A stretch of 64,000 nt of DNA, from positions 310,001-374,000 of the forward strand of contig FCOD02000002.1 of the NCBI GenBank assembly GCA_001544655.2, read 5' to 3'. Numbering within the stretch: position 1 is the stretch's first letter; every line of letters starts with the position of its first letter. Below are positions 1 through 64,000 of this stretch, one piece after another. The stretch is from Caballeronia turbans (GTDB lineage Bacteria > Pseudomonadota > Gammaproteobacteria > Burkholderiales > Burkholderiaceae). Made by a program: the position numbers and the translations under genes. The notes under the pieces were generated by a model. The model searched no databases. It saw only the letters and a list, made by a program, of their open reading frames with translations, and had not been told where the DNA came from.

Positions 1-1
1 C

Positions 2-133
2 GAGACCGATGTGAACGTGTCGCGCGCGCTTTGCACGCTCGTGTGCGCAGCAGTCGCTTATCGCAGCAAGCTCAATCCGATCTATCTCGTCGCGGCGAGC
101 GCTCTCCTCGGGCTGGCAGGCGTATTCGGCTGA
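2..133 (+). CDS. 3' end of a probable chromate transporter (partial)
   Basis: The window opens inside a forward gene that ends at the TGA at 131-133. The 43 visible residues are mostly hydrophobic and finish with a segment reading NPIYLVAASALLGLAGVFG. This resembles the last membrane helix of ChrA-family chromate transporters, which typically end with an N-P-hydrophobic helix rich in Leu and Gly. Only this short tail is visible, so another polytopic membrane protein cannot be excluded. It converges on the oxidoreductase gene that ends at 144. Confidence 0.4.
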   Translation, partial: ETDVNVSRALCTLVCAAVAYRSKLNPIYLVAASALLGLAGVFG

Positions 134-143
134 TAACCATTAC

Positions 144-1148
144 CTAGCCGGCAAGCGCCGCATCGACATCGACGATGATTTTGCCGCGCGCCGTGCCATC
201 CAGCAGCGCCTCATAAGCACGCTCCGCGCTATGGAAATCGAAGCGTCGCGCATCGACGCGAGGCGCGAGCTTGCCCGCTTTGGCGAGCCGGGTCGCTTCG
301 TACAACATCTCGCCATGATGCGCGCGATGCTGTCCCGTCAGTAGCGGATGCAGCGTGAACACGCCCGAATAACTCGCTTCGCGAAACGACAGCGGCGCGA
401 GCGCATGCGTGCCCCATCCCAACGCGCTGACGACATGACCGAAGTGCTTCACTGCTGCGAACGATGCATCGAGTGAAGCGCCGCCGACGGTATCGACGAC
501 GAGATCGAAGCCGGAGCCGTTCGTATGCCTGGCGACGTATTGCTCGACGCTCGTATTGCGGTAGTCGATCGGCGTCGCATCGAGGCTATGAATGAAGGCG
601 TGATCGCGCTCGCTTGCGGTAGCGAACACATGTGCGCCGAGTGCGCGCGCGAGTTGCACGGACACGTGCCCCACGCCACCGGCTCCGCCTTGCACGAGCA
701 CGGTTTGCCCAGCTTGCAATTTCGCGCGATCGACGATGCCCGCATAAGACGTGATGAACGCGAGCGGCAGGGCGGCCGCGTGGCGCATCGAAAGATTCGC
801 GGGCTTATGCGCGAGAAGCGCGGCATCGACTGCGGCGTATTGCGCGAGCGAGCCCTGAATGCCGCCGACTCCGCCGGTCATGCCGTACACCGCATCGCCC
901 GGCTTGAATGCATCGACGCCTGCACCGACTGCTTCGACGACACCGGCCATATCGATGCCGAGCACGAGCGGCAAGGGATGTTTTGCATGTGCCGCGGCGC
1001 CCGCGCGAATCTTGGTGTCGAGCGGATTGAGCCCGCTCGCGGCGATACGCACGAGTACTTGTCCCGGGCCCGCTGCGGGACGATCGATTGCGACGAGTTC
1101 GAGCGGGCCGTTGTGACGATCGAGAATGAGGGCTTGCATGGTGGACAT
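144..1148 (-). CDS. NADPH:quinone oxidoreductase / zinc-type alcohol dehydrogenase-like (MDR family)
   Basis: A 334-residue medium-chain dehydrogenase/reductase, the usual length for the quinone oxidoreductase (QOR) branch. The N-terminal GroES-like fold (GPGQVLVRIAASGLNPLDTK) is followed by a Rossmann nucleotide-binding motif (VLVQGGAGGVGHVSVQLA) and the C-terminal GKIIV strand. No cluster of structural zinc cysteines is seen, so NADPH-dependent quinone or enone reduction is more likely than alcohol oxidation. The start is placed at 1148 because a CGGAG ribosome-binding site lies just upstream; an upstream in-frame codon would lengthen the protein without a binding site. It is divergent from the LysR gene at 1249 with a 100-base shared promoter region, the classic layout for a LysR-controlled target. 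Confidence 0.85.
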   Translation of the reverse strand: MSTMQALILDRHNGPLELVAIDRPAAGPGQVLVRIAASGLNPLDTKIRAGAAAHAKHPLPLVLGIDMAGVVEAVGAGVDAFKPGDAVYGMTGGVGGIQGSLAQYAAVDAALLAHKPANLSMRHAAALPLAFITSYAGIVDRAKLQAGQTVLVQGGAGGVGHVSVQLARALGAHVFATASERDHAFIHSLDATPIDYRNTSVEQYVARHTNGSGFDLVVDTVGGASLDASFAAVKHFGHVVSALGWGTHALAPLSFREASYSGVFTLHPLLTGQHRAHHGEMLYEATRLAKAGKLAPRVDARRFDFHSAERAYEALLDGTARGKIIVDVDAALAG

Positions 1149-1248
1149 CGTCGACTCCGGAAAGGTTGAAGGCTGATGGCAGTGCGCCCATACTCGGCCA
1201 TGCACCCAAGCATGTAAATCGACAGAGTCGCACGATGATCATACGAAA

Positions 1249-2123
1249 ATGAATGGGCCAAATCTCGAATGGAGTGACGTTCGCATCTTTCTTGCGATAG
1301 CGCGCAGCGGCACGCTCGGCGCGGCCGCAAGAATGATCGGCCAAACCAACCGACGATGGGGCGGCGACTGCGCGCGCTTGAAGAATCGCTGGGTCACGTG
1401 CTTTTCCAGCGTACGCGCGACGGCTTCGTGTTGACCGACGAAGGCGCGGCCGTGCTGTCGTATGCCGAACGCATGGACGAAGAGGCGCTCAGCTTCACGC
1501 GCGCGCTCGCGGGACAGGATGCGAAGCTCACGGGTGTGCTGCGAGTGTCATCGTCGGACTGGTTCGGCGTGCATGTGCTTACACCGATATTCGCGCGCTT
1601 TCTCGCGAAACATCCCGAGGTATCGATCGAACTCGTCACCGATGCGCGGCGCTATAACCTCGCGCGACGCGAAGCCGATCTCGTGTTTCGAATCACGCCC
1701 TTCGACGAACCCGACGTCATACAGCGCAAGCTCATGCATATCGATTACGCGTTATATGGACGTGCCGATCTGACATCGCCCAAAGCGGGTGACGGAAAAG
1801 GGCAGACGCTCATCAGCATGGATAGCGCATTCGATCAGTTGCCGGATGTGCTTTGGGTAAAGCGCATGTTGCCCAACGCGAAGATCGTTTTCGGCAGCAA
1901 TAATCGCGACGCGCAAGCGCAAATGTGTGCACAAGGTACGGGCTACGCGGTTTTGCCATGCCCGCTAGGCGATGGCGACGCGCGCCTGGCTCGCTTCGAT
2001 GTTGGAGAAGCCCCGCCCGGAAGGGACGTATGGCTGGGTTATCACCGCGATCTGAAACGCGTGGCTCGCCTGCGCGCATTGCTGGACGAAACCGTGGCGG
2101 CGCTTCAGCGGGATAACAGTTGA
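1249..2123 (+). pseudogene. LysR-family transcriptional regulator interrupted by a frameshift
   Basis: The N-terminal winged-helix start (WSDVRIFLAIARSGTLGAAARMIGQT) is read from 1249. The continuation (MGRRLRALEESLGHVLFQRT, then the substrate-binding domain to 2123) lies in the frame one base earlier. The junction is at about 1345-1351 (CCAAACCAACCG). One extra C there would restore the expected helix reading GQT-QPTMGRRLRAL, so the sequence shows a single-base deletion inside the recognition helix region. The effector domain is otherwise intact to a normal LysR length. Either the gene is a recent pseudogene or the base is an assembly/read error. It is divergent from the quinone oxidoreductase at 1148, its probable target. 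Confidence 0.85.
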
Positions 2124-2387
2124 TTATCGATGCAACTAACTGTCCTATCCGCCAACCTTCATTAAATTGATCGCGTTACTGCCCGCATATTGGAGTTTCA
2201 GGCAATCGGGAAGACCCAAAGCGCGCGCAGCAATCTGAAGCGCAAGCGCAAAGTTATGCGTAAACGCGCCGTCATCCAAGCCTGATTTTTAAAGCGGCGC
2301 TACAATCCCGGTGCCTGAAAACCGACTGCCACTGCACGCAGTTGGCCATGGCGATATCCGCCGAAACCTTATAAGCCGGAGCCGCTC

Positions 2388-2843
2388 ATGAGCACGCTTT
2401 CCATCAATGGCGAGAATCACACGATCGACGTACCGCCCGACATGCCTCTTCTTTGGGTATTGCGTGACATCGTGGGACTGACGGGAACCAAATTTGGCTG
2501 CGGCATCGCGCAATGCGGTGCATGTACCGTTCATCTCGATGGCGTCGCCGTTCGTTCATGCGTGTTGCCGATCGCAGCGGTCGGCGATCGCAAGGTGACG
2601 ACGATCGAAGGCGTCGGCGACACGCCTGCCGGCAGGAAAGTGCAAGAGGCATGGCGTCAACTCGATGTCGTGCAATGCGGTTATTGCCAGTCCGGACAAG
2701 TCATGTCCGCGGCGGCATTGCTCACGACCGTCCCCGATCCCAACGACGCCGATATCGACGCCGCAATGGCAGGCAACATCTGCCGCTGCGGCACCTATCA
2801 CCGCATCCGCGCTGCCATCAAGCAGGCCGCGAAGGAGGCGTGA
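2388..2843 (+). CDS. [2Fe-2S] subunit of a xanthine-dehydrogenase-family molybdenum hydroxylase (IorA/NicA-like)
   Basis: This 151-residue electron-transfer subunit has the two-cluster layout of the family. A plant-ferredoxin-like cluster uses Cys38, Cys43, Cys46 and Cys58 (CGIAQCGAC). An alpha-helical cluster uses Cys97, Cys100, Cys132 and Cys134 (CGYCQSG, CRCGTY). It passes electrons from the molybdenum centre of the next gene product to the cytochrome encoded third. The start at 2388 has a CCGGAG site six bases upstream. The downstream gene begins one base after its stop, so the two are translationally linked. Homologues include isoquinoline 1-oxidoreductase alpha and nicotinate dehydrogenase small subunits; the substrate cannot be told from sequence. 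Confidence 0.93.
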
Positions 2844-2844
2844 C

Positions 2845-5079
2845 ATGTCGCAAGGATTGATCGAAGCGGGACATCACGCGGCTCGCGCGGGGTTATCGCG
2901 CCGCACGTTTCTGAAGCTCGGCGTGACGGCGGGTGTCGCCGCAAGCGGCGGATTGCTGATCGGCTTCAGCCTGCCAGCCGCCAGCCAGGACCGGAGCAAA
3001 GGCAAGTCCGTGATCGGCGGTGATGCCATCGAGTCTCCGCAAGACGGCATATTCGCGCCGAATGCGTTCGTGCAGATCGACAAGAGCGGCAAGATCGTGC
3101 TCATCATGCCGAAGGTCGAAATGGGTCAGGGCGTCTATACCGCGCTGCCCATGTTGATCGCCGAGGAGCTTGAAGTACCGCTCGACAGCGTCACGATCGA
3201 TCATGCGCCGCCCAACGAAAAGCTCTTCACGGACCCGCTATTGGGCGGCCAATTGACGGGCGGCTCGACATCCGTGCGCTATGCATGGGAGCCGTTGCGC
3301 AAGGCCGGTGCGGCCGCGCGCATGATGCTCGTCGCGGCGGCGGCGCAGCAATGGCAATGCGATCCGTCGTCCTGTATGGCGCAAGGCGGCAAGGTGTTGC
3401 ATGCATCGGGTGATCGCAGCGCGAGTTATGCCGAGCTCGCCGAAGCGGCCGCGAGATTGCCCGTGCCGCAAGACATCAAACTCAAGGATCCGAATAGCTT
3501 CAAGATAATCGGCACGCCGGTCAGACGTCTCGATTCGCCGGAAAAAGTCGACGGCACCGCGATGTTCGGCCTCGACGTGCGCCTGCCCGACATGGTGTAT
3601 GCGGCGATCGTCAATTGCCCGGTATTCGGCGGCACGCTCGCATCGGTCGACGACAGCAACGCGAAGAAGATTCCCGGCGTGCGCCAGGTAGTGAAGTTCG
3701 ACAATGGCGTCGCGGTGATCGGCGAACATACGTGGGCAGCCAAGCGAGGCGCAGCCGCATTGCAGATTCAATGGAACGAAGGCCCGAGTGCCAGTGTATC
3801 GACGAAGCAGATCGTCGATGACATGGCGCATGCGTCGCAGCGCACGGGCGCTGTCGCGCGCAAGGAAGGCGACGTGAACAACGCGTTTTCCAGCGCGAAA
3901 ACGCGCGTCGACGCAGTCTACGTTCAGCCGTTTCTCGCGCATGCGACGATGGAGCCGATCAACTGCACCGTACATGTGCGCCCCGATGGCTGCGATATCT
4001 GGCTCGGCACCCAAGTGCCCACGCGTATCCGCGATGCCGGAATGAAAGCCACCGGCTTGCCCGCCGACAAGATCTTCGTACATAACCATCTGCTCGGCGG
4101 CGGCTTTGGCAGGCGGCTCGAATTCGACATGGCCACGCAAGCGCTCAAGATCGGCAAGGCGCTCGGCGTGCCCGTGAAGGTGACTTGGTCGCGCGAGGAA
4201 GACATTCAGCACGACATGTATCGGCCGTGCTACTACGACAAGCTATCCGCCGGACTCGATGCGAACGGCAAGCCGGTAGCATGGACGCATCGCATCGTCG
4301 GGTCGTCGGTGCTCGCGCGCTTTGCGCCGCCCGCTTTCAAGGACGGTATCGATCCCGATGCGGTCGAAGTGGCATCCGATCTTCACTACGACCTGCCTAA
4401 TCAGCTCGTCGATTACGTGCGCCTGGAACCGCATGACGTACCCACCGCGTTCTGGCGCGGCGTAGGACCGACGCGCGGTACCTTCGTCGTCGAGAGCTTC
4501 ATCGATGAACTGGCGATTCAGGCGAAAGCGGATCCGGTGGAATACAGGCGCGCTCTGCTCGGCAAGTCGCCGCGCGCACGTAACGTGCTCGACGTCGCGA
4601 CACAGGCGGCCGGATGGGGAAAGCAATCGGTGCCGCAAGGACAAGGACGCGGCGTCTCGGTCATGCATGCGTTCGGCAGCTTCTTCTCGATCGTCGCGGA
4701 TGTCGCGGTCGACAAGGACGGCGCGGTGAAGGTGAACCGTATCGTGTGCGCGGTCGATTGCGGCATGGTCGTGAATCCCAATACAGTCGAAGCGCAAGTG
4801 CAGGGCGGCATCATCTTCGGTATCACGGCTGCGCTTTACAGTGAAATCACCATCAAGGACGGGCGCGTCGAGCAAAGCAATTTCACTGATTATCGAATGC
4901 TGCGCATACACGAAACGCCGCCGGTGGAAGTGCATATCGTCAAGAGCATGGAGTCCCCGGGCGGCATTGGCGAGCCGGGCACGGCGGCGCTTGCGCCGGC
5001 TATCACCAATGCGATTCACGCAGCGACGGGCAAGCGGCTGAGGCAGTTACCGGTTGGCAATCAATTGCGTAGCGCTTGA
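2845..5079 (+). CDS. Molybdopterin-binding large subunit, isoquinoline oxidoreductase/aldehyde dehydrogenase type, Tat-exported
   Basis: A 744-residue protein with a twin-arginine signal at residues 18-24 (SRRTFLK) followed by a hydrophobic stretch, so the folded holoenzyme should be exported to the periplasm. The family-specific GGGFGRR motif and the C-terminal GGIGEPG motif are present; Glu710 in the latter is the expected catalytic base of xanthine-oxidase-family enzymes. The start at 2845 follows the small-subunit stop (2841-2843) directly, with GGAGG overlapping it. The closest architecture is isoquinoline 1-oxidoreductase beta (IorB). Related exported systems with a cytochrome partner oxidise aldehydes or nicotinate, so the substrate (aldehyde or N-heterocycle) remains open. 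Confidence 0.9.
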   Translation: MSQGLIEAGHHAARAGLSRRTFLKLGVTAGVAASGGLLIGFSLPAASQDRSKGKSVIGGDAIESPQDGIFAPNAFVQIDKSGKIVLIMPKVEMGQGVYTALPMLIAEELEVPLDSVTIDHAPPNEKLFTDPLLGGQLTGGSTSVRYAWEPLRKAGAAARMMLVAAAAQQWQCDPSSCMAQGGKVLHASGDRSASYAELAEAAARLPVPQDIKLKDPNSFKIIGTPVRRLDSPEKVDGTAMFGLDVRLPDMVYAAIVNCPVFGGTLASVDDSNAKKIPGVRQVVKFDNGVAVIGEHTWAAKRGAAALQIQWNEGPSASVSTKQIVDDMAHASQRTGAVARKEGDVNNAFSSAKTRVDAVYVQPFLAHATMEPINCTVHVRPDGCDIWLGTQVPTRIRDAGMKATGLPADKIFVHNHLLGGGFGRRLEFDMATQALKIGKALGVPVKVTWSREEDIQHDMYRPCYYDKLSAGLDANGKPVAWTHRIVGSSVLARFAPPAFKDGIDPDAVEVASDLHYDLPNQLVDYVRLEPHDVPTAFWRGVGPTRGTFVVESFIDELAIQAKADPVEYRRALLGKSPRARNVLDVATQAAGWGKQSVPQGQGRGVSVMHAFGSFFSIVADVAVDKDGAVKVNRIVCAVDCGMVVNPNTVEAQVQGGIIFGITAALYSEITIKDGRVEQSNFTDYRMLRIHETPPVEVHIVKSMESPGGIGEPGTAALAPAITNAIHAATGKRLRQLPVGNQLRSA

Positions 5080-5089
5080 GGAGGCCATC

Positions 5090-6358
5090 ATGAAAAATGC
5101 ATCGAAGCCTCTCTTTGCGGTGTTGTTCGCTTTCATGTCTTCGGCTTATGCGGCCGACGATGCGCTCGTCGCGCGTGGCGCGTATCTCGCGAGGGCGGGC
5201 GATTGCATTGCGTGCCATTCGGCGCCGCGCGGCAAGCCACTTGCGGGCGGCTTGCCGATGATGACGCCCTTAGGCGCCATCTACACGACCAATATCACGC
5301 CTGATCCGGACACGGGTATTGGCCGCTATACAGAGGAGGAATTCGCGCGAGCATTGCGTGAAGGCGTGGCGAAGGACGGCCACAATCTCTATCCGGCGAT
5401 GCCGTATCCGTCTTATGCAAAGATCAACGACGAGGACATGCATGCCCTCTACGCGTATTTCATGCATGGCGTCGCGCCTGTCAAGCAGGCCAATCGTGAA
5501 GCGGATATCAAGTGGCCGCTCAATATGCGCTGGCCGTTGAAGCTCTGGAATGCGGTGTTCCTCGAAAAAGGAGTCTATCGAAGCAAGGCCGGCCAGGATG
5601 TCGCCTGGAATCGCGGCGCGTATCTGATTCAAGGCCTCGGGCATTGCGGCTCGTGTCATACGCCGCGCGGCATCGCGTTTCAGGAAAAAGGACTGGACGA
5701 GAGCAGCAGCGCATATTTGACGGGCGGTTTGCTCGATAACTGGTTCGCTTCCAATCTGACAGGCGAACACAATACCGGACTTGGACGGTGGTCCGAGCAG
5801 GACGTCGCAACGTTTCTCAAGACAGGCGCGAATGCGCACGCGTCGGCATTCGGCTCAATGACGAGCGTCATCAATAACAGCACGCAAGCGCTGAGCGACG
5901 CCGATGTCGCCGCAATGGCGCGCTACCTGAAGTCTTTGCCGGCGGCGGGCGGCAGTGGCGGCGCGCCGTATTCATATGATCAGAAAGCGACCAAAGTGTC
6001 ATTGACACGCCCGGCCGCGACGGACTCGGGTGCGCGTGTCTACACCGCTTACTGCATGCATTGCCACGGCGCCGACGGTCGCGGGTTCGCGCCGATGCTC
6101 GCACCGCTTGCGGGTAATCCGAACGTTCTGGAGAAGGATCCTTCGTCGCTCATCAACGTGACGCTTAACGGCACTGACGATCTCGTGCTGAATGGCGTGC
6201 CGGCGCCTTATCCAATGCCTCGCTATTCGCCCGTGCTGAATGATCAGCAAGTCGCCGATGTGCTGACTTTCATCCGCGGCGCCTGGAACAACAACACGCC
6301 GGCGGTCCAGGCAGAGGACGTTGCAAAGATGCGCAAGGCGACGCAGGCGGCACGCTAG
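5090..6358 (+). CDS. Periplasmic triheme cytochrome c subunit
   Basis: A 422-residue secreted protein: residues 1-21 form a signal peptide (FAFMSSAYA cleavage region). Three CXXCH haem sites lie at Cys39-His43 (CIACH), Cys186-His190 (CGSCH) and Cys322-His326 (CMHCH), the pattern of the cytochrome subunit of membrane alcohol/aldehyde dehydrogenases. It is the third gene of the molybdenum hydroxylase operon, with GAGGAGG beginning at the stop of the large subunit. It is the likely route for electrons from the enzyme to the respiratory chain. The stop codon overlaps the stop of the opposite-strand gene by two bases. Confidence 0.92.
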   Translation: MKNASKPLFAVLFAFMSSAYAADDALVARGAYLARAGDCIACHSAPRGKPLAGGLPMMTPLGAIYTTNITPDPDTGIGRYTEEEFARALREGVAKDGHNLYPAMPYPSYAKINDEDMHALYAYFMHGVAPVKQANREADIKWPLNMRWPLKLWNAVFLEKGVYRSKAGQDVAWNRGAYLIQGLGHCGSCHTPRGIAFQEKGLDESSSAYLTGGLLDNWFASNLTGEHNTGLGRWSEQDVATFLKTGANAHASAFGSMTSVINNSTQALSDADVAAMARYLKSLPAAGGSGGAPYSYDQKATKVSLTRPAATDSGARVYTAYCMHCHGADGRGFAPMLAPLAGNPNVLEKDPSSLINVTLNGTDDLVLNGVPAPYPMPRYSPVLNDQQVADVLTFIRGAWNNNTPAVQAEDVAKMRKATQAAR

Positions 6359-6624
6359 GACGAAAAATCCATGACATCCAGATGAACTGAACTGGATGGA
6401 TGCGCAAGGAACTTTCGATGCACCCTAGCGCTGATCCGTTCATAGCCGTCGCTCAGCGCTTTCAGCAGGCGTTCGTCGCTCGCCCCGGCCGGCGCCCAGA
6501 AACACTGCTCCAATGCCTTGCGCGTGATGTTGCATTGAATTGCTTGCTCGCGCGAAAACGCGACAAAGCTGACGGAGGCGCGGTCCGCCGAAATGGTGGC
6601 ATGGATCGAAAGCTTGCTTGTCAT
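6355..6624 (-). CDS. DUF1488 family small protein
   Basis: An 89-residue protein whose core (VSFVAFSREQAIQCNITRKALEQCFWAP followed by an RISARVHRKFL helix) matches the DUF1488 family, small proteins of unknown function common in Burkholderia. The start at 6624 gives the family-typical length; the open frame continues upstream to 6804, but that part is basic, low in hydrophobic periodicity and unlike the family. No good ribosome-binding site is visible before 6624, so the start is uncertain. A perfect inverted repeat at 6784-6799 lies about 160 bases upstream. Confidence 0.65.
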   Translation of the reverse strand: MTSKLSIHATISADRASVSFVAFSREQAIQCNITRKALEQCFWAPAGASDERLLKALSDGYERISARVHRKFLAHPSSSVHLDVMDFSS

Positions 6625-6783
6625 GATTCGACAGGAGAAGTGCGGTTCGCTGGTTTTTATTGTGTCAGAAATCGGCGAGTTCGCGCATCCCCGATTCAGC
6701 CCGAAACGTGCGCGAACGGCCAGAAGCGGGCGTTCGTCGGAGCGGCGACGCACAGACTGTTGCGCAATGCCTTGATCTTTAAA

Positions 6784-6799
6784 TCGAACGTTCGTTCGA
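6784..6799. repeat. Perfect 7-bp inverted repeat (operator-like)
   Basis: TCGAACG-TT-CGTTCGA is fully symmetric, with a two-base centre. It lies in the roughly 450-base space between the DUF1488 start (6624) and the DUF3331 gene (7075). It has the size of a dimeric regulator site, but no regulator gene lies beside it. Confidence 0.45.
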
Positions 6800-7074
6800 A
6801 TCATCTCGGTTAGAGTCTAATGTTTGGTGCGGTTGCACCCGATAGCGCGACAGAGTGCCAGCGAATTCGAAATGTCAAAGCTGACATGTCTTTACTGTGG
6901 CGTGGAAAAATGAAAACAAAAGCATGCTCAGGTGTACTACTCTAGGAACGATCATCCGAAGCGGCGCGGCAGACCGGCTCAGGAAGCGGGTCGTGCGGCG
7001 CATTCCCCGGAACTCCACCGGCAACGTCCACCCGGCTTCTGCCGCGGCAAGCGTTGTCGCCTGCAGGAGCGATT

Positions 7075-7515
7075 ATGAAGCTTCCATCGTTGATGGATCC
7101 CTGGAGCCGTACCCTGGCTTTGCTCGACAGCTGTCCCAGCCGGCCGTCAGAAGCGCACGAGAAAATGGCGGTGATGACACGATCGCTCGTGCGCAACGTG
7201 CCGGGCAAGGGTACGTGCATCGGACCCGGTGAAGAGCATTGCGTCAATATCCGCGTGCTGGAGCGTCTGAGCGAATCGACGCTGGCGCTCTCATGGCACG
7301 ATCCCACATCGTTCAACTACTCGGAGCAGGTCTGGGCGCTTTGTACCGCCCGCAAGCGCGGAACGTGCGCGTTGAGCGGGCAGGCGATCAGGCGTGGGCA
7401 ACCGGTCTATAGGCCGAGGCGTGTCGGCAGCTCAGTGCCGCTCAACAGTGGCGCGATGATTCTCGCGCTTGCTCTCACACCGGCTGAACAGGAAGCGAGC
7501 CTCGTTTCCGAGTGA
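7075..7515 (+). CDS. DUF3331 domain protein
   Basis: A 146-residue protein. The pattern WSRTLALL near the N-terminus, a central strand (LSWHDPTSFNYSEQVW), and CALSG followed by IRRGQPVYRPR match DUF3331, a family largely restricted to Burkholderia and relatives, with no known function. The start at 7075 has AGGAG six bases upstream. A CTA-(N)18-CALSG cysteine pair could bind metal, but this is speculation. It stands alone, with long intergenic regions on both sides. Confidence 0.7.
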   Translation: MKLPSLMDPWSRTLALLDSCPSRPSEAHEKMAVMTRSLVRNVPGKGTCIGPGEEHCVNIRVLERLSESTLALSWHDPTSFNYSEQVWALCTARKRGTCALSGQAIRRGQPVYRPRRVGSSVPLNSGAMILALALTPAEQEASLVSE

Positions 7516-7861
7516 TAGCGGCTTTACCGCCGCGTCACGCGTGCGCAACGCACGAGTCCTTGTCGTTTGTGCCCGCCCGCGCGGGCACGGCCTTGCGTGA
7601 ACCCCGTGCTAGACAATTCATGGACTAAGCGCTTTTCGCTAAATGTCTGACGAGGATGTCGTTGAGAAATGAATCAACTGCTTTGCGGGTGAGGTTCAGG
7701 CCATGCACTTTAGAAAGATTGAAGTATTCGAGATCAATCTTTTAACAAGAGTGCTTAGGATCGACATAACCATATAAGATTTGCATGTAGGAGAAGTCAG
7801 GCGTCAAGCGAACTCATTAGACAGACGCCTTGTGATCCACAATGACGATCCGGGAGGGGAC
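7516..7861. other. 346-base intergenic region upstream of the H-NS gene
   Basis: No coding potential is convincing here. The second half (about 7660-7800) is clearly more AT-rich than its surroundings. It contains a 9-bp inverted repeat (7714-7742), so it is the probable promoter and control region of the H-NS gene. Confidence 0.5.
7714..7742. repeat. 9-bp inverted repeat in the H-NS upstream region
   Basis: AAAGATTGA and TCAATCTTT are separated by 11 bases and followed by TTA. The stem is AT-rich, so an operator or a bent/curved H-NS autoregulation site is more likely than a terminator. It lies 120 bases before the H-NS start. Confidence 0.45.
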
Positions 7862-8335
7862 ATGGCTACATTGGCGCAATTGGAAAGTCAGATTCGAAAA
7901 TTGCAGCGCCGCGCGGATGCCTTGCGGGAAAGAGAGTCGGTCCAGGTGATCGCTCAGATCCGGGCGATGATGGATGAATATGGCTTGACCACGGCGGATC
8001 TCGCCAAAGCAGGCTTAGGCGCGGCGAAGCAACGCGGCCGTAAGACGGGATCGAAGAATTCAGCCGGTTTAAAGAATGGCGCCATGAAGCCCAAACTTCC
8101 ACCGAAGTATCGTGACCCGCTATCAGGCGCGACCTGGAGCGGTCATGCGCGGCCGCCGGCATGGATCAAGGATGCGCCTGACCGCAGCGTGTACCTGATC
8201 GATGCTGCATCAGGCAAGAACGGCGCGGCGAAAAAAGGTGGTGCGCGAAAGGGCCGTGCGGCATCCGTAAAGCGGGCTGGACGCACGACCGCCAAGAAAG
8301 GCGCGCACAAGAGCGTGCAGCGCGCCGTCGCCTGA
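7862..8335 (+). CDS. H-NS family nucleoid-associated protein with histone-like C-terminal tail
   Basis: A 157-residue protein. Residues 4-40 form the oligomerisation coiled coil. Residues 83-102 (YRDPLSGATWSGHARPPAWI) are the H-NS/Bv3F-type DNA-binding motif, which inserts into the minor groove of AT-rich DNA. Residues 119-153 are an added Lys/Ala/Arg-rich tail (KKGG, RKGRAA, TTAKKGAHK) like histone H1. The start at 7862 is chosen for the GGGAGGGGA site just upstream; an earlier in-frame ATG at 7781 lacks one. It probably silences foreign or AT-rich DNA. It converges on the amidase gene with only eight bases between them. Confidence 0.9.
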   Translation: MATLAQLESQIRKLQRRADALRERESVQVIAQIRAMMDEYGLTTADLAKAGLGAAKQRGRKTGSKNSAGLKNGAMKPKLPPKYRDPLSGATWSGHARPPAWIKDAPDRSVYLIDAASGKNGAAKKGGARKGRAASVKRAGRTTAKKGAHKSVQRAVA

Positions 8336-8343
8336 ATGTGGCT

Positions 8344-9816
8344 TTAGCCAAGCAAGGGGCTGCGCGCGTTCGAGAATCCACTTGCGCGATCGTAAGCGAG
8401 CCCAATCTGCAGCACGCCGAGATCGCCTTGTGTCGGACCGATGATCTGCAATCCGGCCGGCAAGCCGTCGGGGCCGAAGCCGGCCGGCGCGCTCAACGCG
8501 GGCAGCGAAGCCATCGTTGCCGGAACCACAGTTTCCATCCAGCGATGATAGGTATCCATCTCCCGGCCGGCGATAGCATGAGGCCAGTCTAGCTCCGCAT
8601 CGAAAGGAAAGACCTGAGCCGACGGCATCAACAGATAGTCGAAGCGATCGAATAGCGCGTTGATCGCCTGATAGCAGGCCGCGCGGTCGCGAACTGCGCG
8701 CGAAACATCTTCTCCCGATAGTTTGAGGCCCCGTTCTATCTCCCATACCGCTTCGGGTTTAAGCAGCTTGCGCTTCGCGGCATCGCGATAAAGCGACGCG
8801 TTGGTGCCGGAGAAGGTGAGGCTGCGCAGATCGATCCATGCATTCCAGAGGCGGCCGATATCGAAGTCGATCCTGGCGGGTTCGACGGTGCAACCCACTG
8901 TTTCGAAGTGACGCAGCGCCGATGCGTAAGTCTCCATCAAGCCCGTTTCCATCGGCAGATGTCCGTTCAGATCGCCCAGCCAGCCGATGCGTGTGCCGCG
9001 CATGTCGCGTTCGAGCGCATTCGCGAAATCAGCGGGATTGTCGCTTCTGCGGGACAGAGGCGCACGCCTATCGAAGCCCGCCTGCACCGACAATAGCAAG
9101 CCGAGATCCGGAACGTTTCGCGCGATCGGACCGGCGACGCTGAATTGCTGAAAGAATACGTCGTCACTGGGCGCATAAGGCACGCACCCCGGTGTCGTGC
9201 GAAAGCCGAAGACGTTATTGAATGCGGCGGGCGTGCGCAAGGAGCCCATCATGTCGGAGCCGTCCGCGCACGGCAGCATGCGCAGCGCGACCGAGACGGC
9301 TGCGCCGCCGCTGCTGCCGCCTGCGGAGCGCGAGGGCTCGAACGCGTTGCGCGTGGTGCCGTACACCGGGTTATAGGTGTGTCCGCCCAAGCCGAATTCC
9401 GGCGAATTGGTGCGGCCGATGAATATCGCGCCTGCTTTACGCATGCGTTCGAATACGACCGCATCGACTTGGGTGATTTCGCCCGCAAATATAGGCGAGC
9501 CTTTCGTCGTGACCATGCCGGCGACGGGCAGGATATCTTTGGGCGCTTGCGGAAAGCCGTGCAGCGGTCCGAGGCTTTCGCCCCTGGTTAACTGCGCATC
9601 GCGTTCGCCCGCAATCGCGTGCAGCGCATCGCGATCCTGCATCGCCACGATCGCGTTGACCGCAGCGTTGATGCGATCGATTTGCGCAAGATAAGCGTTC
9701 ATGACTTCGCCGCAGGAAACAGCGCGTGCTTGAATCGCACGAGAGAGAGCGACGGCGTCGAGCGAAACGATATCGTCGCCGGGCAAGGACGCGGAGTTTG
9801 CATCGAGTGCGGTCAT
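8344..9816 (-). CDS. Amidase-signature family hydrolase
   Basis: A 490-residue amidase-signature enzyme. The Ser-cisSer-Lys triad is visible: Lys93 (APKDI), Ser168 (AGGSSGG) and Ser192 (GSLRTPA). The spacing (75 and 24 residues) is exactly that of the archetypal fatty acid amide hydrolase. The usual D-x-GGS nucleophile loop reads D-M-M-G-S, a variant common in Burkholderia amidases. It hydrolyses a C-N bond of an amide to acid plus ammonia or amine; the substrate is unknown. It lies 27 bases after the LLM flavoprotein gene on the same strand, so the two form an operon. Confidence 0.9.
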   Translation of the reverse strand: MTALDANSASLPGDDIVSLDAVALSRAIQARAVSCGEVMNAYLAQIDRINAAVNAIVAMQDRDALHAIAGERDAQLTRGESLGPLHGFPQAPKDILPVAGMVTTKGSPIFAGEITQVDAVVFERMRKAGAIFIGRTNSPEFGLGGHTYNPVYGTTRNAFEPSRSAGGSSGGAAVSVALRMLPCADGSDMMGSLRTPAAFNNVFGFRTTPGCVPYAPSDDVFFQQFSVAGPIARNVPDLGLLLSVQAGFDRRAPLSRRSDNPADFANALERDMRGTRIGWLGDLNGHLPMETGLMETYASALRHFETVGCTVEPARIDFDIGRLWNAWIDLRSLTFSGTNASLYRDAAKRKLLKPEAVWEIERGLKLSGEDVSRAVRDRAACYQAINALFDRFDYLLMPSAQVFPFDAELDWPHAIAGREMDTYHRWMETVVPATMASLPALSAPAGFGPDGLPAGLQIIGPTQGDLGVLQIGLAYDRASGFSNARSPLLG

Positions 9817-9843
9817 GGTCGTGTCGTGAATAAGAGAACGGAT

Positions 9844-10803
9844 TCAGCGATGAAACTCGGGAAGCACATATGCGGCGACTTCCTCGATGATATCGCGCGC
9901 AGGCCTTCGTTCCGGTGTGATGTTGAGCGTCACGTGATGCGTGCCGCTGTCGCGCATCTCATGCAGGAGCGCCATGAGCGAGCGATGGCCCGTGCGATAA
10001 CCGAGCGAAATATCGGTTGCGGGCTCATCGGCGTCGTCGCTGAGATCGAGCCGCATTGCGACGCCGAACGCACGAAAGGCCCCGGACGCCGCACGATCCA
10101 CTGCCGCGCGCCACATGCTGTATCGCCCGCGCTGCGCTTGCGGCTCGCGATGATAAGTCATCCAGCCAAGCGAGTGACGCGCAATCCAGTCGACGCTCTG
10201 TCCGCCGGAACCGACGGCAAGCATTGGAATGGAAACGCTCCGGCGAGGCAGCAAATAGAACTCGGGCGCGCCTTCGGGTGCCTGATCGGGAATCACGCGA
10301 GAGGGCACGGTAACGGCTGCGGCGAGGGTGGCCCAATGCTGTTTGTACAGTTCCCGCCGGTTATCGGGATCACGGCCGAAAGCCGCATATTCCGGCGGAC
10401 GATCGCCTGAACCGACACCGAGAATGAAGCGTCCCTGCGATAGCGTGTCGACGGAAATCGCGCCTTTCGCGACGTGAAGCGGATGTCTGAGTGTCAACAC
10501 GATCGCGCCGCTGATCAGCGCGATGCGTTCGGTATTGGATGCGAGCGCGCCGAGTAGCACCCACGGGTCGAGATGCCCGACCGGGTCCGGATAATCGATG
10601 CTATTGAGCGGCACGTCCCGAACCCACAGCGCTCGAAAGCCGAGCTTATCGGCGAGTCGCGCGAGCGCGATCTGCTCGTTGAAGTCGACTGCGGTTTGGT
10701 TATCGCATGTGATCGGCAATGTGATGCCGATAGAGAGCTTGTCTTGCGCAAACACCGCATTCGCGATGGAAGACGAGGCCAGAGTGTTTTCGCTTGCGGT
10801 CAT
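9844..10803 (-). CDS. LLM-class (luciferase-like) flavin-dependent oxidoreductase
   Basis: A 319-residue protein of the bacterial luciferase-like fold: LADKLGFRALWVRDVPL near the N-terminus, SDTLSQGRF-like substrate/flavin loop (SVDTLSQGRFILGVGSGDRP), and a C-terminal barrel end (HHVTLNI). Such enzymes use reduced FMN or F420; in beta-proteobacteria FMNH2 is expected. The start is placed at 10803 (MTASENT). A longer frame exists but would run into the terminator and 3' end of the symporter gene. Clustered with an amidase, so a role in degrading a nitrogen-containing compound is an inference only. Confidence 0.85.
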   Translation of the reverse strand: MTASENTLASSSIANAVFAQDKLSIGITLPITCDNQTAVDFNEQIALARLADKLGFRALWVRDVPLNSIDYPDPVGHLDPWVLLGALASNTERIALISGAIVLTLRHPLHVAKGAISVDTLSQGRFILGVGSGDRPPEYAAFGRDPDNRRELYKQHWATLAAAVTVPSRVIPDQAPEGAPEFYLLPRRSVSIPMLAVGSGGQSVDWIARHSLGWMTYHREPQAQRGRYSMWRAAVDRAASGAFRAFGVAMRLDLSDDADEPATDISLGYRTGHRSLMALLHEMRDSGTHHVTLNITPERRPARDIIEEVAAYVLPEFHR

Positions 10804-10860
10804 GACACGCATTGCGTCAAGTAGAGGGCTTGACGCCGATGGTATCACTGCATGTGCAAA

Positions 10861-10891
10861 CAATGCCCGGCGCAATGAGGCACGGGCATTG
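10861..10891 (-). terminator. Intrinsic terminator after the symporter gene
   Basis: Nine-base-pair arms CAATGCCCG/CGGGCATTG enclose a 13-base loop. On the minus strand the hairpin is followed by TTTG. It starts 16 bases past the symporter stop (10907) and separates that gene from the LLM oxidoreductase start at 10803. Confidence 0.6.
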
Positions 10892-10906
10892 TCGAGCTTT
10901 GGGCGC

Positions 10907-12388
10907 TCAGGCCGAAAGCGCCACGCTGCGTCGCGTGACCAGGGAAACGACATACGTCACGGCGATATTCACGACGAGCGCAATCAGGCCGATATAGACC
11001 GGCCATGAAGCTTCACCGACATGCACCGCATAGACCGGCTTGAGTCCTTGCGAGATCGCGAGGCCTGTGCCCAATACGATGCCGATCAGCCAGCCGAGAA
11101 AGAGGCCAGGCGTCGTCAGCCGGCGCGTGAACAGCGTGAACACGATCGCCGGGAAAATCTGCAGGATCCAGACGCCGCCCAGCAACTGCAAGTCGATTGC
11201 ATACTGCGTCGGAAGGAACACGATGAATAGCAACGCGCCGAACTTGACGACGAGCGACACGAGCTTCGCGGTCGATGCTTCGGCAGCGGACGACATGTCG
11301 GGCGAAACGAGCGGACGCCACAAGTTGCGCGTGAACAGATTCGCCGCGCCAATCGACATGATCGCCGCCGGTACGAGCGCGCTGATCGCGATGGCCGCAG
11401 CCGCGAAGCCCACGAACCACGATGGAAACAGCGCACCGAACAAGGCGGGCACGACATCCGATGCGGACTTCACGCGCACGCCCGCCGCGATCGCCATATA
11501 GCCGAGCAGCGCGATCAGACCGAGCAGCAGCGTATAGGCGGGCAGGAAGATGGCGTTCTTGCGCACCGTCGTCGCGGACGATGACGAGAGCACCGCCGTC
11601 ATCGTATGCGGATACATGAATGCGGCAAGCGCCGAGCCCAGCGCGAGCGAAGCATACGCCGTGAATTGACCCGGCTTGAGGATGATGCCTGTCGGGCCGC
11701 CCTTAGCCTTGAAGTATTGATCGGCCGAATCGAACACATGCGCGTACCCGCCGAGCTTCGCTGGAATGAGCCATACCGCAGCGATCACGACGATATAGAT
11801 CATGATGTCTTTCACGAACGCAATCATGGCGGGGGCGCGCAGCCCGCTCGTATAGGTATAGAGCGCGAGGATCACGAATGCGATGATAAGCGGCAGTTCG
11901 CCCGTCACGCCGAGACCCTTGATGACCACTTGCATGCCGACGAGTTGCAGCGCGATATAAGGCATGGTCGCGACGATGCCCGTGATCGCCACCGCTGCGG
12001 GGAACCATTTGCCGCCGTATTCACCCTGCACGTAATCGGCGCCCGTGATGTGATTCTTCGCATGAGCGATCTTCCACAACCTGGGCATCACTGCGAATAC
12101 GAAAGGATAGACAATGATCGTGTAAGGCAGCGCGAAGAAGCCGTACGCACCTACTGAATAGACGAGCGCCGGCACAGCAATCACGGTATAGGCGGTATAG
12201 AAATCGCCGCCGACGAGGAACCACGAAATCAACACGCCGAATTGGCGGCCGCCCAGGCCCCATTCGTGGAGCTGCGTGAGATCGCCGCGTTTCCAGCGTG
12301 CGGCAAAGAAGCCGACGACGGTCACGAGCGCAAAGAACGCGATGAAGATCGTCATCGCAACTGGATCGACGGGCGTGAGATCGTTCAT
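10907..12388 (-). CDS. Sodium:solute symporter (SSS family, monocarboxylate-type)
   Basis: A 493-residue polytopic membrane protein with about 13 hydrophobic segments. The first helices include FLVGGDFYTAYTVIAVPALVY, and TGADYVQGEYGG follows, typical of the SSS branch that includes the rhizobial MctP monocarboxylate permease. The start ATG at 12388 overlaps the stop of the DUF3311 gene in an ATGA arrangement, with AGGGG upstream. The pair DUF3311 + SSS is a recurrent two-component unit. The substrate may be a small carboxylate, but this is not determined by sequence. Confidence 0.88.
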   Translation of the reverse strand: MNDLTPVDPVAMTIFIAFFALVTVVGFFAARWKRGDLTQLHEWGLGGRQFGVLISWFLVGGDFYTAYTVIAVPALVYSVGAYGFFALPYTIIVYPFVFAVMPRLWKIAHAKNHITGADYVQGEYGGKWFPAAVAITGIVATMPYIALQLVGMQVVIKGLGVTGELPLIIAFVILALYTYTSGLRAPAMIAFVKDIMIYIVVIAAVWLIPAKLGGYAHVFDSADQYFKAKGGPTGIILKPGQFTAYASLALGSALAAFMYPHTMTAVLSSSSATTVRKNAIFLPAYTLLLGLIALLGYMAIAAGVRVKSASDVVPALFGALFPSWFVGFAAAAIAISALVPAAIMSIGAANLFTRNLWRPLVSPDMSSAAEASTAKLVSLVVKFGALLFIVFLPTQYAIDLQLLGGVWILQIFPAIVFTLFTRRLTTPGLFLGWLIGIVLGTGLAISQGLKPVYAVHVGEASWPVYIGLIALVVNIAVTYVVSLVTRRSVALSA

Positions 12389-12585
12389 TTCAGGCCCCTG
12401 TACACGATATAAAGCAGGAGCGACGTGAGCGGCACCCAAAGGAACTGATACCAGTAGAAGAACGGAAAACCCGCGAATGAAGGGTGCGTGTCGTTATAGA
12501 ACGGCAGCCAGAGCAGCGCGACGTAGGGTATCAATAGCGCGACCCAAAGCCATGGGCTGGCGGACGCATCGTTGTTGGATTCCAA
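12385..12585 (-). CDS. DUF3311 small membrane protein, symporter partner
   Basis: A 66-residue protein with two hydrophobic helices (about residues 12-28 and 42-62) separated by an aromatic-rich loop (FAGFPFFYWYQFLW), matching DUF3311. The start codon is TTG at 12583-12585 with GAGGAGA seven bases upstream; no in-frame ATG exists. Its stop overlaps the symporter start by four bases, so translation is coupled and the product is probably a small accessory subunit of the transporter. Confidence 0.85.
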   Translation of the reverse strand: MESNNDASASPWLWVALLIPYVALLWLPFYNDTHPSFAGFPFFYWYQFLWVPLTSLLLYIVYRGLK

Positions 12586-12769
12586 AACATCTCTCCTCGT
12601 GAATCAGCGCCGAAAGAATGTGCCGCCGCGCGGCCTCGACGTTCATTTTGCTGATACGAGCACGGGCCGCGCTGCTAACGGCTGCGCATTATCCAACTAA
12701 TTCTGCTTTGTTGCCCGGGCCGTAAAACGAGGGAGAAGCTATCTGCTTTCACGAAAGCACGATCGATGC

Positions 12770-13513
12770 TTACGAATCAATGACTGACCGGGAATGAGCT
12801 CGCTTGCCGACGAGCATCGCGCGCTTTCCGCCGAAGCCCGCGACCTTGCGATAGTCGAATCCGTTGTCGATGAGTGCGCGCTTGACGTGGCCCGAGCTGG
12901 TATAGGTTGCGAACGTCGCATCGTCTTTGGCAATGCGCGCCAGCGACGCGAAGATGGCGGGCGTCCACATGTCAGGGTTTCGGGCTGGCGCGAAGCCGTC
13001 GAGATAGATGGCGTCCGCTGTGAGGCCGTGATCGGCGAGGCGTGGCAAGAGATCGTCCGCAGCACCGAAAGCGAGTGTCAACGTGACCGCGCCAGGCACG
13101 AATGCAAGCCGATGCACGCCGGCCTCGAGCGGCGGCCATGCCGAAGCGAGAGCATCTGCGAGCGGCGCAACAGCGGTGTCGTCGATGATTGCCGCGTGCG
13201 CGGCGCGCAAATCGTCCGCGCTGAACGGATGCTTTTCTATCGACACGAATTCCAGTGCAGACGTGCAGTGCGGATCGTCGCGCCATGCCGCCCATGTCGC
13301 GAGGAAATTAATACCCATGCCGAAGCCGGTCTCGAGCACGATGAAGCGCCGCTTTACGCGCCAGCGCGCGGGCAGGCCATTGCCATCGAGAAAGACATGG
13401 CGCGCCTGCGCGAGCGCGCCCGCTGCGCTGTGATAGATGTCATCGTGGCGCGGCGAGTACGGTGTTCCGTCGTCGCGAAACACGAGCGGTGCGGGAATCA
13501 GCGGCTCATCCAT
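12770..13513 (-). CDS. Stand-alone tRNA 5-methylaminomethyl-2-thiouridine methyltransferase domain (MnmD-type)
   Basis: A 247-residue Rossmann methyltransferase of the DUF752/MnmD family. The SAM-binding motif ETGFGMGINFL is at residues 61-71 and the YLDGFAPARNPDMW motif is near 177. It catalyses the last step of mnm5s2U34 formation in tRNA. In most beta- and gamma-proteobacteria this domain is the N-terminal half of a bifunctional MnmC of about 650 residues. Here the protein stops soon after the GKRAMLVGKR motif that normally leads into the FAD oxidase half, and no oxidase sequence follows in the next 170 bases. It lies three bases after the YceH gene on the same strand. Confidence 0.85.
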   Translation of the reverse strand: MDEPLIPAPLVFRDDGTPYSPRHDDIYHSAAGALAQARHVFLDGNGLPARWRVKRRFIVLETGFGMGINFLATWAAWRDDPHCTSALEFVSIEKHPFSADDLRAAHAAIIDDTAVAPLADALASAWPPLEAGVHRLAFVPGAVTLTLAFGAADDLLPRLADHGLTADAIYLDGFAPARNPDMWTPAIFASLARIAKDDATFATYTSSGHVKRALIDNGFDYRKVAGFGGKRAMLVGKRAHSRSVIDS

Positions 13514-13516
13514 CGC

Positions 13517-14224
13517 TCAGGCATCGGACGACGATTGATTCAATGTAATGCCCAATTCGCTCGCCATTTGCTCGACCATCGCCCGCAATTGTGCGACTTC
13601 GTGAGTCAGGCGCTTTTGCTCGGACTTCAGCGCTTCGAATTCGGAAAGCGAATAGGTTTCTGCGCCCTGCGTTTCACGCGAAGGGATATCGCTGACGCTC
13701 ACTTCGCCGCATAGCAAATGCATCCAGCGGCTCTCGCGCTCGCCGGGCGTGCGTGACAGCTTCACGACACGCGGCGGATCATTTGCGGCGAGTTCATCGA
13801 GAAAGCTTTCGACCGATGATATGTCCGCAAACGAATGCAGCCGGGCACTGTTCGCGCGCAGTTCCGCTGCCGTTTGGGGTCCGCGCAAAAACAGGGTTGC
13901 AAGCAGCGCAACCGACTGGCTGGGCACGCCGAGCACGCGGTTCACGTTGTGTTCGAAGCGCGGCACCCGGCTGCTGCTTCCCTCGAAAACGAGGCTCAGA
14001 CGCTTCAAGCCATCGATGGTCGTCAGCACTTCGTCCTCGCTCACGTTCATCACGGGCGAGCGCGCGGTCTTTTGATTGCACCCCGATGTCAGGGAATTCA
14101 ATGAAAGAGGATAGGTGTCCGGCACTGTATGCTGTTTCTCGACAAGGACGCCGAGCACGCGCGCTTCGAGAGGTGTGAGTTCGCGTAGCGTGGGACGGGG
14201 AGCGGCTTCGGAAGGGGTGTTCAT
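13517..14224 (-). CDS. YceH/DUF480 family protein (UPF0502)
   Basis: A 235-residue protein that opens with LTPLEARVLGVLVEKQHTVPDTYPLSLNSL, the hallmark of the YceH/UPF0502 family. The family has tandem winged-helix folds and no firm function. The C-terminal 40 residues form a heptad-rich coiled coil (SEFEALKSEQKRLTHEVAQL). Likely co-transcribed with mnmD downstream. Confidence 0.9.
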   Translation of the reverse strand: MNTPSEAAPRPTLRELTPLEARVLGVLVEKQHTVPDTYPLSLNSLTSGCNQKTARSPVMNVSEDEVLTTIDGLKRLSLVFEGSSSRVPRFEHNVNRVLGVPSQSVALLATLFLRGPQTAAELRANSARLHSFADISSVESFLDELAANDPPRVVKLSRTPGERESRWMHLLCGEVSVSDIPSRETQGAETYSLSEFEALKSEQKRLTHEVAQLRAMVEQMASELGITLNQSSSDA

Positions 14225-14643
14225 AGGTGTAGTTGACGTGCGATAAGACGCTTATGATACCGGCGCAGCGCAAGGTTTTCGTCTTTCCGCGCACCGTCAT
14301 GCAGCATGAAGATCAACCTCTGCTCGTGCAGGGTTCGTTCACAAAGCGCTTTTTTGGTGCACGCTCTCGGGAATCCGACATCCGGACGTGCCTTATTCAT
14401 GGAGGTGAACCGCTCAGACCATTGGCATTGAAGTTGCTTTTTCTCATTCGGCACTGGGCTGCCCGCGCAATCGATGCTCCGCAGGGATCAAAGAGCATCG
14501 CGCTACGAGGTCGCCTATCGACGTAATCCATGGCATCGGATGCGCCGCGTCTTTCGGGCTCTTCAAGCGTTTCGCGAGTGCAACCAGAATAACGAGCCAA
14601 GGGAACCGCCACCCCGGCATGCACTTCATTTGGAAGACCGGTT
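14225..14643. other. 419-base intergenic region between yceH and the amidoligase locus
   Basis: This divergent region must hold the promoters of the yceH-mnmD pair and of the ATP-grasp operon. Short open frames on both strands lack family resemblance and plausible starts. I see no clear repeat, RNA or operator. Confidence 0.4.
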
Positions 14644-16116
14644 ATGACGCAAGCATTCTTCAACGAAATGTTCGAGCGCAGCGATCTGGAGGCGCGCGGC
14701 GTGCCGGCGGCGGCATTTCGCGGCGTAGGCGATCCACGCACGCACTACCGCGATTTCCTTGCCTGGCTCTCCGCGCAAAGCGAGCAGCAGATCGAGATCA
14801 AGCGCGCGGAAGCGGATCTCAACTTCAGACGTGTCGGCATTACCTTCGCGGTCTATGGAACGAGCGATTTGCCGGGCATCATTCCGGAGCGCACGATTCC
14901 CTTCGATGTCATTCCGCGTATCTTTCCCGCCGACGAATGGCGCGCGCTGGAGCGCGGACTGCGGCAGCGCGTGAATGCGCTCAACCGCTTCATCCACGAT
15001 ATCTATCACGAGCAGGACATCATCCGCGCGGGCATCATTCCCGAGGCGCAGATACTCGGCAACGCGCAATACCGTCCCGAGATGCGCGGCGTCGATGTCG
15101 CACGCGATATCTATGCGCATATCGCGGGTATCGATATCGTGCGAGCGGGACAGGGCGAGTTCTACGTGCTCGAAGATAACTTGCGCGTTCCATCCGGCGT
15201 CTCTTACATGCTGGAAAACCGCAAGATGATGATGCGGCTCTTTCCCGATCTTTTCGCGCGCAATCGCGTTGCGCCGGTTGCGCATTACCCGGACTTGCTG
15301 CTCGACACCTTGCGCGCGGCCGCGCCGGCTGCCGCCGAGAATCCGACCATCGTCGTCATGACGCCGGGAATGTATAACTCGGCTTATTTCGAGCACGCGT
15401 TTCTCGCGCAGCAGATGGGCGTCGAGCTGGTCGAAGGACAGGATCTCTTCGTCGACAACGACTATCTGTACATGCGTACTACGCAGGGGCCGCAGCGCGT
15501 CGATGTGATCTACCGCCGCGTCGACGATGACTTTCTTGATCCGCTCGTGTTCCGGCCGGATTCGACGCTCGGCGTGCCGGGATTGATCGGCGCATATCGC
15601 GCGGGGAATGTCTCGCTGTGCAATGCGGTCGGCACCGGCATAGCGGACGATAAATCGATCTATCCCTACGTACCGGACATGGTGCGTTTCTATCTCGGCG
15701 AAGAGCCGATTCTGAACAACGTCCCGACGTGGATGTGCCGAAAGCCCGACGATCTCGCCTACGTGCTCGATCATCTGCCCGAGCTCGTCGTGAAGGAAAC
15801 GCATGGCGCGGGCGGTTATGGAATGCTTGTCGGGCCTGCGTCGAGCGCGGCGCAGATCGCGGAGTTTCGCGCGGTGCTAGAAGCCCATCCGGAGAAATAC
15901 ATCGCGCAGCCGACCCTTGCGCTTTCCACATGTCCGACGTATGTCGAGGCGGGCATCGCGCCGCGACATATCGACTTGCGTCCCTTCGTACTGTCGGGTA
16001 CTGACGTGCGCATGGTCCCGGGCGGGCTGACGCGGGTCGCGTTGCGAGAAGGCTCGCTCGTCGTCAATTCATCGCAAGGCGGCGGCACGAAGGATACGTG
16101 GGTATTGGAACGCTGA
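14644..16116 (+). CDS. Circularly permuted ATP-grasp protein (CP_ATPgrasp type 2)
   Basis: A 490-residue stand-alone member of the circularly permuted ATP-grasp family (formerly DUF404/DUF407). Family marks include YVLEDNLRVPSGVSYMLENR, DSTLGVPGL, a VVKETHGAGGYGMLVG ATP-binding loop near residue 385, and SSQGGGTKDTWVL at the C-terminus. ATP-grasp enzymes join a carboxylate to an amine through an acyl-phosphate; comparative genomics has predicted that this branch makes peptide or amide bonds. The next gene encodes the alpha-E partner, 72 bases downstream. The same pair is repeated as one fused protein at 21927. The acceptor and donor are unknown. Confidence 0.9.
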   Translation: MTQAFFNEMFERSDLEARGVPAAAFRGVGDPRTHYRDFLAWLSAQSEQQIEIKRAEADLNFRRVGITFAVYGTSDLPGIIPERTIPFDVIPRIFPADEWRALERGLRQRVNALNRFIHDIYHEQDIIRAGIIPEAQILGNAQYRPEMRGVDVARDIYAHIAGIDIVRAGQGEFYVLEDNLRVPSGVSYMLENRKMMMRLFPDLFARNRVAPVAHYPDLLLDTLRAAAPAAAENPTIVVMTPGMYNSAYFEHAFLAQQMGVELVEGQDLFVDNDYLYMRTTQGPQRVDVIYRRVDDDFLDPLVFRPDSTLGVPGLIGAYRAGNVSLCNAVGTGIADDKSIYPYVPDMVRFYLGEEPILNNVPTWMCRKPDDLAYVLDHLPELVVKETHGAGGYGMLVGPASSAAQIAEFRAVLEAHPEKYIAQPTLALSTCPTYVEAGIAPRHIDLRPFVLSGTDVRMVPGGLTRVALREGSLVVNSSQGGGTKDTWVLER

Positions 16117-16188
16117 GGAGACGCTGAGGAAAAGTCCTGAAGAAAGCACTGCGTCACTCAAGACAACGACAAACAACCGGGAACACCC

Positions 16189-17208
16189 ATGCTGAGCCGT
16201 ACCGCGGATCATCTCTTCTGGATGGCGCGCTATACCGAACGCGCCGAAAACACTGCCCGGATGCTCGATGCGAACTATCAGCTCTCGCTCTTGCCGCAGT
16301 CCGATGAATATGCGGAACTTGGCTGGCGCGCGATGCTGTCGATATCGGAACTGAGCGGCATCTATTCGGCCGCGCACCACGGCATGAAAAGCCGCGACGT
16401 GATCGACTTCATGGCGCGCGATTTATCGAACCCGTCGTCGATCGTCAGTTGTTTGCGCGCCGCGCGTGAGAATGCGCGAGCCGTGCGCAGCTCCACCAAT
16501 AGCGAGTTATGGGAATCGCTCAATACGACGTGGCTCGACTGTCAGCGCATGCTTGCCGACGGCATTCTCGAACGCGAGCCTTATACGTTTTTCGAGTGGG
16601 TAAAGTTTCGCTCGCACCTTTCGCGCGGCGTGCAGCTCGGCACACTCGTCAAGGACGACGCATTCTATTTCATGCGTCTCGGGACTTTCATCGAACGAGC
16701 GGACAATACGGCGCGCATTCTCGACGTCAAGTTCGAAATGATGGAACAACGCGCCGACACTTCAGCACAACCGTTCGATTATCACCATTGGGTGGCGGTG
16801 CTCGGTTCGGTGTCAGGCTTCGAGGTATATCGCCGGGTCTATCGCGATGTCATTACGCCTGAACGCGTGGCGGGACTCCTGATTCTCTATCGCGACTGGC
16901 CGCGTTCGCTTGCGGCGAGCATCGCGGAAGTGGAGCAGCTAATCGGACAGGTGACGAAAGGGCGCGATACGGAAGCGACGCGGCTCGCGGCGCAACTGAG
17001 CGCGGAACTGAAGAACGGGCGGATCGGCGACATTCTTAAAGGCGGCTTGCATGCCTATCTCGTCGATTTTCTCGCACGCGTGAATGATCTCGCGGGTCGC
17101 GTAAGCCGCGAGTTTTTGTTGCCGATCGCGCAGGAGCCGCCCGCGCAAACGCAGTCTCAAACGCAGACGCAGTCACAAGGTCAGACGCAGTCGCAAGGCA
17201 AAGAATGA
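16189..17208 (+). CDS. Alpha-E domain protein (DUF403)
   Basis: A 339-residue all-helical protein. The opening LSRTADHLFWMARYTERAENTARMLDANY is the diagnostic alpha-E motif, repeated in weaker form later (RLGTFIERADNTARILDVKF). Alpha-E proteins almost always accompany circularly permuted ATP-grasp proteins and transglutaminases, and probably scaffold or complete the ligase. The final 24 residues are a Gln/Thr/Ser repeat (QTQSQ units) that is not part of the domain. The start at 16189 has only a weak GGGA upstream. Confidence 0.9.
   Translation: MLSRTADHLFWMARYTERAENTARMLDANYQLSLLPQSDEYAELGWRAMLSISELSGIYSAAHHGMKSRDVIDFMARDLSNPSSIVSCLRAARENARAVRSSTNSELWESLNTTWLDCQRMLADGILEREPYTFFEWVKFRSHLSRGVQLGTLVKDDAFYFMRLGTFIERADNTARILDVKFEMMEQRADTSAQPFDYHHWVAVLGSVSGFEVYRRVYRDVITPERVAGLLILYRDWPRSLAASIAEVEQLIGQVTKGRDTEATRLAAQLSAELKNGRIGDILKGGLHAYLVDFLARVNDLAGRVSREFLLPIAQEPPAQTQSQTQTQSQGQTQSQGKE
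17135..17205 (+). repeat. Short tandem repeat encoding the QTQSQ tail
   Basis: Imperfect copies of CAAACGCAG / CAGACGCAGTC are reiterated at the end of the alpha-E gene and encode alternating Gln, Thr and Ser. Copies in phase with codons would let the tail change length without frameshift. Confidence 0.6.
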
Positions 17209-17218
17209 GCGCGGGTTA

Positions 17219-18292
17219 TCAGCGCTTGGCCGACGCCGCCGCGACGACGCGATGCACAAAGCGCAGTTTGTCGATGACGGCCGGCGCAAGCGTAAAGGGA
17301 TAACCGTCGGGCATGCCAAGGCTGCGATTCAAACTGTTCAGGACATAAGTGAGCGGAAACCATCGTTTCATCAGGTTATCGAACGTCGTTTCCTCGACCG
17401 GCGTCTGGTCGGTGAGCGTCGGCTCGTGCGGGCTGTCGGGCACGAGCACGAGGCCGCACGATACTGCGGTGTCGAGCGTATCGACGATATGCAGGTAATG
17501 CGCCCATGTTTCGGCCCAGTCTTCCCACGGATGCATCGTGGCATAGGCGCTGATGAAGTTGTCTTCCCACTGAGCGGGCGGGCCTTCCTTGTAATGACGA
17601 TCGAGCGCGGCGGCGTAGTCGGCTTGCTCGTCGCCGAATGCGGTGCGAAACGGCGCAATGCGCGCGGTGTCGGCGATCAGGCGATCGAAGAAATAGTGCC
17701 CGGACTCATGACGGAAATGACCGAGCAAGGTGCGATACGGCTCGTGAAGCGCGGAGCGCGTTTTCTCTCGATGAGCGTCGTCGGCTTCGGCGATGTTGAG
17801 CGTGATGATGCCGTTGTTATGACCGGTCATTACGCCGTGGCCTTGCGCATCGCCTTCGAGGAACTGGAATTCGAGGCCGCGTTCAGGGTCTTCCTGACGC
17901 GACTTCACAGACAGGCCCAGTTCCGAGAAGGTGTAAAGCAGGCGGCGCTTGGCGGCTTCGATGCGATACCAGTAGACGCGGTTCTCCGGCGTCGAGAGAT
18001 TGGGAATGGTGCTCGTCAGCTGGCACGAACAGCAGAGTGCCTCGGGCGTATCCGGGGCGGGTGCGGGAACGACCCAGTTGCAGACGTTTTCCACCGCGTA
18101 GTTATGGCACGGCCGATAGAAGAGATCTTTCGCAAGCGGATGCAGGCTGCGCCAGCGGCCGTCGTCGGTTTCCTCGAACGCGCTGATCTGATTGATCTCG
18201 GGCACGTAGCCGAGCCGCGCGTCACAGTTTTCGCAATGCGTGTTTTCGAAAAAAACGAGTTGATTGCAACGGTTGCAGTGAAAGGTCTTCAT
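17219..18292 (-). CDS. Zinc-ribbon putative metallopeptidase (Peptidase_Mx type)
   Basis: A 357-residue protein. It has an N-terminal zinc ribbon (Cys6, Cys9, Cys20, Cys23), a second Cys cluster (CCSC near 87-90), and a catalytic HESGH motif at residues 195-199, the HExxH signature of zincin peptidases. A conserved WAETWAHYLH segment follows. It matches the putative zinc-binding metallopeptidase family often found next to the transglutaminase/ATP-grasp genes. It is encoded against the surrounding operon and is divergent from the 1144-residue transglutaminase gene, sharing a 161-base control region with it. It could process the product or protein target of the ligase system; that is inference. 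Confidence 0.85.
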   Translation of the reverse strand: MKTFHCNRCNQLVFFENTHCENCDARLGYVPEINQISAFEETDDGRWRSLHPLAKDLFYRPCHNYAVENVCNWVVPAPAPDTPEALCCSCQLTSTIPNLSTPENRVYWYRIEAAKRRLLYTFSELGLSVKSRQEDPERGLEFQFLEGDAQGHGVMTGHNNGIITLNIAEADDAHREKTRSALHEPYRTLLGHFRHESGHYFFDRLIADTARIAPFRTAFGDEQADYAAALDRHYKEGPPAQWEDNFISAYATMHPWEDWAETWAHYLHIVDTLDTAVSCGLVLVPDSPHEPTLTDQTPVEETTFDNLMKRWFPLTYVLNSLNRSLGMPDGYPFTLAPAVIDKLRFVHRVVAAASAKR

Positions 18293-18453
18293 CGTGTGGC
18301 CGGTGGAAGTGTTATCGCGCGATGTGCTGTGCGCGTTGTTGGCGGTGTAGACGCAAACATCATGCCGCGAAAAGGCCGTTTTTCCATGACAAGCAGAAAC
18401 CGCATTGCAGCGCGCGTTGCGTGCACGGCGTCAATTGAATAAAGGAGTCCGGC

Positions 18454-21400
18454 GTGTCCATTCGTGTCGCATTGAACCATGTCACGCATTACCGATATGA
18501 CCGGCTCGTCGGTCTTTCGCCGCAAGTCGTGCGACTGCGGCCGGCGCCGCATTGCCGCACGCCGATCGTGTCGTATTCGATGCGCGTCGAGCCCGAGGAT
18601 CATTTCATCAACTGGCAGCAGGATGCCTTTGCGAACTATCAGGCGCGCCTTGTTTTCCCGGAGAAAACGCGCGAATTCAAGGTGACGGTCGATCTCGTTG
18701 CCGAAATGGCCGTGTACAACCCGTTCGATTTCTTTCTCGAACCCGCCGCCGAAAAATTTCCATTCGCGTACGCGCCTGAATTGCTGCACGATCTAGCGCC
18801 CTACATGGTCAAGCGCGAGCCGACTCCGCGCTTCGCGGCATTCGTCGAAAGTATCGATCGTTCGCCGCGCGCCACGATCGATTTCCTCGTCGAGCTCAAT
18901 CAGCGGCTTTCGCATGAGATTCGTTATCTGATCCGCATGGAGCCGGGGGTGCAGACGCCGGAGGAAACGCTCGAAAGCGCGGCCGGCTCGTGCCGCGATT
19001 CCGGGTGGCTGCTCGTCGAAACTCTGCGTCATCTGGGCCTCGCCGCGCGTTTCGTGTCGGGTTATCTGCTGCAACTCGCGCCCGATACGAAATCGCTCGA
19101 TGGCCCGAGCGGAACTGAAGTCGATTTCACCGATCTGCATGCGTGGTGCGAAGTGTTTTTGCCCGGTGCGGGCTGGATCGGTTTCGATCCGACGTCCGGC
19201 CTGCTTGCGGGCGAAGGACATATTCCCGTCGCGTGCACACCGGAGCCGAGCAGCGCGGCGCCTGTTTCCGGCGCGGTGGACGAATGCGAAGTCGAATTCG
19301 TTCATTCGATGTCGATCGAACGCGTGCTCGAAACGCCGCGCGTCACGAAGCCGTATAGCGAGGAAGACTGGAGCGCGGTGCTGCGTATGGGCGAGCAGGT
19401 GGATGCGCAATTGAATGCATCGGACGTGCGCCTCACGATGGGGGGCGAGCCCACTTACGTCTCGGTGCGCGACCGCGACGAGCCGGAATGGAACACCGAC
19501 GCGCTCGGACCGACGAAGCGCGCCTACGCTGTTTCGCTGATGGACAAGCTGCGCGCGCAGTATGGCGCGCGTGGCTTCCTGCACATCGGACAGGGCAAGT
19601 GGTATCCGGGCGAGCAGTTGCCGCGCTGGGCGCTGTCGCTGTTCTGGCGGGCGGACGGCGAACCGTGCTGGCACGATCCGGCGCTCTTCGCGGATGAACG
19701 GCAGGCTGCGTCGTACACGTCGGATGACGCCGCGCGATTCATTCGCCATCTCGCGGGCAAGCTTTCTTTGGATTCAAAATACATTCAACCGGGGTACGAG
19801 GACACGTGGTACTACCTGTGGCGCGAGCGGCGTTTGCCGGTCAACGTCGATCCGTTCGACTCGCGCCTCGGCGACGAACTGGAACGTGCCCGCCTGCGTC
19901 GTGTGTTCGATGCGGGTCTGCCGTCTGTCACGGGCTACGCATTGCCGATCGCGCGTGAGGACGGCGGCGGCATGCAGCCGGGACGCTGGATAAGCGGGCC
20001 GTGGTTCTTCCGCGACGAGCGCATGTTCTTGGTTCCGGGCGATTCACCCATGGGATACCGCGTGCCGCTCGACTCGCTGCCGTGGGTTTCCGAAGGCGAT
20101 TATCCGTGGCAGCACGCGCACGATCCGTTCGCGCCGTCCACGCCATTGCGTACGGCGACTGAATTACGCATGCAATATGCGGATCTGGATAATGAATCGC
20201 GCACGCAAAATGCCAGTGCGGACGTGACGGGGCACGCCGGCGCACCGGGTCAATCGCGGGAGCGCAAGCCTCAGCGCGGCGAGTCGGCCGGCTGGATCGC
20301 ACGCATCGCGCTGTGCGTGGAAGCGCGCGATCCTGCGCGGGCGGCCGGTCCCAAAGCGGAGGCCGACGCACTCGAGAAGCTCGGCAACGGCAACAAGCTC
20401 ATGCATGTCTTCATGCCGCCGCTCACCTCGCTCGATGACTATCTCGATCTTCTGTCTGCCGTCGAAGCAACCGCCTCCGATCTCAAGATTCCGGTGATCG
20501 TCGAAGGCTATCCTCCGCCGCGCGATGCGCGCCTGAAGATGTTGCAGGTGACGCCCGACCCGGGCGTGATCGAAGTGAACATTCATCCGGCGGCCAACTG
20601 GAACGATCTCGTCGAGCACACGGAGTTCCTGTACAACGCGGCCCACGAGTCGTATCTGAGCCCGGAAAAGTTCATGCTCGACGGCCGTCACACCGGCACA
20701 GGTGGCGGCAATCACTTCGTGCTCGGTGGCGCGACGCCCGCCGACAGTCCTTTCCTGCGCCGCCCCGATCTTCTCGCGAGCCTGATCCGGTATTGGCACA
20801 ACCACCCATCGTTGTCGATGTTGTTCTCCGGCATGTTCATTGGCCCGACGAGTCAGGCGCCTCGTGTCGATGAAGCGCGCAACGATCAGGTGTATGAACT
20901 GGAGATCGCGTTCTACGAATTGCAGCGTCAACTCGATCTGCTCGGCGGCCGTGACAGTGCGACCGTGCCGCCCTGGCTCATCGACCGCATCCTGCGAAAC
21001 ATCCTGATCGATGTGACGGGTAATACACATCGCGCGGAGTTCTGCATCGACAAGCTGTATTCGCCCGATGGCCCGACCGGGCGGCTCGGCTTGCTGGAAC
21101 TGCGCGGCTTCGAGATGCCGCCTCACGCGCGCATGAGTCTCGTGCAGCAACTGCTGTTGCGCGCACTCGTCGCGCGATTCTGGAACACGCCGTATACCGC
21201 GCGGCTCACGCGCTGGGGCACGGAACTGCATGATCGCTTCATGCTCGGCACCTTCGTGCAGATGGACTTCGATGACGTGCTCGCCGAACTGCGCGAATCA
21301 GGCTTCGCATTCGAGCAAAGCTGGTTCGCACCGCACTTCGAGTTTCGCTTCCCGCTCGTCGGCGCATACGATACGAACGGCATCGCGCTCACGATTCGCA

Positions 21401-21888
21401 ATGCGCTCGAACCGTGGCATGTGATGGGCGAAGAGGGCGCGATCGGCGGCACGGTGCGTTTCGTGGATTCGTCCGTCGAACGACTCGAAGTGCGCGTGCT
21501 CGGCCTCAATGGCAATCGACACGTCGTGTCTGTGAACGGACAAGCATTGCCGCTGCAACCGACGGGACGCGTAAGCGAATACGTCGCGGGCGTGCGCTTT
21601 CGCGCGTGGTCACAGGCGGCATCGCTGCATCCGACGATCGACGTGCATGCGCCGCTCACCTTCGATATCGTCGATACATGGACGGGACGCGCCATCGGCG
21701 GGTGCCAGTATCATGTCGCGCATCCGGGCGGGCGTAACTATCAGACCTTCCCCGTCAACGCTTATGAAGCGGAAAGCCGCAGGCGCTCACGCTTCTTCGC
21801 AACCGGTCATACGCCCGGCGCAATGCACGTCGAAGCCCGCGAACGCAGCCTCGAGTTTCCGTTCACACTCGACCTGCGCTATCGTTGA
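18454..21888 (+). CDS. Large transglutaminase-family protein with DUF2126
   Basis: A 1144-residue protein. Residues 1-80 are the N-terminal transglutaminase beta domain. The papain-like transglutaminase core follows with Cys180 (AAGSCRDSGWLL), His229 (DLHAWCEVFL) and Asp245 (WIGFDPTSG). From about residue 320 to the end lies DUF2126, beginning near LTMGGEPTYVS and containing HTGTGGGNHFVLGG, a region that itself resembles a ligase/hydrolase fold of unknown role. Transglutaminase folds can form or cleave amide bonds. It starts with GTG at 18454, eight bases after AAAGGAG. It leads a three-gene operon with the fused ATP-grasp/alpha-E gene and a second transglutaminase. Confidence 0.92.
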   Translation: MSIRVALNHVTHYRYDRLVGLSPQVVRLRPAPHCRTPIVSYSMRVEPEDHFINWQQDAFANYQARLVFPEKTREFKVTVDLVAEMAVYNPFDFFLEPAAEKFPFAYAPELLHDLAPYMVKREPTPRFAAFVESIDRSPRATIDFLVELNQRLSHEIRYLIRMEPGVQTPEETLESAAGSCRDSGWLLVETLRHLGLAARFVSGYLLQLAPDTKSLDGPSGTEVDFTDLHAWCEVFLPGAGWIGFDPTSGLLAGEGHIPVACTPEPSSAAPVSGAVDECEVEFVHSMSIERVLETPRVTKPYSEEDWSAVLRMGEQVDAQLNASDVRLTMGGEPTYVSVRDRDEPEWNTDALGPTKRAYAVSLMDKLRAQYGARGFLHIGQGKWYPGEQLPRWALSLFWRADGEPCWHDPALFADERQAASYTSDDAARFIRHLAGKLSLDSKYIQPGYEDTWYYLWRERRLPVNVDPFDSRLGDELERARLRRVFDAGLPSVTGYALPIAREDGGGMQPGRWISGPWFFRDERMFLVPGDSPMGYRVPLDSLPWVSEGDYPWQHAHDPFAPSTPLRTATELRMQYADLDNESRTQNASADVTGHAGAPGQSRERKPQRGESAGWIARIALCVEARDPARAAGPKAEADALEKLGNGNKLMHVFMPPLTSLDDYLDLLSAVEATASDLKIPVIVEGYPPPRDARLKMLQVTPDPGVIEVNIHPAANWNDLVEHTEFLYNAAHESYLSPEKFMLDGRHTGTGGGNHFVLGGATPADSPFLRRPDLLASLIRYWHNHPSLSMLFSGMFIGPTSQAPRVDEARNDQVYELEIAFYELQRQLDLLGGRDSATVPPWLIDRILRNILIDVTGNTHRAEFCIDKLYSPDGPTGRLGLLELRGFEMPPHARMSLVQQLLLRALVARFWNTPYTARLTRWGTELHDRFMLGTFVQMDFDDVLAELRESGFAFEQSWFAPHFEFRFPLVGAYDTNGIALTIRNALEPWHVMGEEGAIGGTVRFVDSSVERLEVRVLGLNGNRHVVSVNGQALPLQPTGRVSEYVAGVRFRAWSQAASLHPTIDVHAPLTFDIVDTWTGRAIGGCQYHVAHPGGRNYQTFPVNAYEAESRRRSRFFATGHTPGAMHVEARERSLEFPFTLDLRYR

Positions 21889-21926
21889 AAATGCAATCAT
21901 CGTTCGAATAAAGAGCAGAGACGACA

Positions 21927-24551
21927 TTGGCCTATCAATCGACCTTGCCCTTCGACATCGCCGCGGCACGCATCGATGCGCTGGCGTTGCTGCGCACGTT
22001 GCCTGCGCGAGAAGGGCATTGGGACGAACTGCGCGATGCGGCGGGCCAGTTGCGCGAGCCGTGGCGGCACTTCTTCGAATTGCTCGGCGAGCAGGGCATC
22101 GCGCGGCTCGACGATGGTGTCGATGCCGTTGCACAGCAAGTGCGCGACAACGACATCACGTACAACGTTTATGCCGATAACGGCAAGCCGCGCGCGTGGT
22201 CGCTCGATCTCCTGCCGCTCATCATCGATGAAAAAGAGTGGGCGGTAATCGAACGCGGCGTCGCGCAGCGCGCACGGCTGATGGAAGCGATCGTCGCCGA
22301 TGTCTACGGCCCGCAGACGCTGCTGCAACGGGGGCTCTTGCCGAGCGCGCTCGTGTTCGGACATCCCGGCTATTTGCGCGCGGTGAAGGGCTTCGTGCCG
22401 CCCCTCGGCCGCTTTCTGCAGATCGTCGCGGTGGATCTCGCTCGCGCGCCATCGGGCGCGTGGACCGTGATTGCGCATCGGACGGAAGTGCCGTCGGGCC
22501 TCGGCTATGCGCTGGAAAACAGACTTATCGTCGCGAGCCTGTTTGCCGATCCGTTTCGTGCGATGCGCGTGAGCCGTCTCGCCGAGACCTATGCGCAACT
22601 CATCGCGACCATCGCGCAGGCCGCGCGCGCGACGATGCGCGATGACGAAGACGGCCGCAGCGATGCATCGAACGATGCGCCGCATATCGCGTTGCTGAGT
22701 CCTGGCCCGTTCAGCGAAACGTACTTCGAGCATATATTTCTTGCGCGGTATCTCGGCGTGACGCTCGTCGAAGGAAAGGATCTCACCGTTCGTCATGACA
22801 AGCTCTATCTCAAGACACTCGCCGGCTTGTCGCGCGTGCATGCGGTGGTGCGGCGCCTGGACGATGCGTTCTGCGATCCCGTTGAATTGCGCGCGGACTC
22901 GACGATAGGCGTGCCGGGTCTCTTGCAGGTGATGCGCGCGGGCAACGTGATGGTGTCGAACATGCCGGGCGCGGGCTTCACGGAATCGCCTGCGCTCAAT
23001 GCATTTCTGCCCGGCATAGCGAAAGCGTTGCTGGACGAAAGACTCGAGTTGCCGACCGTGCCGACATGGTGGTGCGGCGAGGAAGCCGCGCGCCGCGAAG
23101 TCTTCGAGCGCGTCGACAGCGCCCTCATTGCGCCGACATGGCCGGGCGCGCAGGCCGATCACGCACCGGGCATCGATGCTGGCGTGCAGGACATCGCGGC
23201 ATGGCGCGAGCGCATCGAACGTGCGCCGGATGTCTTCACGGTGCAGGAGAATCTGCCGTTTTCCACCGCGCCGCGCTTTCATGACGGCGCGATCGGATCG
23301 CGTCCCTGCGTGCTGCGCGCCTATGCAATCGCCAACATCGACGGAAGCTGGAGCGTGATGCCCGGTGGCTTCACGCGGCTCGCGGCCGACAAGCGCGCGA
23401 CGGTGTCCATGCAGTTCGGCGGCAGCAGTGTCGATACATGGGTGATGTCGAGTCAGCCGGGCGGCGCGGTATCGTTGCGTCCCACGCCGATGAAGCCGGG
23501 CGATTTGCGCAAGCATCGCATCGTATCGAGCCGCGCCGCGGAGAATCTGTTTTGGGCGGGGCGTTATGGCGAGCGCGCTGAAAACAACGTGCGCTTGTGT
23601 CGTCTTTTGCTCGGGATGCTCGATGGCAGTGTCGCCGAAGAACTCTTTCCGACGCTCGCGGAACTCGCATCGGAATGCGGGCTGATTCCATCGGGCGATA
23701 CGCTCGCGCGCAGCACGCCGCAAGCGTTCGAACGCGTGCTCGTTGCAGGGCTGCCGGAATCGGGCAGGGCGACGAGCATCGGCAGCAATCTCGCGGATCA
23801 GGCGCGCGCATGCGGCGAGATACGCGACCGGCTTTCGACGGATCACTGGCGCACGATTCTCGCATCACGCAATGACTTTCGCGATGCGCTCGCGCGCCTC
23901 GTGTTCAGCGATAGCGCTGACGAAAGCGCCGTGCGCATCGGTCGCGACTACGATCGTTTGATGCTCGCGAACGCGCTCGAACATCTTGCAACGCAACTCT
24001 GCGCGATCAGCGGCGCGCAGGGCGATCGCATGACGCGCGATGAAGCATGGCGGCTCCTCTTCATTGGACGGCACATCGAGCGCGTCTCGACGATGGCGAC
24101 GATTCTGCGCGTGGTCGCCGAGCGCGGGACGCTCGCATCGCCCGCTGGCTTCGATCTGCTCTTGCAGTTCTTCGACAGCACGCTCACGTATCGTTCGCTC
24201 TATCCGGGCAGGCTCGAAGTGCCGGCGCTCATCGATTTGATCGTAGTCGATCAGACCAATCCGCGCGGGCTCTATGGCGTTTATGCACGCCTGCGCACGA
24301 AGCTCGACGAGATCGCGGCCGCTGCCGGCGGTGCACGCCGCGCACAAGCGACGCGTTTCGCGGACCTGCTCGTTCACGCCGATGCATTGCCGGATCTCGC
24401 CGCGCTGTGCGGCACGAATGAGAACGGCCGTCATGATGCGTTGATCGCGCTGTGCGACAGACTCGTCGCGTCGGTTTTCGCGGCATCGAATGAAGTCAGT
24501 GCCCGCTACTTCAGTCATGCGAACACGCTTTGCGCACAGGTGTCGTCATGA
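21927..24551 (+). CDS. Fused circularly permuted ATP-grasp and alpha-E protein
   Basis: An 874-residue fusion. Residues 1 to about 525 match the circularly permuted ATP-grasp family (VPSGLGYALENRL, DSTIGVPGL, FGGSSVDTWV). From about residue 530, HRIVSSRAAENLFWAGRYGERAENN opens an alpha-E domain. It therefore holds in one chain what the genes at 14644 and 16189 encode separately, evidence that the two domains act together. Start is TTG at 21927; a GAG-rich site precedes it and no better start is seen. A 38-base gap separates it from the preceding gene, and the next gene starts inside its stop codon. Confidence 0.9.
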   Translation: MAYQSTLPFDIAAARIDALALLRTLPAREGHWDELRDAAGQLREPWRHFFELLGEQGIARLDDGVDAVAQQVRDNDITYNVYADNGKPRAWSLDLLPLIIDEKEWAVIERGVAQRARLMEAIVADVYGPQTLLQRGLLPSALVFGHPGYLRAVKGFVPPLGRFLQIVAVDLARAPSGAWTVIAHRTEVPSGLGYALENRLIVASLFADPFRAMRVSRLAETYAQLIATIAQAARATMRDDEDGRSDASNDAPHIALLSPGPFSETYFEHIFLARYLGVTLVEGKDLTVRHDKLYLKTLAGLSRVHAVVRRLDDAFCDPVELRADSTIGVPGLLQVMRAGNVMVSNMPGAGFTESPALNAFLPGIAKALLDERLELPTVPTWWCGEEAARREVFERVDSALIAPTWPGAQADHAPGIDAGVQDIAAWRERIERAPDVFTVQENLPFSTAPRFHDGAIGSRPCVLRAYAIANIDGSWSVMPGGFTRLAADKRATVSMQFGGSSVDTWVMSSQPGGAVSLRPTPMKPGDLRKHRIVSSRAAENLFWAGRYGERAENNVRLCRLLLGMLDGSVAEELFPTLAELASECGLIPSGDTLARSTPQAFERVLVAGLPESGRATSIGSNLADQARACGEIRDRLSTDHWRTILASRNDFRDALARLVFSDSADESAVRIGRDYDRLMLANALEHLATQLCAISGAQGDRMTRDEAWRLLFIGRHIERVSTMATILRVVAERGTLASPAGFDLLLQFFDSTLTYRSLYPGRLEVPALIDLIVVDQTNPRGLYGVYARLRTKLDEIAAAAGGARRAQATRFADLLVHADALPDLAALCGTNENGRHDALIALCDRLVASVFAASNEVSARYFSHANTLCAQVSS

Positions 24552-25444
24552 CGCTCGGCATGAACGATACCGTGCTCGCGGTGACGCATCGGACGACATA
24601 TCGCTATTCGACGCCGGTTGAAATCGCGCAGCATCTCGCGACCATTCGTCCGTTGCATTGCCCGTGGCAGCAGGTTATCTCGCATACGGAGCGCATCGAG
24701 CCGGTGCCGTCTTATGTGCATAGCCGCGTCGATGCATTCGGCAATGACGTGCTGTACTTCTCGCTCGACGCGTCGCACGAACGTCTTTCGATGACGAGCG
24801 AAACCACGGTGCGGCTCACGCCACGGTGGAATGCGCTCGATGCAGACGCCACGCCGCCGTGGGAAGACGTCGCCGAGCGGCTGCGCTATCGTGCCGGTGA
24901 GTCGTTTTATCCGGAAAGCGAGTTTTGTTATGCGTCGCCCAATATCTCGCTCGATCATGAATTGCGCGCTTATGCGCAAGCGAGTTTCGATGCGGGCACG
25001 CCGCTCGTTGCGGGCGCTATCGATCTGATGCATCGCATTCACGAGGATTTCGACTACAAGCCCTCGGCCACTGCGTTCGATACGCCCGCATCGCGCGCGT
25101 TCGAATTGCGGCATGGCGTGTGCCAGGACTTCTCGCAAGTGATGATCGGCTGTCTGCGCGCGCTCGGGTTGCCGGCGCGCTATGTGAGCGGATATTTGCG
25201 CAACGATCCGCCGCCGGGGCATCCGCGTCTCATCGGCGCGGATGCGTCGCATGCGTGGGTGTCGGTGCATTGTCCGCAAAGCGGATGGATCGATCTCGAT
25301 CCGACCAATGACGTGCTGGCGGACCTCGATCACGTCACGCTTGCGACGGGGCGCGATTATAGCGATGTGTCGTTATTGCGCGGGATGATTCTCGGCGGCG
25401 GTGCGCATCATGTGGATGTGGCGGTAAATGTGCTGGCATTATGA
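24548..25444 (+). CDS. Transglutaminase-like cysteine protein
   Basis: A 298-residue protein with the N-terminal bacterial transglutaminase beta domain (VTHRTTYRYSTPVE) and a complete catalytic triad: Cys192 (RHGVCQDFSQVM), His235 (SHAWVSV) and Asp251 (WIDLDPTND). The start ATG at 24548 overlaps the stop of the ATP-grasp/alpha-E gene (ATGA), so the proteins are translationally coupled. It is the short counterpart of the DUF2126 protein. Its reaction may be amide formation, transfer or hydrolysis; the triad alone does not decide. Confidence 0.92.
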   Translation: MTLGMNDTVLAVTHRTTYRYSTPVEIAQHLATIRPLHCPWQQVISHTERIEPVPSYVHSRVDAFGNDVLYFSLDASHERLSMTSETTVRLTPRWNALDADATPPWEDVAERLRYRAGESFYPESEFCYASPNISLDHELRAYAQASFDAGTPLVAGAIDLMHRIHEDFDYKPSATAFDTPASRAFELRHGVCQDFSQVMIGCLRALGLPARYVSGYLRNDPPPGHPRLIGADASHAWVSVHCPQSGWIDLDPTNDVLADLDHVTLATGRDYSDVSLLRGMILGGGAHHVDVAVNVLAL

Positions 25445-25520
25445 GATGCACGTGTCTTGCTCTGGAAGCCTGCGGCTAAAATCGAACGGATTGACTTGAT
25501 TGAAGCTAGTGGAGAGCACG

Positions 25521-26387
25521 ATGGATCTTGCTGTTTTAGTGTACGTCGACAACCACCCAACGATGCTCGAAGAGTTCGATTGGCTTTATAAGAGCCTGAT
25601 TTATTCGGGTGTAATTTCGCGCAGCGGAATAATCGCGGTGTGCAATCCAGACATCGCAAATGCGTTGCCAGACGACGATCGCATCACGATCATTCCCAGC
25701 GTGCCCTATGCGCAACGCCATTCCGAATGGAGCGGCTACAAGTTCATCAATTCCGTCGCGAACCTGATCGAGCAACCCGTGCTCGATGCGTGCAAGCGTT
25801 TCGAATTCGTCCTCAAGACCGATTGCGATACATTCGTCACGCCCGCCTTGCGCGACTTCCGTCCATCGGGACTGTGCGCGGGCGTGGGCGGCTATGCGTA
25901 CCAGGATGACGTGCGTGTGAAGTTATCGGAAGTGAGCGCGCGATGGGGTTATCCGCATTCTGGAATGCATAACGTCGGTGCGTCGGTGCTCGGTTCGGCG
26001 CAGTGCGTGACGAACTTTCTCATCGCGCAGATGCAAGCATGCAATCGCTTGTGGCGCGAAGAGTTTAGCGAGTACGAGGGCGTGTGGCCCGGATGGTGCA
26101 AGCAGGTGGTCACAATGTACGCGGGCGAGCTCGCGCTTCGCAGCACGTATCCGCAACGTTGCTCTCTCGGGCTGCTGGACGCGTTCCCTACGTCTGACAG
26201 AAAGCTGTCGAGCGACGTATTGCATGTCCATGCGTGGCAGACAGATAGCTACTGGTCCAAACACATTTATCGCGCGGGTGGGTATGCGCATATCGAGCGC
26301 GACAGCATCGACCGCGCGACGCTCGGCGGCTATTGTCACTGGCTCGCGGAAGCAAGCATCGACGAAATCAGGCGCGCGGCACAGTAA
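25521..26387 (+). CDS. Uncharacterised protein, possible GT-A-fold glycosyltransferase
   Basis: A 288-residue protein I do not recognise firmly. The N-terminus alternates hydrophobic strands and helices (LAVLVYVD, SGIIAVCNPD). Residues 96-104 read FVLKTDCDT, so Asp101-Cys102-Asp103 sits at the end of a hydrophobic strand like the DxD metal/nucleotide-sugar site of GT-A enzymes. A late conserved-looking block (VLHVHAWQTDSYWSKHIYRAGGY) is rich in His and Trp. The start at 25521 is chosen because GGAG lies six bases upstream; an earlier TTG frame lacks one. It lies 76 bases after the amidoligase operon on the same strand and may or may not belong to it. Confidence 0.6.
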   Translation: MDLAVLVYVDNHPTMLEEFDWLYKSLIYSGVISRSGIIAVCNPDIANALPDDDRITIIPSVPYAQRHSEWSGYKFINSVANLIEQPVLDACKRFEFVLKTDCDTFVTPALRDFRPSGLCAGVGGYAYQDDVRVKLSEVSARWGYPHSGMHNVGASVLGSAQCVTNFLIAQMQACNRLWREEFSEYEGVWPGWCKQVVTMYAGELALRSTYPQRCSLGLLDAFPTSDRKLSSDVLHVHAWQTDSYWSKHIYRAGGYAHIERDSIDRATLGGYCHWLAEASIDEIRRAAQ

Positions 26388-26510
26388 TACATCGCGTTGT
26401 TCTGTCAGGGTCGTCAAAGCACGCGATGCCAACCTGAGGTAATGTCTAGCGTTTCGTCGCCATGCGCAAGCATTCGCGCATGCCTTTCGGTTTGCAAGGA
26501 GATTCGCACG

Positions 26511-27488
26511 ATGGATTACGTGAAACTGGGTTCGACCGGCCTCGACGTATCGCGGCTTTGTCTTGGTTGCATGACTTACGGCGTGCCCGATCGCGGGACG
26601 CATCCGTGGACGCTGGACGAGGAAAAGAGTCGCCCGCTCATCAAGCAGGCGCTTGAAGCGGGTATCAATTTCTTCGATACGGCCAACGTCTATTCGGACG
26701 GCACGTCTGAAGAAATCGTCGGACGCGCGCTGCGCGACTTCACGAAACGCGATGACATCGTAATTGCGACGAAAGTCTTCAATCGCATGCGTCCCGGTCC
26801 GAATGGCGCGGGGCTCTCACGCAAGGCGATCTTCAACGAGATCGATAACAGCCTGAAGCGCCTGGGCACCGATTACGTCGATCTCTATCAGATCCATCGC
26901 TGGGATTACGGCACGCCCATCGAGGAGACGCTCGAAGCGCTGCATGACGTCGTGAAGGCGGGCAAGGCGCGTTATATCGGCGCGTCATCGATGTATGCGT
27001 GGCAGTTCAGCAAGGCGCTCTACACATCGCGCGCGAACGGCTGGGTCGAGTTCAAGACGATGCAGAATCATTTGAATCTGCTGTATCGCGAGGAAGAACG
27101 GGAGATGGTGCCGCTTTGCAAGGACCAGGGTATCGGCATGCTGCCGTGGAGTCCGCTGGCACGCGGACGTCTTACGCGCGACTGGGACGCGACGAGCGAG
27201 CGGCAGGAGTCGGATGCATTCGGCAGCACGCTCTATCGCACGGACGATGCGGATCGCGCGGTGGTCGAAGCCGTGGCGGCCGTGGCGAAGGCGCGCGGCG
27301 TGCCGCGTGCGCAAGTGGCGCTGGCGTGGGTCGCACAGAAGGCGCCGGTGACGGCGCCGATCATCGGCGCATCGAAGCCGAATCATGTGAGCGATGCGGT
27401 CGCGGCGTTGACACTGAATCTCACGGCGGACGAGATTGCGCAACTCGAAGCGCCGTATGTGCCGCATGCGGTCGCGGGCTTCAAATGA
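26511..27488 (+). CDS. Aldo/keto reductase
   Basis: A 325-residue (alpha/beta)8-barrel oxidoreductase. The catalytic tetrad is visible: Asp56 and Tyr61 (FFDTANVYSDG), Lys88 (VIATKVF) and His129 (LYQIHRWD). The NADPH-binding IIGASKPNHV segment is near the C-terminus. Start at 26511 with AAGGAG nine bases upstream. The closest relatives are general aldehyde/ketone reductases of the YajO/Tas type; no neighbour points to a specific substrate. Confidence 0.92.
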   Translation: MDYVKLGSTGLDVSRLCLGCMTYGVPDRGTHPWTLDEEKSRPLIKQALEAGINFFDTANVYSDGTSEEIVGRALRDFTKRDDIVIATKVFNRMRPGPNGAGLSRKAIFNEIDNSLKRLGTDYVDLYQIHRWDYGTPIEETLEALHDVVKAGKARYIGASSMYAWQFSKALYTSRANGWVEFKTMQNHLNLLYREEEREMVPLCKDQGIGMLPWSPLARGRLTRDWDATSERQESDAFGSTLYRTDDADRAVVEAVAAVAKARGVPRAQVALAWVAQKAPVTAPIIGASKPNHVSDAVAALTLNLTADEIAQLEAPYVPHAVAGFK

Positions 27489-27518
27489 TGCAGCGATGAA
27501 GGACCCTCAGCGCGCGGC

Positions 27519-29075
27519 TTACAACTGCGATTCGATAGGCAGGATCCCCAGCATCCAGATGCCCGCGCGCTTGAACGCAGACACGCCCGGCTCGCTGTCG
27601 AGCTCGGTCGTGTTGCCATTGGCGTCGGTGTCGATCCACACCATGCGCGTGCCGCCGTTGCCGTCATCGTGCAACTCGACACGCCACGCGATGCGATCGA
27701 TATTCGTGCCGATTCCATCCGCCACTTGCGCGGCCGCTTCCGCGCTTTCGCAATAGACGCCGATTTCCGTGTTCAGCTCCACGGAACGCGGATCGAGATT
27801 CATCGAGCCGATAAAAATGCGCGTGCGATCGAACACATATGTCTTCGCATGCAGCGACGCTTTCGACGATCCGAACGTGGACTTCTTCGCGCTTCTGTCG
27901 CTTTCGGCCGATGCGACGGGCTTCAACTCGTAGAGCCGCACGCCCGCTTCGAGCATGTCCTTGCGATAACGCTGATAGCCCGCATGCACCGCGGCGACAT
28001 CGGTGGCGGCGAGGGAATTCGTCAGCACGGTGACGCGCACGCCGCGCGATGTCATCGAACGCAGCCATCGCACGCCTTCCTCGCGCGGCACGAAATAGGG
28101 CGACACGATCAGCATGTCCTTGTCGGGAGCGAGATTCAATGCCTTGAATTGCGACATTAAATGGCCTTCCGTGTCGCCGGGCGCACGCGTGATCTTCGCG
28201 GGATCGTCGTAGAGCAACGTCGCCTTGCCCCACGAAAATTCGGTGTCGCGCCGCTGGATCACGCTCGCGAGACGTTCACGGACTTGCGCCACATAAGGTG
28301 AATGCTCTTCCGACAGAAGATAAGCATCGAGCTTCGCGCGATAACCCGCAAGCGCGTCAGGGTCGGCGTGACGTCGCATCAGGTTATCGATCGGATAGGC
28401 CGCATCCGAGTTCCAGTACAGATCGAACGCACTCGATACCTCGCGCACGACAGGCCCGTGCACCAGCACATCGAGATCGCCAAAGGCGACCGTGCTCGAT
28501 GCGCCGAAGTACTCGTCGCCGATATTGCGGCCGCCGAGAATCGCGGCCTGGTTATCCGCGATGAGCGCCTTGTTATGCATGCGACGATTCACGCGAAAGA
28601 ACTCGGCCGCGGACCCGAGCTTCTTGAAGGTGCGATTCGCCACCGGATTGAAAAGGCGCACCTGCACGTTAGGATGCGATGCGAGCGCGAGCAGGAACTG
28701 ATCGTCGGCATTGGTGCCGAGGTCGTCGAGCAAAAGGCGCACCCGCACGCCGCGATCGGCGGCACGCATGATCGACGCGGCCATTTCGCGGCCCGTCAGA
28801 TCGTCGTGCCAGATGTAGTACTGGAGATCGAGCGTGCGATCGGCGGTCTCGCTGAGGATCACGCGCGCGATGAGCGCATCCGTGCCATCGGATAACAAGT
28901 GAAACGCATTGTCGCCGGGATGCGCAGCCTCGCTCGCCGCGAAGGCCGTGCCGAGCCGCGTGTTGGCAGTGTCGGTGAGGGCGTGCGTCTGCACGCGTCC
29001 GGTTTGAGGCGGAAGGCTCGCGCAGGCCGTCATCAACAGCGTCAATGCAATGGCGAACCATGAACGAAGTTTCAT
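27519..29075 (-). CDS. Phospholipase D-family lipoprotein (ClsC/cardiolipin-synthase-like)
   Basis: A 518-residue protein with a lipoprotein signal (LLMTAC, lipidated Cys18). It carries two HKD motifs: His167-Lys169-Asp174 (MHNKALIADNQAAILGGRN) and His409-Lys411-Asp416 (LHAKTYVFDRTRIFIGSMN). Two motifs in one chain make a complete active site, as in ClsC-type synthases that join phosphatidyl groups. A lipid anchor would place it in the periplasm or outer membrane, so a role in phospholipid transfer or hydrolysis there is likely. It follows the TAXI gene with a 14-base gap, so the pair is co-transcribed. Confidence 0.88.
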   Translation of the reverse strand: MKLRSWFAIALTLLMTACASLPPQTGRVQTHALTDTANTRLGTAFAASEAAHPGDNAFHLLSDGTDALIARVILSETADRTLDLQYYIWHDDLTGREMAASIMRAADRGVRVRLLLDDLGTNADDQFLLALASHPNVQVRLFNPVANRTFKKLGSAAEFFRVNRRMHNKALIADNQAAILGGRNIGDEYFGASSTVAFGDLDVLVHGPVVREVSSAFDLYWNSDAAYPIDNLMRRHADPDALAGYRAKLDAYLLSEEHSPYVAQVRERLASVIQRRDTEFSWGKATLLYDDPAKITRAPGDTEGHLMSQFKALNLAPDKDMLIVSPYFVPREEGVRWLRSMTSRGVRVTVLTNSLAATDVAAVHAGYQRYRKDMLEAGVRLYELKPVASAESDRSAKKSTFGSSKASLHAKTYVFDRTRIFIGSMNLDPRSVELNTEIGVYCESAEAAAQVADGIGTNIDRIAWRVELHDDGNGGTRMVWIDTDANGNTTELDSEPGVSAFKRAGIWMLGILPIESQL

Positions 29076-29089
29076 CGCTTGACCCTTGG

Positions 29090-30430
29090 TTAGACCGTGC
29101 TTTTTTCCCGCCGCGCCGCTTCGGTCAGACGCGCGCGCACGAAGCTGACATGCTCGCGCAGGACATAGAGTGCATCGGCATAGGCGAGCGGCAACCTGAG
29201 CGTATCGAGCGATTCCTCGATGTAATCGAGCTCGACGAGCAGCGCGCGACGCTCGTCTTCGTTGTTGACGCGCATCGCGCCGCGCTCCACTGCGATTAAC
29301 GCGCCGTAGTAACGATAGATGCGCGAGCGCACGCGCCAGCGATACAGTGCGGGCACGAGCCGCAGCGCGGGAAAGATCAGCACGGCGGCGGGCAGCAACA
29401 GCACGAGCGCGCGATCCGCGAGATTCGCGAGCCAGAACGGCAGCGTCCGATACAGGAAGCTCTTGCCGGAGCGGTAATAGCGGCTGGCATCCTCGCTGAT
29501 GGGAAACTCGTGCGCGACAGGACTCGGAAACTGACCTGTGCGCTGCAGCAAGCCAGCCGTACCGTGCACTTCCTGCGCCGCTTCGATGAGCAGGTCGGAC
29601 AGCGCCGGATGCAGGGTCGGCCGCGCAATCAGCTCGACCGTCGGACTGATCAGATGCACGGCCTGCGGCGGGATGCGCCGGCCGAGATCGAGTACGCCGG
29701 GCGGCAGTTCGATTTCGTCGAGATAAGGGAAAAGGCGCGTATAGGCGCGTGCTTCGTTGAAGTCCATCACAGAGATGCCGGGCACGCGCAAGAGGCGCAG
29801 CATCAGGCCGCGCGTCGCGGAGTCGCCGGAGAGAAAGACCGCGTCGGCTTCGTTGCTGACGAGTTGCGTGGCGGCTTGCAGCCCGTCCGTCGGCAGAAGC
29901 TGCGTGGTGCCGCCCGGATAGATGCCGTTGGCCTCCAGTAGCTTCAGTGAAAGCATGCGTGTGCCGCTGCCTTCACGGCCGATCGCGATGCGCTTGCCCT
30001 CCAGTTGCGACAGCAGCGTGAGCCCCTTGCCGCGATAGAAGACGACGAGCGGCACATACGACACGCTGCCGAGCGACATCAGCGTCGACGCTTCTTCCTT
30101 CGTTGCAATGCCGCCCTGCACGAGCGCAAGATCGACGTGCTGCTTCGGATCGAGCAGTCGTTCGAGGTTCTGCACGGAGCCGTCCGAGGGCAGCACTTTC
30201 AGCGTGATGCCGCTGCGCGCGAGCAGCTTCGCATATTCCTGCGAGATGACGTAGAACGAGCTGTCGGGCTGGCCCGCGCTCATCGTGATGGTTTTCGGCG
30301 GCGCGGGATCGACGAGCCAGTAGACAAGCGCGACGATGGTCGCAATGACCAGCACGACGGGACCGGCGGTCCAGGTGATGTCGTGCAGCACGCCTTTCGC
30401 ATGATCTCGAGGCAGATGCGGGCGTTTCAT
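29090..30430 (-). CDS. TAXI-family periplasmic substrate-binding protein, membrane anchored
   Basis: A 446-residue protein. A transmembrane helix lies at residues 23-41 and the TRAP-associated TAXI binding domain follows (ITMSAGQPDSSFYVISQEYAKLL; IAIGREGSGTR). A second hydrophobic helix near residue 345 (VLLLPAAVLIFPALRLV) and a charged coiled C-terminus are additional. No TRAP membrane subunits (DctQ/M) lie nearby, so it may sense rather than transport, or serve a distant permease. Co-transcribed with the PLD gene. Confidence 0.82.
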   Translation of the reverse strand: MKRPHLPRDHAKGVLHDITWTAGPVVLVIATIVALVYWLVDPAPPKTITMSAGQPDSSFYVISQEYAKLLARSGITLKVLPSDGSVQNLERLLDPKQHVDLALVQGGIATKEEASTLMSLGSVSYVPLVVFYRGKGLTLLSQLEGKRIAIGREGSGTRMLSLKLLEANGIYPGGTTQLLPTDGLQAATQLVSNEADAVFLSGDSATRGLMLRLLRVPGISVMDFNEARAYTRLFPYLDEIELPPGVLDLGRRIPPQAVHLISPTVELIARPTLHPALSDLLIEAAQEVHGTAGLLQRTGQFPSPVAHEFPISEDASRYYRSGKSFLYRTLPFWLANLADRALVLLLPAAVLIFPALRLVPALYRWRVRSRIYRYYGALIAVERGAMRVNNEDERRALLVELDYIEESLDTLRLPLAYADALYVLREHVSFVRARLTEAARREKSTV

Positions 30431-30554
30431 GCGATGTCTCGTCGTGAGCGTACGGTGGCGACTGCTTGCGTGCCGTGAAAGACATCGAGCACGTCGTGCC
30501 TGTGTCGAAAGCGGCGTTGATCCGCAGTGTAACGCGAGGCGCGCGCAAAACGAG

Positions 30555-30581
30555 AAGGCCGGCGCGCATGCGGCCGGCCTT
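30555..30581 (-). terminator. Intrinsic terminator after the repeat-rich secreted protein gene
   Basis: Nine-base-pair GC-rich arms AAGGCCGGC/GCCGGCCTT enclose a nine-base loop, followed on the minus strand by TCTCGTTTT. It lies 19 bases past the stop at 30600. Confidence 0.65.
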
Positions 30582-30599
30582 TAGATGTTGCTGTCCTTG

Positions 30600-31658
30600 T
30601 TATGCCCAGTGCGCGGGAATCCAGAATCTGCCGACCCAGTGGCCCGGGATCAGAACCGCGCGGTGCGGCACGACATAAACGGTCTTCGCGGGCGGCGGCG
30701 GTGCGATATACACGGTCTTGACCGGAGCCGGAGCCGGCGCGACATACACAGTCTTTGCCGGCGGCGGTGCGACGACGACGGTCTTGGCCGGCGGCGGGGG
30801 CGGCGTCACCACGACCGTCGACGAAGCCGGGGGAGGTGCGACCACCACGGTCGTCGAAGGCGGCGGGGGCGGCGGCACGATCACGGGCGCGGCAACGACT
30901 GTGGTTCCGGTGACGACCGGCGCCGTCGCCACCACCGTCGTGCTCGACGTGACTGTGCCGCCGCCGACCACCGTCGTGCTGTGCGAGCCATTGGCGACCG
31001 TCGCCGTGCCCGAGGTGGTGACCACGCCCGGCGCGACGCTCGTCGCGCTGCCTGAATGCGTCACCGTCCCGCCGTTCGCCGTGTTGACGGTGCCGGAGCG
31101 GTTGCATGTGTAACCCGCGCAGTTCGTCGATGCCGAGTGCGTCGACGTGTTGCCGTTCGGGCCGGTCACCGAGCCCGACGACGAGTACTGTCCAGGCGCC
31201 GTGCGCGTCACCGTATCGCTGCCGGTCGCGGTCTTGCCGTTCGGGCCGGTCGCACTGCCGGTGTGCGAGCAGCTTCCCCCGGCGCAGCTCGTATCGCCCG
31301 CGTGCTGCACCGAGCGGCCGTTCGGGCCGTAGGCGGTGCCGGAGTTCGAGAACTGGCCGGGCGCGGTGCGCGTCACGGTGCCTGAGTTGGTGGCGACGCG
31401 GCCCCACGGATTCTCGACGCCGCCCGCATGCGAGCAACTGCCGCCGCCGCAGGAGCCGACGTGCGCGCCCTGATACTCGCCGCGGCCGGTGTAGGCCGTG
31501 CCGCCGCGCGCCCAGCCGGCGAAGGCGGAACTGCTGCACAGCGTGAGAGCGGCGGCGGCCGCGACGACGAGCAAATGGCGCACGCGGCGCTTGCTGGAAC
31601 TCGCGTCGCAGACGGAGGCAACGCGGCCGTTTGAAGCGAAAGTCGATCTGTTTTTCAC
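30600..31658 (-). CDS. Secreted repeat- and proline-rich protein
   Basis: A 352-residue protein. A signal peptide ends near residue 48 (ALTLCSSSAFA). Two copies of a roughly 50-residue Gly/Ser/Thr/Asn repeat follow (TVTRTAPGQxSxSG, then GPNG, then a Cys pair CAGGSC/CAGYTC), giving spaced CxxxC pairs. Then comes a Thr/Val region, proline blocks (PPPAKTVYVAP units) and a terminal IPGHWVGRFWIPAHW motif. This is a modular surface or periplasmic protein; no enzyme motif is seen. Start is GTG at 31656-31658 after AAGGA. Similar Gly/Asn/Ser repeats with YXWGXW-like ends occur in Burkholderia exported proteins of unknown function. Confidence 0.7.
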   Translation of the reverse strand: MKNRSTFASNGRVASVCDASSSKRRVRHLLVVAAAAALTLCSSSAFAGWARGGTAYTGRGEYQGAHVGSCGGGSCSHAGGVENPWGRVATNSGTVTRTAPGQFSNSGTAYGPNGRSVQHAGDTSCAGGSCSHTGSATGPNGKTATGSDTVTRTAPGQYSSSGSVTGPNGNTSTHSASTNCAGYTCNRSGTVNTANGGTVTHSGSATSVAPGVVTTSGTATVANGSHSTTVVGGGTVTSSTTVVATAPVVTGTTVVAAPVIVPPPPPPSTTVVVAPPPASSTVVVTPPPPPAKTVVVAPPPAKTVYVAPAPAPVKTVYIAPPPPAKTVYVVPHRAVLIPGHWVGRFWIPAHWA

Positions 31659-31917
31659 GGGATGTCCTTCTCGGTTCTGTAGGCCACGTTGCGTTTCGTG
31701 TGGCGACGGAAGTGACTATAGAGAAGGGGCCGCGCGAAGTCCCGCGGTAACTTATTTCACGCCATGTCATGCATTTGGGATTCCCGCTAGCGCTTATGGC
31801 GCAAGGCTTTGCGGGATTTCAGAAAGGCTCGCGACGGCCGTGCGCGACATGAATTCGCGCATTGCGTCACACTAGCTCCTGCCGTTCACTCCATTCGTCA
31901 TAACAAACGAAATCCCC

Positions 31918-32871
31918 ATGACCCCATCCAACCCGATCAAAGTCGCCGTTCTCGACGACTATCAGAACATCGCGCTTTCCATGGCCGACTGGTCGCCGCT
32001 CGACGGGCGCGCGACGCTCACCGTGTTCAACGATCACATCGCCGGGCGCGAAGCGCTGCTCGAACGCCTGCGCCCCTTCGACGTCGTGTGTGCAATGCGC
32101 GAGCGCACGCCGTTCTCGCGCGACATCATCGACCATCTTCCGAACCTGAAGCTGATCGCGTCGACGGGCGCGGCCAATGCATCGATCGATCTGGATGCCG
32201 CAGCCGCACGCGGCATCGAAGTGCGTCACACGGGCTACTCGTCCACGCCGACGATCGAATTTACCTGGGCGCTGATTCTCGCGATGATGCGCAATATTCC
32301 CGCCGAAAACCGCTCGCTGAAGGAAGGCGGCTGGCAAGTGGGCCTTGGGACCGAACTGGCGGGCAAGACGCTCGGCCTGCTCGGACTCGGGCGCGTGGGA
32401 TCGGCGGTCGGCGTGATCGGACGCGCGTTTCGCATGAACGTGATCGCGTGGAGCCAGAACCTCACGCGCGAGCGCGCCGAAGAAAAGGGCGTGCAACTCG
32501 TCGACAAGGACACGCTCTTCAGTACCTCCGATGTGCTCACGGTTCACCTGCGCCTGAGCGAGCGCACGCGTCATCTCGTCGGCGAGAAGGAGCTCGCGCA
32601 GATGAAGCCGACGAGTCATATCGTGAACACATCGCGCGGCCCGATCGTCGATAGCGCGGCGCTGGTCGATGCGTTGAAGTCGGGGAGGCTCGCGGGCGCG
32701 GCCATCGACGTGTACGACGAAGAGCCGCTCGCGGCGAACGACCCGCTGCGCGCGCTACCGAACGTGCTGGCGACGCCGCATATCGGCTATGTCGCGCAGG
32801 AGTTGTATCGCACGTTTTATGGCGATACGGTGCGCAATATCGTCGAATGGCTCGACGCGCGCAAGGCGTGA
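31918..32871 (+). CDS. D-2-hydroxyacid dehydrogenase family protein
   Basis: A 317-residue NAD-dependent dehydrogenase. It has the GLGRVG nucleotide motif at 156-161 and the catalytic trio Arg240 (NTSRG), Glu269 (DEEPL) and His288 (TPHIGY). The enzyme reduces or oxidises a 2-keto/2-hydroxy acid; the substrate is not evident. It converges on the TetR gene at 32881 with nine bases between. Confidence 0.9.
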   Translation: MTPSNPIKVAVLDDYQNIALSMADWSPLDGRATLTVFNDHIAGREALLERLRPFDVVCAMRERTPFSRDIIDHLPNLKLIASTGAANASIDLDAAAARGIEVRHTGYSSTPTIEFTWALILAMMRNIPAENRSLKEGGWQVGLGTELAGKTLGLLGLGRVGSAVGVIGRAFRMNVIAWSQNLTRERAEEKGVQLVDKDTLFSTSDVLTVHLRLSERTRHLVGEKELAQMKPTSHIVNTSRGPIVDSAALVDALKSGRLAGAAIDVYDEEPLAANDPLRALPNVLATPHIGYVAQELYRTFYGDTVRNIVEWLDARKA

Positions 32872-32880
32872 CTACTGCGC

Positions 32881-33435
32881 TTATGACGTTTTCGGTTCGG
32901 CGGGCGGCAACAATGAAAACAACAATTCGATTGCGCTGCTCGCGCGGCGCTTGCCGTCCGCGCGGCCGACCGCGAGATCGATGACCGCAAGCCCGACGAC
33001 GAGCGCGTGCACCATTGACACATGCTCTTTCGTGACGGCGAGGCCCATCGCTTCGAGCATGCGCGTGATCCGCACAGCGACGCCTTCCGCGAGCTCGCGA
33101 AAGAGGCTGCGTATGGTCGGCTCTTCGTCGGCGGCTTGCGCGAGCGCCATCAATACGCGGGTGTTCTCATGGCGCATCGCGACATTGGCGATCGATGCAG
33201 CCGTGACCTTGGCAGACGCTTCGCCCGCAAAGGCATCGACAGCGGCGAGCTGGCCGTCGATTGCGGTGCGTGCTACGGCTTCGATCAATGCGAGGCGCGT
33301 CGGAAAATAGTACGTGAGATGACTCTGCCGCACGCCCGCGCGCGCAGCGACGCGCGGTTGCGTGAAGCCCGAATAGCCTTCTTCGCGCAATGTGGCGAGC
33401 GCGGCTTCGAGTATGGACTGTCGACGATCCTGCAC
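32881..33435 (-). CDS. TetR-family transcriptional repressor
   Basis: A 184-residue TetR protein: an N-terminal helix-turn-helix (ILEAALATLREEGYSGFTQPRVAARAGVRQSHLTYYF) and a C-terminal ligand/dimer domain. The start is GTG at 33435; the nearest ATG is out of frame. A perfect inverted repeat 13 bases before the start, overlapping the -10 box of a strong promoter, points to autorepression. Neighbouring genes do not reveal the effector. Confidence 0.88.
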   Translation of the reverse strand: MQDRRQSILEAALATLREEGYSGFTQPRVAARAGVRQSHLTYYFPTRLALIEAVARTAIDGQLAAVDAFAGEASAKVTAASIANVAMRHENTRVLMALAQAADEEPTIRSLFRELAEGVAVRITRMLEAMGLAVTKEHVSMVHALVVGLAVIDLAVGRADGKRRASSAIELLFSLLPPAEPKTS

Positions 33436-33448
33436 GGGCGCGATCCAT

Positions 33449-33468
33449 GTTTGGTTGATTTACCAAAC
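33449..33468. promoter_or_regulatory. TetR operator: 7-bp perfect inverted repeat
   Basis: GTTTGGT and ACCAAAC are separated by six bases. The site overlaps the -10 box and transcription start of the tetR promoter, the position expected for autorepression. Confidence 0.7.
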
Positions 33469-33495
33469 CTTAGCGTGCGCGATGCAAGGCGTCAA
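33467..33495 (-). promoter_or_regulatory. Sigma-70 promoter of the tetR gene
   Basis: On the minus strand, -35 TTGACG (33490-33495) and -10 TAAGGT (33467-33472) are separated by 17 bases. The -10 touches the inverted repeat at 33449-33468. Confidence 0.6.
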
Positions 33496-33497
33496 CC

Positions 33498-33923
33498 TCA
33501 TGAATTGTTATACGAAGGCGGTTGCGGATTGTGCGCGGGGTTCGTGTCGAACTTGCGGATATCGATGAGCGCATCGCTTCTGAGCGATTGAAGATCGGCT
33601 TCCAGTGCATCGGCGAGCGCCTTGTCATAGACTTCATCGCCATTCACATAGAGCGTGAACGCTTCCAGATATTTCGCTTTCTTAGCGGGATTCTCGATGG
33701 TTTCGCGCGTCCAGCGATAAAGCGGATAGTGTTCGACGCCGTCGCGTTGCGCTTGCGCCACGTAGTCGGCGAAGGCGTCGTACTGGCATTTCATATGAGC
33801 GCCGTGCCGCATGAGCAGCGTGTTGATCGGCGCAAGCTTTTCGTTCGCCGGGTCCTGACGCGCCAAGGCTGCGTACTCGGGCGCGAGGCGGATTCGAACT
33901 TGATATTGCCAGGATTCGGTCAT
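33498..33923 (-). CDS. Conserved hypothetical protein
   Basis: A 141-residue soluble protein that I do not recognise. It starts at 33923 with AAAGGA upstream. It is helical and charged, with WQYQVRIRL, a HYPLYRWTRETIENP segment and a C-terminal ALIDIRKFDTNP. No signal, membrane helix or catalytic motif is seen. It lies upstream of tetR on the same strand; the tetR promoter begins two bases after its stop, so the two are separately controlled. Confidence 0.65.
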   Translation of the reverse strand: MTESWQYQVRIRLAPEYAALARQDPANEKLAPINTLLMRHGAHMKCQYDAFADYVAQAQRDGVEHYPLYRWTRETIENPAKKAKYLEAFTLYVNGDEVYDKALADALEADLQSLRSDALIDIRKFDTNPAHNPQPPSYNNS

Positions 33924-34063
33924 GATGTCCTTTCAGCATTGAAAGCGATAAAAGCACGCGGATGTGAATAATGCGGTTCATGCACTACACTTCCTCTCGC
34001 ATCGCGAAGCAAGCCGGCCATCGGTGTTCATCATTGCAGGCGACGAACAAGAGGAGGGTAACA

Positions 34064-35221
34064 GTGAGTCTTCGACACCCGATGTACTGCCCATGTTGCG
34101 ACATCGCGCCGGGCGCTGCAAGCCGCCGGCGCTTCCTGATGCTCGCGGCCCAAGGGGTCCAGGGCGCTGCCGCGCTCGCGCTCTTTCCGCATCTCGCGTA
34201 CGCCGACAACGACGTGCCGGCCATAGCCTACGATTCCGTTCCCGATCCGGTGCGTTTGCCGCGCGACGTCTACTTCGGCGAATGCTCTGGCGTCGCGCTC
34301 AATTCGGCGGGGCATATCTTCGTGCTTTCGCGCGGCAATAGCATCGGTCCCGCATACGGCGCAGCCGCGGCCCAGCTGCTCGAATTCGATCGCAACGGCC
34401 GCTTCGTGCGCGAGATCGGCCATAACCTTTATGCGTGGTCGTTTGCGCATACGGTCAAGGTGGATCGGCAGGACAACGTCTGGGTCACCGACAAGGGCTC
34501 GGACATGATCATCAAGTTCACGCCCGAAGGCCGCGTCGCGATGGTGTTCGGACGCAAGCAGGAGGCATCGGACGAAGAGACCGCGCCGCTCAAGCATCCG
34601 AATCCGCCGCTGCCTTCGGAGCCCGGACGCTTTCGACAGGTGACAGATGTCGCTTGGGATACCGCGGGCAATACGTATATCAGCGACGGATACATCAACT
34701 CGCGCGTCGCGAAGGTCGACAAGGACGGCAACTGGCTCAAGTCGTGGGGCGAGCGCGGCAAGGAGCCGGGGCAGTTCCATACGCCGCATAGCATTGCAGT
34801 CGATAGAAACGGCATGGTCTATGTTGCCGATCGCAGTAACCGGCGCATTCAGGTCTTCGACGGCGAAGGGAATTTTCAGCGGCAATTCACGATCGACGTG
34901 CCCGTGCCGTCGGATGCGCGCCCGGCTATCGGCAACATGCCCGATGAAGCGGCAATTGCAGCGGGCACGTTTGCGCCGGGATCGCCTTGGGCCATTTGCA
35001 TATCGCCGGGGCCGAATCAGGTGTTGTATTGCGCCGATGCGTTTCCCGGCCGCATCTACAAGTTATCGCTCGATGGGAAACTGCTCGGCGTGCTCGGTCG
35101 ATCGGGCAAGCAACTGAAGCAGTTCGGATGGATTCACGAGATGGCGTGTCCGGCGGAGAACACGTTGTTCGTCGCGGAGTTGCTCAACTGGCGAGTGCAG
35201 AAACTCGTGCTGCATGGATAA
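34064..35221 (+). CDS. Tat-exported NHL-repeat (beta-propeller) protein
   Basis: A 385-residue protein. GTG at 34064 follows GAGGAGGG. Near the N-terminus, after the cysteine-rich MYCPCCDIAP segment, SRRRFLMLAAQG forms a twin-arginine signal. The mature part is built of NHL-type blades (e.g. GQFHTPHSIAVDRNGMVYVADRSNRRIQVFD; ISDGYINSRVAKVDKDG), resembling the peptidyl-alpha-hydroxyglycine amidating lyase group of propellers. Catalytic function is not certain. CPCC is an unusual feature and may bind metal. Confidence 0.8.
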   Translation: MSLRHPMYCPCCDIAPGAASRRRFLMLAAQGVQGAAALALFPHLAYADNDVPAIAYDSVPDPVRLPRDVYFGECSGVALNSAGHIFVLSRGNSIGPAYGAAAAQLLEFDRNGRFVREIGHNLYAWSFAHTVKVDRQDNVWVTDKGSDMIIKFTPEGRVAMVFGRKQEASDEETAPLKHPNPPLPSEPGRFRQVTDVAWDTAGNTYISDGYINSRVAKVDKDGNWLKSWGERGKEPGQFHTPHSIAVDRNGMVYVADRSNRRIQVFDGEGNFQRQFTIDVPVPSDARPAIGNMPDEAAIAAGTFAPGSPWAICISPGPNQVLYCADAFPGRIYKLSLDGKLLGVLGRSGKQLKQFGWIHEMACPAENTLFVAELLNWRVQKLVLHG

Positions 35222-35238
35222 CTTCGCATCGGTCCGCA

Positions 35239-37248
35239 TTACTTAGGCGCAGCCTTCGCCCGCATCGACATGATTGGCTTCGGCTGCGCATCGCATCGGT
35301 TCTCGCGCCATGCACGCAGCGTATCGAGCGCGACTGAGTTGCGCACATAGCGATGCCACACGAACGCGAGATCGAAGATCAGAATCGCGAGCCACCACGC
35401 ATAGAGAAAGAATGCACCGCCGAGCACGACGGGCCATAACTGCTTGCCCGCCAGATCGCCCCATAACCTCACGCCGACGATCAACACCATCATCAGCGTG
35501 CCGAGCGCAACGAGAATGCGCCGTCCCCAATGCGGTTTGCGCGGAGCGAGCCATCCGCTCAACGCGCACACCAGTCCCGCGAGCACGAATACAGCCTTGC
35601 CGACGGCAGGATCGGCGACATCGCGATGCACAAAGTCCGCAAACGGACTCGCGAGAAACGCGGCCACGCCGCTCAAGAGCACGAACCAGAAGATCAGCGC
35701 GCCTGCGACGAACGCCAGAAGCGCGACGATGCGCCAGCGCAGCCACGCGCCCGTGCGTCTCACGCCGCGCGCCTTCACGAGACGCGGAAGGCGCGCGGCG
35801 ACCGTCGTTCCCATCAGCAGGCATGCGAGTGCGAACACCGAGCGTGTGAGATAGATGAACTCGGGCGCGGTGCTCGTGCCCCCCGCGCCCGAATCGGACG
35901 ATGCCGTGACGGCTTTGTAAATGAAGAACACCGCGAGAAGATGCAGCGAGAAGCTCAGCAGATAAGGAATCGCCGTGCTCACGATGCCACGAAAGCGCCT
36001 GTTTTGCGGGGCTTTTGCCGTGTCTTTGTCGAGCACGACGTTCTCGATGAAGTGGCCGAAGACATCGCCATCGGTCCAGTAGTCCGTATGCGCCTTGCCT
36101 GGCAACCAGTAGCGCGAGAAGCCGATGTCATGCACCGGTTCGAACTCGAACGCACGGCAGCCGCGATGATCGAGATAGGCGCGCGCCGTATCGAGTGCGA
36201 AGCCGACCGGATCGCCGAAGTCGTAATAGTTGCGCCACCTGATGCGCGAGGGCAGCGTGATCGGTCCGCCCGGACGTTCCGCTTGCGTCACGGCATCGCC
36301 CTGCATGTCGCTTTTCAGCGCCATGCCTTCCCAGAGTTTCGGCCATAGCAGGATGTGCTTGTCGATCGGCGAGCCGATGGTCATGAAGCCGCGCAGACTT
36401 TGCACCCAGTCGGTGCTGATGACCTGCTTGCCGTCCTTCGGGTCCGACACGGTCGGTGTGGACAGCGCCTGCAGAATGCCGAGAAAGCTGATGACGGTTC
36501 CCTCACTGTGCGCGACGATATATACCTCGGGCGCGCATTGGCAGCGCGCGGTGGCGAGCGCGACGAGCCGCTCCATTACGCGATGAAACCGAAAGACGAT
36601 CGTCTCGCGATGCTGCCTGAAATCCGCGACCAGCTGCACGTCGCCGACATAATCGCGGAGCATCGGCGCGAGATCGAACTTGAAGATGCCGGCCTTCTCG
36701 GTAACCGCGAGCAGGCTTTGCATGACGGCCACCGTTTCGATGACCTCCTCGACGACGCCCGACGCAAGCGAGAAATCGGCGGGCTCGAGCTTGCGTTCGT
36801 CGACGTTGAGCATATAGGCGGCCTGCGCGCGACTCACGATCGAAAGTCCCCATGCCTTGCTTTCCTCGAGCGTGTCGTCCTGCTTCACGACCTCGCGCGG
36901 AATGTCGGCCCAATATACTTCCGCGAAACCGAGCGCGGAATAGAAGTCGCGCTGCTCGGCTGTGTAGGGGCCGCCCTGCGGAAGATCGAGCTGGCGGACG
37001 TCCACTTCACCGACGCCCGCGATGTCGAAATAGCCGAGCGGCATGACAGGCAGCGGCGGGTCGTAGCGCGCACCGAACTGGCTCGCCACGGAACGCACCG
37101 TGTCGCTGTGCAACTGATTGCCAATGCCGTGTATCGCGACGACGATCTTCTGCACGCGTGGCGCGATCGGCATGTCGGACGCGGCCGTCGTCGGCGATGC
37201 CGCGTGTTCGTTCTTGATGTCTTGCGCGTCAAGGGACGATGCGTTCAT
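35239..37248 (-). CDS. Alpha/beta-hydrolase-like protein with C-terminal membrane domain
   Basis: A 669-residue protein. The N-terminal half has an alpha/beta-hydrolase look: an oxyanion strand KIVVAIHGIGNQ (residues 34-45) and a nucleophile elbow VYIVAHSEGT with Ser248. The C-terminal part (from about 435) has about six hydrophobic helices (YLLSFSLHLLAVFFIY; RIVALLAFVAGALIFWFVLLSG; VVLGGAFFLYAWWLAILIF). The start at 37248 follows GGGAG; a longer frame begins at 37308 without a site. A membrane-bound lipase or esterase is the natural reading; the catalytic Asp and His are not located. Confidence 0.7.
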   Translation of the reverse strand: MNASSLDAQDIKNEHAASPTTAASDMPIAPRVQKIVVAIHGIGNQLHSDTVRSVASQFGARYDPPLPVMPLGYFDIAGVGEVDVRQLDLPQGGPYTAEQRDFYSALGFAEVYWADIPREVVKQDDTLEESKAWGLSIVSRAQAAYMLNVDERKLEPADFSLASGVVEEVIETVAVMQSLLAVTEKAGIFKFDLAPMLRDYVGDVQLVADFRQHRETIVFRFHRVMERLVALATARCQCAPEVYIVAHSEGTVISFLGILQALSTPTVSDPKDGKQVISTDWVQSLRGFMTIGSPIDKHILLWPKLWEGMALKSDMQGDAVTQAERPGGPITLPSRIRWRNYYDFGDPVGFALDTARAYLDHRGCRAFEFEPVHDIGFSRYWLPGKAHTDYWTDGDVFGHFIENVVLDKDTAKAPQNRRFRGIVSTAIPYLLSFSLHLLAVFFIYKAVTASSDSGAGGTSTAPEFIYLTRSVFALACLLMGTTVAARLPRLVKARGVRRTGAWLRWRIVALLAFVAGALIFWFVLLSGVAAFLASPFADFVHRDVADPAVGKAVFVLAGLVCALSGWLAPRKPHWGRRILVALGTLMMVLIVGVRLWGDLAGKQLWPVVLGGAFFLYAWWLAILIFDLAFVWHRYVRNSVALDTLRAWRENRCDAQPKPIMSMRAKAAPK

Positions 37249-37420
37249 GAGCGTCTCCCGATGGCGTTTCGTCAGCGCTGCTTCGTATCCTGTCCCTGCG
37301 CTGCGCACGCGGATACGCGCCCGCGGCGGCGCCCGGTCTCTCGAAGCAGATTAGTCTATTTTTCAGTTTGCATGCATGCGTATTGCACGCAAGATGCGAT
37401 CTAATCGAATGCATGCGATA

Positions 37421-38377
37421 TCAGCCGCCGCGTGCAAGTCCCGTTTCCATCGCCACGCCGTTCCACAGGTGCATGGCCGCATAGGCGCGCCACGGACGCC
37501 AGCGTTCGGTGCGCGCACGCTGCAGGACGGGCCTTGCAAGCGACGGATCGCGGCGCGCGATCGCCTGCATGAGAACGAGATCGGCGTCCGGCCACGCGTC
37601 GGGATCGCGTAGCGCACGCATCGCGACATAGCCGACGGTCCACGGCCCGATGCCCGGCATCGAGAGCATGTCGCGCTTCAGGCATTCGAGATCGGCGCCG
37701 TGCTCATCGAGCGGCAGCGCGCCCGTTGCCACCGCGTGTGCGAAGCGTTGCACGGTCTCGATGCGCTTCGTCGGCATGCCGATCTTCTGCAGGTCCGCAA
37801 CGGCGAGCTCGGCGGGCGTGGGAAAACGCCACGCGGTGCCTTCGTGCGGGTGGCCGTCGATCCTTCTTCCCGCGCGCTGCACGATGCGGCTCATGATCGT
37901 CGAGGCGCCTTTCACGCTCACCTGTTGTCCGACGATCGTCCGCACCACGAGTTCGAAGCCGGACCACGCGCCCGGCACGCGCAGGCCGGGTGCGGACGCG
38001 ACGAGCGGCGCGAGCATGGGGTCAGCCCCGAGGCATCGGGCGATTTCGCGGGGATCGGCATGCAGATCGAACATGCGCGCGAGCGGCGCGGCGAGCGCGC
38101 CGGCGTGGCGTGCCGCTGCGCCATCGACATGCACGACGAGCCGATGCCTGCTTTCATGCGGCCTGACGTCGACAGTGCCGTCGTCGCCTTGCCATTCGAT
38201 CGCGCGTCGATACACGCCGCCCTCGACCGACTCGACGCCCGCGGACGCGCGCCCGCCGATGAATGTCAGCATGCGCATCCAGTCGAAAGGCCTCTTGAAG
38301 GGCAGTTCGAGGGTGGCGGTCGATGTGTCGATGGTCGAATGCATTTTGGATGCCGTTTGCGCGATGGTCGATTGCAT
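37421..38377 (-). CDS. alkA: DNA-3-methyladenine glycosylase II (AlkA type)
   Basis: A 318-residue base-excision glycosylase. It has an N-terminal AlkA domain (FDWMRMLTFIGGRA), a helix VVRTIVGQQVSVKGAST, a helix-hairpin-helix MLSMPGIGPWTVGYVAMRAL (237-256), and the catalytic Asp266 in AWPDADLVL. It removes 3-methyladenine and other alkylated purines. It is a stand-alone enzyme without the Ada methyltransferase part often fused in this group. Confidence 0.9.
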   Translation of the reverse strand: MQSTIAQTASKMHSTIDTSTATLELPFKRPFDWMRMLTFIGGRASAGVESVEGGVYRRAIEWQGDDGTVDVRPHESRHRLVVHVDGAAARHAGALAAPLARMFDLHADPREIARCLGADPMLAPLVASAPGLRVPGAWSGFELVVRTIVGQQVSVKGASTIMSRIVQRAGRRIDGHPHEGTAWRFPTPAELAVADLQKIGMPTKRIETVQRFAHAVATGALPLDEHGADLECLKRDMLSMPGIGPWTVGYVAMRALRDPDAWPDADLVLMQAIARRDPSLARPVLQRARTERWRPWRAYAAMHLWNGVAMETGLARGG

Positions 38378-38508
38378 GCCGATCTTACTCCGGCGTTCTG
38401 CATGGTCGCCGCGCTGCGATGCTCATTCGCCGCTAACTCTGCGCGACGACAATGCCTCACATCGACAGCAAACGACCCAGCAACGTCAGCCAGCCAAAGG
38501 AGCCGAAC

Positions 38509-38676
38509 ATGAACGCCATCTCGATCAGCATCGTCGCCATCGTCATCACCGCCGCGCTTGCGGCCATTGCGCCGGTCACGCATTACACGCAGCATGAGAT
38601 TGCCGTGCTGGGCGCGCATGCGGCGAGCTCACGCGCCGAGGTTCATCTCGGCGCGGGCAGCGGTCTGACGGCTTGA
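38509..38676 (+). CDS. Small single-helix membrane protein
   Basis: A 55-residue protein starting at 38509, six bases after AAAGGAG. Residues 3-22 are a hydrophobic helix (ISISIVAIVITAALAAIAP); the remainder is a small polar tail. No family is recognised. Confidence 0.55.
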   Translation: MNAISISIVAIVITAALAAIAPVTHYTQHEIAVLGAHAASSRAEVHLGAGSGLTA

Positions 38677-38691
38677 TCGATGCGCGCCGTA

Positions 38692-39054
38692 TCAGGGGCG
38701 CCGCGCCAGTTCCATCGTGCTCGTGTTGAGCATGGGCCTGAATTCGGGGTGTTGGGAAAGAAGCTGGGGCCCACTCGTTACGAGTTGAGGACGGCGGTCC
38801 CATTGATCGGAACGCACGACGCAACGCGCGAGAACATCGCCGTAGATGGGAGCCAGCCCCTCGCGATCGTGCAGCGCGGTCAGTCGGGCGATGCCGACTT
38901 TCTCGTCACGCGTGAGTCCACGCGTGAGGCAGTCGACCGTCTGGCGGTCCATTGCGGCCTGCGCAGTCTCGAAGTCCGACGAGTGATAGAAAGTGAAGTC
39001 CGTGATGACGAGCACCGCGCCCAGCGCAATGCATGCTGCTCGAATCCTGGTCAA
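38692..39054 (-). CDS. Hypothetical exported protein
   Basis: About 120 residues. An N-terminal membrane or signal segment (RAACIALGAVLVITDFTFYHSS) precedes a soluble part with two cysteines (VDCLTRGLTRDEKVGI; LARCVV). The start is taken as TTG at 39054 after GGGGAAAA; the frame is open further upstream but lacks an ATG. Opposite-strand reading of the same DNA has no signal peptide and worse composition. Family unknown. Confidence 0.5.
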   Translation of the reverse strand: MTRIRAACIALGAVLVITDFTFYHSSDFETAQAAMDRQTVDCLTRGLTRDEKVGIARLTALHDREGLAPIYGDVLARCVVRSDQWDRRPQLVTSGPQLLSQHPEFRPMLNTSTMELARRP

Positions 39055-39138
39055 CGTTTTCCCCGTTTGCAGGCTCTGGCGGCCGTGAGCCGGTATCGTA
39101 CCCCTACCTTTTGAGGAATCGCGCAACCGTTCTATTCG

Positions 39139-39894
39139 CTAGCGCTCATCCGCTGCCGACTTGTCCGCCGCACGCTTTTTCTGCGTCGCGGGTTTCACCG
39201 TTGTCATGGTGCGCTCGGCGAGCACCGCATCGCGCTTGGACAGCAGATGCTTGCGCAGAATCTCGCCCATGCGCCTGCCGTCGCGGGTCTCGAGCGCCTC
39301 GATCATCTCTTCATGATCGCGAATGGCGCTGTCCCATTTCGGCGTCTGGAAATTCGAGCGAAAACGCAGTGCCATCAAACGCCGGTTGATCGACACATAG
39401 GTCTGGCGCAAGGCCGTGTTGCGCGCGGCCTCGTTGATCTTGTCGTGAATCGCCTGATTGCGGCTGTAATAGCCGGAGAGATCGTTTTGTGCGCGGCACG
39501 CGAGCATCGCGTAGTGCAGCGCCTTGATCTCCGCGATTTCGAGCGGCGTAATGCGCTCGCATGCGAGTTCGCCTGAAAAGGCCTCCAGCCCGCTCATCAA
39601 CTCGAACATCTCTCGTATTTCGAACTCGCTCATCTGCGATACCGATGCGCCCCGGTTCGGCGAGATCTCGATCAGGCCTTCGGCGGCCAGCACCTTCAAT
39701 GCCTCGCGAAGCGGCGTGCGCGAAATGCCGAGCGTCTCGCACAGCTTGCGCTCGTTGAGCTTCACGCCCGGTGCCAGCAGGCCTTCGACGATGAAGCCGC
39801 GCAAATGATCGACGACGGTGTCGTGCAGGCGCAGACGCTCCACCTTGGGCAGCGGCGACGAAACATGCACTTCTGGAAGATCGGGATTTTGCAT
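39139..39894 (-). CDS. GntR-family (FCD) transcriptional regulator
   Basis: A 251-residue regulator. The winged helix (DHLRGFIVEGLLAPGVKLNERKLCETLGISRTPLREALKVLAAEGLIEISPNRG) is followed by an all-helical FCD ligand-binding domain. It is divergent from the aminotransferase gene, with a perfect 16-base palindrome in the intergenic region. Related palindromes occur before two further units of the cluster to its right, so it is the probable repressor of the whole pathway. The C-terminus is a basic Lys/Ala tail (KPATQKKRAADKSAADER). Confidence 0.9.
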   Translation of the reverse strand: MQNPDLPEVHVSSPLPKVERLRLHDTVVDHLRGFIVEGLLAPGVKLNERKLCETLGISRTPLREALKVLAAEGLIEISPNRGASVSQMSEFEIREMFELMSGLEAFSGELACERITPLEIAEIKALHYAMLACRAQNDLSGYYSRNQAIHDKINEAARNTALRQTYVSINRRLMALRFRSNFQTPKWDSAIRDHEEMIEALETRDGRRMGEILRKHLLSKRDAVLAERTMTTVKPATQKKRAADKSAADER

Positions 39895-39990
39895 TCAATA
39901 CCTCTAATCGCGTTTGCGGCAATTTTAACCCAGTGCTAGCGGGAAAAACCGCCAGCGGGTTATCCCTAGGCCGTCTGGCCTATGTATTCC

Positions 39991-40019
39991 TTCACGCGTC
40001 TCGATCGCTGCGTTATTGT
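39991..40019 (+). promoter_or_regulatory. Predicted promoter of the aminotransferase operon
   Basis: -35 TTCACG (39991-39996) and -10 TATTGT (40014-40019), 17-base spacer. The palindrome at 40020-40035 begins next to the -10, so a bound repressor would cover the transcription start. Confidence 0.5.
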
Positions 40020-40035
40020 ATTTTGCATGCAAAAT
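40020..40035. promoter_or_regulatory. Palindromic GntR operator candidate 1
   Basis: ATTTTGCA-TGCAAAAT is a perfect 16-base palindrome in the gap between the divergent gntR and aminotransferase genes. Confidence 0.7.
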
Positions 40036-40058
40036 TACATCCAAGAGGACTCGGACCC

Positions 40059-41279
40059 ATGTTGAAGCTCGATTTCCATCCTGCTGGCCGTCACTTCCTG
40101 CAGATTCCGGGGCCGAGCCCCGTACCCGATCGCATCCTGCGGGCGATGAGCTATCCGACGATCGATCATCGCGGCCCGGAGTTCGGCGCGCTGGGGCTCA
40201 AGGTGCTCGAAGGCATCAGGAAGATCTTCAAAACGAGTCAACCGGTGGTCATCTATCCGGCATCGGGGACGGGCGCATGGGAGGCCGCCTTATGCAACAC
40301 GTTGAGTTCCGGCGATACGGTGTTGATGTACGAGACGGGCCACTTCGCGACGCTGTGGAAGAAGATGGCCGAGAACCTCGGGCTCAAGCCTGAGTTTCTG
40401 GGCTTGCCCGGCATCGAAGGCTGGCGTCGCGGCGTGCAGGCCGACATGATCGAAAAGCGCTTGCGCGAAGACACGCAATGCGTGATCAAGGCCGTGTGCG
40501 TCGTGCATAACGAAACGTCGACGGGCGTGACGTCCGATATCGCCGCCGTGCGGCGCGCCATCGACGCCGCAAAGCATCCCGCGCTGCTGATGGTGGACAC
40601 GATTTCGGGCCTTGCATCGGCGGAGTATCGCCACGACGAATGGGGCGTAGACGTGACGGTCTCCGGCTCGCAGAAGGGTTTGATGCTGCCGCCGGGCATC
40701 AGCTTCAACGCGGTATCGGAGAAGGCGCGTGAGGCGTCGAAACGCGCCACGCTGCCGCGCGCGTTCTGGGACTGGACCGAGATCATCGAGATGAACAAGC
40801 AGGGGTACTGGCCTTACACGCCGAACACGAACCTCCTCTATGGGCTCTCGGAAGCGCTCGACATGATCCTCGGTGAAGGGCTCGAGAACGTGTTCGCTCG
40901 TCATCAACGGCTCGCGGCGGCGTGCCGCGCGGCGGTCACCGCATGGGGCCTCGAGATTCAGTGCGCCGATACCGCCGTGTATTCGCCGGTGCTCACAGGC
41001 GTGATGACGCCCGAAGGCGTCGATGCCGATGCAGTGCGCAAGCTCATCTACGAACATTTCGACATGTCGCTTGGCACGGGGCTCGGCAAGGTGAAGGGCC
41101 GCATGTTCCGCATCGGGCATCTCGGCGATTGCAACGATCTCACGCTGATGGCCGCGCTCTCCGGCTGCGAAATGGGCTTGAGGCTCGCGGGCATCGAATT
41201 GAAGGGCAGCGGTGTCACGGCGGCGATGGACTATCTGACGAGCCACGTCGCGAAGCCCGCATTGAAGGCGGCCGCATGA
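40059..41279 (+). CDS. Class V aminotransferase, serine/alanine-glyoxylate type
   Basis: A 406-residue PLP enzyme. It opens with LQIPGPSPVPDRILRAM and IDHRGPEF, hallmarks of the alanine/serine-glyoxylate aminotransferase family. The PLP lysine is Lys206 (VTVSGSQKGLM). It transfers an amino group, usually to glyoxylate, giving glycine. The start at 40059 follows AAGAGGA; an upstream frame would run through the operator. The next gene starts inside its stop (ATGA). Members of this family act in serine cycle and beta-hydroxyaspartate routes, so the exact donor is uncertain. Confidence 0.88.
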   Translation: MLKLDFHPAGRHFLQIPGPSPVPDRILRAMSYPTIDHRGPEFGALGLKVLEGIRKIFKTSQPVVIYPASGTGAWEAALCNTLSSGDTVLMYETGHFATLWKKMAENLGLKPEFLGLPGIEGWRRGVQADMIEKRLREDTQCVIKAVCVVHNETSTGVTSDIAAVRRAIDAAKHPALLMVDTISGLASAEYRHDEWGVDVTVSGSQKGLMLPPGISFNAVSEKAREASKRATLPRAFWDWTEIIEMNKQGYWPYTPNTNLLYGLSEALDMILGEGLENVFARHQRLAAACRAAVTAWGLEIQCADTAVYSPVLTGVMTPEGVDADAVRKLIYEHFDMSLGTGLGKVKGRMFRIGHLGDCNDLTLMAALSGCEMGLRLAGIELKGSGVTAAMDYLTSHVAKPALKAAA

Positions 41280-42040
41280 GCGCCGCGTTTGACGCCAACG
41301 CGCTCGCAAGGCTCTTCGTCGAGGCCCGCGCGCACCGCGCGAAGCTCGACGTATTGCCGGAAGGCGCACGTCCGCACGCCGCCGAAGAAGCGTACGCCGC
41401 GCAGGAAGCGACGCTGCGCGCGCTGGGCGCGGAGATCGGCGGATGGAAGGTCGGCGCGAAATCGCACGATGGCCCGATACAGGGCGCGCCGCTTCCCGCC
41501 GATGGCATTCATTATTCCGGCGCGCGGCTGTCGATGCACGCGTTCGGCAAGGCCGGACTCGAACTCGAAGTCGCTTTCAAGCTTGGCCGGCGGTTCGAAC
41601 CGGGCAGCGGTCCCTATAGCGATGACGACGTGATCGCCGCCATCGAATCCGTGCATGCGGCAATTGGAGTGGTGGCGAGCCGTTTCGCCGCATGGCCCGA
41701 TGTGGAGAAGCCCTGGCAACTCGCCGACTTGCAGAATCATGGCGCGTTGATCGTGGGGGATGCCGTGCCATACGACGCGGCGTTTCCCTTCGTATCGCCC
41801 GCGATGACCTTCACGTTCGAGGGCGCGCCGCTCTTCCACGGCGCTCCGGCGAACCCCGCGGGCGACCCGCGTCGCCTGCTCGCATGGACGGTGAACCACA
41901 GTGTCTCGCGCGGGCTTGCCGTCGAGCGCGGGACCGTGCTCACGGCGGGTTCGTACACCGGCATGGCTTTTCCCGATGCGCCAGGCACGGCCGTGGGCCG
42001 CATCGAGGGCTTGCCTGCCGTCGAATTGCATTTCGCATAA
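41276..42040 (+). CDS. 2-keto-4-pentenoate hydratase / fumarylacetoacetase-family protein
   Basis: A 254-residue protein of the FAH-like hydratase fold: GGWKVGAKS near residue 58, LELEVAFKLGR, a LADLQNHGALIVG segment, and a C-terminal GTVLTAGSYTGM motif. Enzymes of this group hydrate 2-oxo-pent-4-enoate or decarboxylate oxalocrotonate in aromatic and uronate catabolism. The ATG at 41276 overlaps the aminotransferase stop, so they are coupled. Confidence 0.85.
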   Translation: MSAAFDANALARLFVEARAHRAKLDVLPEGARPHAAEEAYAAQEATLRALGAEIGGWKVGAKSHDGPIQGAPLPADGIHYSGARLSMHAFGKAGLELEVAFKLGRRFEPGSGPYSDDDVIAAIESVHAAIGVVASRFAAWPDVEKPWQLADLQNHGALIVGDAVPYDAAFPFVSPAMTFTFEGAPLFHGAPANPAGDPRRLLAWTVNHSVSRGLAVERGTVLTAGSYTGMAFPDAPGTAVGRIEGLPAVELHFA

Positions 42041-42094
42041 CGCATTCATAAGGCCAGGAACCGCACAGCGCTCTGGCACTCACCGACAGCGACG

Positions 42095-45000
42095 ATGCTC
42101 AATTCCCCCACAGACCGGCTCGTCAAGCCGATCCATCTGATGCCCGCTTCCGCGCGCGCGCGGCTCGCATCGACGCCGACGCTATTGCAGGCGCGACTGC
42201 AACGCGAACTGAAAGGCGATGTGCTGTTCGATCACGCATCGCGCGGGCGCTACGCCACCGATGCGTCGATCTATCAGATCATGCCGCTCGGTGTCGTCGT
42301 GCCGAAGGATCAGCACGATCTGCGCCTCGCTTTGCAGATCGCGCGCGACAGCCACGCGAGCGTGCTTGCGCGCGGCGCGGGCACGAGTCAATGCGGGCAG
42401 ACGATCGGCGAGGCGCTCGTCATCGACACGACGAAGTGGCTGAACAACATCATCCACTTCGACAAGGACGCGCGCACCGTCACGGTCGAACCGGGCGTCG
42501 TGCTCGATCATCTGAACGCGTGGCTCAAGCCGCATGGCCTGTGGTTTCCGGTGGATGTGTCGACGAGCGCGCAATGCACGATCGGCGGCATGGCGGGCAA
42601 CAACTCGTGCGGCTCGCGCTCGATGGAATACGGAATCATGGTTCATAACGTCGAGGCGATCGACGCGATCCTCGCCGATGGCCACGAAGCGCGTTTCGGC
42701 AAGGTCTCGACCATGATGAACGATGCACGCACGCGCGATCTCATCGATAGCGTGCGTGGCATCGCGATGCGCGAGCAGCAGGAAATGCGCGAGCACATTC
42801 CAAAGGTGCTGCGGCGCGTGGGAGGCTACAACCTCGATCTCTTCGATTGTCAGAGCCCGCTCGCTTTCAGCGACGACGGGGAGCCGAATCTTGCGAACCT
42901 GCTCGTCGGCTCGGAAGGCACGCTTGCGTTCAGCCGTCAGCTGACGTTGAAGCTCGCGCCGTTGCCCGCGCACAAGACGCTCGGCGTGGTGAACTTCCCG
43001 AGCTTCTACGATGCGATGGACATGACGCAGCACATCGTCAAGCTCGGACCGGTGGCGGTGGAACTCGTCGATCGCACGATGATCAATCTCGCGATGTCGA
43101 ATCCCGCGTTCCGCCCCGTGATCGAAAAGGCGTTGGTCGGCCAGCCGAAGGCTGTCCTGCTCGTCGAATTCGCGGGCGCGGATCGCGATGAACAAGTCGC
43201 GCAGCTCGCGCAGCTCGTCGAGTTGATGAGCGATCTCGGCTTGCCCGGCTCGGTCGTGCAGATGCCCGACGCCGGTCCGCAAAAGGCGCTATGGGAAGTG
43301 CGCAAGGCGGGCCTCAACATCATGATGAGCATGAAGGGCGACGGCAAGCCGGTGTCCTTCATCGAGGATTGCGCAGTGCCGCTCGAGCATCTGGCCGAGT
43401 ACACGAGTCGGTTGACCGAAGTCTTCAGGCAGCACGGAACCGAAGGGACGTGGTACGCGCATGCGAGTGTCGGCACGTTGCATGTGCGGCCGATTCTCGA
43501 TATGCGTCGGGACGGAGCCATCAAGATGCGCGCAATCGCGCAAGAAGCCGCGGCGATGGTGCGCGAATACAAGGGCGCATTCTCTGGCGAGCACGGCGAC
43601 GGTTTGTGCCGCGGCGAATGGGTCGCATGGCAATATGGCCCGCGTATCAACGAGGCTTTTCGCGACATCAAGCAGCTCTTCGATCCGGAGAACCGGCTGA
43701 GCCCGGATCGTATCGTCGCTCCGCCGAAGATGGACGATGCGCGCAACTTCCGCTTTCCGCCTTCCTATGCCGAGCGCGCGTTGACGCCGCAGCTCGACTG
43801 GTCGGCGTGGAATGTGACGCGCGATCCGTCGACGGGCGACGAAGGCGTGCCGGGATCGGGCGGCGACCTGTCGGGCGGACTCGCGAAAGCGGTCGAGATG
43901 TGCAACAACAACGGCCATTGCCGCAAGTTCGATGCAGGCACGATGTGCCCGAGCTATCGCATCACGAAGGACGAGCAGCATGTCACGCGCGGCCGTGCGA
44001 ACACCTTGCGGCTCGCGTTGTCGGGACAGCTGGGCGATGACGGCCTCGCGAGTCAGGATGTGAAGGACGTGCTGGACCTGTGCGTGTCATGCAAGGGGTG
44101 CAAGCGCGATTGCCCGACAGGTGTCGACATGGCGCGCATCAAGATCGAGGCGCGCGCCGCATGGACGCAGCGTCATGGCGTGCGCCTGCGCGAGCGGCTG
44201 ATCGCATTCCTGCCGCGCTACGCGCCCTATGCGAGCCGCATGCCGGCGCTGTCGAACGCATTCGAAGCGAATATGCCCGGTGTTGCACGCTGGCTCAAGT
44301 CGAAGCTCGGCCTCGCGCCGCAGCGAGCGTTCCCCCGTTTCGCGAAACCCTATCTCGCCGATGCGGCCGGCAAGCCAGTTGCATCTGCAACTAATGAAGT
44401 TCTGCTCTTCGTCGATACGTTCAACAACTTCATGGAGCCCGACAACGCGCGTGCCGCGAAGCGTGTGCTCGAAGCGGCGGGATACACGGTTCATCTGAAC
44501 GTCAAGACGGGCGAGCGGCCGCTGTGTTGCGGGCGCACGTTCCTCTCGTCCGGTCTCGTCGATGAAGCGAAGGCCGAAGCGCGCCGCGCGCTCGATGCGC
44601 TCATGCCTTATGTCGAGCGCGGTGTGGCGATCGTCGGCCTGGAGCCGTCGTGCCTGCTCTCGTTGCGCGACGAATTTCTCGGGTACGGCTATGGCGATGC
44701 AGCTCGCAAGCTCGCACAAGCGTCGTTCCTGTTCGAGGAGTTTCTCGTGCGTGAAGAGGCGGCAGGGCGCTTGCGACTGAAGCTGAAGGCGCTGGATCGA
44801 TCAAGCGCCTTGCTGCATGGACATTGCCATCAAAAGGCATTCGATGCGGTGCGTCCCATCGAGAAAGTTCTCGGCTGGATTCCAGGGCTCGATGTGAAGA
44901 CGATCGAATCGTCATGCTGCGGCATGGCGGGCAGCTTCGGTTATGAGGCGGAACATTACGCCGCCTCCCAAGCGATGGCGGAGCTGTCGCTGCTGCCGGC

Positions 45001-45133
45001 CGTGCGTGCGGCCCGCGATGCGCTCATCGTCGCGGACGGCACGAGTTGCCGTCATCAGATCGCGGATGGCGCGCAAAGAGAGGCGCTGCATGTTGCGCGC
45101 GTGCTCGCGATGGCGCTCGATGCAAAGGATTGA
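42095..45133 (+). CDS. FAD- and iron-sulfur-containing dehydrogenase (D-lactate/2-hydroxyacid type)
   Basis: A 1012-residue fusion. The PCMH FAD-binding domain occupies the first 250 residues (VLARGAGTSQCGQT, GGMAGNNSCGSRS). The FAD-linked C domain ends with LFDPENRLSPDRIV. Two [4Fe-4S] motifs follow: CNNNGHCRKFDAGTMCPSYR near residue 602 and CVSCKGCKRDCP near 660. CCG domains finish the chain (CCGRTFLSSGL; CCGMAGSFGYE). This layout is that of Dld/YdiJ enzymes, which oxidise a D-2-hydroxyacid and reduce quinone. It begins 54 bases after the FAH gene. Confidence 0.9.
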   Translation: MLNSPTDRLVKPIHLMPASARARLASTPTLLQARLQRELKGDVLFDHASRGRYATDASIYQIMPLGVVVPKDQHDLRLALQIARDSHASVLARGAGTSQCGQTIGEALVIDTTKWLNNIIHFDKDARTVTVEPGVVLDHLNAWLKPHGLWFPVDVSTSAQCTIGGMAGNNSCGSRSMEYGIMVHNVEAIDAILADGHEARFGKVSTMMNDARTRDLIDSVRGIAMREQQEMREHIPKVLRRVGGYNLDLFDCQSPLAFSDDGEPNLANLLVGSEGTLAFSRQLTLKLAPLPAHKTLGVVNFPSFYDAMDMTQHIVKLGPVAVELVDRTMINLAMSNPAFRPVIEKALVGQPKAVLLVEFAGADRDEQVAQLAQLVELMSDLGLPGSVVQMPDAGPQKALWEVRKAGLNIMMSMKGDGKPVSFIEDCAVPLEHLAEYTSRLTEVFRQHGTEGTWYAHASVGTLHVRPILDMRRDGAIKMRAIAQEAAAMVREYKGAFSGEHGDGLCRGEWVAWQYGPRINEAFRDIKQLFDPENRLSPDRIVAPPKMDDARNFRFPPSYAERALTPQLDWSAWNVTRDPSTGDEGVPGSGGDLSGGLAKAVEMCNNNGHCRKFDAGTMCPSYRITKDEQHVTRGRANTLRLALSGQLGDDGLASQDVKDVLDLCVSCKGCKRDCPTGVDMARIKIEARAAWTQRHGVRLRERLIAFLPRYAPYASRMPALSNAFEANMPGVARWLKSKLGLAPQRAFPRFAKPYLADAAGKPVASATNEVLLFVDTFNNFMEPDNARAAKRVLEAAGYTVHLNVKTGERPLCCGRTFLSSGLVDEAKAEARRALDALMPYVERGVAIVGLEPSCLLSLRDEFLGYGYGDAARKLAQASFLFEEFLVREEAAGRLRLKLKALDRSSALLHGHCHQKAFDAVRPIEKVLGWIPGLDVKTIESSCCGMAGSFGYEAEHYAASQAMAELSLLPAVRAARDALIVADGTSCRHQIADGAQREALHVARVLAMALDAKD

Positions 45134-45383
45134 AGACAGCTAGACGAGAGTTTCATTCACCGAAGCAAAACAGCGGACACGAACGAGCCGCGACCAGGAG
45201 ACGAGCAATGACATCACCGCGCAAACCACGCATACGCAAGCTGCGCAGAAGAACGCTATAAGCAGGCTCATACCGAGCCCGCAGTCCTCATCCGACGTAC
45301 CCACGCGAAGTTCCGCATGCAGTGCAGGGCGCCTCTCGAGAACCGAAGGCGTCGCGCGCACGCACGCGGCCAACAAGGAGACG

Positions 45384-46670
45384 ATGATGTTCCGTCGAGC
45401 CACGACACGCGTTCTGCTGCTGCTATGCGCGATGTATTTCATCACCTATATCGACCGGGTCAATGTCAGTACCGCGGCGGCCCAGTTCGGCGCCGAGCTT
45501 GGCCTGTCGCACACGCAAGTCGGCTTCGTGTTTTCCGCCTTCGCGTATCCGTATCTCGTGTTCCAGATCATCGGCGGATGGGTGGGCGACCGCTTTGGGC
45601 CGCGCCGCACGCTCACGCTATGCGCCATCATCTGGGCAGGCGCCACGGTGCTCACCGGTCTGTCCGGCGGCTTCGTCTCGCTGATCGTGGCGCGCGTGCT
45701 GCTCGGCCTCGGCGAAGGTGCGACCTTTCCGACTGCGACGCGCGCGATGTCGAACTGGATGCCCGCCGATCAGCGCGGTTTTGCACAAGGTATTACGCAT
45801 GCAGCATCACGCATCGGCAATGCGGTGGCGCCGCCGCTCATCGTCTGGCTGATGGTCGCGACGAGCTGGCGCGGCGCGTTCATCATCACCGGGATCATCA
45901 GTTTCCTGTGGGCGCTGGCGTGGGTCTTCTACTTTCGCGACAATCCGCGCGATCATCCGCGCATCACGGATTCCGAATGCGCGACGCTCGCGAGCTACTC
46001 TGGCGTGAAGCAACGCGTGCCGGTTCCGTGGCGCACGCTGCTCGGCCGCATGGCTCCCGTCACGGCGGTGTATTTCTGCTATGGATGGGTGCTGTGGCTG
46101 TTTCTTGGCTGGATTCCGCAGTACTTCCTGCATAGCTACCACATGCAGCTCGGCAAGTCGGCGCTGTTCGCGTCGGGGGTGTTCTTCGCAGGCGTGCTCG
46201 GCGACTGGCTCGGCGGTTCCCTCACCGACCGCATCCTGAGAAAGAGCGGCAACGTGCGGCTCGCGCGCAACGTGATGGTGGGCGTGTGCATGCTGCTGAC
46301 GCTACTGTCGCTCGCGCCGATCATGCTGATCTCCGACATTTCGATCACGCTCGCGGCGGTGTGTCTCTCGGCCGGCTTCTTCTTCAACGAAATGACGATC
46401 GGTCCGATGTGGTCCGTGCCGATGGACATCGCGCCCAAGCACTCGGGTACCGCGTCCGGCATCATGAATTCCGGCTCGGCGCTGGCGGCCATCATCAGCC
46501 CGGTCGTGGGCGGCTGGCTGATCGACCGCACGGGCAACTGGAACCTTCCGTTCACGGTGTCGATGATCCTGATGGCCGCCGGCATCATCCTCTCGTTCAT
46601 GATGCGCCCGGACCGCGCGCTCGAAGTCGAGGAAACGAAAGACGCGGCAGACGCGCGCAAGTTCGTCTAA
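45384..46670 (+). CDS. MFS transporter, anion:cation symporter (ACS) family
   Basis: A 428-residue 12-helix major facilitator. The opening MYFITYIDRVNVSTAAAQFG and ADQRGFAQGITHAASRIGNAV are typical ACS motifs, and GDRFGPRRTL is the loop 2-3 signature. ACS carriers import organic anions such as hexuronates, glucarate and phthalate, so the cluster's substrate is likely a carboxylate. The start at 45384 follows AAGGAG; a second ATG is at 45387. It is 250 bases after the preceding gene and may have its own promoter. Confidence 0.9.
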   Translation: MMFRRATTRVLLLLCAMYFITYIDRVNVSTAAAQFGAELGLSHTQVGFVFSAFAYPYLVFQIIGGWVGDRFGPRRTLTLCAIIWAGATVLTGLSGGFVSLIVARVLLGLGEGATFPTATRAMSNWMPADQRGFAQGITHAASRIGNAVAPPLIVWLMVATSWRGAFIITGIISFLWALAWVFYFRDNPRDHPRITDSECATLASYSGVKQRVPVPWRTLLGRMAPVTAVYFCYGWVLWLFLGWIPQYFLHSYHMQLGKSALFASGVFFAGVLGDWLGGSLTDRILRKSGNVRLARNVMVGVCMLLTLLSLAPIMLISDISITLAAVCLSAGFFFNEMTIGPMWSVPMDIAPKHSGTASGIMNSGSALAAIISPVVGGWLIDRTGNWNLPFTVSMILMAAGIILSFMMRPDRALEVEETKDAADARKFV

Positions 46671-46683
46671 TCGACGGGCGCGG

Positions 46684-46714
46684 CGGTTCAATGCATTTTG
46701 CATGCATTGAACCG
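46684..46714. promoter_or_regulatory. GntR operator candidate 2, within a 12-bp inverted repeat
   Basis: CGGTTCAATGCA and TGCATTGAACCG flank TTTTGCA, so the ATTTTGCATGCA core of operator 1 is embedded in a larger hairpin. It lies between the MFS stop (46670) and the enoyl-CoA hydratase start (46762). No T-run follows, which favours an operator over a terminator. Confidence 0.6.
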
Positions 46715-46761
46715 CATCGGATAACGCATTCAGCATGCAGCATTCAATTCAAGGAGGCGAT

Positions 46762-47544
46762 GTGGCGGAACCATCCATCCTGGTCGAGCGCGAAGGCGAC
46801 ATCTCGACGGTCGTGATCGATCGGCCCGAGAAGCTCAACGCGATGACGAAGCCGTTGTGGCACGCGCTCGGTGAGACCATCGAAACGCTTTCAGGCGATG
46901 ACACGTTGCGCTGCATCGTGCTGCGCGGCGCCGGCGAAAAGGCGTTTTCGCCGGGGAACGACATTGGCGAGTTCCGCACGGATCGCTCGAATGTCGAGCA
47001 GGCGCGCGAGTACGGCGCCATCATGCATCGCACTTTGAATGCATTGCGCCAGTGCCGGCATCCGATCGTCGCGATGATTCATGGCATCTGTGTCGGCGGC
47101 GGCCTCGAAATCGCGGCGATGTGCGATCTGCGCATTTGCGGCGAGTCGAGCCGCTTCGGGGTGCCGATCAAGAATCTAGGCCTCGTGATGGCGCATGCGG
47201 AGATGGAAGGGCTCGTACGTCTGGCGGGGCCGGCCATTGCGCTCGAGATGCTGCTCGAAGGACGCATTTTCGATGCGAGGGAAGCGCTTGCGAAGGGGCT
47301 CGTCACGCGCGTCGTCGCGGATGGCGACGTCACCGCGCACGCATATGAAACCGCGCGACGCATCGCGGACGGCGCGCCGCTCGTCGCGCGCTGGCACAAG
47401 CAGTTCGTGCGCCGCGTGATGGACCCCGCGCCGCTCACCGGTGAAGAGCGCGACGAAGGCTTCGCGTGCTTCGGCACGGAAGATTTCCGCACCGGCTATC
47501 AGGCCTTCCTCGACAAGATCAAACCGCAATTCAAGGGACGTTGA
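46762..47544 (+). CDS. Enoyl-CoA hydratase/isomerase family protein
   Basis: A 260-residue crotonase-fold enzyme. The oxyanion-hole segments are GEKAFSPGNDIGEF and GICVGGGLEIAAMCDLRI. In place of the classical second catalytic Glu loop it has FGVPIKNLGLVMAHAEMEGL. It acts on a CoA thioester; the particular reaction (hydration, isomerisation or other) is open. The start is GTG at 46762, where AAGGAGG precedes by a few bases; an ATG at 46735 lacks a site. The next gene begins after one base. Confidence 0.85.
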   Translation: MAEPSILVEREGDISTVVIDRPEKLNAMTKPLWHALGETIETLSGDDTLRCIVLRGAGEKAFSPGNDIGEFRTDRSNVEQAREYGAIMHRTLNALRQCRHPIVAMIHGICVGGGLEIAAMCDLRICGESSRFGVPIKNLGLVMAHAEMEGLVRLAGPAIALEMLLEGRIFDAREALAKGLVTRVVADGDVTAHAYETARRIADGAPLVARWHKQFVRRVMDPAPLTGEERDEGFACFGTEDFRTGYQAFLDKIKPQFKGR

Positions 47545-47545
47545 C

Positions 47546-48784
47546 ATGACAGACACGAAACCGGCAGCCGCGCCCGGCGAGGGGCCGCTTGCGGGCTTGC
47601 GCGTGATCGAGCTCGCACACATCATGTCGGGGCCGATCTGCGGGATGATGCTCGCGGACATGGGTGCCGATGTCATCAAGGTCGAAAAAATTCCAAACGG
47701 CGATGATTGCCGGCGTTTCGCGCCGATGCTCCCGAGCGGCGAATCCGCGTCGTTCCTGATCGTGAACCGCAACAAGCGCGGCGTCGCCCTTAATCTGAAG
47801 ACGGACGGCGGCAAGGACGTGCTCAGGAAAATGCTCGCGAGCGCGGATGTCGTGACGGAGAACTACCGGCGCGGCACGATGGAAAAACTGGGCATGGGTT
47901 ACGAAACGCTCAGGGCGATGAATCCGGGCCTCATCTATTGCGCGATTTCCGGTTACGGCCGCAGCGGACCGATGGCCGATAAAGGCGGCTTCGATCTCAT
48001 AGCGCAGGGCATGAGCGGCCTGATGAGCATGACCGGCGAGCCGGGACAGGCGCCGATCAAGGCGGGCTCGCCCGTCACCGATATCAACGCGGGCATTCTG
48101 GCGGCGCTCGGCATCAGCGCGGCCTATGCGAGAAAGCAGACGACGGGCCTTGGCCAGATGGTCGATACGTCGCTCTTCGAAGCCGGCCTGCAACAGATGT
48201 ACTGGGCCTTCGCCAACTATTTCGCGGACGGCACGGTACTGCCGAAGGCGGGCTCCGCCAATCCGACGAGCGCGCCGTATCAGGCGTTTCGCACGCGCGA
48301 CGGCTGGATCAACATCGGCGCGGCCAATCAGAGGAACTACGAGCGGCTGGTCGGCGTGTTGAACATTCCCGGTCTCGCCGAGGACGAGCGTTTCCAGACC
48401 AATGCGGGCCGCCTGAGGCATCGCGAGTTGCTCGTCGAGATCCTGAGCACGCGCCTCGCCGAGCGGACCACTGACGAATGGCTCGTCACTTTCGACGAAA
48501 TCGGCTTGCCGAGCGGCGCGGTGCTGGGCGTACCGGAGGCGTCGTCGCACGAGCAGGCAATCGCGCGCGGGATGATCGTCGAGACGGAGCATCCGCTCGC
48601 GGGGCCGATGCGGGGCATCGGTTTGCCGATTCACTTCTCCGAAGGGTCGACGAAGGCTTCCCGTCCCGCGCCGCTTCTCGGGCAGCACACCACCGAGGTG
48701 CTCAACGAATACGGTTTCGACGATGCACGCATTCAGGCGCTCAAGGATGAAGGCGCGATCCTGGAAACGGAAGTTCCGGCATGA
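47546..48784 (+). CDS. CaiB/BaiF-type CoA transferase
   Basis: A 412-residue class III CoA transferase. It has the N-terminal LAGLRVIELAHIMSGPICGMMLADMGADVIKVE, the middle RNKRGVALNLK and the GGFDLIAQGMSGLMS motif carrying the catalytic Asp. It moves CoA between carboxylates through an enzyme-aspartyl anhydride. It starts one base after the hydratase stop, so the two form an operon: activation of an acid to its CoA ester followed by crotonase chemistry is a natural pair. Confidence 0.9.
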   Translation: MTDTKPAAAPGEGPLAGLRVIELAHIMSGPICGMMLADMGADVIKVEKIPNGDDCRRFAPMLPSGESASFLIVNRNKRGVALNLKTDGGKDVLRKMLASADVVTENYRRGTMEKLGMGYETLRAMNPGLIYCAISGYGRSGPMADKGGFDLIAQGMSGLMSMTGEPGQAPIKAGSPVTDINAGILAALGISAAYARKQTTGLGQMVDTSLFEAGLQQMYWAFANYFADGTVLPKAGSANPTSAPYQAFRTRDGWINIGAANQRNYERLVGVLNIPGLAEDERFQTNAGRLRHRELLVEILSTRLAERTTDEWLVTFDEIGLPSGAVLGVPEASSHEQAIARGMIVETEHPLAGPMRGIGLPIHFSEGSTKASRPAPLLGQHTTEVLNEYGFDDARIQALKDEGAILETEVPA

Positions 48785-48807
48785 TCTCGATATCAATCGT
48801 GCCGGTT

Positions 48808-48828
48808 TTTTGCATTCGACATGCAAAA
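48808..48828. promoter_or_regulatory. GntR operator candidate 3
   Basis: TTTTGCAT and ATGCAAAA are separated by five bases: the same half-sites as operator 1, spread apart. It lies between the CoA transferase stop (48784) and the aldolase gene, eight bases before a TATGAT -10-like box at 48837-48842. Confidence 0.65.
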
Positions 48829-48844
48829 TTCGGCGCTATGATCG

Positions 48845-50026
48845 ATGCCTGATCCCGCTTCATCGACACGACCCGCCATGACGCTCCTACCGCCGCCCGC
48901 CGCCCGCGTGGGCGACCCGCTCGTATCCGTTGCCACGCCTTCGCTGACGATCGACCTCGATGCCTTCGACGCCAATCTCGCGGCAATGTCGGCGTTCGTG
49001 GCGCGGCACGGCGTCGCGTTGCGTCCGCATGCGAAGGCGCACAAGTCCAGCGAGATCGCGAGGCGTCAGATCGAAGCGGGCGCGGTCGGCGTGTGCTGCC
49101 AGAAGCTGTCGGAGGCCTATCCGTTCGCGGCGGCGGGCATCGCGAGCATTCATGTGAGCAACGAGTTCGTCGGCATGGACAAGCTGGCCATGGCCGTCGA
49201 GCTGGCATCGCACGTGCGCCTTTCGGTTTGCGTGGATGCGTTGCCGCAAGTGCATGCGCTCGGCGACGCGGCGGCGCGTGCAGGTGTGACGATAGACGTG
49301 CTGCCTGAAATCGATGCCGGGCAACATCGCTGCGGCGTGACGAGCGAGGATGCGCTGCTCGCACTCGTCGATGGGATCGCATCGCAGGGCGCGTTGCGCT
49401 TTGCGGGCATTCAGGCGTATCACGGCGGCATACAGCACGTCGCCGACTGGGCGGCGCGCAAGGACGAAGCAAGCCGTGCCGCCGACGCTGCCGCACGCTA
49501 CGTGCGCGCGCTCGATGTACGCGGCGTGCGTTGCGGCATCGTGACGGGCGGCGGTACCGGCACGGTCGAGTTCGATGCCGCGAGCGGCGTCTTCACGGAG
49601 CTGCAACCCGGCTCGTATCTCTTCATGGACGGCGATTACGGCGGCATCGGCTGGGGCGGCGAATTGCACTGGCGTCACAGCCTTTTCGTGCTGTCGACGG
49701 TCATGAGCGCGACGCGGCCCGGCATGGCCGTGTGCGATGTCGGCCTGAAAGGGCTCGCAGTGGATTCAGGCTTGCCGCGCAGCGTGCAGTGGCTCGATGC
49801 GATCGACGAGCCAGCGCTGACCTATATTTCTGCGAACGACGAACACGGCATGTTGCAGGCGCAGCACGAATCTGAAGGCGACTTCGCGCGACTCGTCGGC
49901 AAGCGACTTCTGTTGCCTCCCGGGCATTGCGATCCGACCGTGAATCTCTACGACGAATACGTGTGCCATCGAAACGGCCGAGTGACGGACCTATGGCCGA
50001 TCGATGCGCGCGGTCTTTCACGCTAG
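48845..50026 (+). CDS. DSD1-family PLP enzyme (D-threonine aldolase / 3-hydroxyaspartate aldolase-like)
   Basis: 393 residues from the first ATG. A fold-type III PLP barrel with LRPHAKAHK (Lys64 the probable PLP lysine), a TGGGTGT phosphate loop and the C-terminal metal site PPGHCDPTVNLYDEY. Members cleave D-threonine, D-3-hydroxyaspartate or dehydrate D-serine. With a glyoxylate aminotransferase in the same cluster, glycine/glyoxylate chemistry is plausible. Start uncertain: ATG at 48878 (MTLLPPPAAR) would give a more family-like N-terminus and leave room for the promoter before it. The 3' end overlaps the opposite FUSC gene by four bases. Confidence 0.85.
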   Translation: MPDPASSTRPAMTLLPPPAARVGDPLVSVATPSLTIDLDAFDANLAAMSAFVARHGVALRPHAKAHKSSEIARRQIEAGAVGVCCQKLSEAYPFAAAGIASIHVSNEFVGMDKLAMAVELASHVRLSVCVDALPQVHALGDAAARAGVTIDVLPEIDAGQHRCGVTSEDALLALVDGIASQGALRFAGIQAYHGGIQHVADWAARKDEASRAADAAARYVRALDVRGVRCGIVTGGGTGTVEFDAASGVFTELQPGSYLFMDGDYGGIGWGGELHWRHSLFVLSTVMSATRPGMAVCDVGLKGLAVDSGLPRSVQWLDAIDEPALTYISANDEHGMLQAQHESEGDFARLVGKRLLLPPGHCDPTVNLYDEYVCHRNGRVTDLWPIDARGLSR

Positions 50027-51072
50027 GCCGATGGCTCCTTGGGCGGATAGATCGTAGTAGTCAGCGCATCCAGATCCGCGACGATCAGGCCGACGACGAA
50101 CTGCGCCACTTCCTGCGCGCCGTGCGTTGCCTCCTGCTTCGCAAGTATGTTCTTGAGTTCATTCACGGCAAAGCGCGCGCGCGCGAGCCCTGCATCGTCC
50201 TGACGATTCGATGCAAGCACGCTTGCGAGCGTCTCGAACAATGACTGCACTTCGCGGCCCGTGGTGCCGAACCGTGCCGCGCAGGTATCGCGATCGAGGC
50301 GCGATACCGCTTTCGCAAGAAAGAGCGCATCGCTATGCAGACGCCGCAAAAAAGGCGCGGCCTTGTCGATTGCATCCGCGCGGCGATTCTGCACGAGCAC
50401 GATGATGTGCTCGCGCTCCGCTTCCTTCAGCGCATCGTCGAACGCTTTTTGCGCGTCGGTGCTTTGCGTTTCGAGGCGCCTCGCACGCGCGTCGTCCCGT
50501 TCGCCCGACAGATACAGCCCGATCAACCGACCGAGGCTCTTCAAAGTATCGGCGACGCTGGCATGTGCGGCCGCGAGCGCACGATTCGGCCAGACCGCCG
50601 AGACGACGAACGACGATGCCGCGCCGATCAGAATCTCCAGCACGCGATGCATGGGCCGTTCGAAAGGCGAGCCCGGTCCTCCCGGAATCAGTACGACGAT
50701 CACGAGCGTCACGCACGCAAGCCTGAACGCGGGACGTTTGGCGCTCAACGCTGCAAGCGGCACGAGCGCGACGGAGAAGACGGCGAGCGGCGGCGCGCCG
50801 CGTTCCATTGCGACGATACCGAGCACGCCCGTCACCGCACCGATGAATGCGCCGATGATCTGATCGCGGGCGATATCGACGGCTTGCGTGAGGCTCGGTT
50901 GCGTCACGATAACGAGGGTCGTGATGAGCGCCCAATAACCTTCTGGCAGCGCCGCGAGCCGCGCGGCGGCGTAGCTGATCGCGCAACTCATCAGCGTACG
51001 AAGGAGGCGCCTCGCTTCCGGTGCGCCGAAGAAGGCGCGCACGCGGCGTCGGGTGCGGGTGATCGCGATCAT
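50023..51072 (-). CDS. FUSC-family membrane protein (fusaric-acid-resistance/aromatic-acid efflux-like)
   Basis: A 349-residue protein. Its first half has about six hydrophobic helices (ALPEGYWALITTLVIVTQPSLTQ is the FUSC/YccS signature; AGAFIGAVTGVLGIV). The second half is a soluble helical domain. Such proteins are inner-membrane parts of efflux systems for aromatic acids. No membrane-fusion partner lies beside it. Confidence 0.85.
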   Translation of the reverse strand: MIAITRTRRRVRAFFGAPEARRLLRTLMSCAISYAAARLAALPEGYWALITTLVIVTQPSLTQAVDIARDQIIGAFIGAVTGVLGIVAMERGAPPLAVFSVALVPLAALSAKRPAFRLACVTLVIVVLIPGGPGSPFERPMHRVLEILIGAASSFVVSAVWPNRALAAAHASVADTLKSLGRLIGLYLSGERDDARARRLETQSTDAQKAFDDALKEAEREHIIVLVQNRRADAIDKAAPFLRRLHSDALFLAKAVSRLDRDTCAARFGTTGREVQSLFETLASVLASNRQDDAGLARARFAVNELKNILAKQEATHGAQEVAQFVVGLIVADLDALTTTIYPPKEPSA

Positions 51073-51196
51073 GCGGTCTCTATCGGTGATGAAGCGGAAT
51101 GGTTGGCGAAGACGCGACGCACACGCGCGCCCGCTGCTGCATTATGCCAATGCGCAGGGCGCGAAATGAAAGAGGATGTCAGGGACGAGGAGAAAC

Positions 51197-51240
51197 AGGG
51201 CGGCACGCATGCTCTGTGTTGCCGAGCATGCTGCCGCCCT
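51197..51240 (-). terminator. Long hairpin terminator after the small membrane protein
   Basis: AGGGCGGCA...CATGCTC pairs with GAGCATG...TGCCGCCCT around a short loop, about 16 base pairs with one bulge. On the minus strand GTTTC follows. It is 47 bases past the stop at 51287. Confidence 0.55.
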
Positions 51241-51286
51241 TGTGCCGCGACGAACCGAAGTCTCGACGAAGCGTCAGGGTGTGTCG

Positions 51287-51472
51287 TCAGGTGAGCATCG
51301 GCACCGCTTCGATCAGTGCAAGCCCGAGTAACGCCCCGATGGCTGCGCTGATGAGCTTCGGATGCCAGCGATCCAGATGCAGCGCCGTGAGCAGCGCGCC
51401 GATCAGGATAACGCCGAGCAAAGCGAAAACGACGACAAGGTAGCCGATTTCAAACTCGTTATTGATAAGCAC
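51287..51472 (-). CDS. Small two-helix membrane protein
   Basis: A 61-residue protein. Residues 10-30 and 38-58 are hydrophobic (YLVVVFALLGVILIGALLTAL; AAIGALLGLALIEAVPM). The start is GTG at 51472 with GGGAGG eight bases before; a longer frame starts at 51571 without a site. It lies 145 bases downstream of the cytochrome fusion gene on the same strand. Function unknown. Confidence 0.55.
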   Translation of the reverse strand: MLINNEFEIGYLVVVFALLGVILIGALLTALHLDRWHPKLISAAIGALLGLALIEAVPMLT

Positions 51473-51617
51473 GACGCTGGCCTCCCGCCGGTTGGAACCG
51501 GCTGACTTGCACATTGCGCCGCGTTGCGGCCCATGTCGATCCGCCCGCGCGACAGTTCCATTATATGTCACGGTGTGATGTATTAAAAGTCGCGCGGCCG
51601 AAGTGCGGAGCTCGAAG

Positions 51618-52835
51618 TTAGCGGGCGGGCCCCGCGTTGAGCGGCAATTTCGACGCGCGCGCGCTGTCCGCCGTCATCTTCGCTCCGCCTGGCTTGTAGC
51701 CGTTCGACATCAAAAGGAAGGCCATGATGTCGGCGTAGTCCTGATCCTTCATCTTGCCGGGACGATCCGCGGGCATGTTGGTCGCCATGTAAGTGAAAAT
51801 GCCGCCGACGGTGAGATGCGAATTCGATGGCGGCGCGAACGAAGGACCTTGCAACGCGGGCGCGGTCACGCCCTGAAGCTGCGCACCGTGGCACTTCGCG
51901 CACGAACTCGAATACAGTGTCTTGCCGTGCGTGGTTTGCGCCTGTTCGAACGATGGCGGCTCGGCGCCGCCCTCATTTGCGACCTTGATGAAGCGGCCTG
52001 CGCGCGCTGGGTTCGTATCCGCGAGCATGATGCCCGCGTGCGCGGACGATGCGGTCGACGGCGTGTCGAGATAGCGTGTTGCGGAGGCGGTTTGCGCAGA
52101 CATGGACCATTGCATCGTCAATGCTTGCAAGCTGCCATCGTTGGTCATCGACGTGAGCGCGTCGTCGATACGTGTGCGCAAGGCCGCGGCCCTGTCGCCG
52201 AACGCGAAGGCAAGATGCCAGTCCGCATAGGGCGAATCGGCGGTCGTGACCGTGAAGCTGCGCTCCGGATGCGCCATGCGATAAGCGACGACGGCGGGAT
52301 ACCACACGATCGCACGTTGCGCGCGTCCCTTCGCCACCGCTTCGATCGTCGACGCCGATGTGTTCTCCAGATCGAACGTCACGTCGTGCTGTTGCACGGC
52401 GATCAATTGTGCGGGGCTCGCATAGGTCGCGGCGACCGTGTGCTTTGCGGCGTCCCCGAGTTTCGCACCGGGCGCTTCGATGCTGACATAACCCGCGCGC
52501 AGATAGCCGCGCGAGAATTGCATCTTGCCGCCGGATGCGTCGGCGACTGTCGAACGCGGAAAGCCCGCGATCACATCGCAATCGCGCGCGAGTGTCTTGT
52601 CGAGTTCGCTAAGCGACACGCCGTCGTCGTCGCCTTCACCGATGCCGTGCGAAACGATCGATGCCGCGATATGGGCGCGCGCGAAGACTGCCTGCGCGAC
52701 GCTGCGATCCAGCGACGCCGACGGGCTGCCGGGGAACGTGCAGATCTTCACTGCTGCATCGGAGGGCGATGGCGCGAGCGCGATGCATGCGGCGAGCATG
52801 CCCGCTGCGCGTATGGAGTGGAGAGGATGATTCAT
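51618..52835 (-). CDS. Periplasmic binding protein fused to cytochrome c (quinoprotein partner)
   Basis: 405 residues with a signal peptide (about 1-28). Residues 30-250 form a family-3 solute-binding fold (ICTFPGSPSASLDRSVAQAVF; DCDVIAGFPRSTV; VYR-like AIVWYPAVVAYRMA), as in MxaJ/XoxJ. Then a class I cytochrome c domain with CAKCH at 312-316 and a Met ligand near 354 (ATNMPADRPG). It lies 74 bases after the quinoprotein dehydrogenase. In methylotrophs the binding protein (XoxJ) and the cytochrome (XoxG) are separate; here both are one chain, so it likely accepts electrons from the dehydrogenase and docks or matures it. Start 52835 fits the signal peptide. Confidence 0.85.
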   Translation of the reverse strand: MNHPLHSIRAAGMLAACIALAPSPSDAAVKICTFPGSPSASLDRSVAQAVFARAHIAASIVSHGIGEGDDDGVSLSELDKTLARDCDVIAGFPRSTVADASGGKMQFSRGYLRAGYVSIEAPGAKLGDAAKHTVAATYASPAQLIAVQQHDVTFDLENTSASTIEAVAKGRAQRAIVWYPAVVAYRMAHPERSFTVTTADSPYADWHLAFAFGDRAAALRTRIDDALTSMTNDGSLQALTMQWSMSAQTASATRYLDTPSTASSAHAGIMLADTNPARAGRFIKVANEGGAEPPSFEQAQTTHGKTLYSSSCAKCHGAQLQGVTAPALQGPSFAPPSNSHLTVGGIFTYMATNMPADRPGKMKDQDYADIMAFLLMSNGYKPGGAKMTADSARASKLPLNAGPAR

Positions 52836-52909
52836 GTCGAAGCGTCCGGTGATGTCGGTGAACACCGCAAGCGCGCGACGATGCGCGCTCGCGGTTCGAT
52901 CAGGTTGGT

Positions 52910-54649
52910 TCAGGTGCGATTGAGCGCGAAGACATAGAGCGTGCCGCCGCGCGGAACCTTGTCCGCGGCCTTCGCCATCGGTCCGCCCCAGATCGGGTTC
53001 GCGCCGCCATAGCCCGCGAGAATCGCCACGTATTCCTTGCCGTCGATCTCATACACCGAAGGTTGCGCGATGATGCCGCTCGCGAGCTTCGGGCTTTGCC
53101 ACAAGACCTTGCCGGTCTTTTCGTCGAACGCGTAGAGACGACCATCGAGCGAGCCGCTGAATGCGAGGCCGCCCGCCGTCGTCGCGACACCGCCGTTCCA
53201 GGGCAGCTTGCTCCAGTGGCTCCAGACCTTCTTGCCCGTATCGACATCGATGGCCTGCAACTCGCCATAACCTTTGCTGTTCGGCTCGGGCTTGATCTCG
53301 AAGCCTTCGCCGAGATAGGGCAGACCTTCCATGTAGTTCACCGACTTGCCCGACAAGGACATGCACGCATGCAGGGCCGGCACGATCGCGAGATGCGTTT
53401 GGGGATCGTATGACACGGACCACCAGTTCTTGCCGCCCAGAAAGCTCGGACATGTTTCGATGGTCGTGCCGGTCTTCGGATACTTGGCTGGGTCCTGAAT
53501 CGGCTTGCCATCGTCCGTATAGCCCGTGACCGATGTCGCGGTGACGAAAGGCCGCGCATAGATCAGCTTGCCGTTGCTGCGATCGATTGCGTGAAAGAAG
53601 CCGTTGCGGTCCGCGTGAACGATCGCGTCGTAGTCCTTGCCCTGATATTTGATATTCGCGAGCACGGGCGTGTTCACGCCGTCATAGTCCCACGTGTCAT
53701 GGGCCGTGTATTGGTAGTGCCACTTGAGATCACCCGTCTTCGGATCGAGAGCGAGCAGGGAATCGGAATAGAGATTGTCGCCGGGACGAAGATCGGCGAG
53801 CCACGGTCCCGGATTGCCGACGCCCCAATAAAGCGTCTTCGTCGCCGAGTCGTAGGTGCCGGTGAGCCATGCGGGCGCGCCACCATGTTCCTGCATGCCG
53901 TCGGGCCATGTATTGCCGCCAGGTTCCTTCGCGCCGGGCACGGTATAACGCTTCCAGAGCACCTTGCCGTCATTGGGATCGAGTGCGGCGATGAAACCGC
54001 GCGCGCCATACTCGCCGCCCGAACTGCCGACGACGAGCGCGCCATCGAGCGCCAGAGGTGCAAGCGAGAACGCGTAGCCGACGCCCGGATCGAACATCGC
54101 CTTCTTCCACACGAGCGCGCCTGTTTGCGCATCGAGGGCCGCCACTTCGCCGTTCAGCATCGCGACATAGACATTCTTTCCGTATAGCGCGACGCCGCGA
54201 TTGACCACATCGCAACATGCGGTCTTGAAGGATTTCGCATCGAGATTCGGCTCGTATTTCCATAGCTGCTTGCCCGTTGCAGCATCGAATGCATAAACGT
54301 TGTCCTTGGGCGTCGTCACGAAAAGAAAGCGTCCGTTGACGATGGGCGTCGCTTCGAAGCCTTGCTGCAAGTCCTTCGGAAACTTATAGCTCCACACCTG
54401 CTTCAAGTTCTTTACGTTGCTCGTGTCGATCTGCTTGAGCGGCGAATGCGCATGACCGTTATACGTGCGGTAGTACGTGAGCCAGCCTGGATCCTCCTGC
54501 GCGCTGGTAAGACGCTCGTAGCTGACTTCCGGATACGGCGCCGGCGTGCCGCTCGCCGCGATGGCTTGTTGCTGCGCTACGCAGAATGCAGCAACGGCGC
54601 CTGCTGCAATGGCCGCGATGCGCATTGCCGGACTGAAGCGAATCTTCAT
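52910..54649 (-). CDS. PQQ-dependent alcohol dehydrogenase with lanthanide-type metal site
   Basis: A 579-residue exported quinoprotein (signal ending AFCVAQQQAIAAS). An eight-bladed propeller with tryptophan docking motifs. The vicinal disulfide is Cys145-Cys146 (TACCDVV). The metal ligands are Glu213 (GGEYGARG), Asn279 (GVGNPGPW) and the catalytic Asp321; two residues later Asp323 completes WDYDGVN. That extra Asp is the lanthanide signature of XoxF and PedH/ExaF; calcium enzymes have Ala or Ser there. It should oxidise primary alcohols in the periplasm. A sigma-54 promoter (54727-54741) lies 78 bases upstream. Confidence 0.9.
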   Translation of the reverse strand: MKIRFSPAMRIAAIAAGAVAAFCVAQQQAIAASGTPAPYPEVSYERLTSAQEDPGWLTYYRTYNGHAHSPLKQIDTSNVKNLKQVWSYKFPKDLQQGFEATPIVNGRFLFVTTPKDNVYAFDAATGKQLWKYEPNLDAKSFKTACCDVVNRGVALYGKNVYVAMLNGEVAALDAQTGALVWKKAMFDPGVGYAFSLAPLALDGALVVGSSGGEYGARGFIAALDPNDGKVLWKRYTVPGAKEPGGNTWPDGMQEHGGAPAWLTGTYDSATKTLYWGVGNPGPWLADLRPGDNLYSDSLLALDPKTGDLKWHYQYTAHDTWDYDGVNTPVLANIKYQGKDYDAIVHADRNGFFHAIDRSNGKLIYARPFVTATSVTGYTDDGKPIQDPAKYPKTGTTIETCPSFLGGKNWWSVSYDPQTHLAIVPALHACMSLSGKSVNYMEGLPYLGEGFEIKPEPNSKGYGELQAIDVDTGKKVWSHWSKLPWNGGVATTAGGLAFSGSLDGRLYAFDEKTGKVLWQSPKLASGIIAQPSVYEIDGKEYVAILAGYGGANPIWGGPMAKAADKVPRGGTLYVFALNRT

Positions 54650-54726
54650 CGTTGTCTCCTGGGTATTGTCGATGCAACGTCTACTTGAATCTCGATAGCG
54701 ATGCGAACGGTTGCGGCATCTTCAAG

Positions 54727-54741
54727 GCAAGTCATGTGCCA
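54727..54741 (-). promoter_or_regulatory. Sigma-54 promoter of the PQQ dehydrogenase
   Basis: On the minus strand TGGCAC-N5-TTGC is a perfect core match to the -24/-12 consensus, with GG and GC separated by ten bases. Transcription would begin near 54716, giving a leader of about 67 bases before the ATG at 54649. Confidence 0.75.
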
Positions 54742-54863
54742 TTGATGATTCATGTGCCCGCTTGCCTTGCTGCATGCGGATCTCATGCACGAGGAGCTGG
54801 ACGCAAGCGTCGTGCGATGTTCATGCAGGGGTGTTGCATCGTGGAGCAGTGGGGCGATCGACG

Positions 54864-54880
54864 TGTTGCCCGATGTGACA
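54864..54880. promoter_or_regulatory. TGT-N11-ACA activator site upstream of the PQQ dehydrogenase
   Basis: TGT and ACA are separated by 11 bases (extended GTTG/CAAC symmetry). It lies about 125 bases upstream of the -24 element, a normal enhancer distance for a sigma-54 activator. The same spacing occurs twice before pqqA. Confidence 0.5.
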
Positions 54881-54888
54881 ACGCGCGT

Positions 54889-55170
54889 TCAGTCGATCCA
54901 GCCGAGACGGCGCGCTTCATCGATGAAGCGATAGACATCGGCGGCGAGCCCCGCCATTCCGAAGCGCGCTTCCAGCTCGCCGATGATGTCGTCGAGTTCG
55001 CGCGTTCCATCACAGCGCGCGAGTATTTCGCCAGCGCTGCGATTCAGTTCGATGCTGCCGCGCGGATGCACGATCTCGCACGTGCGCATGCCCGCATGCC
55101 AATGCAGCTTAAGAGGCGCACGCAAGCGCGGGCGCGTGGGTGCGCCCGTATGCGCGGTCGTTGAGTTCAT
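54889..55170 (-). CDS. pqqD: PqqD: PqqA-binding chaperone for PQQ biosynthesis
   Basis: A 93-residue protein with the PqqD/RRE fold: RLRAPLKLHW, RGSIELNRSAGEILARCDG, ELDDIIGELEARF and VYRFIDEARRLGWI. PqqD holds the PqqA leader and presents it to the radical SAM enzyme PqqE. It lies 65 bases after pqqA on the same strand; pqqB, pqqC and pqqE are absent from the window. No clear ribosome-binding site precedes the ATG at 55170. Confidence 0.88.
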   Translation of the reverse strand: MNSTTAHTGAPTRPRLRAPLKLHWHAGMRTCEIVHPRGSIELNRSAGEILARCDGTRELDDIIGELEARFGMAGLAADVYRFIDEARRLGWID

Positions 55171-55235
55171 GTGGGACGGGAAGAGAAGGACGCAGGCCCG
55201 GGCGCTGTTCGACCCGGGCTTGCTTCATCGAAGCG

Positions 55236-55310
55236 TTAGCGTGTGGCGATATACATCGTGATCTCAAAGCCGAAGCGCAGATCGGTGAAGGCAGGCGTCG
55301 TCCATTGCAT
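55236..55310 (-). CDS. pqqA: PqqA: precursor peptide of pyrroloquinoline quinone
   Basis: A 24-residue peptide: MQWTTPAFTDLRFGFEITMY followed by IATR. Glu16 and Tyr20, in the conserved E-x-x-x-Y arrangement, are the two residues that become PQQ. The start is the ATG at 55310, six bases after AGGAG; an ATG two codons earlier abuts the site. Together with pqqD it could supply or amplify precursor when the dehydrogenase is needed. Confidence 0.92.
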   Translation of the reverse strand: MQWTTPAFTDLRFGFEITMYIATR

Positions 55311-55372
55311 GTTCATCTCCTAAGGTGATGTTCGAGTCGGATCGCGAAGGATTCGCAATCGGACATCGAAAA

Positions 55373-55387
55373 TGCAAGCTCCATGCC
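55373..55387 (-). promoter_or_regulatory. Sigma-54 promoter of pqqA
   Basis: Minus strand GGCATG-GAGC-TTGCA: GG and GC are ten bases apart, as required for sigma-54. One base of the -24 core differs from TGGCACG. A leader of about 52 bases would precede pqqA. Confidence 0.6.
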
Positions 55388-55464
55388 TTCGAAGAAAACG
55401 CAGTGCATGTGCACGGTTTAGCCTTTCAGTTTCATTTCGAAGTAGCGCGATTCACGTGCCGCGC

Positions 55465-55481
55465 TGTACCCCTTAGGAACA
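55465..55481. promoter_or_regulatory. TGT-N11-ACA activator site 1 before pqqA
   Basis: TGT and ACA with an 11-base spacer. It lies about 85 bases upstream of the pqqA -24 element and overlaps an ACCCCT/AGGGGT inverted repeat. Confidence 0.55.
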
Positions 55482-55485
55482 GGGG

Positions 55486-55502
55486 TGTCTCGAAGTGGAA
55501 CA
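55486..55502. promoter_or_regulatory. TGT-N11-ACA activator site 2 before pqqA
   Basis: TGT and ACA with an 11-base spacer, with outer symmetry GGTGT/ACACC. Its centre is 21 bases from site 1, two helical turns, so both sites face the same way. Confidence 0.55.
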
Positions 55503-55516
55503 CCGCATGGAACAAC

Positions 55517-57460
55517 TCACTGCTCCATCGCTGAACAAGCGGGCATCTTGCGATAGATCGTGTTGCGCGAAACGCCGAGCGCACGCGCGGCGGCGGATAC
55601 GTTGCCACGATGTCGCGTGAGCGCAGCGGCGATCACGGACGCCGTGACTTCCTGTAGTCGTCCCGAAGCGGGCGCCGATGAAGGGCATGCTTCAAACACG
55701 TTTTGCGTATTAACGCGAGGCTCCTCGAAGAAGTCATCAGGAAGATGTTCACGGCGAATGCAGCCGTCGTCGTCCACCATCGCGGCGGAGGTGCGCAGGA
55801 GATTGCACAGTTGCCGGAAGTTGCCGGGCCACGCGTAGCGCTGGAAGAGCGCCATCACTTCATCGTCGATGGACAGGCGCGTGCCCCGTGATTCGTCGGC
55901 GCTCACGGCGTGCAGCATCTTCGTGATCACAGTTGCGAGGTCGGTGCGCTCGCGCAATGGCGGCAGCTTGACGATGAGTCCGTTCAGTCGGTAATACAAG
56001 TCTTCGCGAAAGCGGTTCTGCTCGATCATCTCTCGCAAATTGCGGTGCGTCGCGCAGATGATGGCTACATCGACCGGTATCGACCTGCTGGAACCCAGTG
56101 GATCGACGACGCGCTCCTGCAGAACGCGCAGAAGGCGCACCTGCAGCGGATAGGGCATGTCGCCGATCTCATCGAGAAACAGCGTGCCGCCGTTCGCCTG
56201 CAGCAGCTTGCCGGCCGCGCCCTTGCGCCGGGCGCCGGTGAAGGCGCCTTCCTCATAGCCGAAGAGTTCCGATTCGATCAGGTTCTCGGGAATCGATGCG
56301 CAGTTCACCGCGACGAACGGTCCCGCGCGGCGCGGCGAATCGCTGTGAATCGCCTGCGCGAGCAGTTCCTTGCCGGTGCCTGTTTCGCCGGTGACGAGTA
56401 TCGGTATGTCCTTGCCGATGACCTTGCGGACCTTGGCGATCACCACAGCCACTTTTGGATCGCCCGTGTCGAGTGAAGCGAGCTTCGATGACGCATCGAT
56501 TGCAGCGGATGCGCGCGGCGCGGCTTTGATCGCATTGGATGTGGGCGCCACTCCGGCGAGCGGCGCACGGTTCAGGCGCACACGCGCGCACACGACGGCG
56601 CCGTTGTTCAGGTCGAGGGGAAAATGCGGAGCGCGGCTCGCATGCGAACGATCGATCAGTTGTGCGCTCGTCAGTCCGAAGAGCGACGAGAGCGTATGCG
56701 CGCGCAGCGACGCGATCGACAGGCCGAACTGAAACTGCGCGCTGCGATTGGCGGAGAGAAAGCGACCATCGCAGGTGAAGGCCATGATGCCTTCCATCAG
56801 CGTGCCGAGAAATTCGGGGCGGCTATGAAACGCGATCTGCAGCATGCCCTGAAAAGTGCTGGAAAACAGATGGTTTTCGATCATCTGCACGGACATGCGC
56901 GCGAGCGCCATCGTGTGGCGATGGTAGCTTCGATGATCGCCGGTCACATCGAGCACGCCGATCAGATCGCCATAGGGATCGAGGATCGGCACGCTTGAGC
57001 ACGTCAAAAAGCGATTGGCCGCGAGATAGTGCTGATCGCCATGCACGACGGTGGGCGAGCGTTCCGCAATTGCGGTGCCGATCGCATTCGTGCCTTGCCG
57101 TTCCTCGGCCCAGTTCGCGCCGGCTCTCAGCGCAACTTTCTCGGCGCGTGCGAGGAAATCGTCGTCGCCGGTGGAATGGAGGATGAGACCTTGCGCATCG
57201 GTCAGCACGATCATGCTTTGCGTGTTCACGATCTGTTCGCGCAGCGTTTCCATTACCGGCGTCGCGTGCGCGCACAGCACACGGTTCTGTTCGAGCTTGA
57301 GCAGCAACTCGCCTTCGGTGAGCACGTCGTAATCGGGGCGGGTCGATGCGTTCAGGCCGAACGTCTCCGACCGTTCGTGCGCCTTGCGGATCGAGGGGAT
57401 CAGCCAGCCGCTCCCTTGTTCATCGTGGCTCGCCGCGATTTGGTGAATAACGTCTTGCAT
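55517..57460 (-). CDS. Sigma-54-dependent activator, AcoR-like (GAF-AAA-Fis)
   Basis: A 647-residue activator. A GAF-type sensor occupies the N-terminus (IVLTDAQGLILHSTGDDDFL; ERQGTNAIGTAI). The AAA+ domain has Walker A GETGTGKE near residue 357 and the sigma-54 contact loop EEGAFTGARRKG near 404. A Fis helix-turn-helix ends the chain (RGNVSAAARALGVSRNTIYRK). The start at 57460 follows AGGAGG. It has no response-regulator receiver, so a small molecule, as for acetoin/alcohol AcoR proteins, is the likely signal. It lies between the PQQ operons and the double-glycine peptide gene, each of which has a sigma-54 promoter. Confidence 0.9.
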   Translation of the reverse strand: MQDVIHQIAASHDEQGSGWLIPSIRKAHERSETFGLNASTRPDYDVLTEGELLLKLEQNRVLCAHATPVMETLREQIVNTQSMIVLTDAQGLILHSTGDDDFLARAEKVALRAGANWAEERQGTNAIGTAIAERSPTVVHGDQHYLAANRFLTCSSVPILDPYGDLIGVLDVTGDHRSYHRHTMALARMSVQMIENHLFSSTFQGMLQIAFHSRPEFLGTLMEGIMAFTCDGRFLSANRSAQFQFGLSIASLRAHTLSSLFGLTSAQLIDRSHASRAPHFPLDLNNGAVVCARVRLNRAPLAGVAPTSNAIKAAPRASAAIDASSKLASLDTGDPKVAVVIAKVRKVIGKDIPILVTGETGTGKELLAQAIHSDSPRRAGPFVAVNCASIPENLIESELFGYEEGAFTGARRKGAAGKLLQANGGTLFLDEIGDMPYPLQVRLLRVLQERVVDPLGSSRSIPVDVAIICATHRNLREMIEQNRFREDLYYRLNGLIVKLPPLRERTDLATVITKMLHAVSADESRGTRLSIDDEVMALFQRYAWPGNFRQLCNLLRTSAAMVDDDGCIRREHLPDDFFEEPRVNTQNVFEACPSSAPASGRLQEVTASVIAAALTRHRGNVSAAARALGVSRNTIYRKMPACSAMEQ

Positions 57461-57807
57461 CGCCTCCTCCTTTGCAGAACCGGTCGTATCGCCGGATATC
57501 TGAGCGCGGATAAAAGCAAGTCCTGCGCCAATGAGGGCAAACAAATTTCCGTGTTGGCGAAACGAAAGGATGGGCGATGTCGTCGCGACGCCCACAGTGC
57601 CGCGCATCGTGTGTTGGCCGGCGTCTGACCTGCCGCGTTGATGATGATGCGGGTCTGCCTGCCGCAAGGCCGCGGCATAAGGCGCAGCGGCTTCGAGACC
57701 ATATACCCAAGGGTTGGCATATCAAATGCAAAAGACAGAGCGGGCGCCAACAAACGCTCGATTCGAATCTAACGAACTCTCGCTCACGCACCGCAAGGAG
57801 AAACGCC
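57461..57807. other. 347-base divergent control region
   Basis: It separates the sigma-54 activator from the double-glycine peptide gene. It holds the peptide's sigma-54 promoter (57715-57730). A TGT-N13-ACA stretch around CGTCGCGACG lies near 57580-57600, but no TGT-N11-ACA site is found. Confidence 0.5.
57715..57730 (+). promoter_or_regulatory. Sigma-54-like promoter of the double-glycine peptide gene
   Basis: TTGGCAT...ATGCA: GG (57716-57717) and GC (57728-57729) are exactly ten bases apart. The -12 box reads ATGCA instead of TTGCA. A leader of about 67 bases would precede the ATG at 57808. Confidence 0.5.
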
Positions 57808-58002
57808 ATGGCGAACCTGAAGCTCGACGATCTGCAACATGCCCAGCATCTGTCCTCTTCCGAGATGTCCCGGATCGTCGGAGGCGACAAGAAGGAGCCG
57901 GCCGGAAAGCCGATTCATATCGACGCTCAAAGCGGCGTGCTGACGTTCAAGGACGGCTCACAATGGACGATGGACCTGAACGGCAAGCTGCATCCACTGT
58001 GA
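57808..58002 (+). CDS. Small peptide with a consensus double-glycine leader (bacteriocin/RiPP-like precursor)
   Basis: A 64-residue protein starting at 57808 after AAGGAG. Residues 15-26 read LSSSEMSRIVGG, matching at every key position the LSxxELxxIxGG leader of peptides cleaved and exported by C39-peptidase ABC transporters. Cleavage after Gly26 would free a 38-residue core (starting DKKEPAGKPIH, ending NGKLHPL), with no cysteine and one tryptophan. No transporter, peptidase or immunity gene lies in the window. A bacteriocin-like, signalling or modified peptide are options; the leader is firm, the function is not. Confidence 0.75.
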   Translation: MANLKLDDLQHAQHLSSSEMSRIVGGDKKEPAGKPIHIDAQSGVLTFKDGSQWTMDLNGKLHPL

Positions 58003-58029
58003 TGCGAGTGCGTCTAATCTCCTCGTGAT

Positions 58030-58068
58030 AGAAGGCCGGACGTGCTCCGTGGCGCGGCCGGCCCTTCT
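58030..58068 (+). terminator. Hairpin terminator after the double-glycine peptide gene
   Basis: AGAAGGCCGG pairs with CCGGCCCTTCT (one extra C) around an 18-base loop, followed by CCTCTTGC. It lies 28 bases past the stop at 58002. Confidence 0.5.
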
Positions 58069-58124
58069 CCTCTTGCATTCAAAACGTTTGATGCCGGTTT
58101 GCGTTATGTCTTTTGCATACGGAA

Positions 58125-58769
58125 TCACAGACCGGTTCGGCCCGCGGTAAGTACGAGCCGCAAGCCGAGTATCGCGATCACGCTCGCGGCAATCCGGTCG
58201 ATCCATTTCCTCGCGCGCAGATACATTTCGCGCGGACGCTTGCTGGAGAAACCCAAAGCGACGACCGTGTACCAGCCCGTCTCGATCGCGAAGACCATCG
58301 GCGGCAAGACGAAGTAGCACCACAGCGGAGGATGTTGCGGCAGGAGCGCCGCGAAGATGCTGCCGTACCAGATGGCGGTCTTCGGATTGCTCAACTGCGT
58401 CGTGAGGCCGAGCCAGAACGATTTGCGTGCGCTCGTCGCGAGTGCGGGCGGATCGTCTTGCGTCGACATCTGCATCGGCTGCGCGGCGCCGCGCCAGATC
58501 TTCGACGCCACGTAGAGGAGATACAGCCCGCCCGCGACCTTCAGCCCGACGTAGAGCCACTCGACGGCCACGAGCAGCGTATAGAGGCCGGCCAGAGCGA
58601 TGCCGCCGAAGAAGATGCCGCCGACGCCCATGCCGAGCGCGGTCGCGAGACCATCGGCGCGAGATATGCCGATCGCATTGCGGGCCACGATCACGAAACT
58701 CGGGCCCGGAATCATCGCGCCCAGCAGCAGCGAGAACAGAATCGCGAATACGGCGGTGGATGCGGTCAT
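58125..58769 (-). CDS. LysE-family translocator
   Basis: A 214-residue membrane protein with about six helices. The opening FAILFSLLLGAMIPGPSFVIVARNAIG and the NPKTAIWYGSIFAALLP motif define the LysE/RhtB exporter family. Such proteins export amino acids or their analogues. The start at 58769 follows GGGAGGAG; a longer frame exists. Confidence 0.9.
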   Translation of the reverse strand: MTASTAVFAILFSLLLGAMIPGPSFVIVARNAIGISRADGLATALGMGVGGIFFGGIALAGLYTLLVAVEWLYVGLKVAGGLYLLYVASKIWRGAAQPMQMSTQDDPPALATSARKSFWLGLTTQLSNPKTAIWYGSIFAALLPQHPPLWCYFVLPPMVFAIETGWYTVVALGFSSKRPREMYLRARKWIDRIAASVIAILGLRLVLTAGRTGL

Positions 58770-58879
58770 CGGATTGTCTCCTCCCATTCTGAATGCACTC
58801 GAATGCGGTTTGAATGCGGCATGCAAAACGCACGATTGCATTCACGATGCATGATACGCGCGATGTTGCGCGCCTCGCT

Positions 58880-60460
58880 CTAGCCAGCGCCGCCTGCGAC
58901 GCTGTCCTCGTGGATCGCGCGGTTGCGGCCGGTTCGTTTGGCGAGATAGAGCGCGGCGTCGGCACTATTGAGCAGCTTGAGCGCATCTTCGATCTGGCGC
59001 GGCGAGGCGGTCGCGATACCGATGCTGATCGTCAGCACGCCCTTGGGCGCGGCACTGTTGGTGATGGCGAGTTTCTCCACTTTCTCGCGCAGGCGCTCGG
59101 CGAACGTGATCGCGCCGTTCGCTTCGGCACCCGGCAGCACGACCACGAATTCCTCGCCGCCGTAGCGCGCCACGATATCCCCGGGCCGCTTCGTGGAATT
59201 CTGTATGCAATCGGCCACTGCGACGAGCGCATCGTCGCCCATCGCGTGACCGTAAGTGTCGTTGTACAGCTTGAAGTGATCGACGTCGACGAACAAGGCG
59301 GATAGGGGTTGATCGGCGCGACGGGCGCGCCGCCATTCCTCGTCGAGCCGGCGGTCCAGCGCGCGGCGATTGGACAGGCCGGTGAGCGAATCGGTGCCTG
59401 CAAGGCGTTGCAGCTTCGCTTGCGCGATCGCCCGCGACCGCAGCGAGATCGCAAGCAGCCAGGAGATGACGACAAAGCCGCCGCCGAACGTCATCGTCAG
59501 TCCGCCAATGACGATGCTGCGCTCGCGCCACGCAGCGAGCACTTCATGCTCCGCGGGCGCGACCGCCGCAATCATCTGCGTGCCGGGTACGTGCTGGAAG
59601 GTATAAAGCCGTCGCACACCGTCGAGTGGCGATTTCGATATGTACGAGCCGGACGGAGCGTCGCGCATCGCGGCGAAGGTCGGCGATCTGGCGACGTACC
59701 TGGCTTCGTCCAAGGGCAATGCAGGCTTGCGCGCGATCATCACGCCGTCCTGCTGAACGATGAACACGGACCCCGACCTGCCGACGTTCACGCGCGAAAG
59801 CAGGTTCTTGAAATAGGCCACGTCCAGCGCGATCACCGCGACACCCGCGAACGACCCGTCCGGTGCATCGATGCGCCGGCTCAGCGCGAGCGAGACCGCG
59901 CCTTTGCGCAGCCGCGACACGTAGGGTCCGGAAATGAAGAGGCCGGCGTCGGGATGTTCGGCATGCGCCTTGAAGTAATCACGATCGTTGAAGAGCAGGT
60001 CGGCGTGCTCTGAAGGATCGCGTTCGACGACGATGCGTCCTTCGCGATTCATCACGAACGCGCCGCCGACATAGTTCGTGCCGGTGGCGCCATCGAAGAG
60101 CACGAGTTTGCGCAGATCGGGAGGAAGCGTCATCACGGCGGGGTTTTGTATGCCGCTGACGATGGTGCGCAGCGACAGGTCGCTCGATTCGATGTTGCGC
60201 GCGATATCGGCGCTCAAGGTAGCGACGAGGTTGGCCGCTGCCTGATTCGCGTTCTGCAATGCCTGCGCGCGACCTTGCCAAAGCGCGGCAAACGACAACG
60301 CGGCCATGGAAACGGCGATGGCGGTGCCAATGAGTCCGGCGAGCGCCGGAAACCGCGAAAACGCATCGGCGAAGCGCATCGCGGCGGTGCTGTTGCGCCG
60401 CATCAGCCGGCGGCTGACCATGCGTCCGGTCTTGCGAACGGCGTTCAATCTGGCGGGCAT
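58880..60460 (-). CDS. Membrane-bound diguanylate cyclase with periplasmic Cache sensor
   Basis: A 526-residue protein. A helix lies at about residues 41-62, a periplasmic dCache region to about 310 (FVMNREGRIVVERDPSEHADLLFNDRDYFKAH), a second helix near 315-335, then a GGDEF domain. The active-site motif is GGEEF at 434-438. An RxxD inhibitory I-site (RPGD, 425-428) sits five residues before it, so product feedback is expected. It makes cyclic di-GMP in response to an external ligand, probably a small organic compound. Confidence 0.93.
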   Translation of the reverse strand: MPARLNAVRKTGRMVSRRLMRRNSTAAMRFADAFSRFPALAGLIGTAIAVSMAALSFAALWQGRAQALQNANQAAANLVATLSADIARNIESSDLSLRTIVSGIQNPAVMTLPPDLRKLVLFDGATGTNYVGGAFVMNREGRIVVERDPSEHADLLFNDRDYFKAHAEHPDAGLFISGPYVSRLRKGAVSLALSRRIDAPDGSFAGVAVIALDVAYFKNLLSRVNVGRSGSVFIVQQDGVMIARKPALPLDEARYVARSPTFAAMRDAPSGSYISKSPLDGVRRLYTFQHVPGTQMIAAVAPAEHEVLAAWRERSIVIGGLTMTFGGGFVVISWLLAISLRSRAIAQAKLQRLAGTDSLTGLSNRRALDRRLDEEWRRARRADQPLSALFVDVDHFKLYNDTYGHAMGDDALVAVADCIQNSTKRPGDIVARYGGEEFVVVLPGAEANGAITFAERLREKVEKLAITNSAAPKGVLTISIGIATASPRQIEDALKLLNSADAALYLAKRTGRNRAIHEDSVAGGAG

Positions 60461-60675
60461 TCAGGTTCTCCGCGTGACGCCATTTCCGCACGACCCGGCG
60501 CGGTATGGCCTGCGGTGCGAGCACGCTTTGCGTCGAAAAACTCCATGTTTCAGGGGGGATTCGCTGCGTGTAATCGAACGTCGATTGTAGTCGCTTGGAA
60601 CGCAGCGGTTTCGCACGGGCGCCCATGAATCAGCCGTTGCGTTATCTCGTGATCAGCTGGCGTCTCCTGCACCCG

Positions 60676-61515
60676 CTACTTCACGAGGTGCAGCCGCTTC
60701 GTGATGATCGTACCTTCCTTGCGATCGATGAGCCACGCTGCATCAACTCTTCCATTCAATGTCGATGTCCTGCGCGTGATATCCGTGGGTTCTTCGTCGG
60801 TAGGCGCGCTGTGTTCGATGTCATCGGTCAGGTAGGGCGGCGCGAGCGAGCAGATGAGCACGATCGCGAAGTCGCCGTTGCCGTGCGCATGATCGAAGCT
60901 CGGGAGCACGATCCGGCCGCTGACGGTCGTCTTGATGCCGCTCTGCGGCTTCAACTGAATGACGTCGAAGGTCTGAACGAATCCCTTCTCCTTGGCCTCT
61001 GGCGCGACGACGAGCTTGCGGCCGCTTTGTCCCTTCACGGTCTGCTTGAGCAGGATGGCATCGGGATTTTCAGGTGCCGCGAGCGAGACATTCACTGAAA
61101 GGACCTTCTTTCTCGACAGATAGCGCACGCCATATGAAACCGGAATGACGAACGTGAACGTGCGCTCGGTCTGCTCGCGAGGCTGACTCGCGCCCGACGC
61201 CGCGGATGCGCCTTGCTGCGCCTTGTGAAACGGACGCGAGAGAAAGGCCCGTACGCGGTTCGTGATCGATGCCGATTGTCCCGGCGCAGGGTGCCCCGCG
61301 AGCGCGTCGCGGACTTGCGCGGGATCGTCGCCGGTGAAGTTCGGCGCAAGCGCGTTGGCGGACAGGATGACTTGCGCCGATGTACTGCTCGCGCCCTCGA
61401 CTGCACTTGCAGCATGACCACCATGCGGCGCGGCTGCGAAAGTGCACACTGGCCCGCACGACAACGCGCAGGTCATGCACAGCGCCGCGCCACGTCCACG
61501 ATTCAATAGAAGCAC
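60676..61515 (-). CDS. Hypothetical exported protein
   Basis: A 279-residue protein. The N-terminus has a signal-like segment with several cysteines (ALCMTCALSCGPVCTFAAA). The rest looks like an all-beta domain (RTFTFVIPVSYGVRYLSRKKVLSVNVSL; GDFAIVLICSLAPPYL). No family is recognised. Possibly an envelope protein. It is a single gene with free space on both sides. Confidence 0.6.
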   Translation of the reverse strand: MLLLNRGRGAALCMTCALSCGPVCTFAAAPHGGHAASAVEGASSTSAQVILSANALAPNFTGDDPAQVRDALAGHPAPGQSASITNRVRAFLSRPFHKAQQGASAASGASQPREQTERTFTFVIPVSYGVRYLSRKKVLSVNVSLAAPENPDAILLKQTVKGQSGRKLVVAPEAKEKGFVQTFDVIQLKPQSGIKTTVSGRIVLPSFDHAHGNGDFAIVLICSLAPPYLTDDIEHSAPTDEEPTDITRRTSTLNGRVDAAWLIDRKEGTIITKRLHLVK

Positions 61516-61669
61516 CTGCCTACTCCTGGCGCCAGAGCCGGTTGCGATGATGTGGCTATCTTAAAACGAAGCGCGCGAATCGGCATCTTGCATGCCTGAT
61601 ATTGGATGCAATCCGTCCGCGCGTAGTCGAAGATTGCCGCGATCGCATCGATATGATCGCGATGAACAG

Positions 61670-61691
61670 AAAAAAGCCGCTCGAAAGCGGC
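61670..61691 (-). terminator. Intrinsic terminator of the dehydratase gene
   Basis: On the minus strand GCCGCT-TTCG-AGCGGC, a six-pair stem with a stable TTCG tetraloop, is followed by six T residues. It starts 17 bases past the stop at 61708. Confidence 0.85.
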
Positions 61692-61707
61692 CACTGGTCG
61701 ATCAGGT

Positions 61708-63465
61708 TTACCGGCGCGGGATCACGCCTCGCATCTGCGTCGCGCGCAGAAAATCGAAATCGACGCCCTTGTCTGCCTGCGTCACCGTGTCATAAAACAA
61801 CTTGCGATAACCACGATCCGCGCTCGGCACGCTGACGGGCGTTGCCTTCGCGCGTGCGGCGAGTTCTTCTTCGCTGATGAGCAGACTGATTTCACGCTTC
61901 GACACGCTCAGGCGAATGCGATCGCCGGTTCGAACGTGCGCGAGCGGGCCGCCGACTGCCGATTCCGGCGTCACATGCAAAACGATAGTGCCGAACGCCG
62001 TGCCGCTCATGCGTCCATCGGAGACGCGCACGATATCCTTCACGCCCTTCAACGCGAGCTTGCGCGGAATGGGGATGTAGCCGGCTTCCGGCATGCCCGG
62101 TGCGCCCTTGGGCCCGATGTTCTTGAGCACGAGGATATCGTCGGGTGTGACGTCGAGATCGTCGGAATCGATGCGTGCCGCGAGATCCGCGCCATGCTCG
62201 AACACGACCGCCCGGCCTTCGTGTTCCATCAACTTCGCGTTCGCCGCCGATTGCTTGATGATCGCGCCACCCGGTGCGAGATTGCCTTCCAGCACCGCGA
62301 TGCCGCCTTGCGGATAGATCGGTTTGTCGAAGGGACGCACGACGTCCTGCTCGAATGCCGGCCCTGCGGCTTCGATCTCTTCGCCGAGCGTGCGTCCGGT
62401 GACCGTCAATGTGTTCAGATGCAGGAGCGGCTTCAATTCGCGTAGCAGCGTGGCCATGCCGCCGGCCTTGTGAAAGTCCTCCATGTAATGCAATCCGGAA
62501 GGCTTCAGGTCGACTAGCACGGGCGTTTCGCGACCCATGCGATCGAGCGCCTTCAGATCGACGTCATAGCCCATGCGTCCGGCGATCGCGGTGAGATGCA
62601 CGATGCCGTTCGTCGAGCCGCCGATCGCGAGCAGCACGCGCATCGCGTTTTCGAATGCCTCGGCCGTGAGGACCTTGTCGATGGTGAGGTCATCGCGCGC
62701 CATCTGCACGGCTTGCGTGCCCGTGAGTTCGGCGATACGCATGCGATCCGACGTGACCGCGGGCGGCGATGCGCCGCCCGGCACCGTCATGCCGAGCGCT
62801 TCGGCGATGCATGCCATCGTGCTCGCCGTGCCCATCACGGAACAGGTGCCCACGCTCGCGACGAGCTGATTGTTCACGGCCGCGATTTCCGCTTCGTCGA
62901 TTTCCTCCGCGCGAAAACGCCCCCAATAGCGGCGGCAATCCGTGCATGCGCCGACGCGCTCACCGCGATGCGCGCCCGTGAGCATCGAGCCCGTGATGAG
63001 TTGAATCGCAGGAATGCCGGCCGATGCCGCGCCCATCAGTTGCGCGGGCACGGTCTTGTCGCATCCGCCGATCAGCACGACCGCGTCCATCGGCTGGGCC
63101 CGGATCATCTCTTCCGTGTCGATCGACATCAGGTTGCGAAGGTACATGCTCGTCGGCTGCGAGAACGATTCGGCGATCGAGATCGTCGGAAAGTCCATCG
63201 GCAAGCCGCCCGCCAGCATCACGCCGCGCTTCACCGCTTCGATCAGTTGCGGTGCATTGCCGTGACACGGGTTATACGCGCTGCCCGTATCGACAATGCC
63301 GATCACCGGGCGATCCAGGGCGCTGTCGGTATAACCCGCGCCCTTGATGAAGGCTTTGCGCAGGAACAGCGAGAAACCGTTGTCTCCATAGCTCGTGAGC
63401 GATTTGCGCAAGCCGCCCGGTTTCGCGGGCTCTTCGCCGGGCTTTTTCCTGAATGTGTCGGTCAT
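61708..63465 (-). CDS. IlvD/Edd-family sugar-acid dehydratase (L-arabinonate dehydratase-like)
   Basis: A 585-residue iron-sulfur dehydratase. The cluster cysteines are Cys67 (AYNPCHGN), Cys135 (GGCDKTVP) and Cys208 (GTCSVMGTAST), as in [2Fe-2S] members. A GACTDCRRYWGRFRAEEID segment is characteristic of aldonic-acid dehydratases (L-arabinonate, D-xylonate) rather than of the amino-acid enzyme IlvD. It converts an aldonic acid to a 2-keto-3-deoxy acid. No further sugar genes are beside it, so the exact substrate is inferred. Confidence 0.85.
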   Translation of the reverse strand: MTDTFRKKPGEEPAKPGGLRKSLTSYGDNGFSLFLRKAFIKGAGYTDSALDRPVIGIVDTGSAYNPCHGNAPQLIEAVKRGVMLAGGLPMDFPTISIAESFSQPTSMYLRNLMSIDTEEMIRAQPMDAVVLIGGCDKTVPAQLMGAASAGIPAIQLITGSMLTGAHRGERVGACTDCRRYWGRFRAEEIDEAEIAAVNNQLVASVGTCSVMGTASTMACIAEALGMTVPGGASPPAVTSDRMRIAELTGTQAVQMARDDLTIDKVLTAEAFENAMRVLLAIGGSTNGIVHLTAIAGRMGYDVDLKALDRMGRETPVLVDLKPSGLHYMEDFHKAGGMATLLRELKPLLHLNTLTVTGRTLGEEIEAAGPAFEQDVVRPFDKPIYPQGGIAVLEGNLAPGGAIIKQSAANAKLMEHEGRAVVFEHGADLAARIDSDDLDVTPDDILVLKNIGPKGAPGMPEAGYIPIPRKLALKGVKDIVRVSDGRMSGTAFGTIVLHVTPESAVGGPLAHVRTGDRIRLSVSKREISLLISEEELAARAKATPVSVPSADRGYRKLFYDTVTQADKGVDFDFLRATQMRGVIPRR

Positions 63466-63843
63466 GGTCGCACTACCGTTTGATGAGCGTTGAACGTCTG
63501 CGTGCCTCGATTATCGCGGCTTTGCCCAGGCTTTGTGCGCGCTTGGCGCGTGCTTCGAACCGAAGACGTTTTTGCTTTCGCAAGCGCCAGACGCAAATGG
63601 CCCCTCACGTTGTCACTTTCTTCGGACCGATTCGGCGGCGGCAAGAAACGCTTGCGCGAGGCGCAGTCGCGCGGACGAGCGTCCCTAAAGCAATCCGACG
63701 CAGCGTCTGCGCGCGCCATGCGGCAATGTCCGCTTTTCAGGGACAGTCCGCTCAATTCCTGCGATGCCCAGTGCACGGCTCTGTAGCGCGTCGCCTGAGG
63801 TCGATCAATCCGTGGCGGTCCTGCTGCGAAATCGCTCTGGAAA
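63466..63843. other. 378-base intergenic region
   Basis: Between the dehydratase and the siderophore-interacting gene. Open frames of about 100 codons on both strands have composition typical of GC-rich antisense and no recognisable domain. No repeat or RNA is evident; it should carry the dehydratase promoter. Confidence 0.4.
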
Positions 63844-64000
63844 TCAGCCGTCGATCGTCTCGTGCACGCCCTGTTCGCCGCGTTTCCAGTAAGCGGAAGC
63901 GCGAATGCGCTTCTTGTCGACGCCGCGTTCGTCGCATAGCAGCTTGCGGACCGCGCGCATCAGCGTGGCTTCTCCCGCGGCCCACACGTAGCCTTCGCCA
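63844..64000 (-). CDS. 3' end of a siderophore-interacting protein (partial)
   Basis: The last 51 residues of a minus-strand gene whose start lies beyond the window. GEGYVWAAGEATLMRAVR and RIRASAYWKRG are the C-terminal NAD-binding motifs of siderophore-interacting FAD reductases (ViuB/SIP family). These release iron from ferric siderophores in the cytoplasm. Confidence 0.85.
   Translation of the reverse strand, partial: GEGYVWAAGEATLMRAVRKLLCDERGVDKKRIRASAYWKRGEQGVHETIDG

Follow-up and report, generated by a model that had tools for sequence, protein, structure and literature searches.

In 2009, Iyer et al. reportedly described predicted amidoligase systems made up of the same gene families as the locus analyzed here, and the predicted theme of those systems, peptide ligation, is common to both. 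Among the closest described relatives is the Anbu operon, which encodes an ATP-grasp protein, an alpha-E protein, a transglutaminase-like protein, and Anbu, a proteasome relative. In the accessible part of one study, the authors judged a role of Anbu in peptide synthesis to be less likely than one in degradation (PMC5666114), and in the accessible part of another, the proteins of the Yersinia operon formed no stable complex in pull-downs (PMC6376114). Homologues of the Anbu operon are under nitrogen control in the excerpts available, as fits the present locus. In Burkholderia cenocepacia H111, the genes I35_5080-83 belong to the NtrC/sigma-54 regulon, with values between -6.0 and -9.4 in the tables for the ntrC mutant in the available excerpt, which we take to be fold changes (PMC5491218). 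These genes likewise encode an ATP-grasp protein (DUF404/407), an alpha-E protein (DUF403), and two transglutaminase-like proteins, one of them large; unlike our locus, the set as described in that excerpt includes no zinc peptidase or fused ATP-grasp. The Pseudomonas putida homologues are NtrC- or nitrogen-regulated and are induced on nitrogen limitation, again according to partial text. The accessible parts of these accounts name no substrate, product, or ligase activity for the homologues, in agreement with the initial annotation of this DNA, which had held that no product or substrate was established.

The window, a stretch of 64,000 nucleotides from Caballeronia turbans, contains six genes of this kind in its list of open reading frames, each with a strong match to Pfam profiles. 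These genes and the regulatory sites beside them are as follows.

14346..14360, + strand: inverted repeat GCGCTTTTTTGGTGC, resembling an NtrC site and differing at one position from GCACY-N5-RGTGC
14423..14437, + strand: putative sigma-54 promoter of the -24/-12 type, TGGCATTGAAGTTGC, before module A
14644..16116, + strand: module A circularly permuted ATP-grasp, motifs intact (Pfam CP_ATPgrasp_2, 570 bits)
16189..17208, + strand: module A alpha-E (Pfam Alpha-E, 300.7 bits)
17219..18292, - strand: zinc metallopeptidase with an N-terminal zinc ribbon and HESGH (Pfam Peptidase_Mx, 366 bits)
18353..18367, - strand: site resembling a sigma-54 element, CGGCATGATGTTTGC, upstream of the peptidase gene
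18454..21888, + strand: module B transglutaminase-DUF2126 protein, DUF2126 being a putative amidoligase (Pfam Bact_transglu_N, Transglut_core, and DUF2126, the last at 1320 bits)
21927..24551, + strand: module B degenerate (pseudo) ATP-grasp fused to alpha-E (Pfam CP_ATPgrasp_2, 440 bits; Alpha-E, 188 bits)
24548..25444, + strand (start of the listed open reading frame, 24530): module B second transglutaminase-fold protein (Pfam Bact_transglu_N and Transglut_core)

The more likely start of the second transglutaminase gene is the ATG at 24548, which overlaps the stop codon of the fusion gene as ATGA. The peptidase gene is convergent with module A and divergent from module B. The Pfam matches confirmed the gene families named in the initial annotation and, with the gene coordinates, support its two-module layout; a search of NCBIfam gave no result. 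In the fetched flanks, genes for DUF7164, an aldo/keto reductase, and an upstream DUF480 protein and methyltransferase occupy this position only in Caballeronia loci (L004 to L011), and as parts of the system they were set aside because of that restriction.

We asked how regularly these genes occur together. The stand-alone ATP-grasp, the transglutaminase-DUF2126 protein, the fusion, and the second transglutaminase were found together in all 26 Caballeronia/Paraburkholderia/Trinickia loci fetched; the zinc peptidase was missing in 3 of these and the stand-alone alpha-E gene in 7, all seven in Paraburkholderia. DUF2126 was present in 120 of 398 sampled Pseudomonadota genomes. In the class sample, every genome with DUF2126 also had alpha-E (50/50, versus 79/274 overall; Fisher 1.5e-34). 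Because the arrangement recurs in all 26 loci and alpha-E accompanies DUF2126 without exception, it is not due to chance, and the random co-occurrence that had been named in advance as evidence against a joint system was not what we found.

Next, we examined the promoters. Sigma-54 promoters are of the -24/-12 type, and the NtrC consensus is GCACY-N5-RGTGC. A sigma-54 site with at most one mismatch was found before module A in 26/26 Caballeronia/Paraburkholderia/Trinickia loci and 24/24 Cupriavidus/Ralstonia-type loci, compared with 75 of 1640 random segments; it was absent upstream of the ATP-grasp gene in 24 of 30 other named loci. Of 26 related loci, 15 also had an NtrC-like site with at most one mismatch no more than 140 bases ahead of the sigma-54 site, versus 47 of 2600 random stretches. 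The window thus has the arrangement of an NtrC/sigma-54 regulon promoter, a sigma-54 element with an NtrC-like site upstream of it, and these sites fit the published nitrogen regulation of the homologues. The locus is therefore probably switched on by nitrogen starvation, with NtrC as the likely regulator. Besides the window, 12 of 22 further loci had the sigma-54-like site of the peptidase gene, which was absent in 10 Paraburkholderia loci. No sigma-54 site belonging to the transglutaminase-DUF2126 gene itself was found in peptidase-bearing loci (0 of 24 rows, the window counted twice).

The reading that we prefer, and for which we put the chances of being right or wrong as about equal, is that the locus is a nitrogen-starvation amide ligase/hydrolase system, a relative of the Anbu operon without Anbu. 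Nitrogen starvation would induce a system for both forming and cleaving amide bonds, of the peptide or isopeptide kind. The intact ATP-grasp of module A would convert a carboxylate to an acyl phosphate, which would then be joined to an amine, with alpha-E as a presumed partner. The transglutaminase-DUF2126 protein is a predicted second amidoligase, and the second transglutaminase may be a transglutaminase-fold thiol hydrolase or transferase. The pseudoenzyme fusion would be a noncatalytic subunit, dependent on its intact paralogue and serving as a scaffold, substrate holder, or regulator, and the divergent zinc peptidase may trim or reverse the product.

The transglutaminase and zincin motifs are intact. 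The motifs GSCRD, HAW, and DPT were found in 40/40 transglutaminase-DUF2126 proteins, and GVCQD, HAW, and DPTN were found in 34/34 second transglutaminases, so that the Cys-His-Asp triad of transglutaminase-fold enzymes is present throughout both sets. The Pfam entry describes DUF2126 as a putative amidoligase; alignment of its profile with the GS and GCS2 families by hhalign gave no signal, as did the GS-versus-GCS2 control, and a solved-structure search for DUF2126 gave no result. HExxH was present in all 23 peptidase homologues at the locus, which together with the Peptidase_Mx profile fits the zincin metallopeptidases; a solved-structure search for the peptidase also gave no result. Counting full-length matches only (>250 bits), Peptidase_Mx occurred in 39 of 274 class-sample genomes. 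All 39 have alpha-E, and the zinc peptidase is for that reason a true partner of the system. It also lies beside DUF2126 in 44/44 DUF2126 genomes of the genus, so the co-occurrence across genomes that the initial annotation had proposed checking does hold. Full-length Peptidase_Mx was within 10 kb of alpha-E at 23 of 40 places (one, G000 C51, left out), and Anbu adjoined it at 15 of 41. Weak matches (none above 38 bits) were found in 9 further class genomes, 7 of them without alpha-E. Replacement of Anbu by Peptidase_Mx was ruled out, as the two showed no anticorrelation within alpha-E genomes (p 0.38).

These same observations bear on an alternative in which the transglutaminase proteins and the zinc peptidase hydrolyze amides to release nitrogen while the ligases produce a peptide for storage or protection. 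Such nitrogen salvage would agree with the nitrogen-control promoter sites, with the induction of homologues on nitrogen limitation in the partial accounts, with the two intact triads and HExxH, and with the position of Peptidase_Mx next to a proteasome relative. However, full-length Peptidase_Mx and DUF2126 were confined to alpha-E genomes in the class sample, and pure breakdown therefore does not account for the set. We consider this alternative unlikely.

For the ligase half of the preferred amide ligase/hydrolase reading, we compared the two ATP-grasp proteins. The module A protein has the full ligase motif set of ExN, ADDK, VVK-x(5)-GGYG, and RHxDLRPF, present as LEDN, ADDK, VVKETHGAGGYG, and RHIDLRPF; for ExN and the Lys/Gly loop, we assume the roles assigned in work on glutathionylspermidine synthetase. 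Its residues 32 to 489 aligned with the solved structure 3n6x, a circularly permuted ATP-grasp and putative glutathionylspermidine synthase, at 715.7 bits (E 2.5e-214), and the two share all motifs. The Lys/Gly-loop motif was kept in 81/81 stand-alone ATP-grasps of related loci. A Yersinia homologue released phosphate from ATP in the accessible part of that study (PMC6376114). The module A alpha-E had no solved-structure match by sequence at E values up to 1.

The module A ATP-grasp is of the Anbu-operon type, and alpha-E is common to both systems. In our tree, it fell in a 20-row clade with the copy from the genome's own Anbu operon (support 100/99). Unlike that operon, the locus in the window had no Anbu among the genes scanned. 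The idea that the genome lacks Anbu was ruled out: PF00227 found only HslV beside HslU (assigned from gene sizes and order), and a real Anbu query matched contig C72. This match, the only one in the genome, lies in a separate, complete Anbu operon, before which no sigma-54 site with up to 2 mismatches was found in the 1000 bases scanned. The initial annotation had overlooked this operon, as well as the sigma-54/NtrC-type promoter and the amidoligase description that Pfam gives DUF2126. Anbu was counted from matches of at least 120 bits (67 of 69 genomes).

The fused protein of module B differs from 3n6x in having none of its motifs, and it aligned at only 213.5 bits. None of the 76 fusions of this kind, including that in the window, retains the metal-binding ExN pair or the glycine (GGYG) loop, and the ADDK stretch is likewise lost in those aligned. 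At related loci, after removal of 8 stand-alone proteins mispicked as fused, the Lys/Gly-loop motif was kept in 0/37 fused proteins versus all of the stand-alone ones. The loss was repeated in 16 more gammaproteobacterial fusions, 5 further ones, and 17 that lie outside the class. The gammaproteobacterial motif count omits the stand-alone proteins of L119, owing to split frames, and of L140, owing to its position at an edge. The 34 fusions on the tree, from which the 17 outside-class fusions were omitted, form one deep clade (support 100/100). This degenerate clade is under purifying selection, with dN/dS values against four relatives of 0.06 to 0.28 for the ATP-grasp half and 0.09 to 0.31 for the alpha-E half. 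Judging by these residue losses, the fused ATP-grasp half is probably an ancient pseudoenzyme; the open-access papers searched include none on a member of this ATP-grasp family that is inactive or degenerate. Special preservation of the alpha-E half while the ATP-grasp half decays was ruled out, since charged or polar invariant positions were kept at 8/28 in the former (from 37 stand-alone and 17 fused rows) and 33/74 in the latter. Thus, the alpha-E half has diverged too, and it would be too simple to regard the fusion as a dead scaffold carrying a functional alpha-E.

The fused ATP-grasp could still act as a ligase whose nucleotide or metal chemistry has changed. Its lysine survives in 11 of 38 fusions of related loci and in 10 of 16 further gammaproteobacterial ones, so that it may bind some nucleotide. 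Of 258 positions that are invariant in stand-alone ATP-grasps, 88 are kept, and the protein is under purifying selection. The uniform loss of the ExN Glu and Asn and of the GGYG loop argues against this, as does the intact ATP-grasp found in 22/22 class-sample genomes with the pseudofusion, located beside alpha-E and in one case fused to it. Those genomes were identified from alpha-E matches scoring no higher than 245 bits within open frames at least 844 residues long, followed by a sequence check, and fusions missed by the alpha-E profile fall outside the count. We regard a catalytic fusion as quite improbable. The initial annotation had taken the fusion to show that the two domains act together. 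Because the fused ATP-grasp has lost conserved ATP-binding residues, the module B fusion is not proof of two working enzymes joined; joint action nevertheless keeps some support from one other genome, L244, in which an ATP-grasp with intact motifs is fused to alpha-E, and this fusion also rules out the statement that every ATP-grasp/alpha-E fusion is degenerate. By sequence alignment, then, the conserved ATP-binding residues on which the annotation was to stand or fall are intact in module A and lost in module B, and its amide- or peptide-forming system finds support in the first module but not in the fused ATP-grasp of the second.

The products might instead be protein conjugates, the locus being a bacterial tagging and untagging system. 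Earlier authors suggested this for Anbu operons, according to the accessible part of PMC6376114, and here genes for ligases and for (iso)peptidases adjoin one another. However, no tag gene was noticed in an unsystematic look at the locus, and the published accounts of homologues, so far as accessible, mention no conjugates; the idea has only a small chance of being correct. An extended version is just as speculative: module B would be a widespread amide-conjugation machine built around an ancient dead ATP-grasp/alpha-E subunit that has been retained. This subunit would offer a substrate or a tag to the transglutaminase/DUF2126 ligase and be charged in trans by an intact ATP-grasp, and Peptidase_Mx or Anbu would carry out the reversal, giving nitrogen-starvation tagging and untagging unlike pupylation or ubiquitin.

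It is very unlikely that the modules and the peptidase are adjacent through descent alone and act independently, since dependence holds genome-wide even when the genes are unlinked (the 50/50 and 22/22 counts above), although 11 of 20 outside-class loci have the fusion and transglutaminase-DUF2126 with no stand-alone ATP-grasp in the 15 to 18.5 kb fetched (one of them, L286, with alpha-E at the edge of the stretch) and L030, from Burkholderiaceae bacterium 16, has a module A-type set followed by Anbu and no module B in the flanks covered.

Although widespread in Pseudomonadota, these families have no product named in the accessible parts of the published accounts. Our results bear on how one might be sought. 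One of the two annotated ATP-grasps is probably dead, which shows where assays of ATP use should be directed; the invariable association of Peptidase_Mx with alpha-E points to a likely missing hydrolase; and the promoter indicates the condition under which to look for the product.

The initial annotation had recognized six genes in the locus, and all were found at the coordinates below, with unambiguous Pfam matches; NCBIfam returned no family for the six.

14644-16116, plus strand: ATP-grasp protein of module A
16189-17208, plus strand: stand-alone alpha-E protein of module A
17219-18292, minus strand: Peptidase_Mx zinc metallopeptidase
18454-21888, plus strand: transglutaminase-fold protein with DUF2126 (TG-DUF2126), module B
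21927-24551, plus strand: ATP-grasp/alpha-E fusion, module B
24548-25444, plus strand: second transglutaminase-fold protein, module B

The Caballeronia genome totals 7.35 Mb over 120 contigs, and its module A ATP-grasp has 95 to 97% protein identity to its nearest named relatives among the matches listed. Because the genes within each module are separated by short gaps (72 bases in module A; 38 bases from TG-DUF2126 to the fusion) or overlap (22 bases between the fusion and the last gene, or a four-base ATGA if the likelier start at 24548 is used), each module is probably co-transcribed. On the opposite strand, the gene for the peptidase ends 10 bases from the alpha-E end and starts 161 bases from the TG-DUF2126 start. 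Elsewhere in the window, amidase, luciferase-like monooxygenase, and sodium:solute symporter genes lie in series on the minus strand (8344-12439), perhaps for importing and degrading a nitrogen compound.

We compared both ATP-grasp domains with the solved circularly permuted ATP-grasp 3n6x. The module A protein aligns over residues 32 to 489 with every motif kept; the fusion scores lower, and unrelated residues occupy the VVKE-xxGxGGYGM stretch. When 82 stand-alone and 38 fused sequences were aligned (the window in both sets), 258 columns were invariant (at least 97%) among the stand-alone proteins, and 88 of these columns were conserved in at least 90% of the fused ones. Columns lost from the fused set include E177 and N179 (LEDN motif), D335-D336-K337, and positions 388 to 393 of the glycine loop, and the lysine is retained in 11 of the 38. 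On the basis of work on glutathionylspermidine synthetase, metal binding is assigned to the ExN pair and ATP binding to the lysine together with the glycine loop. At 40 DUF2126 loci from the class, the ExN pair and glycine loop were missing from 16/16 fusions, 10 of which keep the lysine, and were kept in all 27 readable stand-alone proteins. Five further fusions, fetched as a test of this rule, also lacked both; outside the class (20 loci, one per family), the motifs were missing from 17/17 fusions and kept in 7/7 stand-alone proteins. In sum, both elements are missing from 76/76 fusions of the window's kind. A single fusion of intact type was seen (L244:7196-9874, genome G258): an ATP-grasp with intact motifs joined to alpha-E in one protein, with a degenerate fusion and TG-DUF2126 encoded next to it.

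In an 82-row tree, the 34 degenerate fusions formed one side of a 100/100 branch, and a very long branch (0.31 + 1.89 changes per column) divides them from the stand-alone proteins; motif columns were included, and some long rows leave positions inside the fusion clade unsure. Against four Caballeronia relatives, dN/dS was 0.06 to 0.28 for the ATP-grasp half of the fusion, 0.09 to 0.31 for its alpha-E half, and 0.02 to 0.13 for module A, with synonymous changes near 0.8 to 1.0 for the two more distant relatives. Given these values, the degenerate fusion is retained by selection and is not in decay. The alpha-E half has diverged as well: of 28 invariant positions with charged or polar residues, it retains 8. 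The whole fusion is therefore a specialized paralogue rather than a functional alpha-E attached to an inactive carrier. The degenerate fusion was found in 22 of 274 class genomes (picked from alpha-E matches and checked by sequence), and all 22 carry an intact ATP-grasp, which adjoins alpha-E except in G258, where the two are fused.

Next, we examined the partners across the same 274 genomes. Alpha-E occurs in 79, which include all 50 genomes with DUF2126 and all 39 with full-length Peptidase_Mx (Fisher 1.6e-25 for the peptidase). Relatedness among the genomes means that such Fisher values overstate independence, although most of the listed families are represented only once or twice. Weak Peptidase_Mx matches alone were seen in nine further genomes, seven of them without alpha-E. 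Anbu, a proteasome relative, is present in 67 genomes, 66 of which have alpha-E. Anbu and Peptidase_Mx are not mutually exclusive. Of 41 full-length Peptidase_Mx places, 18 lie within 10 kb of Anbu, 15 of them adjacent. A complete Anbu operon is present elsewhere in the window's genome. On contig C51 of this genome, away from the locus, a transglutaminase gene is directly followed by a second Peptidase_Mx (L245:5448-7451). The divergent peptidase/TG-DUF2126 arrangement recurs in 2 of the 20 loci outside the class (L284 and L287). The ATP-grasp proteins of module A and of the Anbu operon are of one type (KE-xHGAGGYG); at the other DUF2126 loci from the class, 26 of 27 stand-alone copies belong to a second type (KPANxSGGYG). 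Thus, in the window's lineage, module B works with, or at least adjoins, an Anbu-type module.

The 80 named loci fetched by module A ATP-grasp were the best 80 among the matches listed. ATP-grasp, TG-DUF2126, fusion, and second transglutaminase genes are present in all 26 Caballeronia, Paraburkholderia, and Trinickia loci among them (L004 to L029; the last gene runs past the locus edge in L013 and L016). The peptidase is absent from three (L021, L022, and L024), and its match is split in two in L019. Stand-alone alpha-E is absent from seven, all Paraburkholderia (L018, L023, and L025 to L029), which keep the module A ATP-grasp and module B. In the genus sample, DUF2126 is present in 44 of 58 genomes, with Peptidase_Mx on the opposite strand in 44/44, 1.25 to 1.43 kb away between Pfam match ends. 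Ten of the 14 genomes without DUF2126 (G282 and G292 are examples from this sample) are small (2.4 to 5.1 Mb), and two of these ten retain apparently broken alpha-E remnants, which suggests loss in genome reduction. The DUF7164 and aldo/keto reductase genes downstream are not treated as members of the system; among the 80 loci they hold this position in Caballeronia only. The DUF7164 gene (window 25500-26387) also follows the locus in L005 and is an optional insertion; in L004 and L006 to L009 the aldo/keto reductase gene comes directly after the locus.

A sigma-54 element, TGGCATTGAAGTTGC, lies 206 bases upstream of module A. Because the pattern at up to two mismatches matched 78 times in the window against 76 expected, a single match proves nothing alone, and the weight is comparative. 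With at most one mismatch within 500 bases upstream of module A-type ATP-grasp genes, a site was present in 26/26 Caballeronia/Paraburkholderia/Trinickia loci, 24/24 Cupriavidus/Ralstonia-type loci, and 6/30 other named loci among the best 80 (56 of 84 rows in total, four rows being siteless pieces of the window's own genome), versus 75/1640 random segments and 3/82 reverse strands. Of 28 other stand-alone ATP-grasp genes from Gammaproteobacteria, 12 are likewise preceded by a site. In 15 of the 26 Caballeronia/Paraburkholderia/Trinickia loci, an NtrC-like palindrome with no more than one mismatch lies shortly before the sigma-54 site, versus 47/2600 random and 115/5200 shuffled stretches. A sigma-54-like site also precedes the peptidase gene in the window and in 12 of 22 other loci; the remaining 10 are Paraburkholderia loci. 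TG-DUF2126 has no sigma-54 site of its own in loci with the peptidase; in L024, which lacks the peptidase, one is present. No site was found in the 1000 bases upstream of the genome's Anbu operon. A perfect site, TGGCACATGACTTGC (window 54727-54741, minus strand), is located some 80 bases upstream of a PQQ dehydrogenase gene, and a gene for a GAF/sigma-54 activator/Fis protein is close by, which suggests that the pattern is meaningful in this genome; the region (52910-57667) is probably an alcohol oxidation unit of its own under enhancer control. Published reports give values of -6.0 to -9.4 for the Burkholderia cenocepacia homologues I35_5080-83 in ntrC-mutant tables (PMC5491218) and describe Pseudomonas putida Anbu-operon genes as up under nitrogen limitation (PMC8050072; PMC3325844).

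The likeliest reading of these sequences is a nitrogen-starvation system acting on amide bonds. The intact ATP-grasp and alpha-E would make an amide bond, the fused pseudo-ATP-grasp would serve as a noncatalytic subunit, the two transglutaminase-fold proteins may make, move, or cut amide bonds, and the zinc peptidase may trim or reverse the product. Profile comparison of DUF2126 with GS and GCS2 (hhalign) gave no signal, nor did the GS-versus-GCS2 control. According to portions of PMC6376114, the Yersinia ATP-grasp frees phosphate from ATP, with no product named there, and the operon's proteins do not bind each other stably; for Anbu, the authors of PMC5666114 prefer degradation over peptide synthesis. 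The seven Paraburkholderia loci that have lost module A alpha-E offer a natural experiment on whether the fused domain can take its place.
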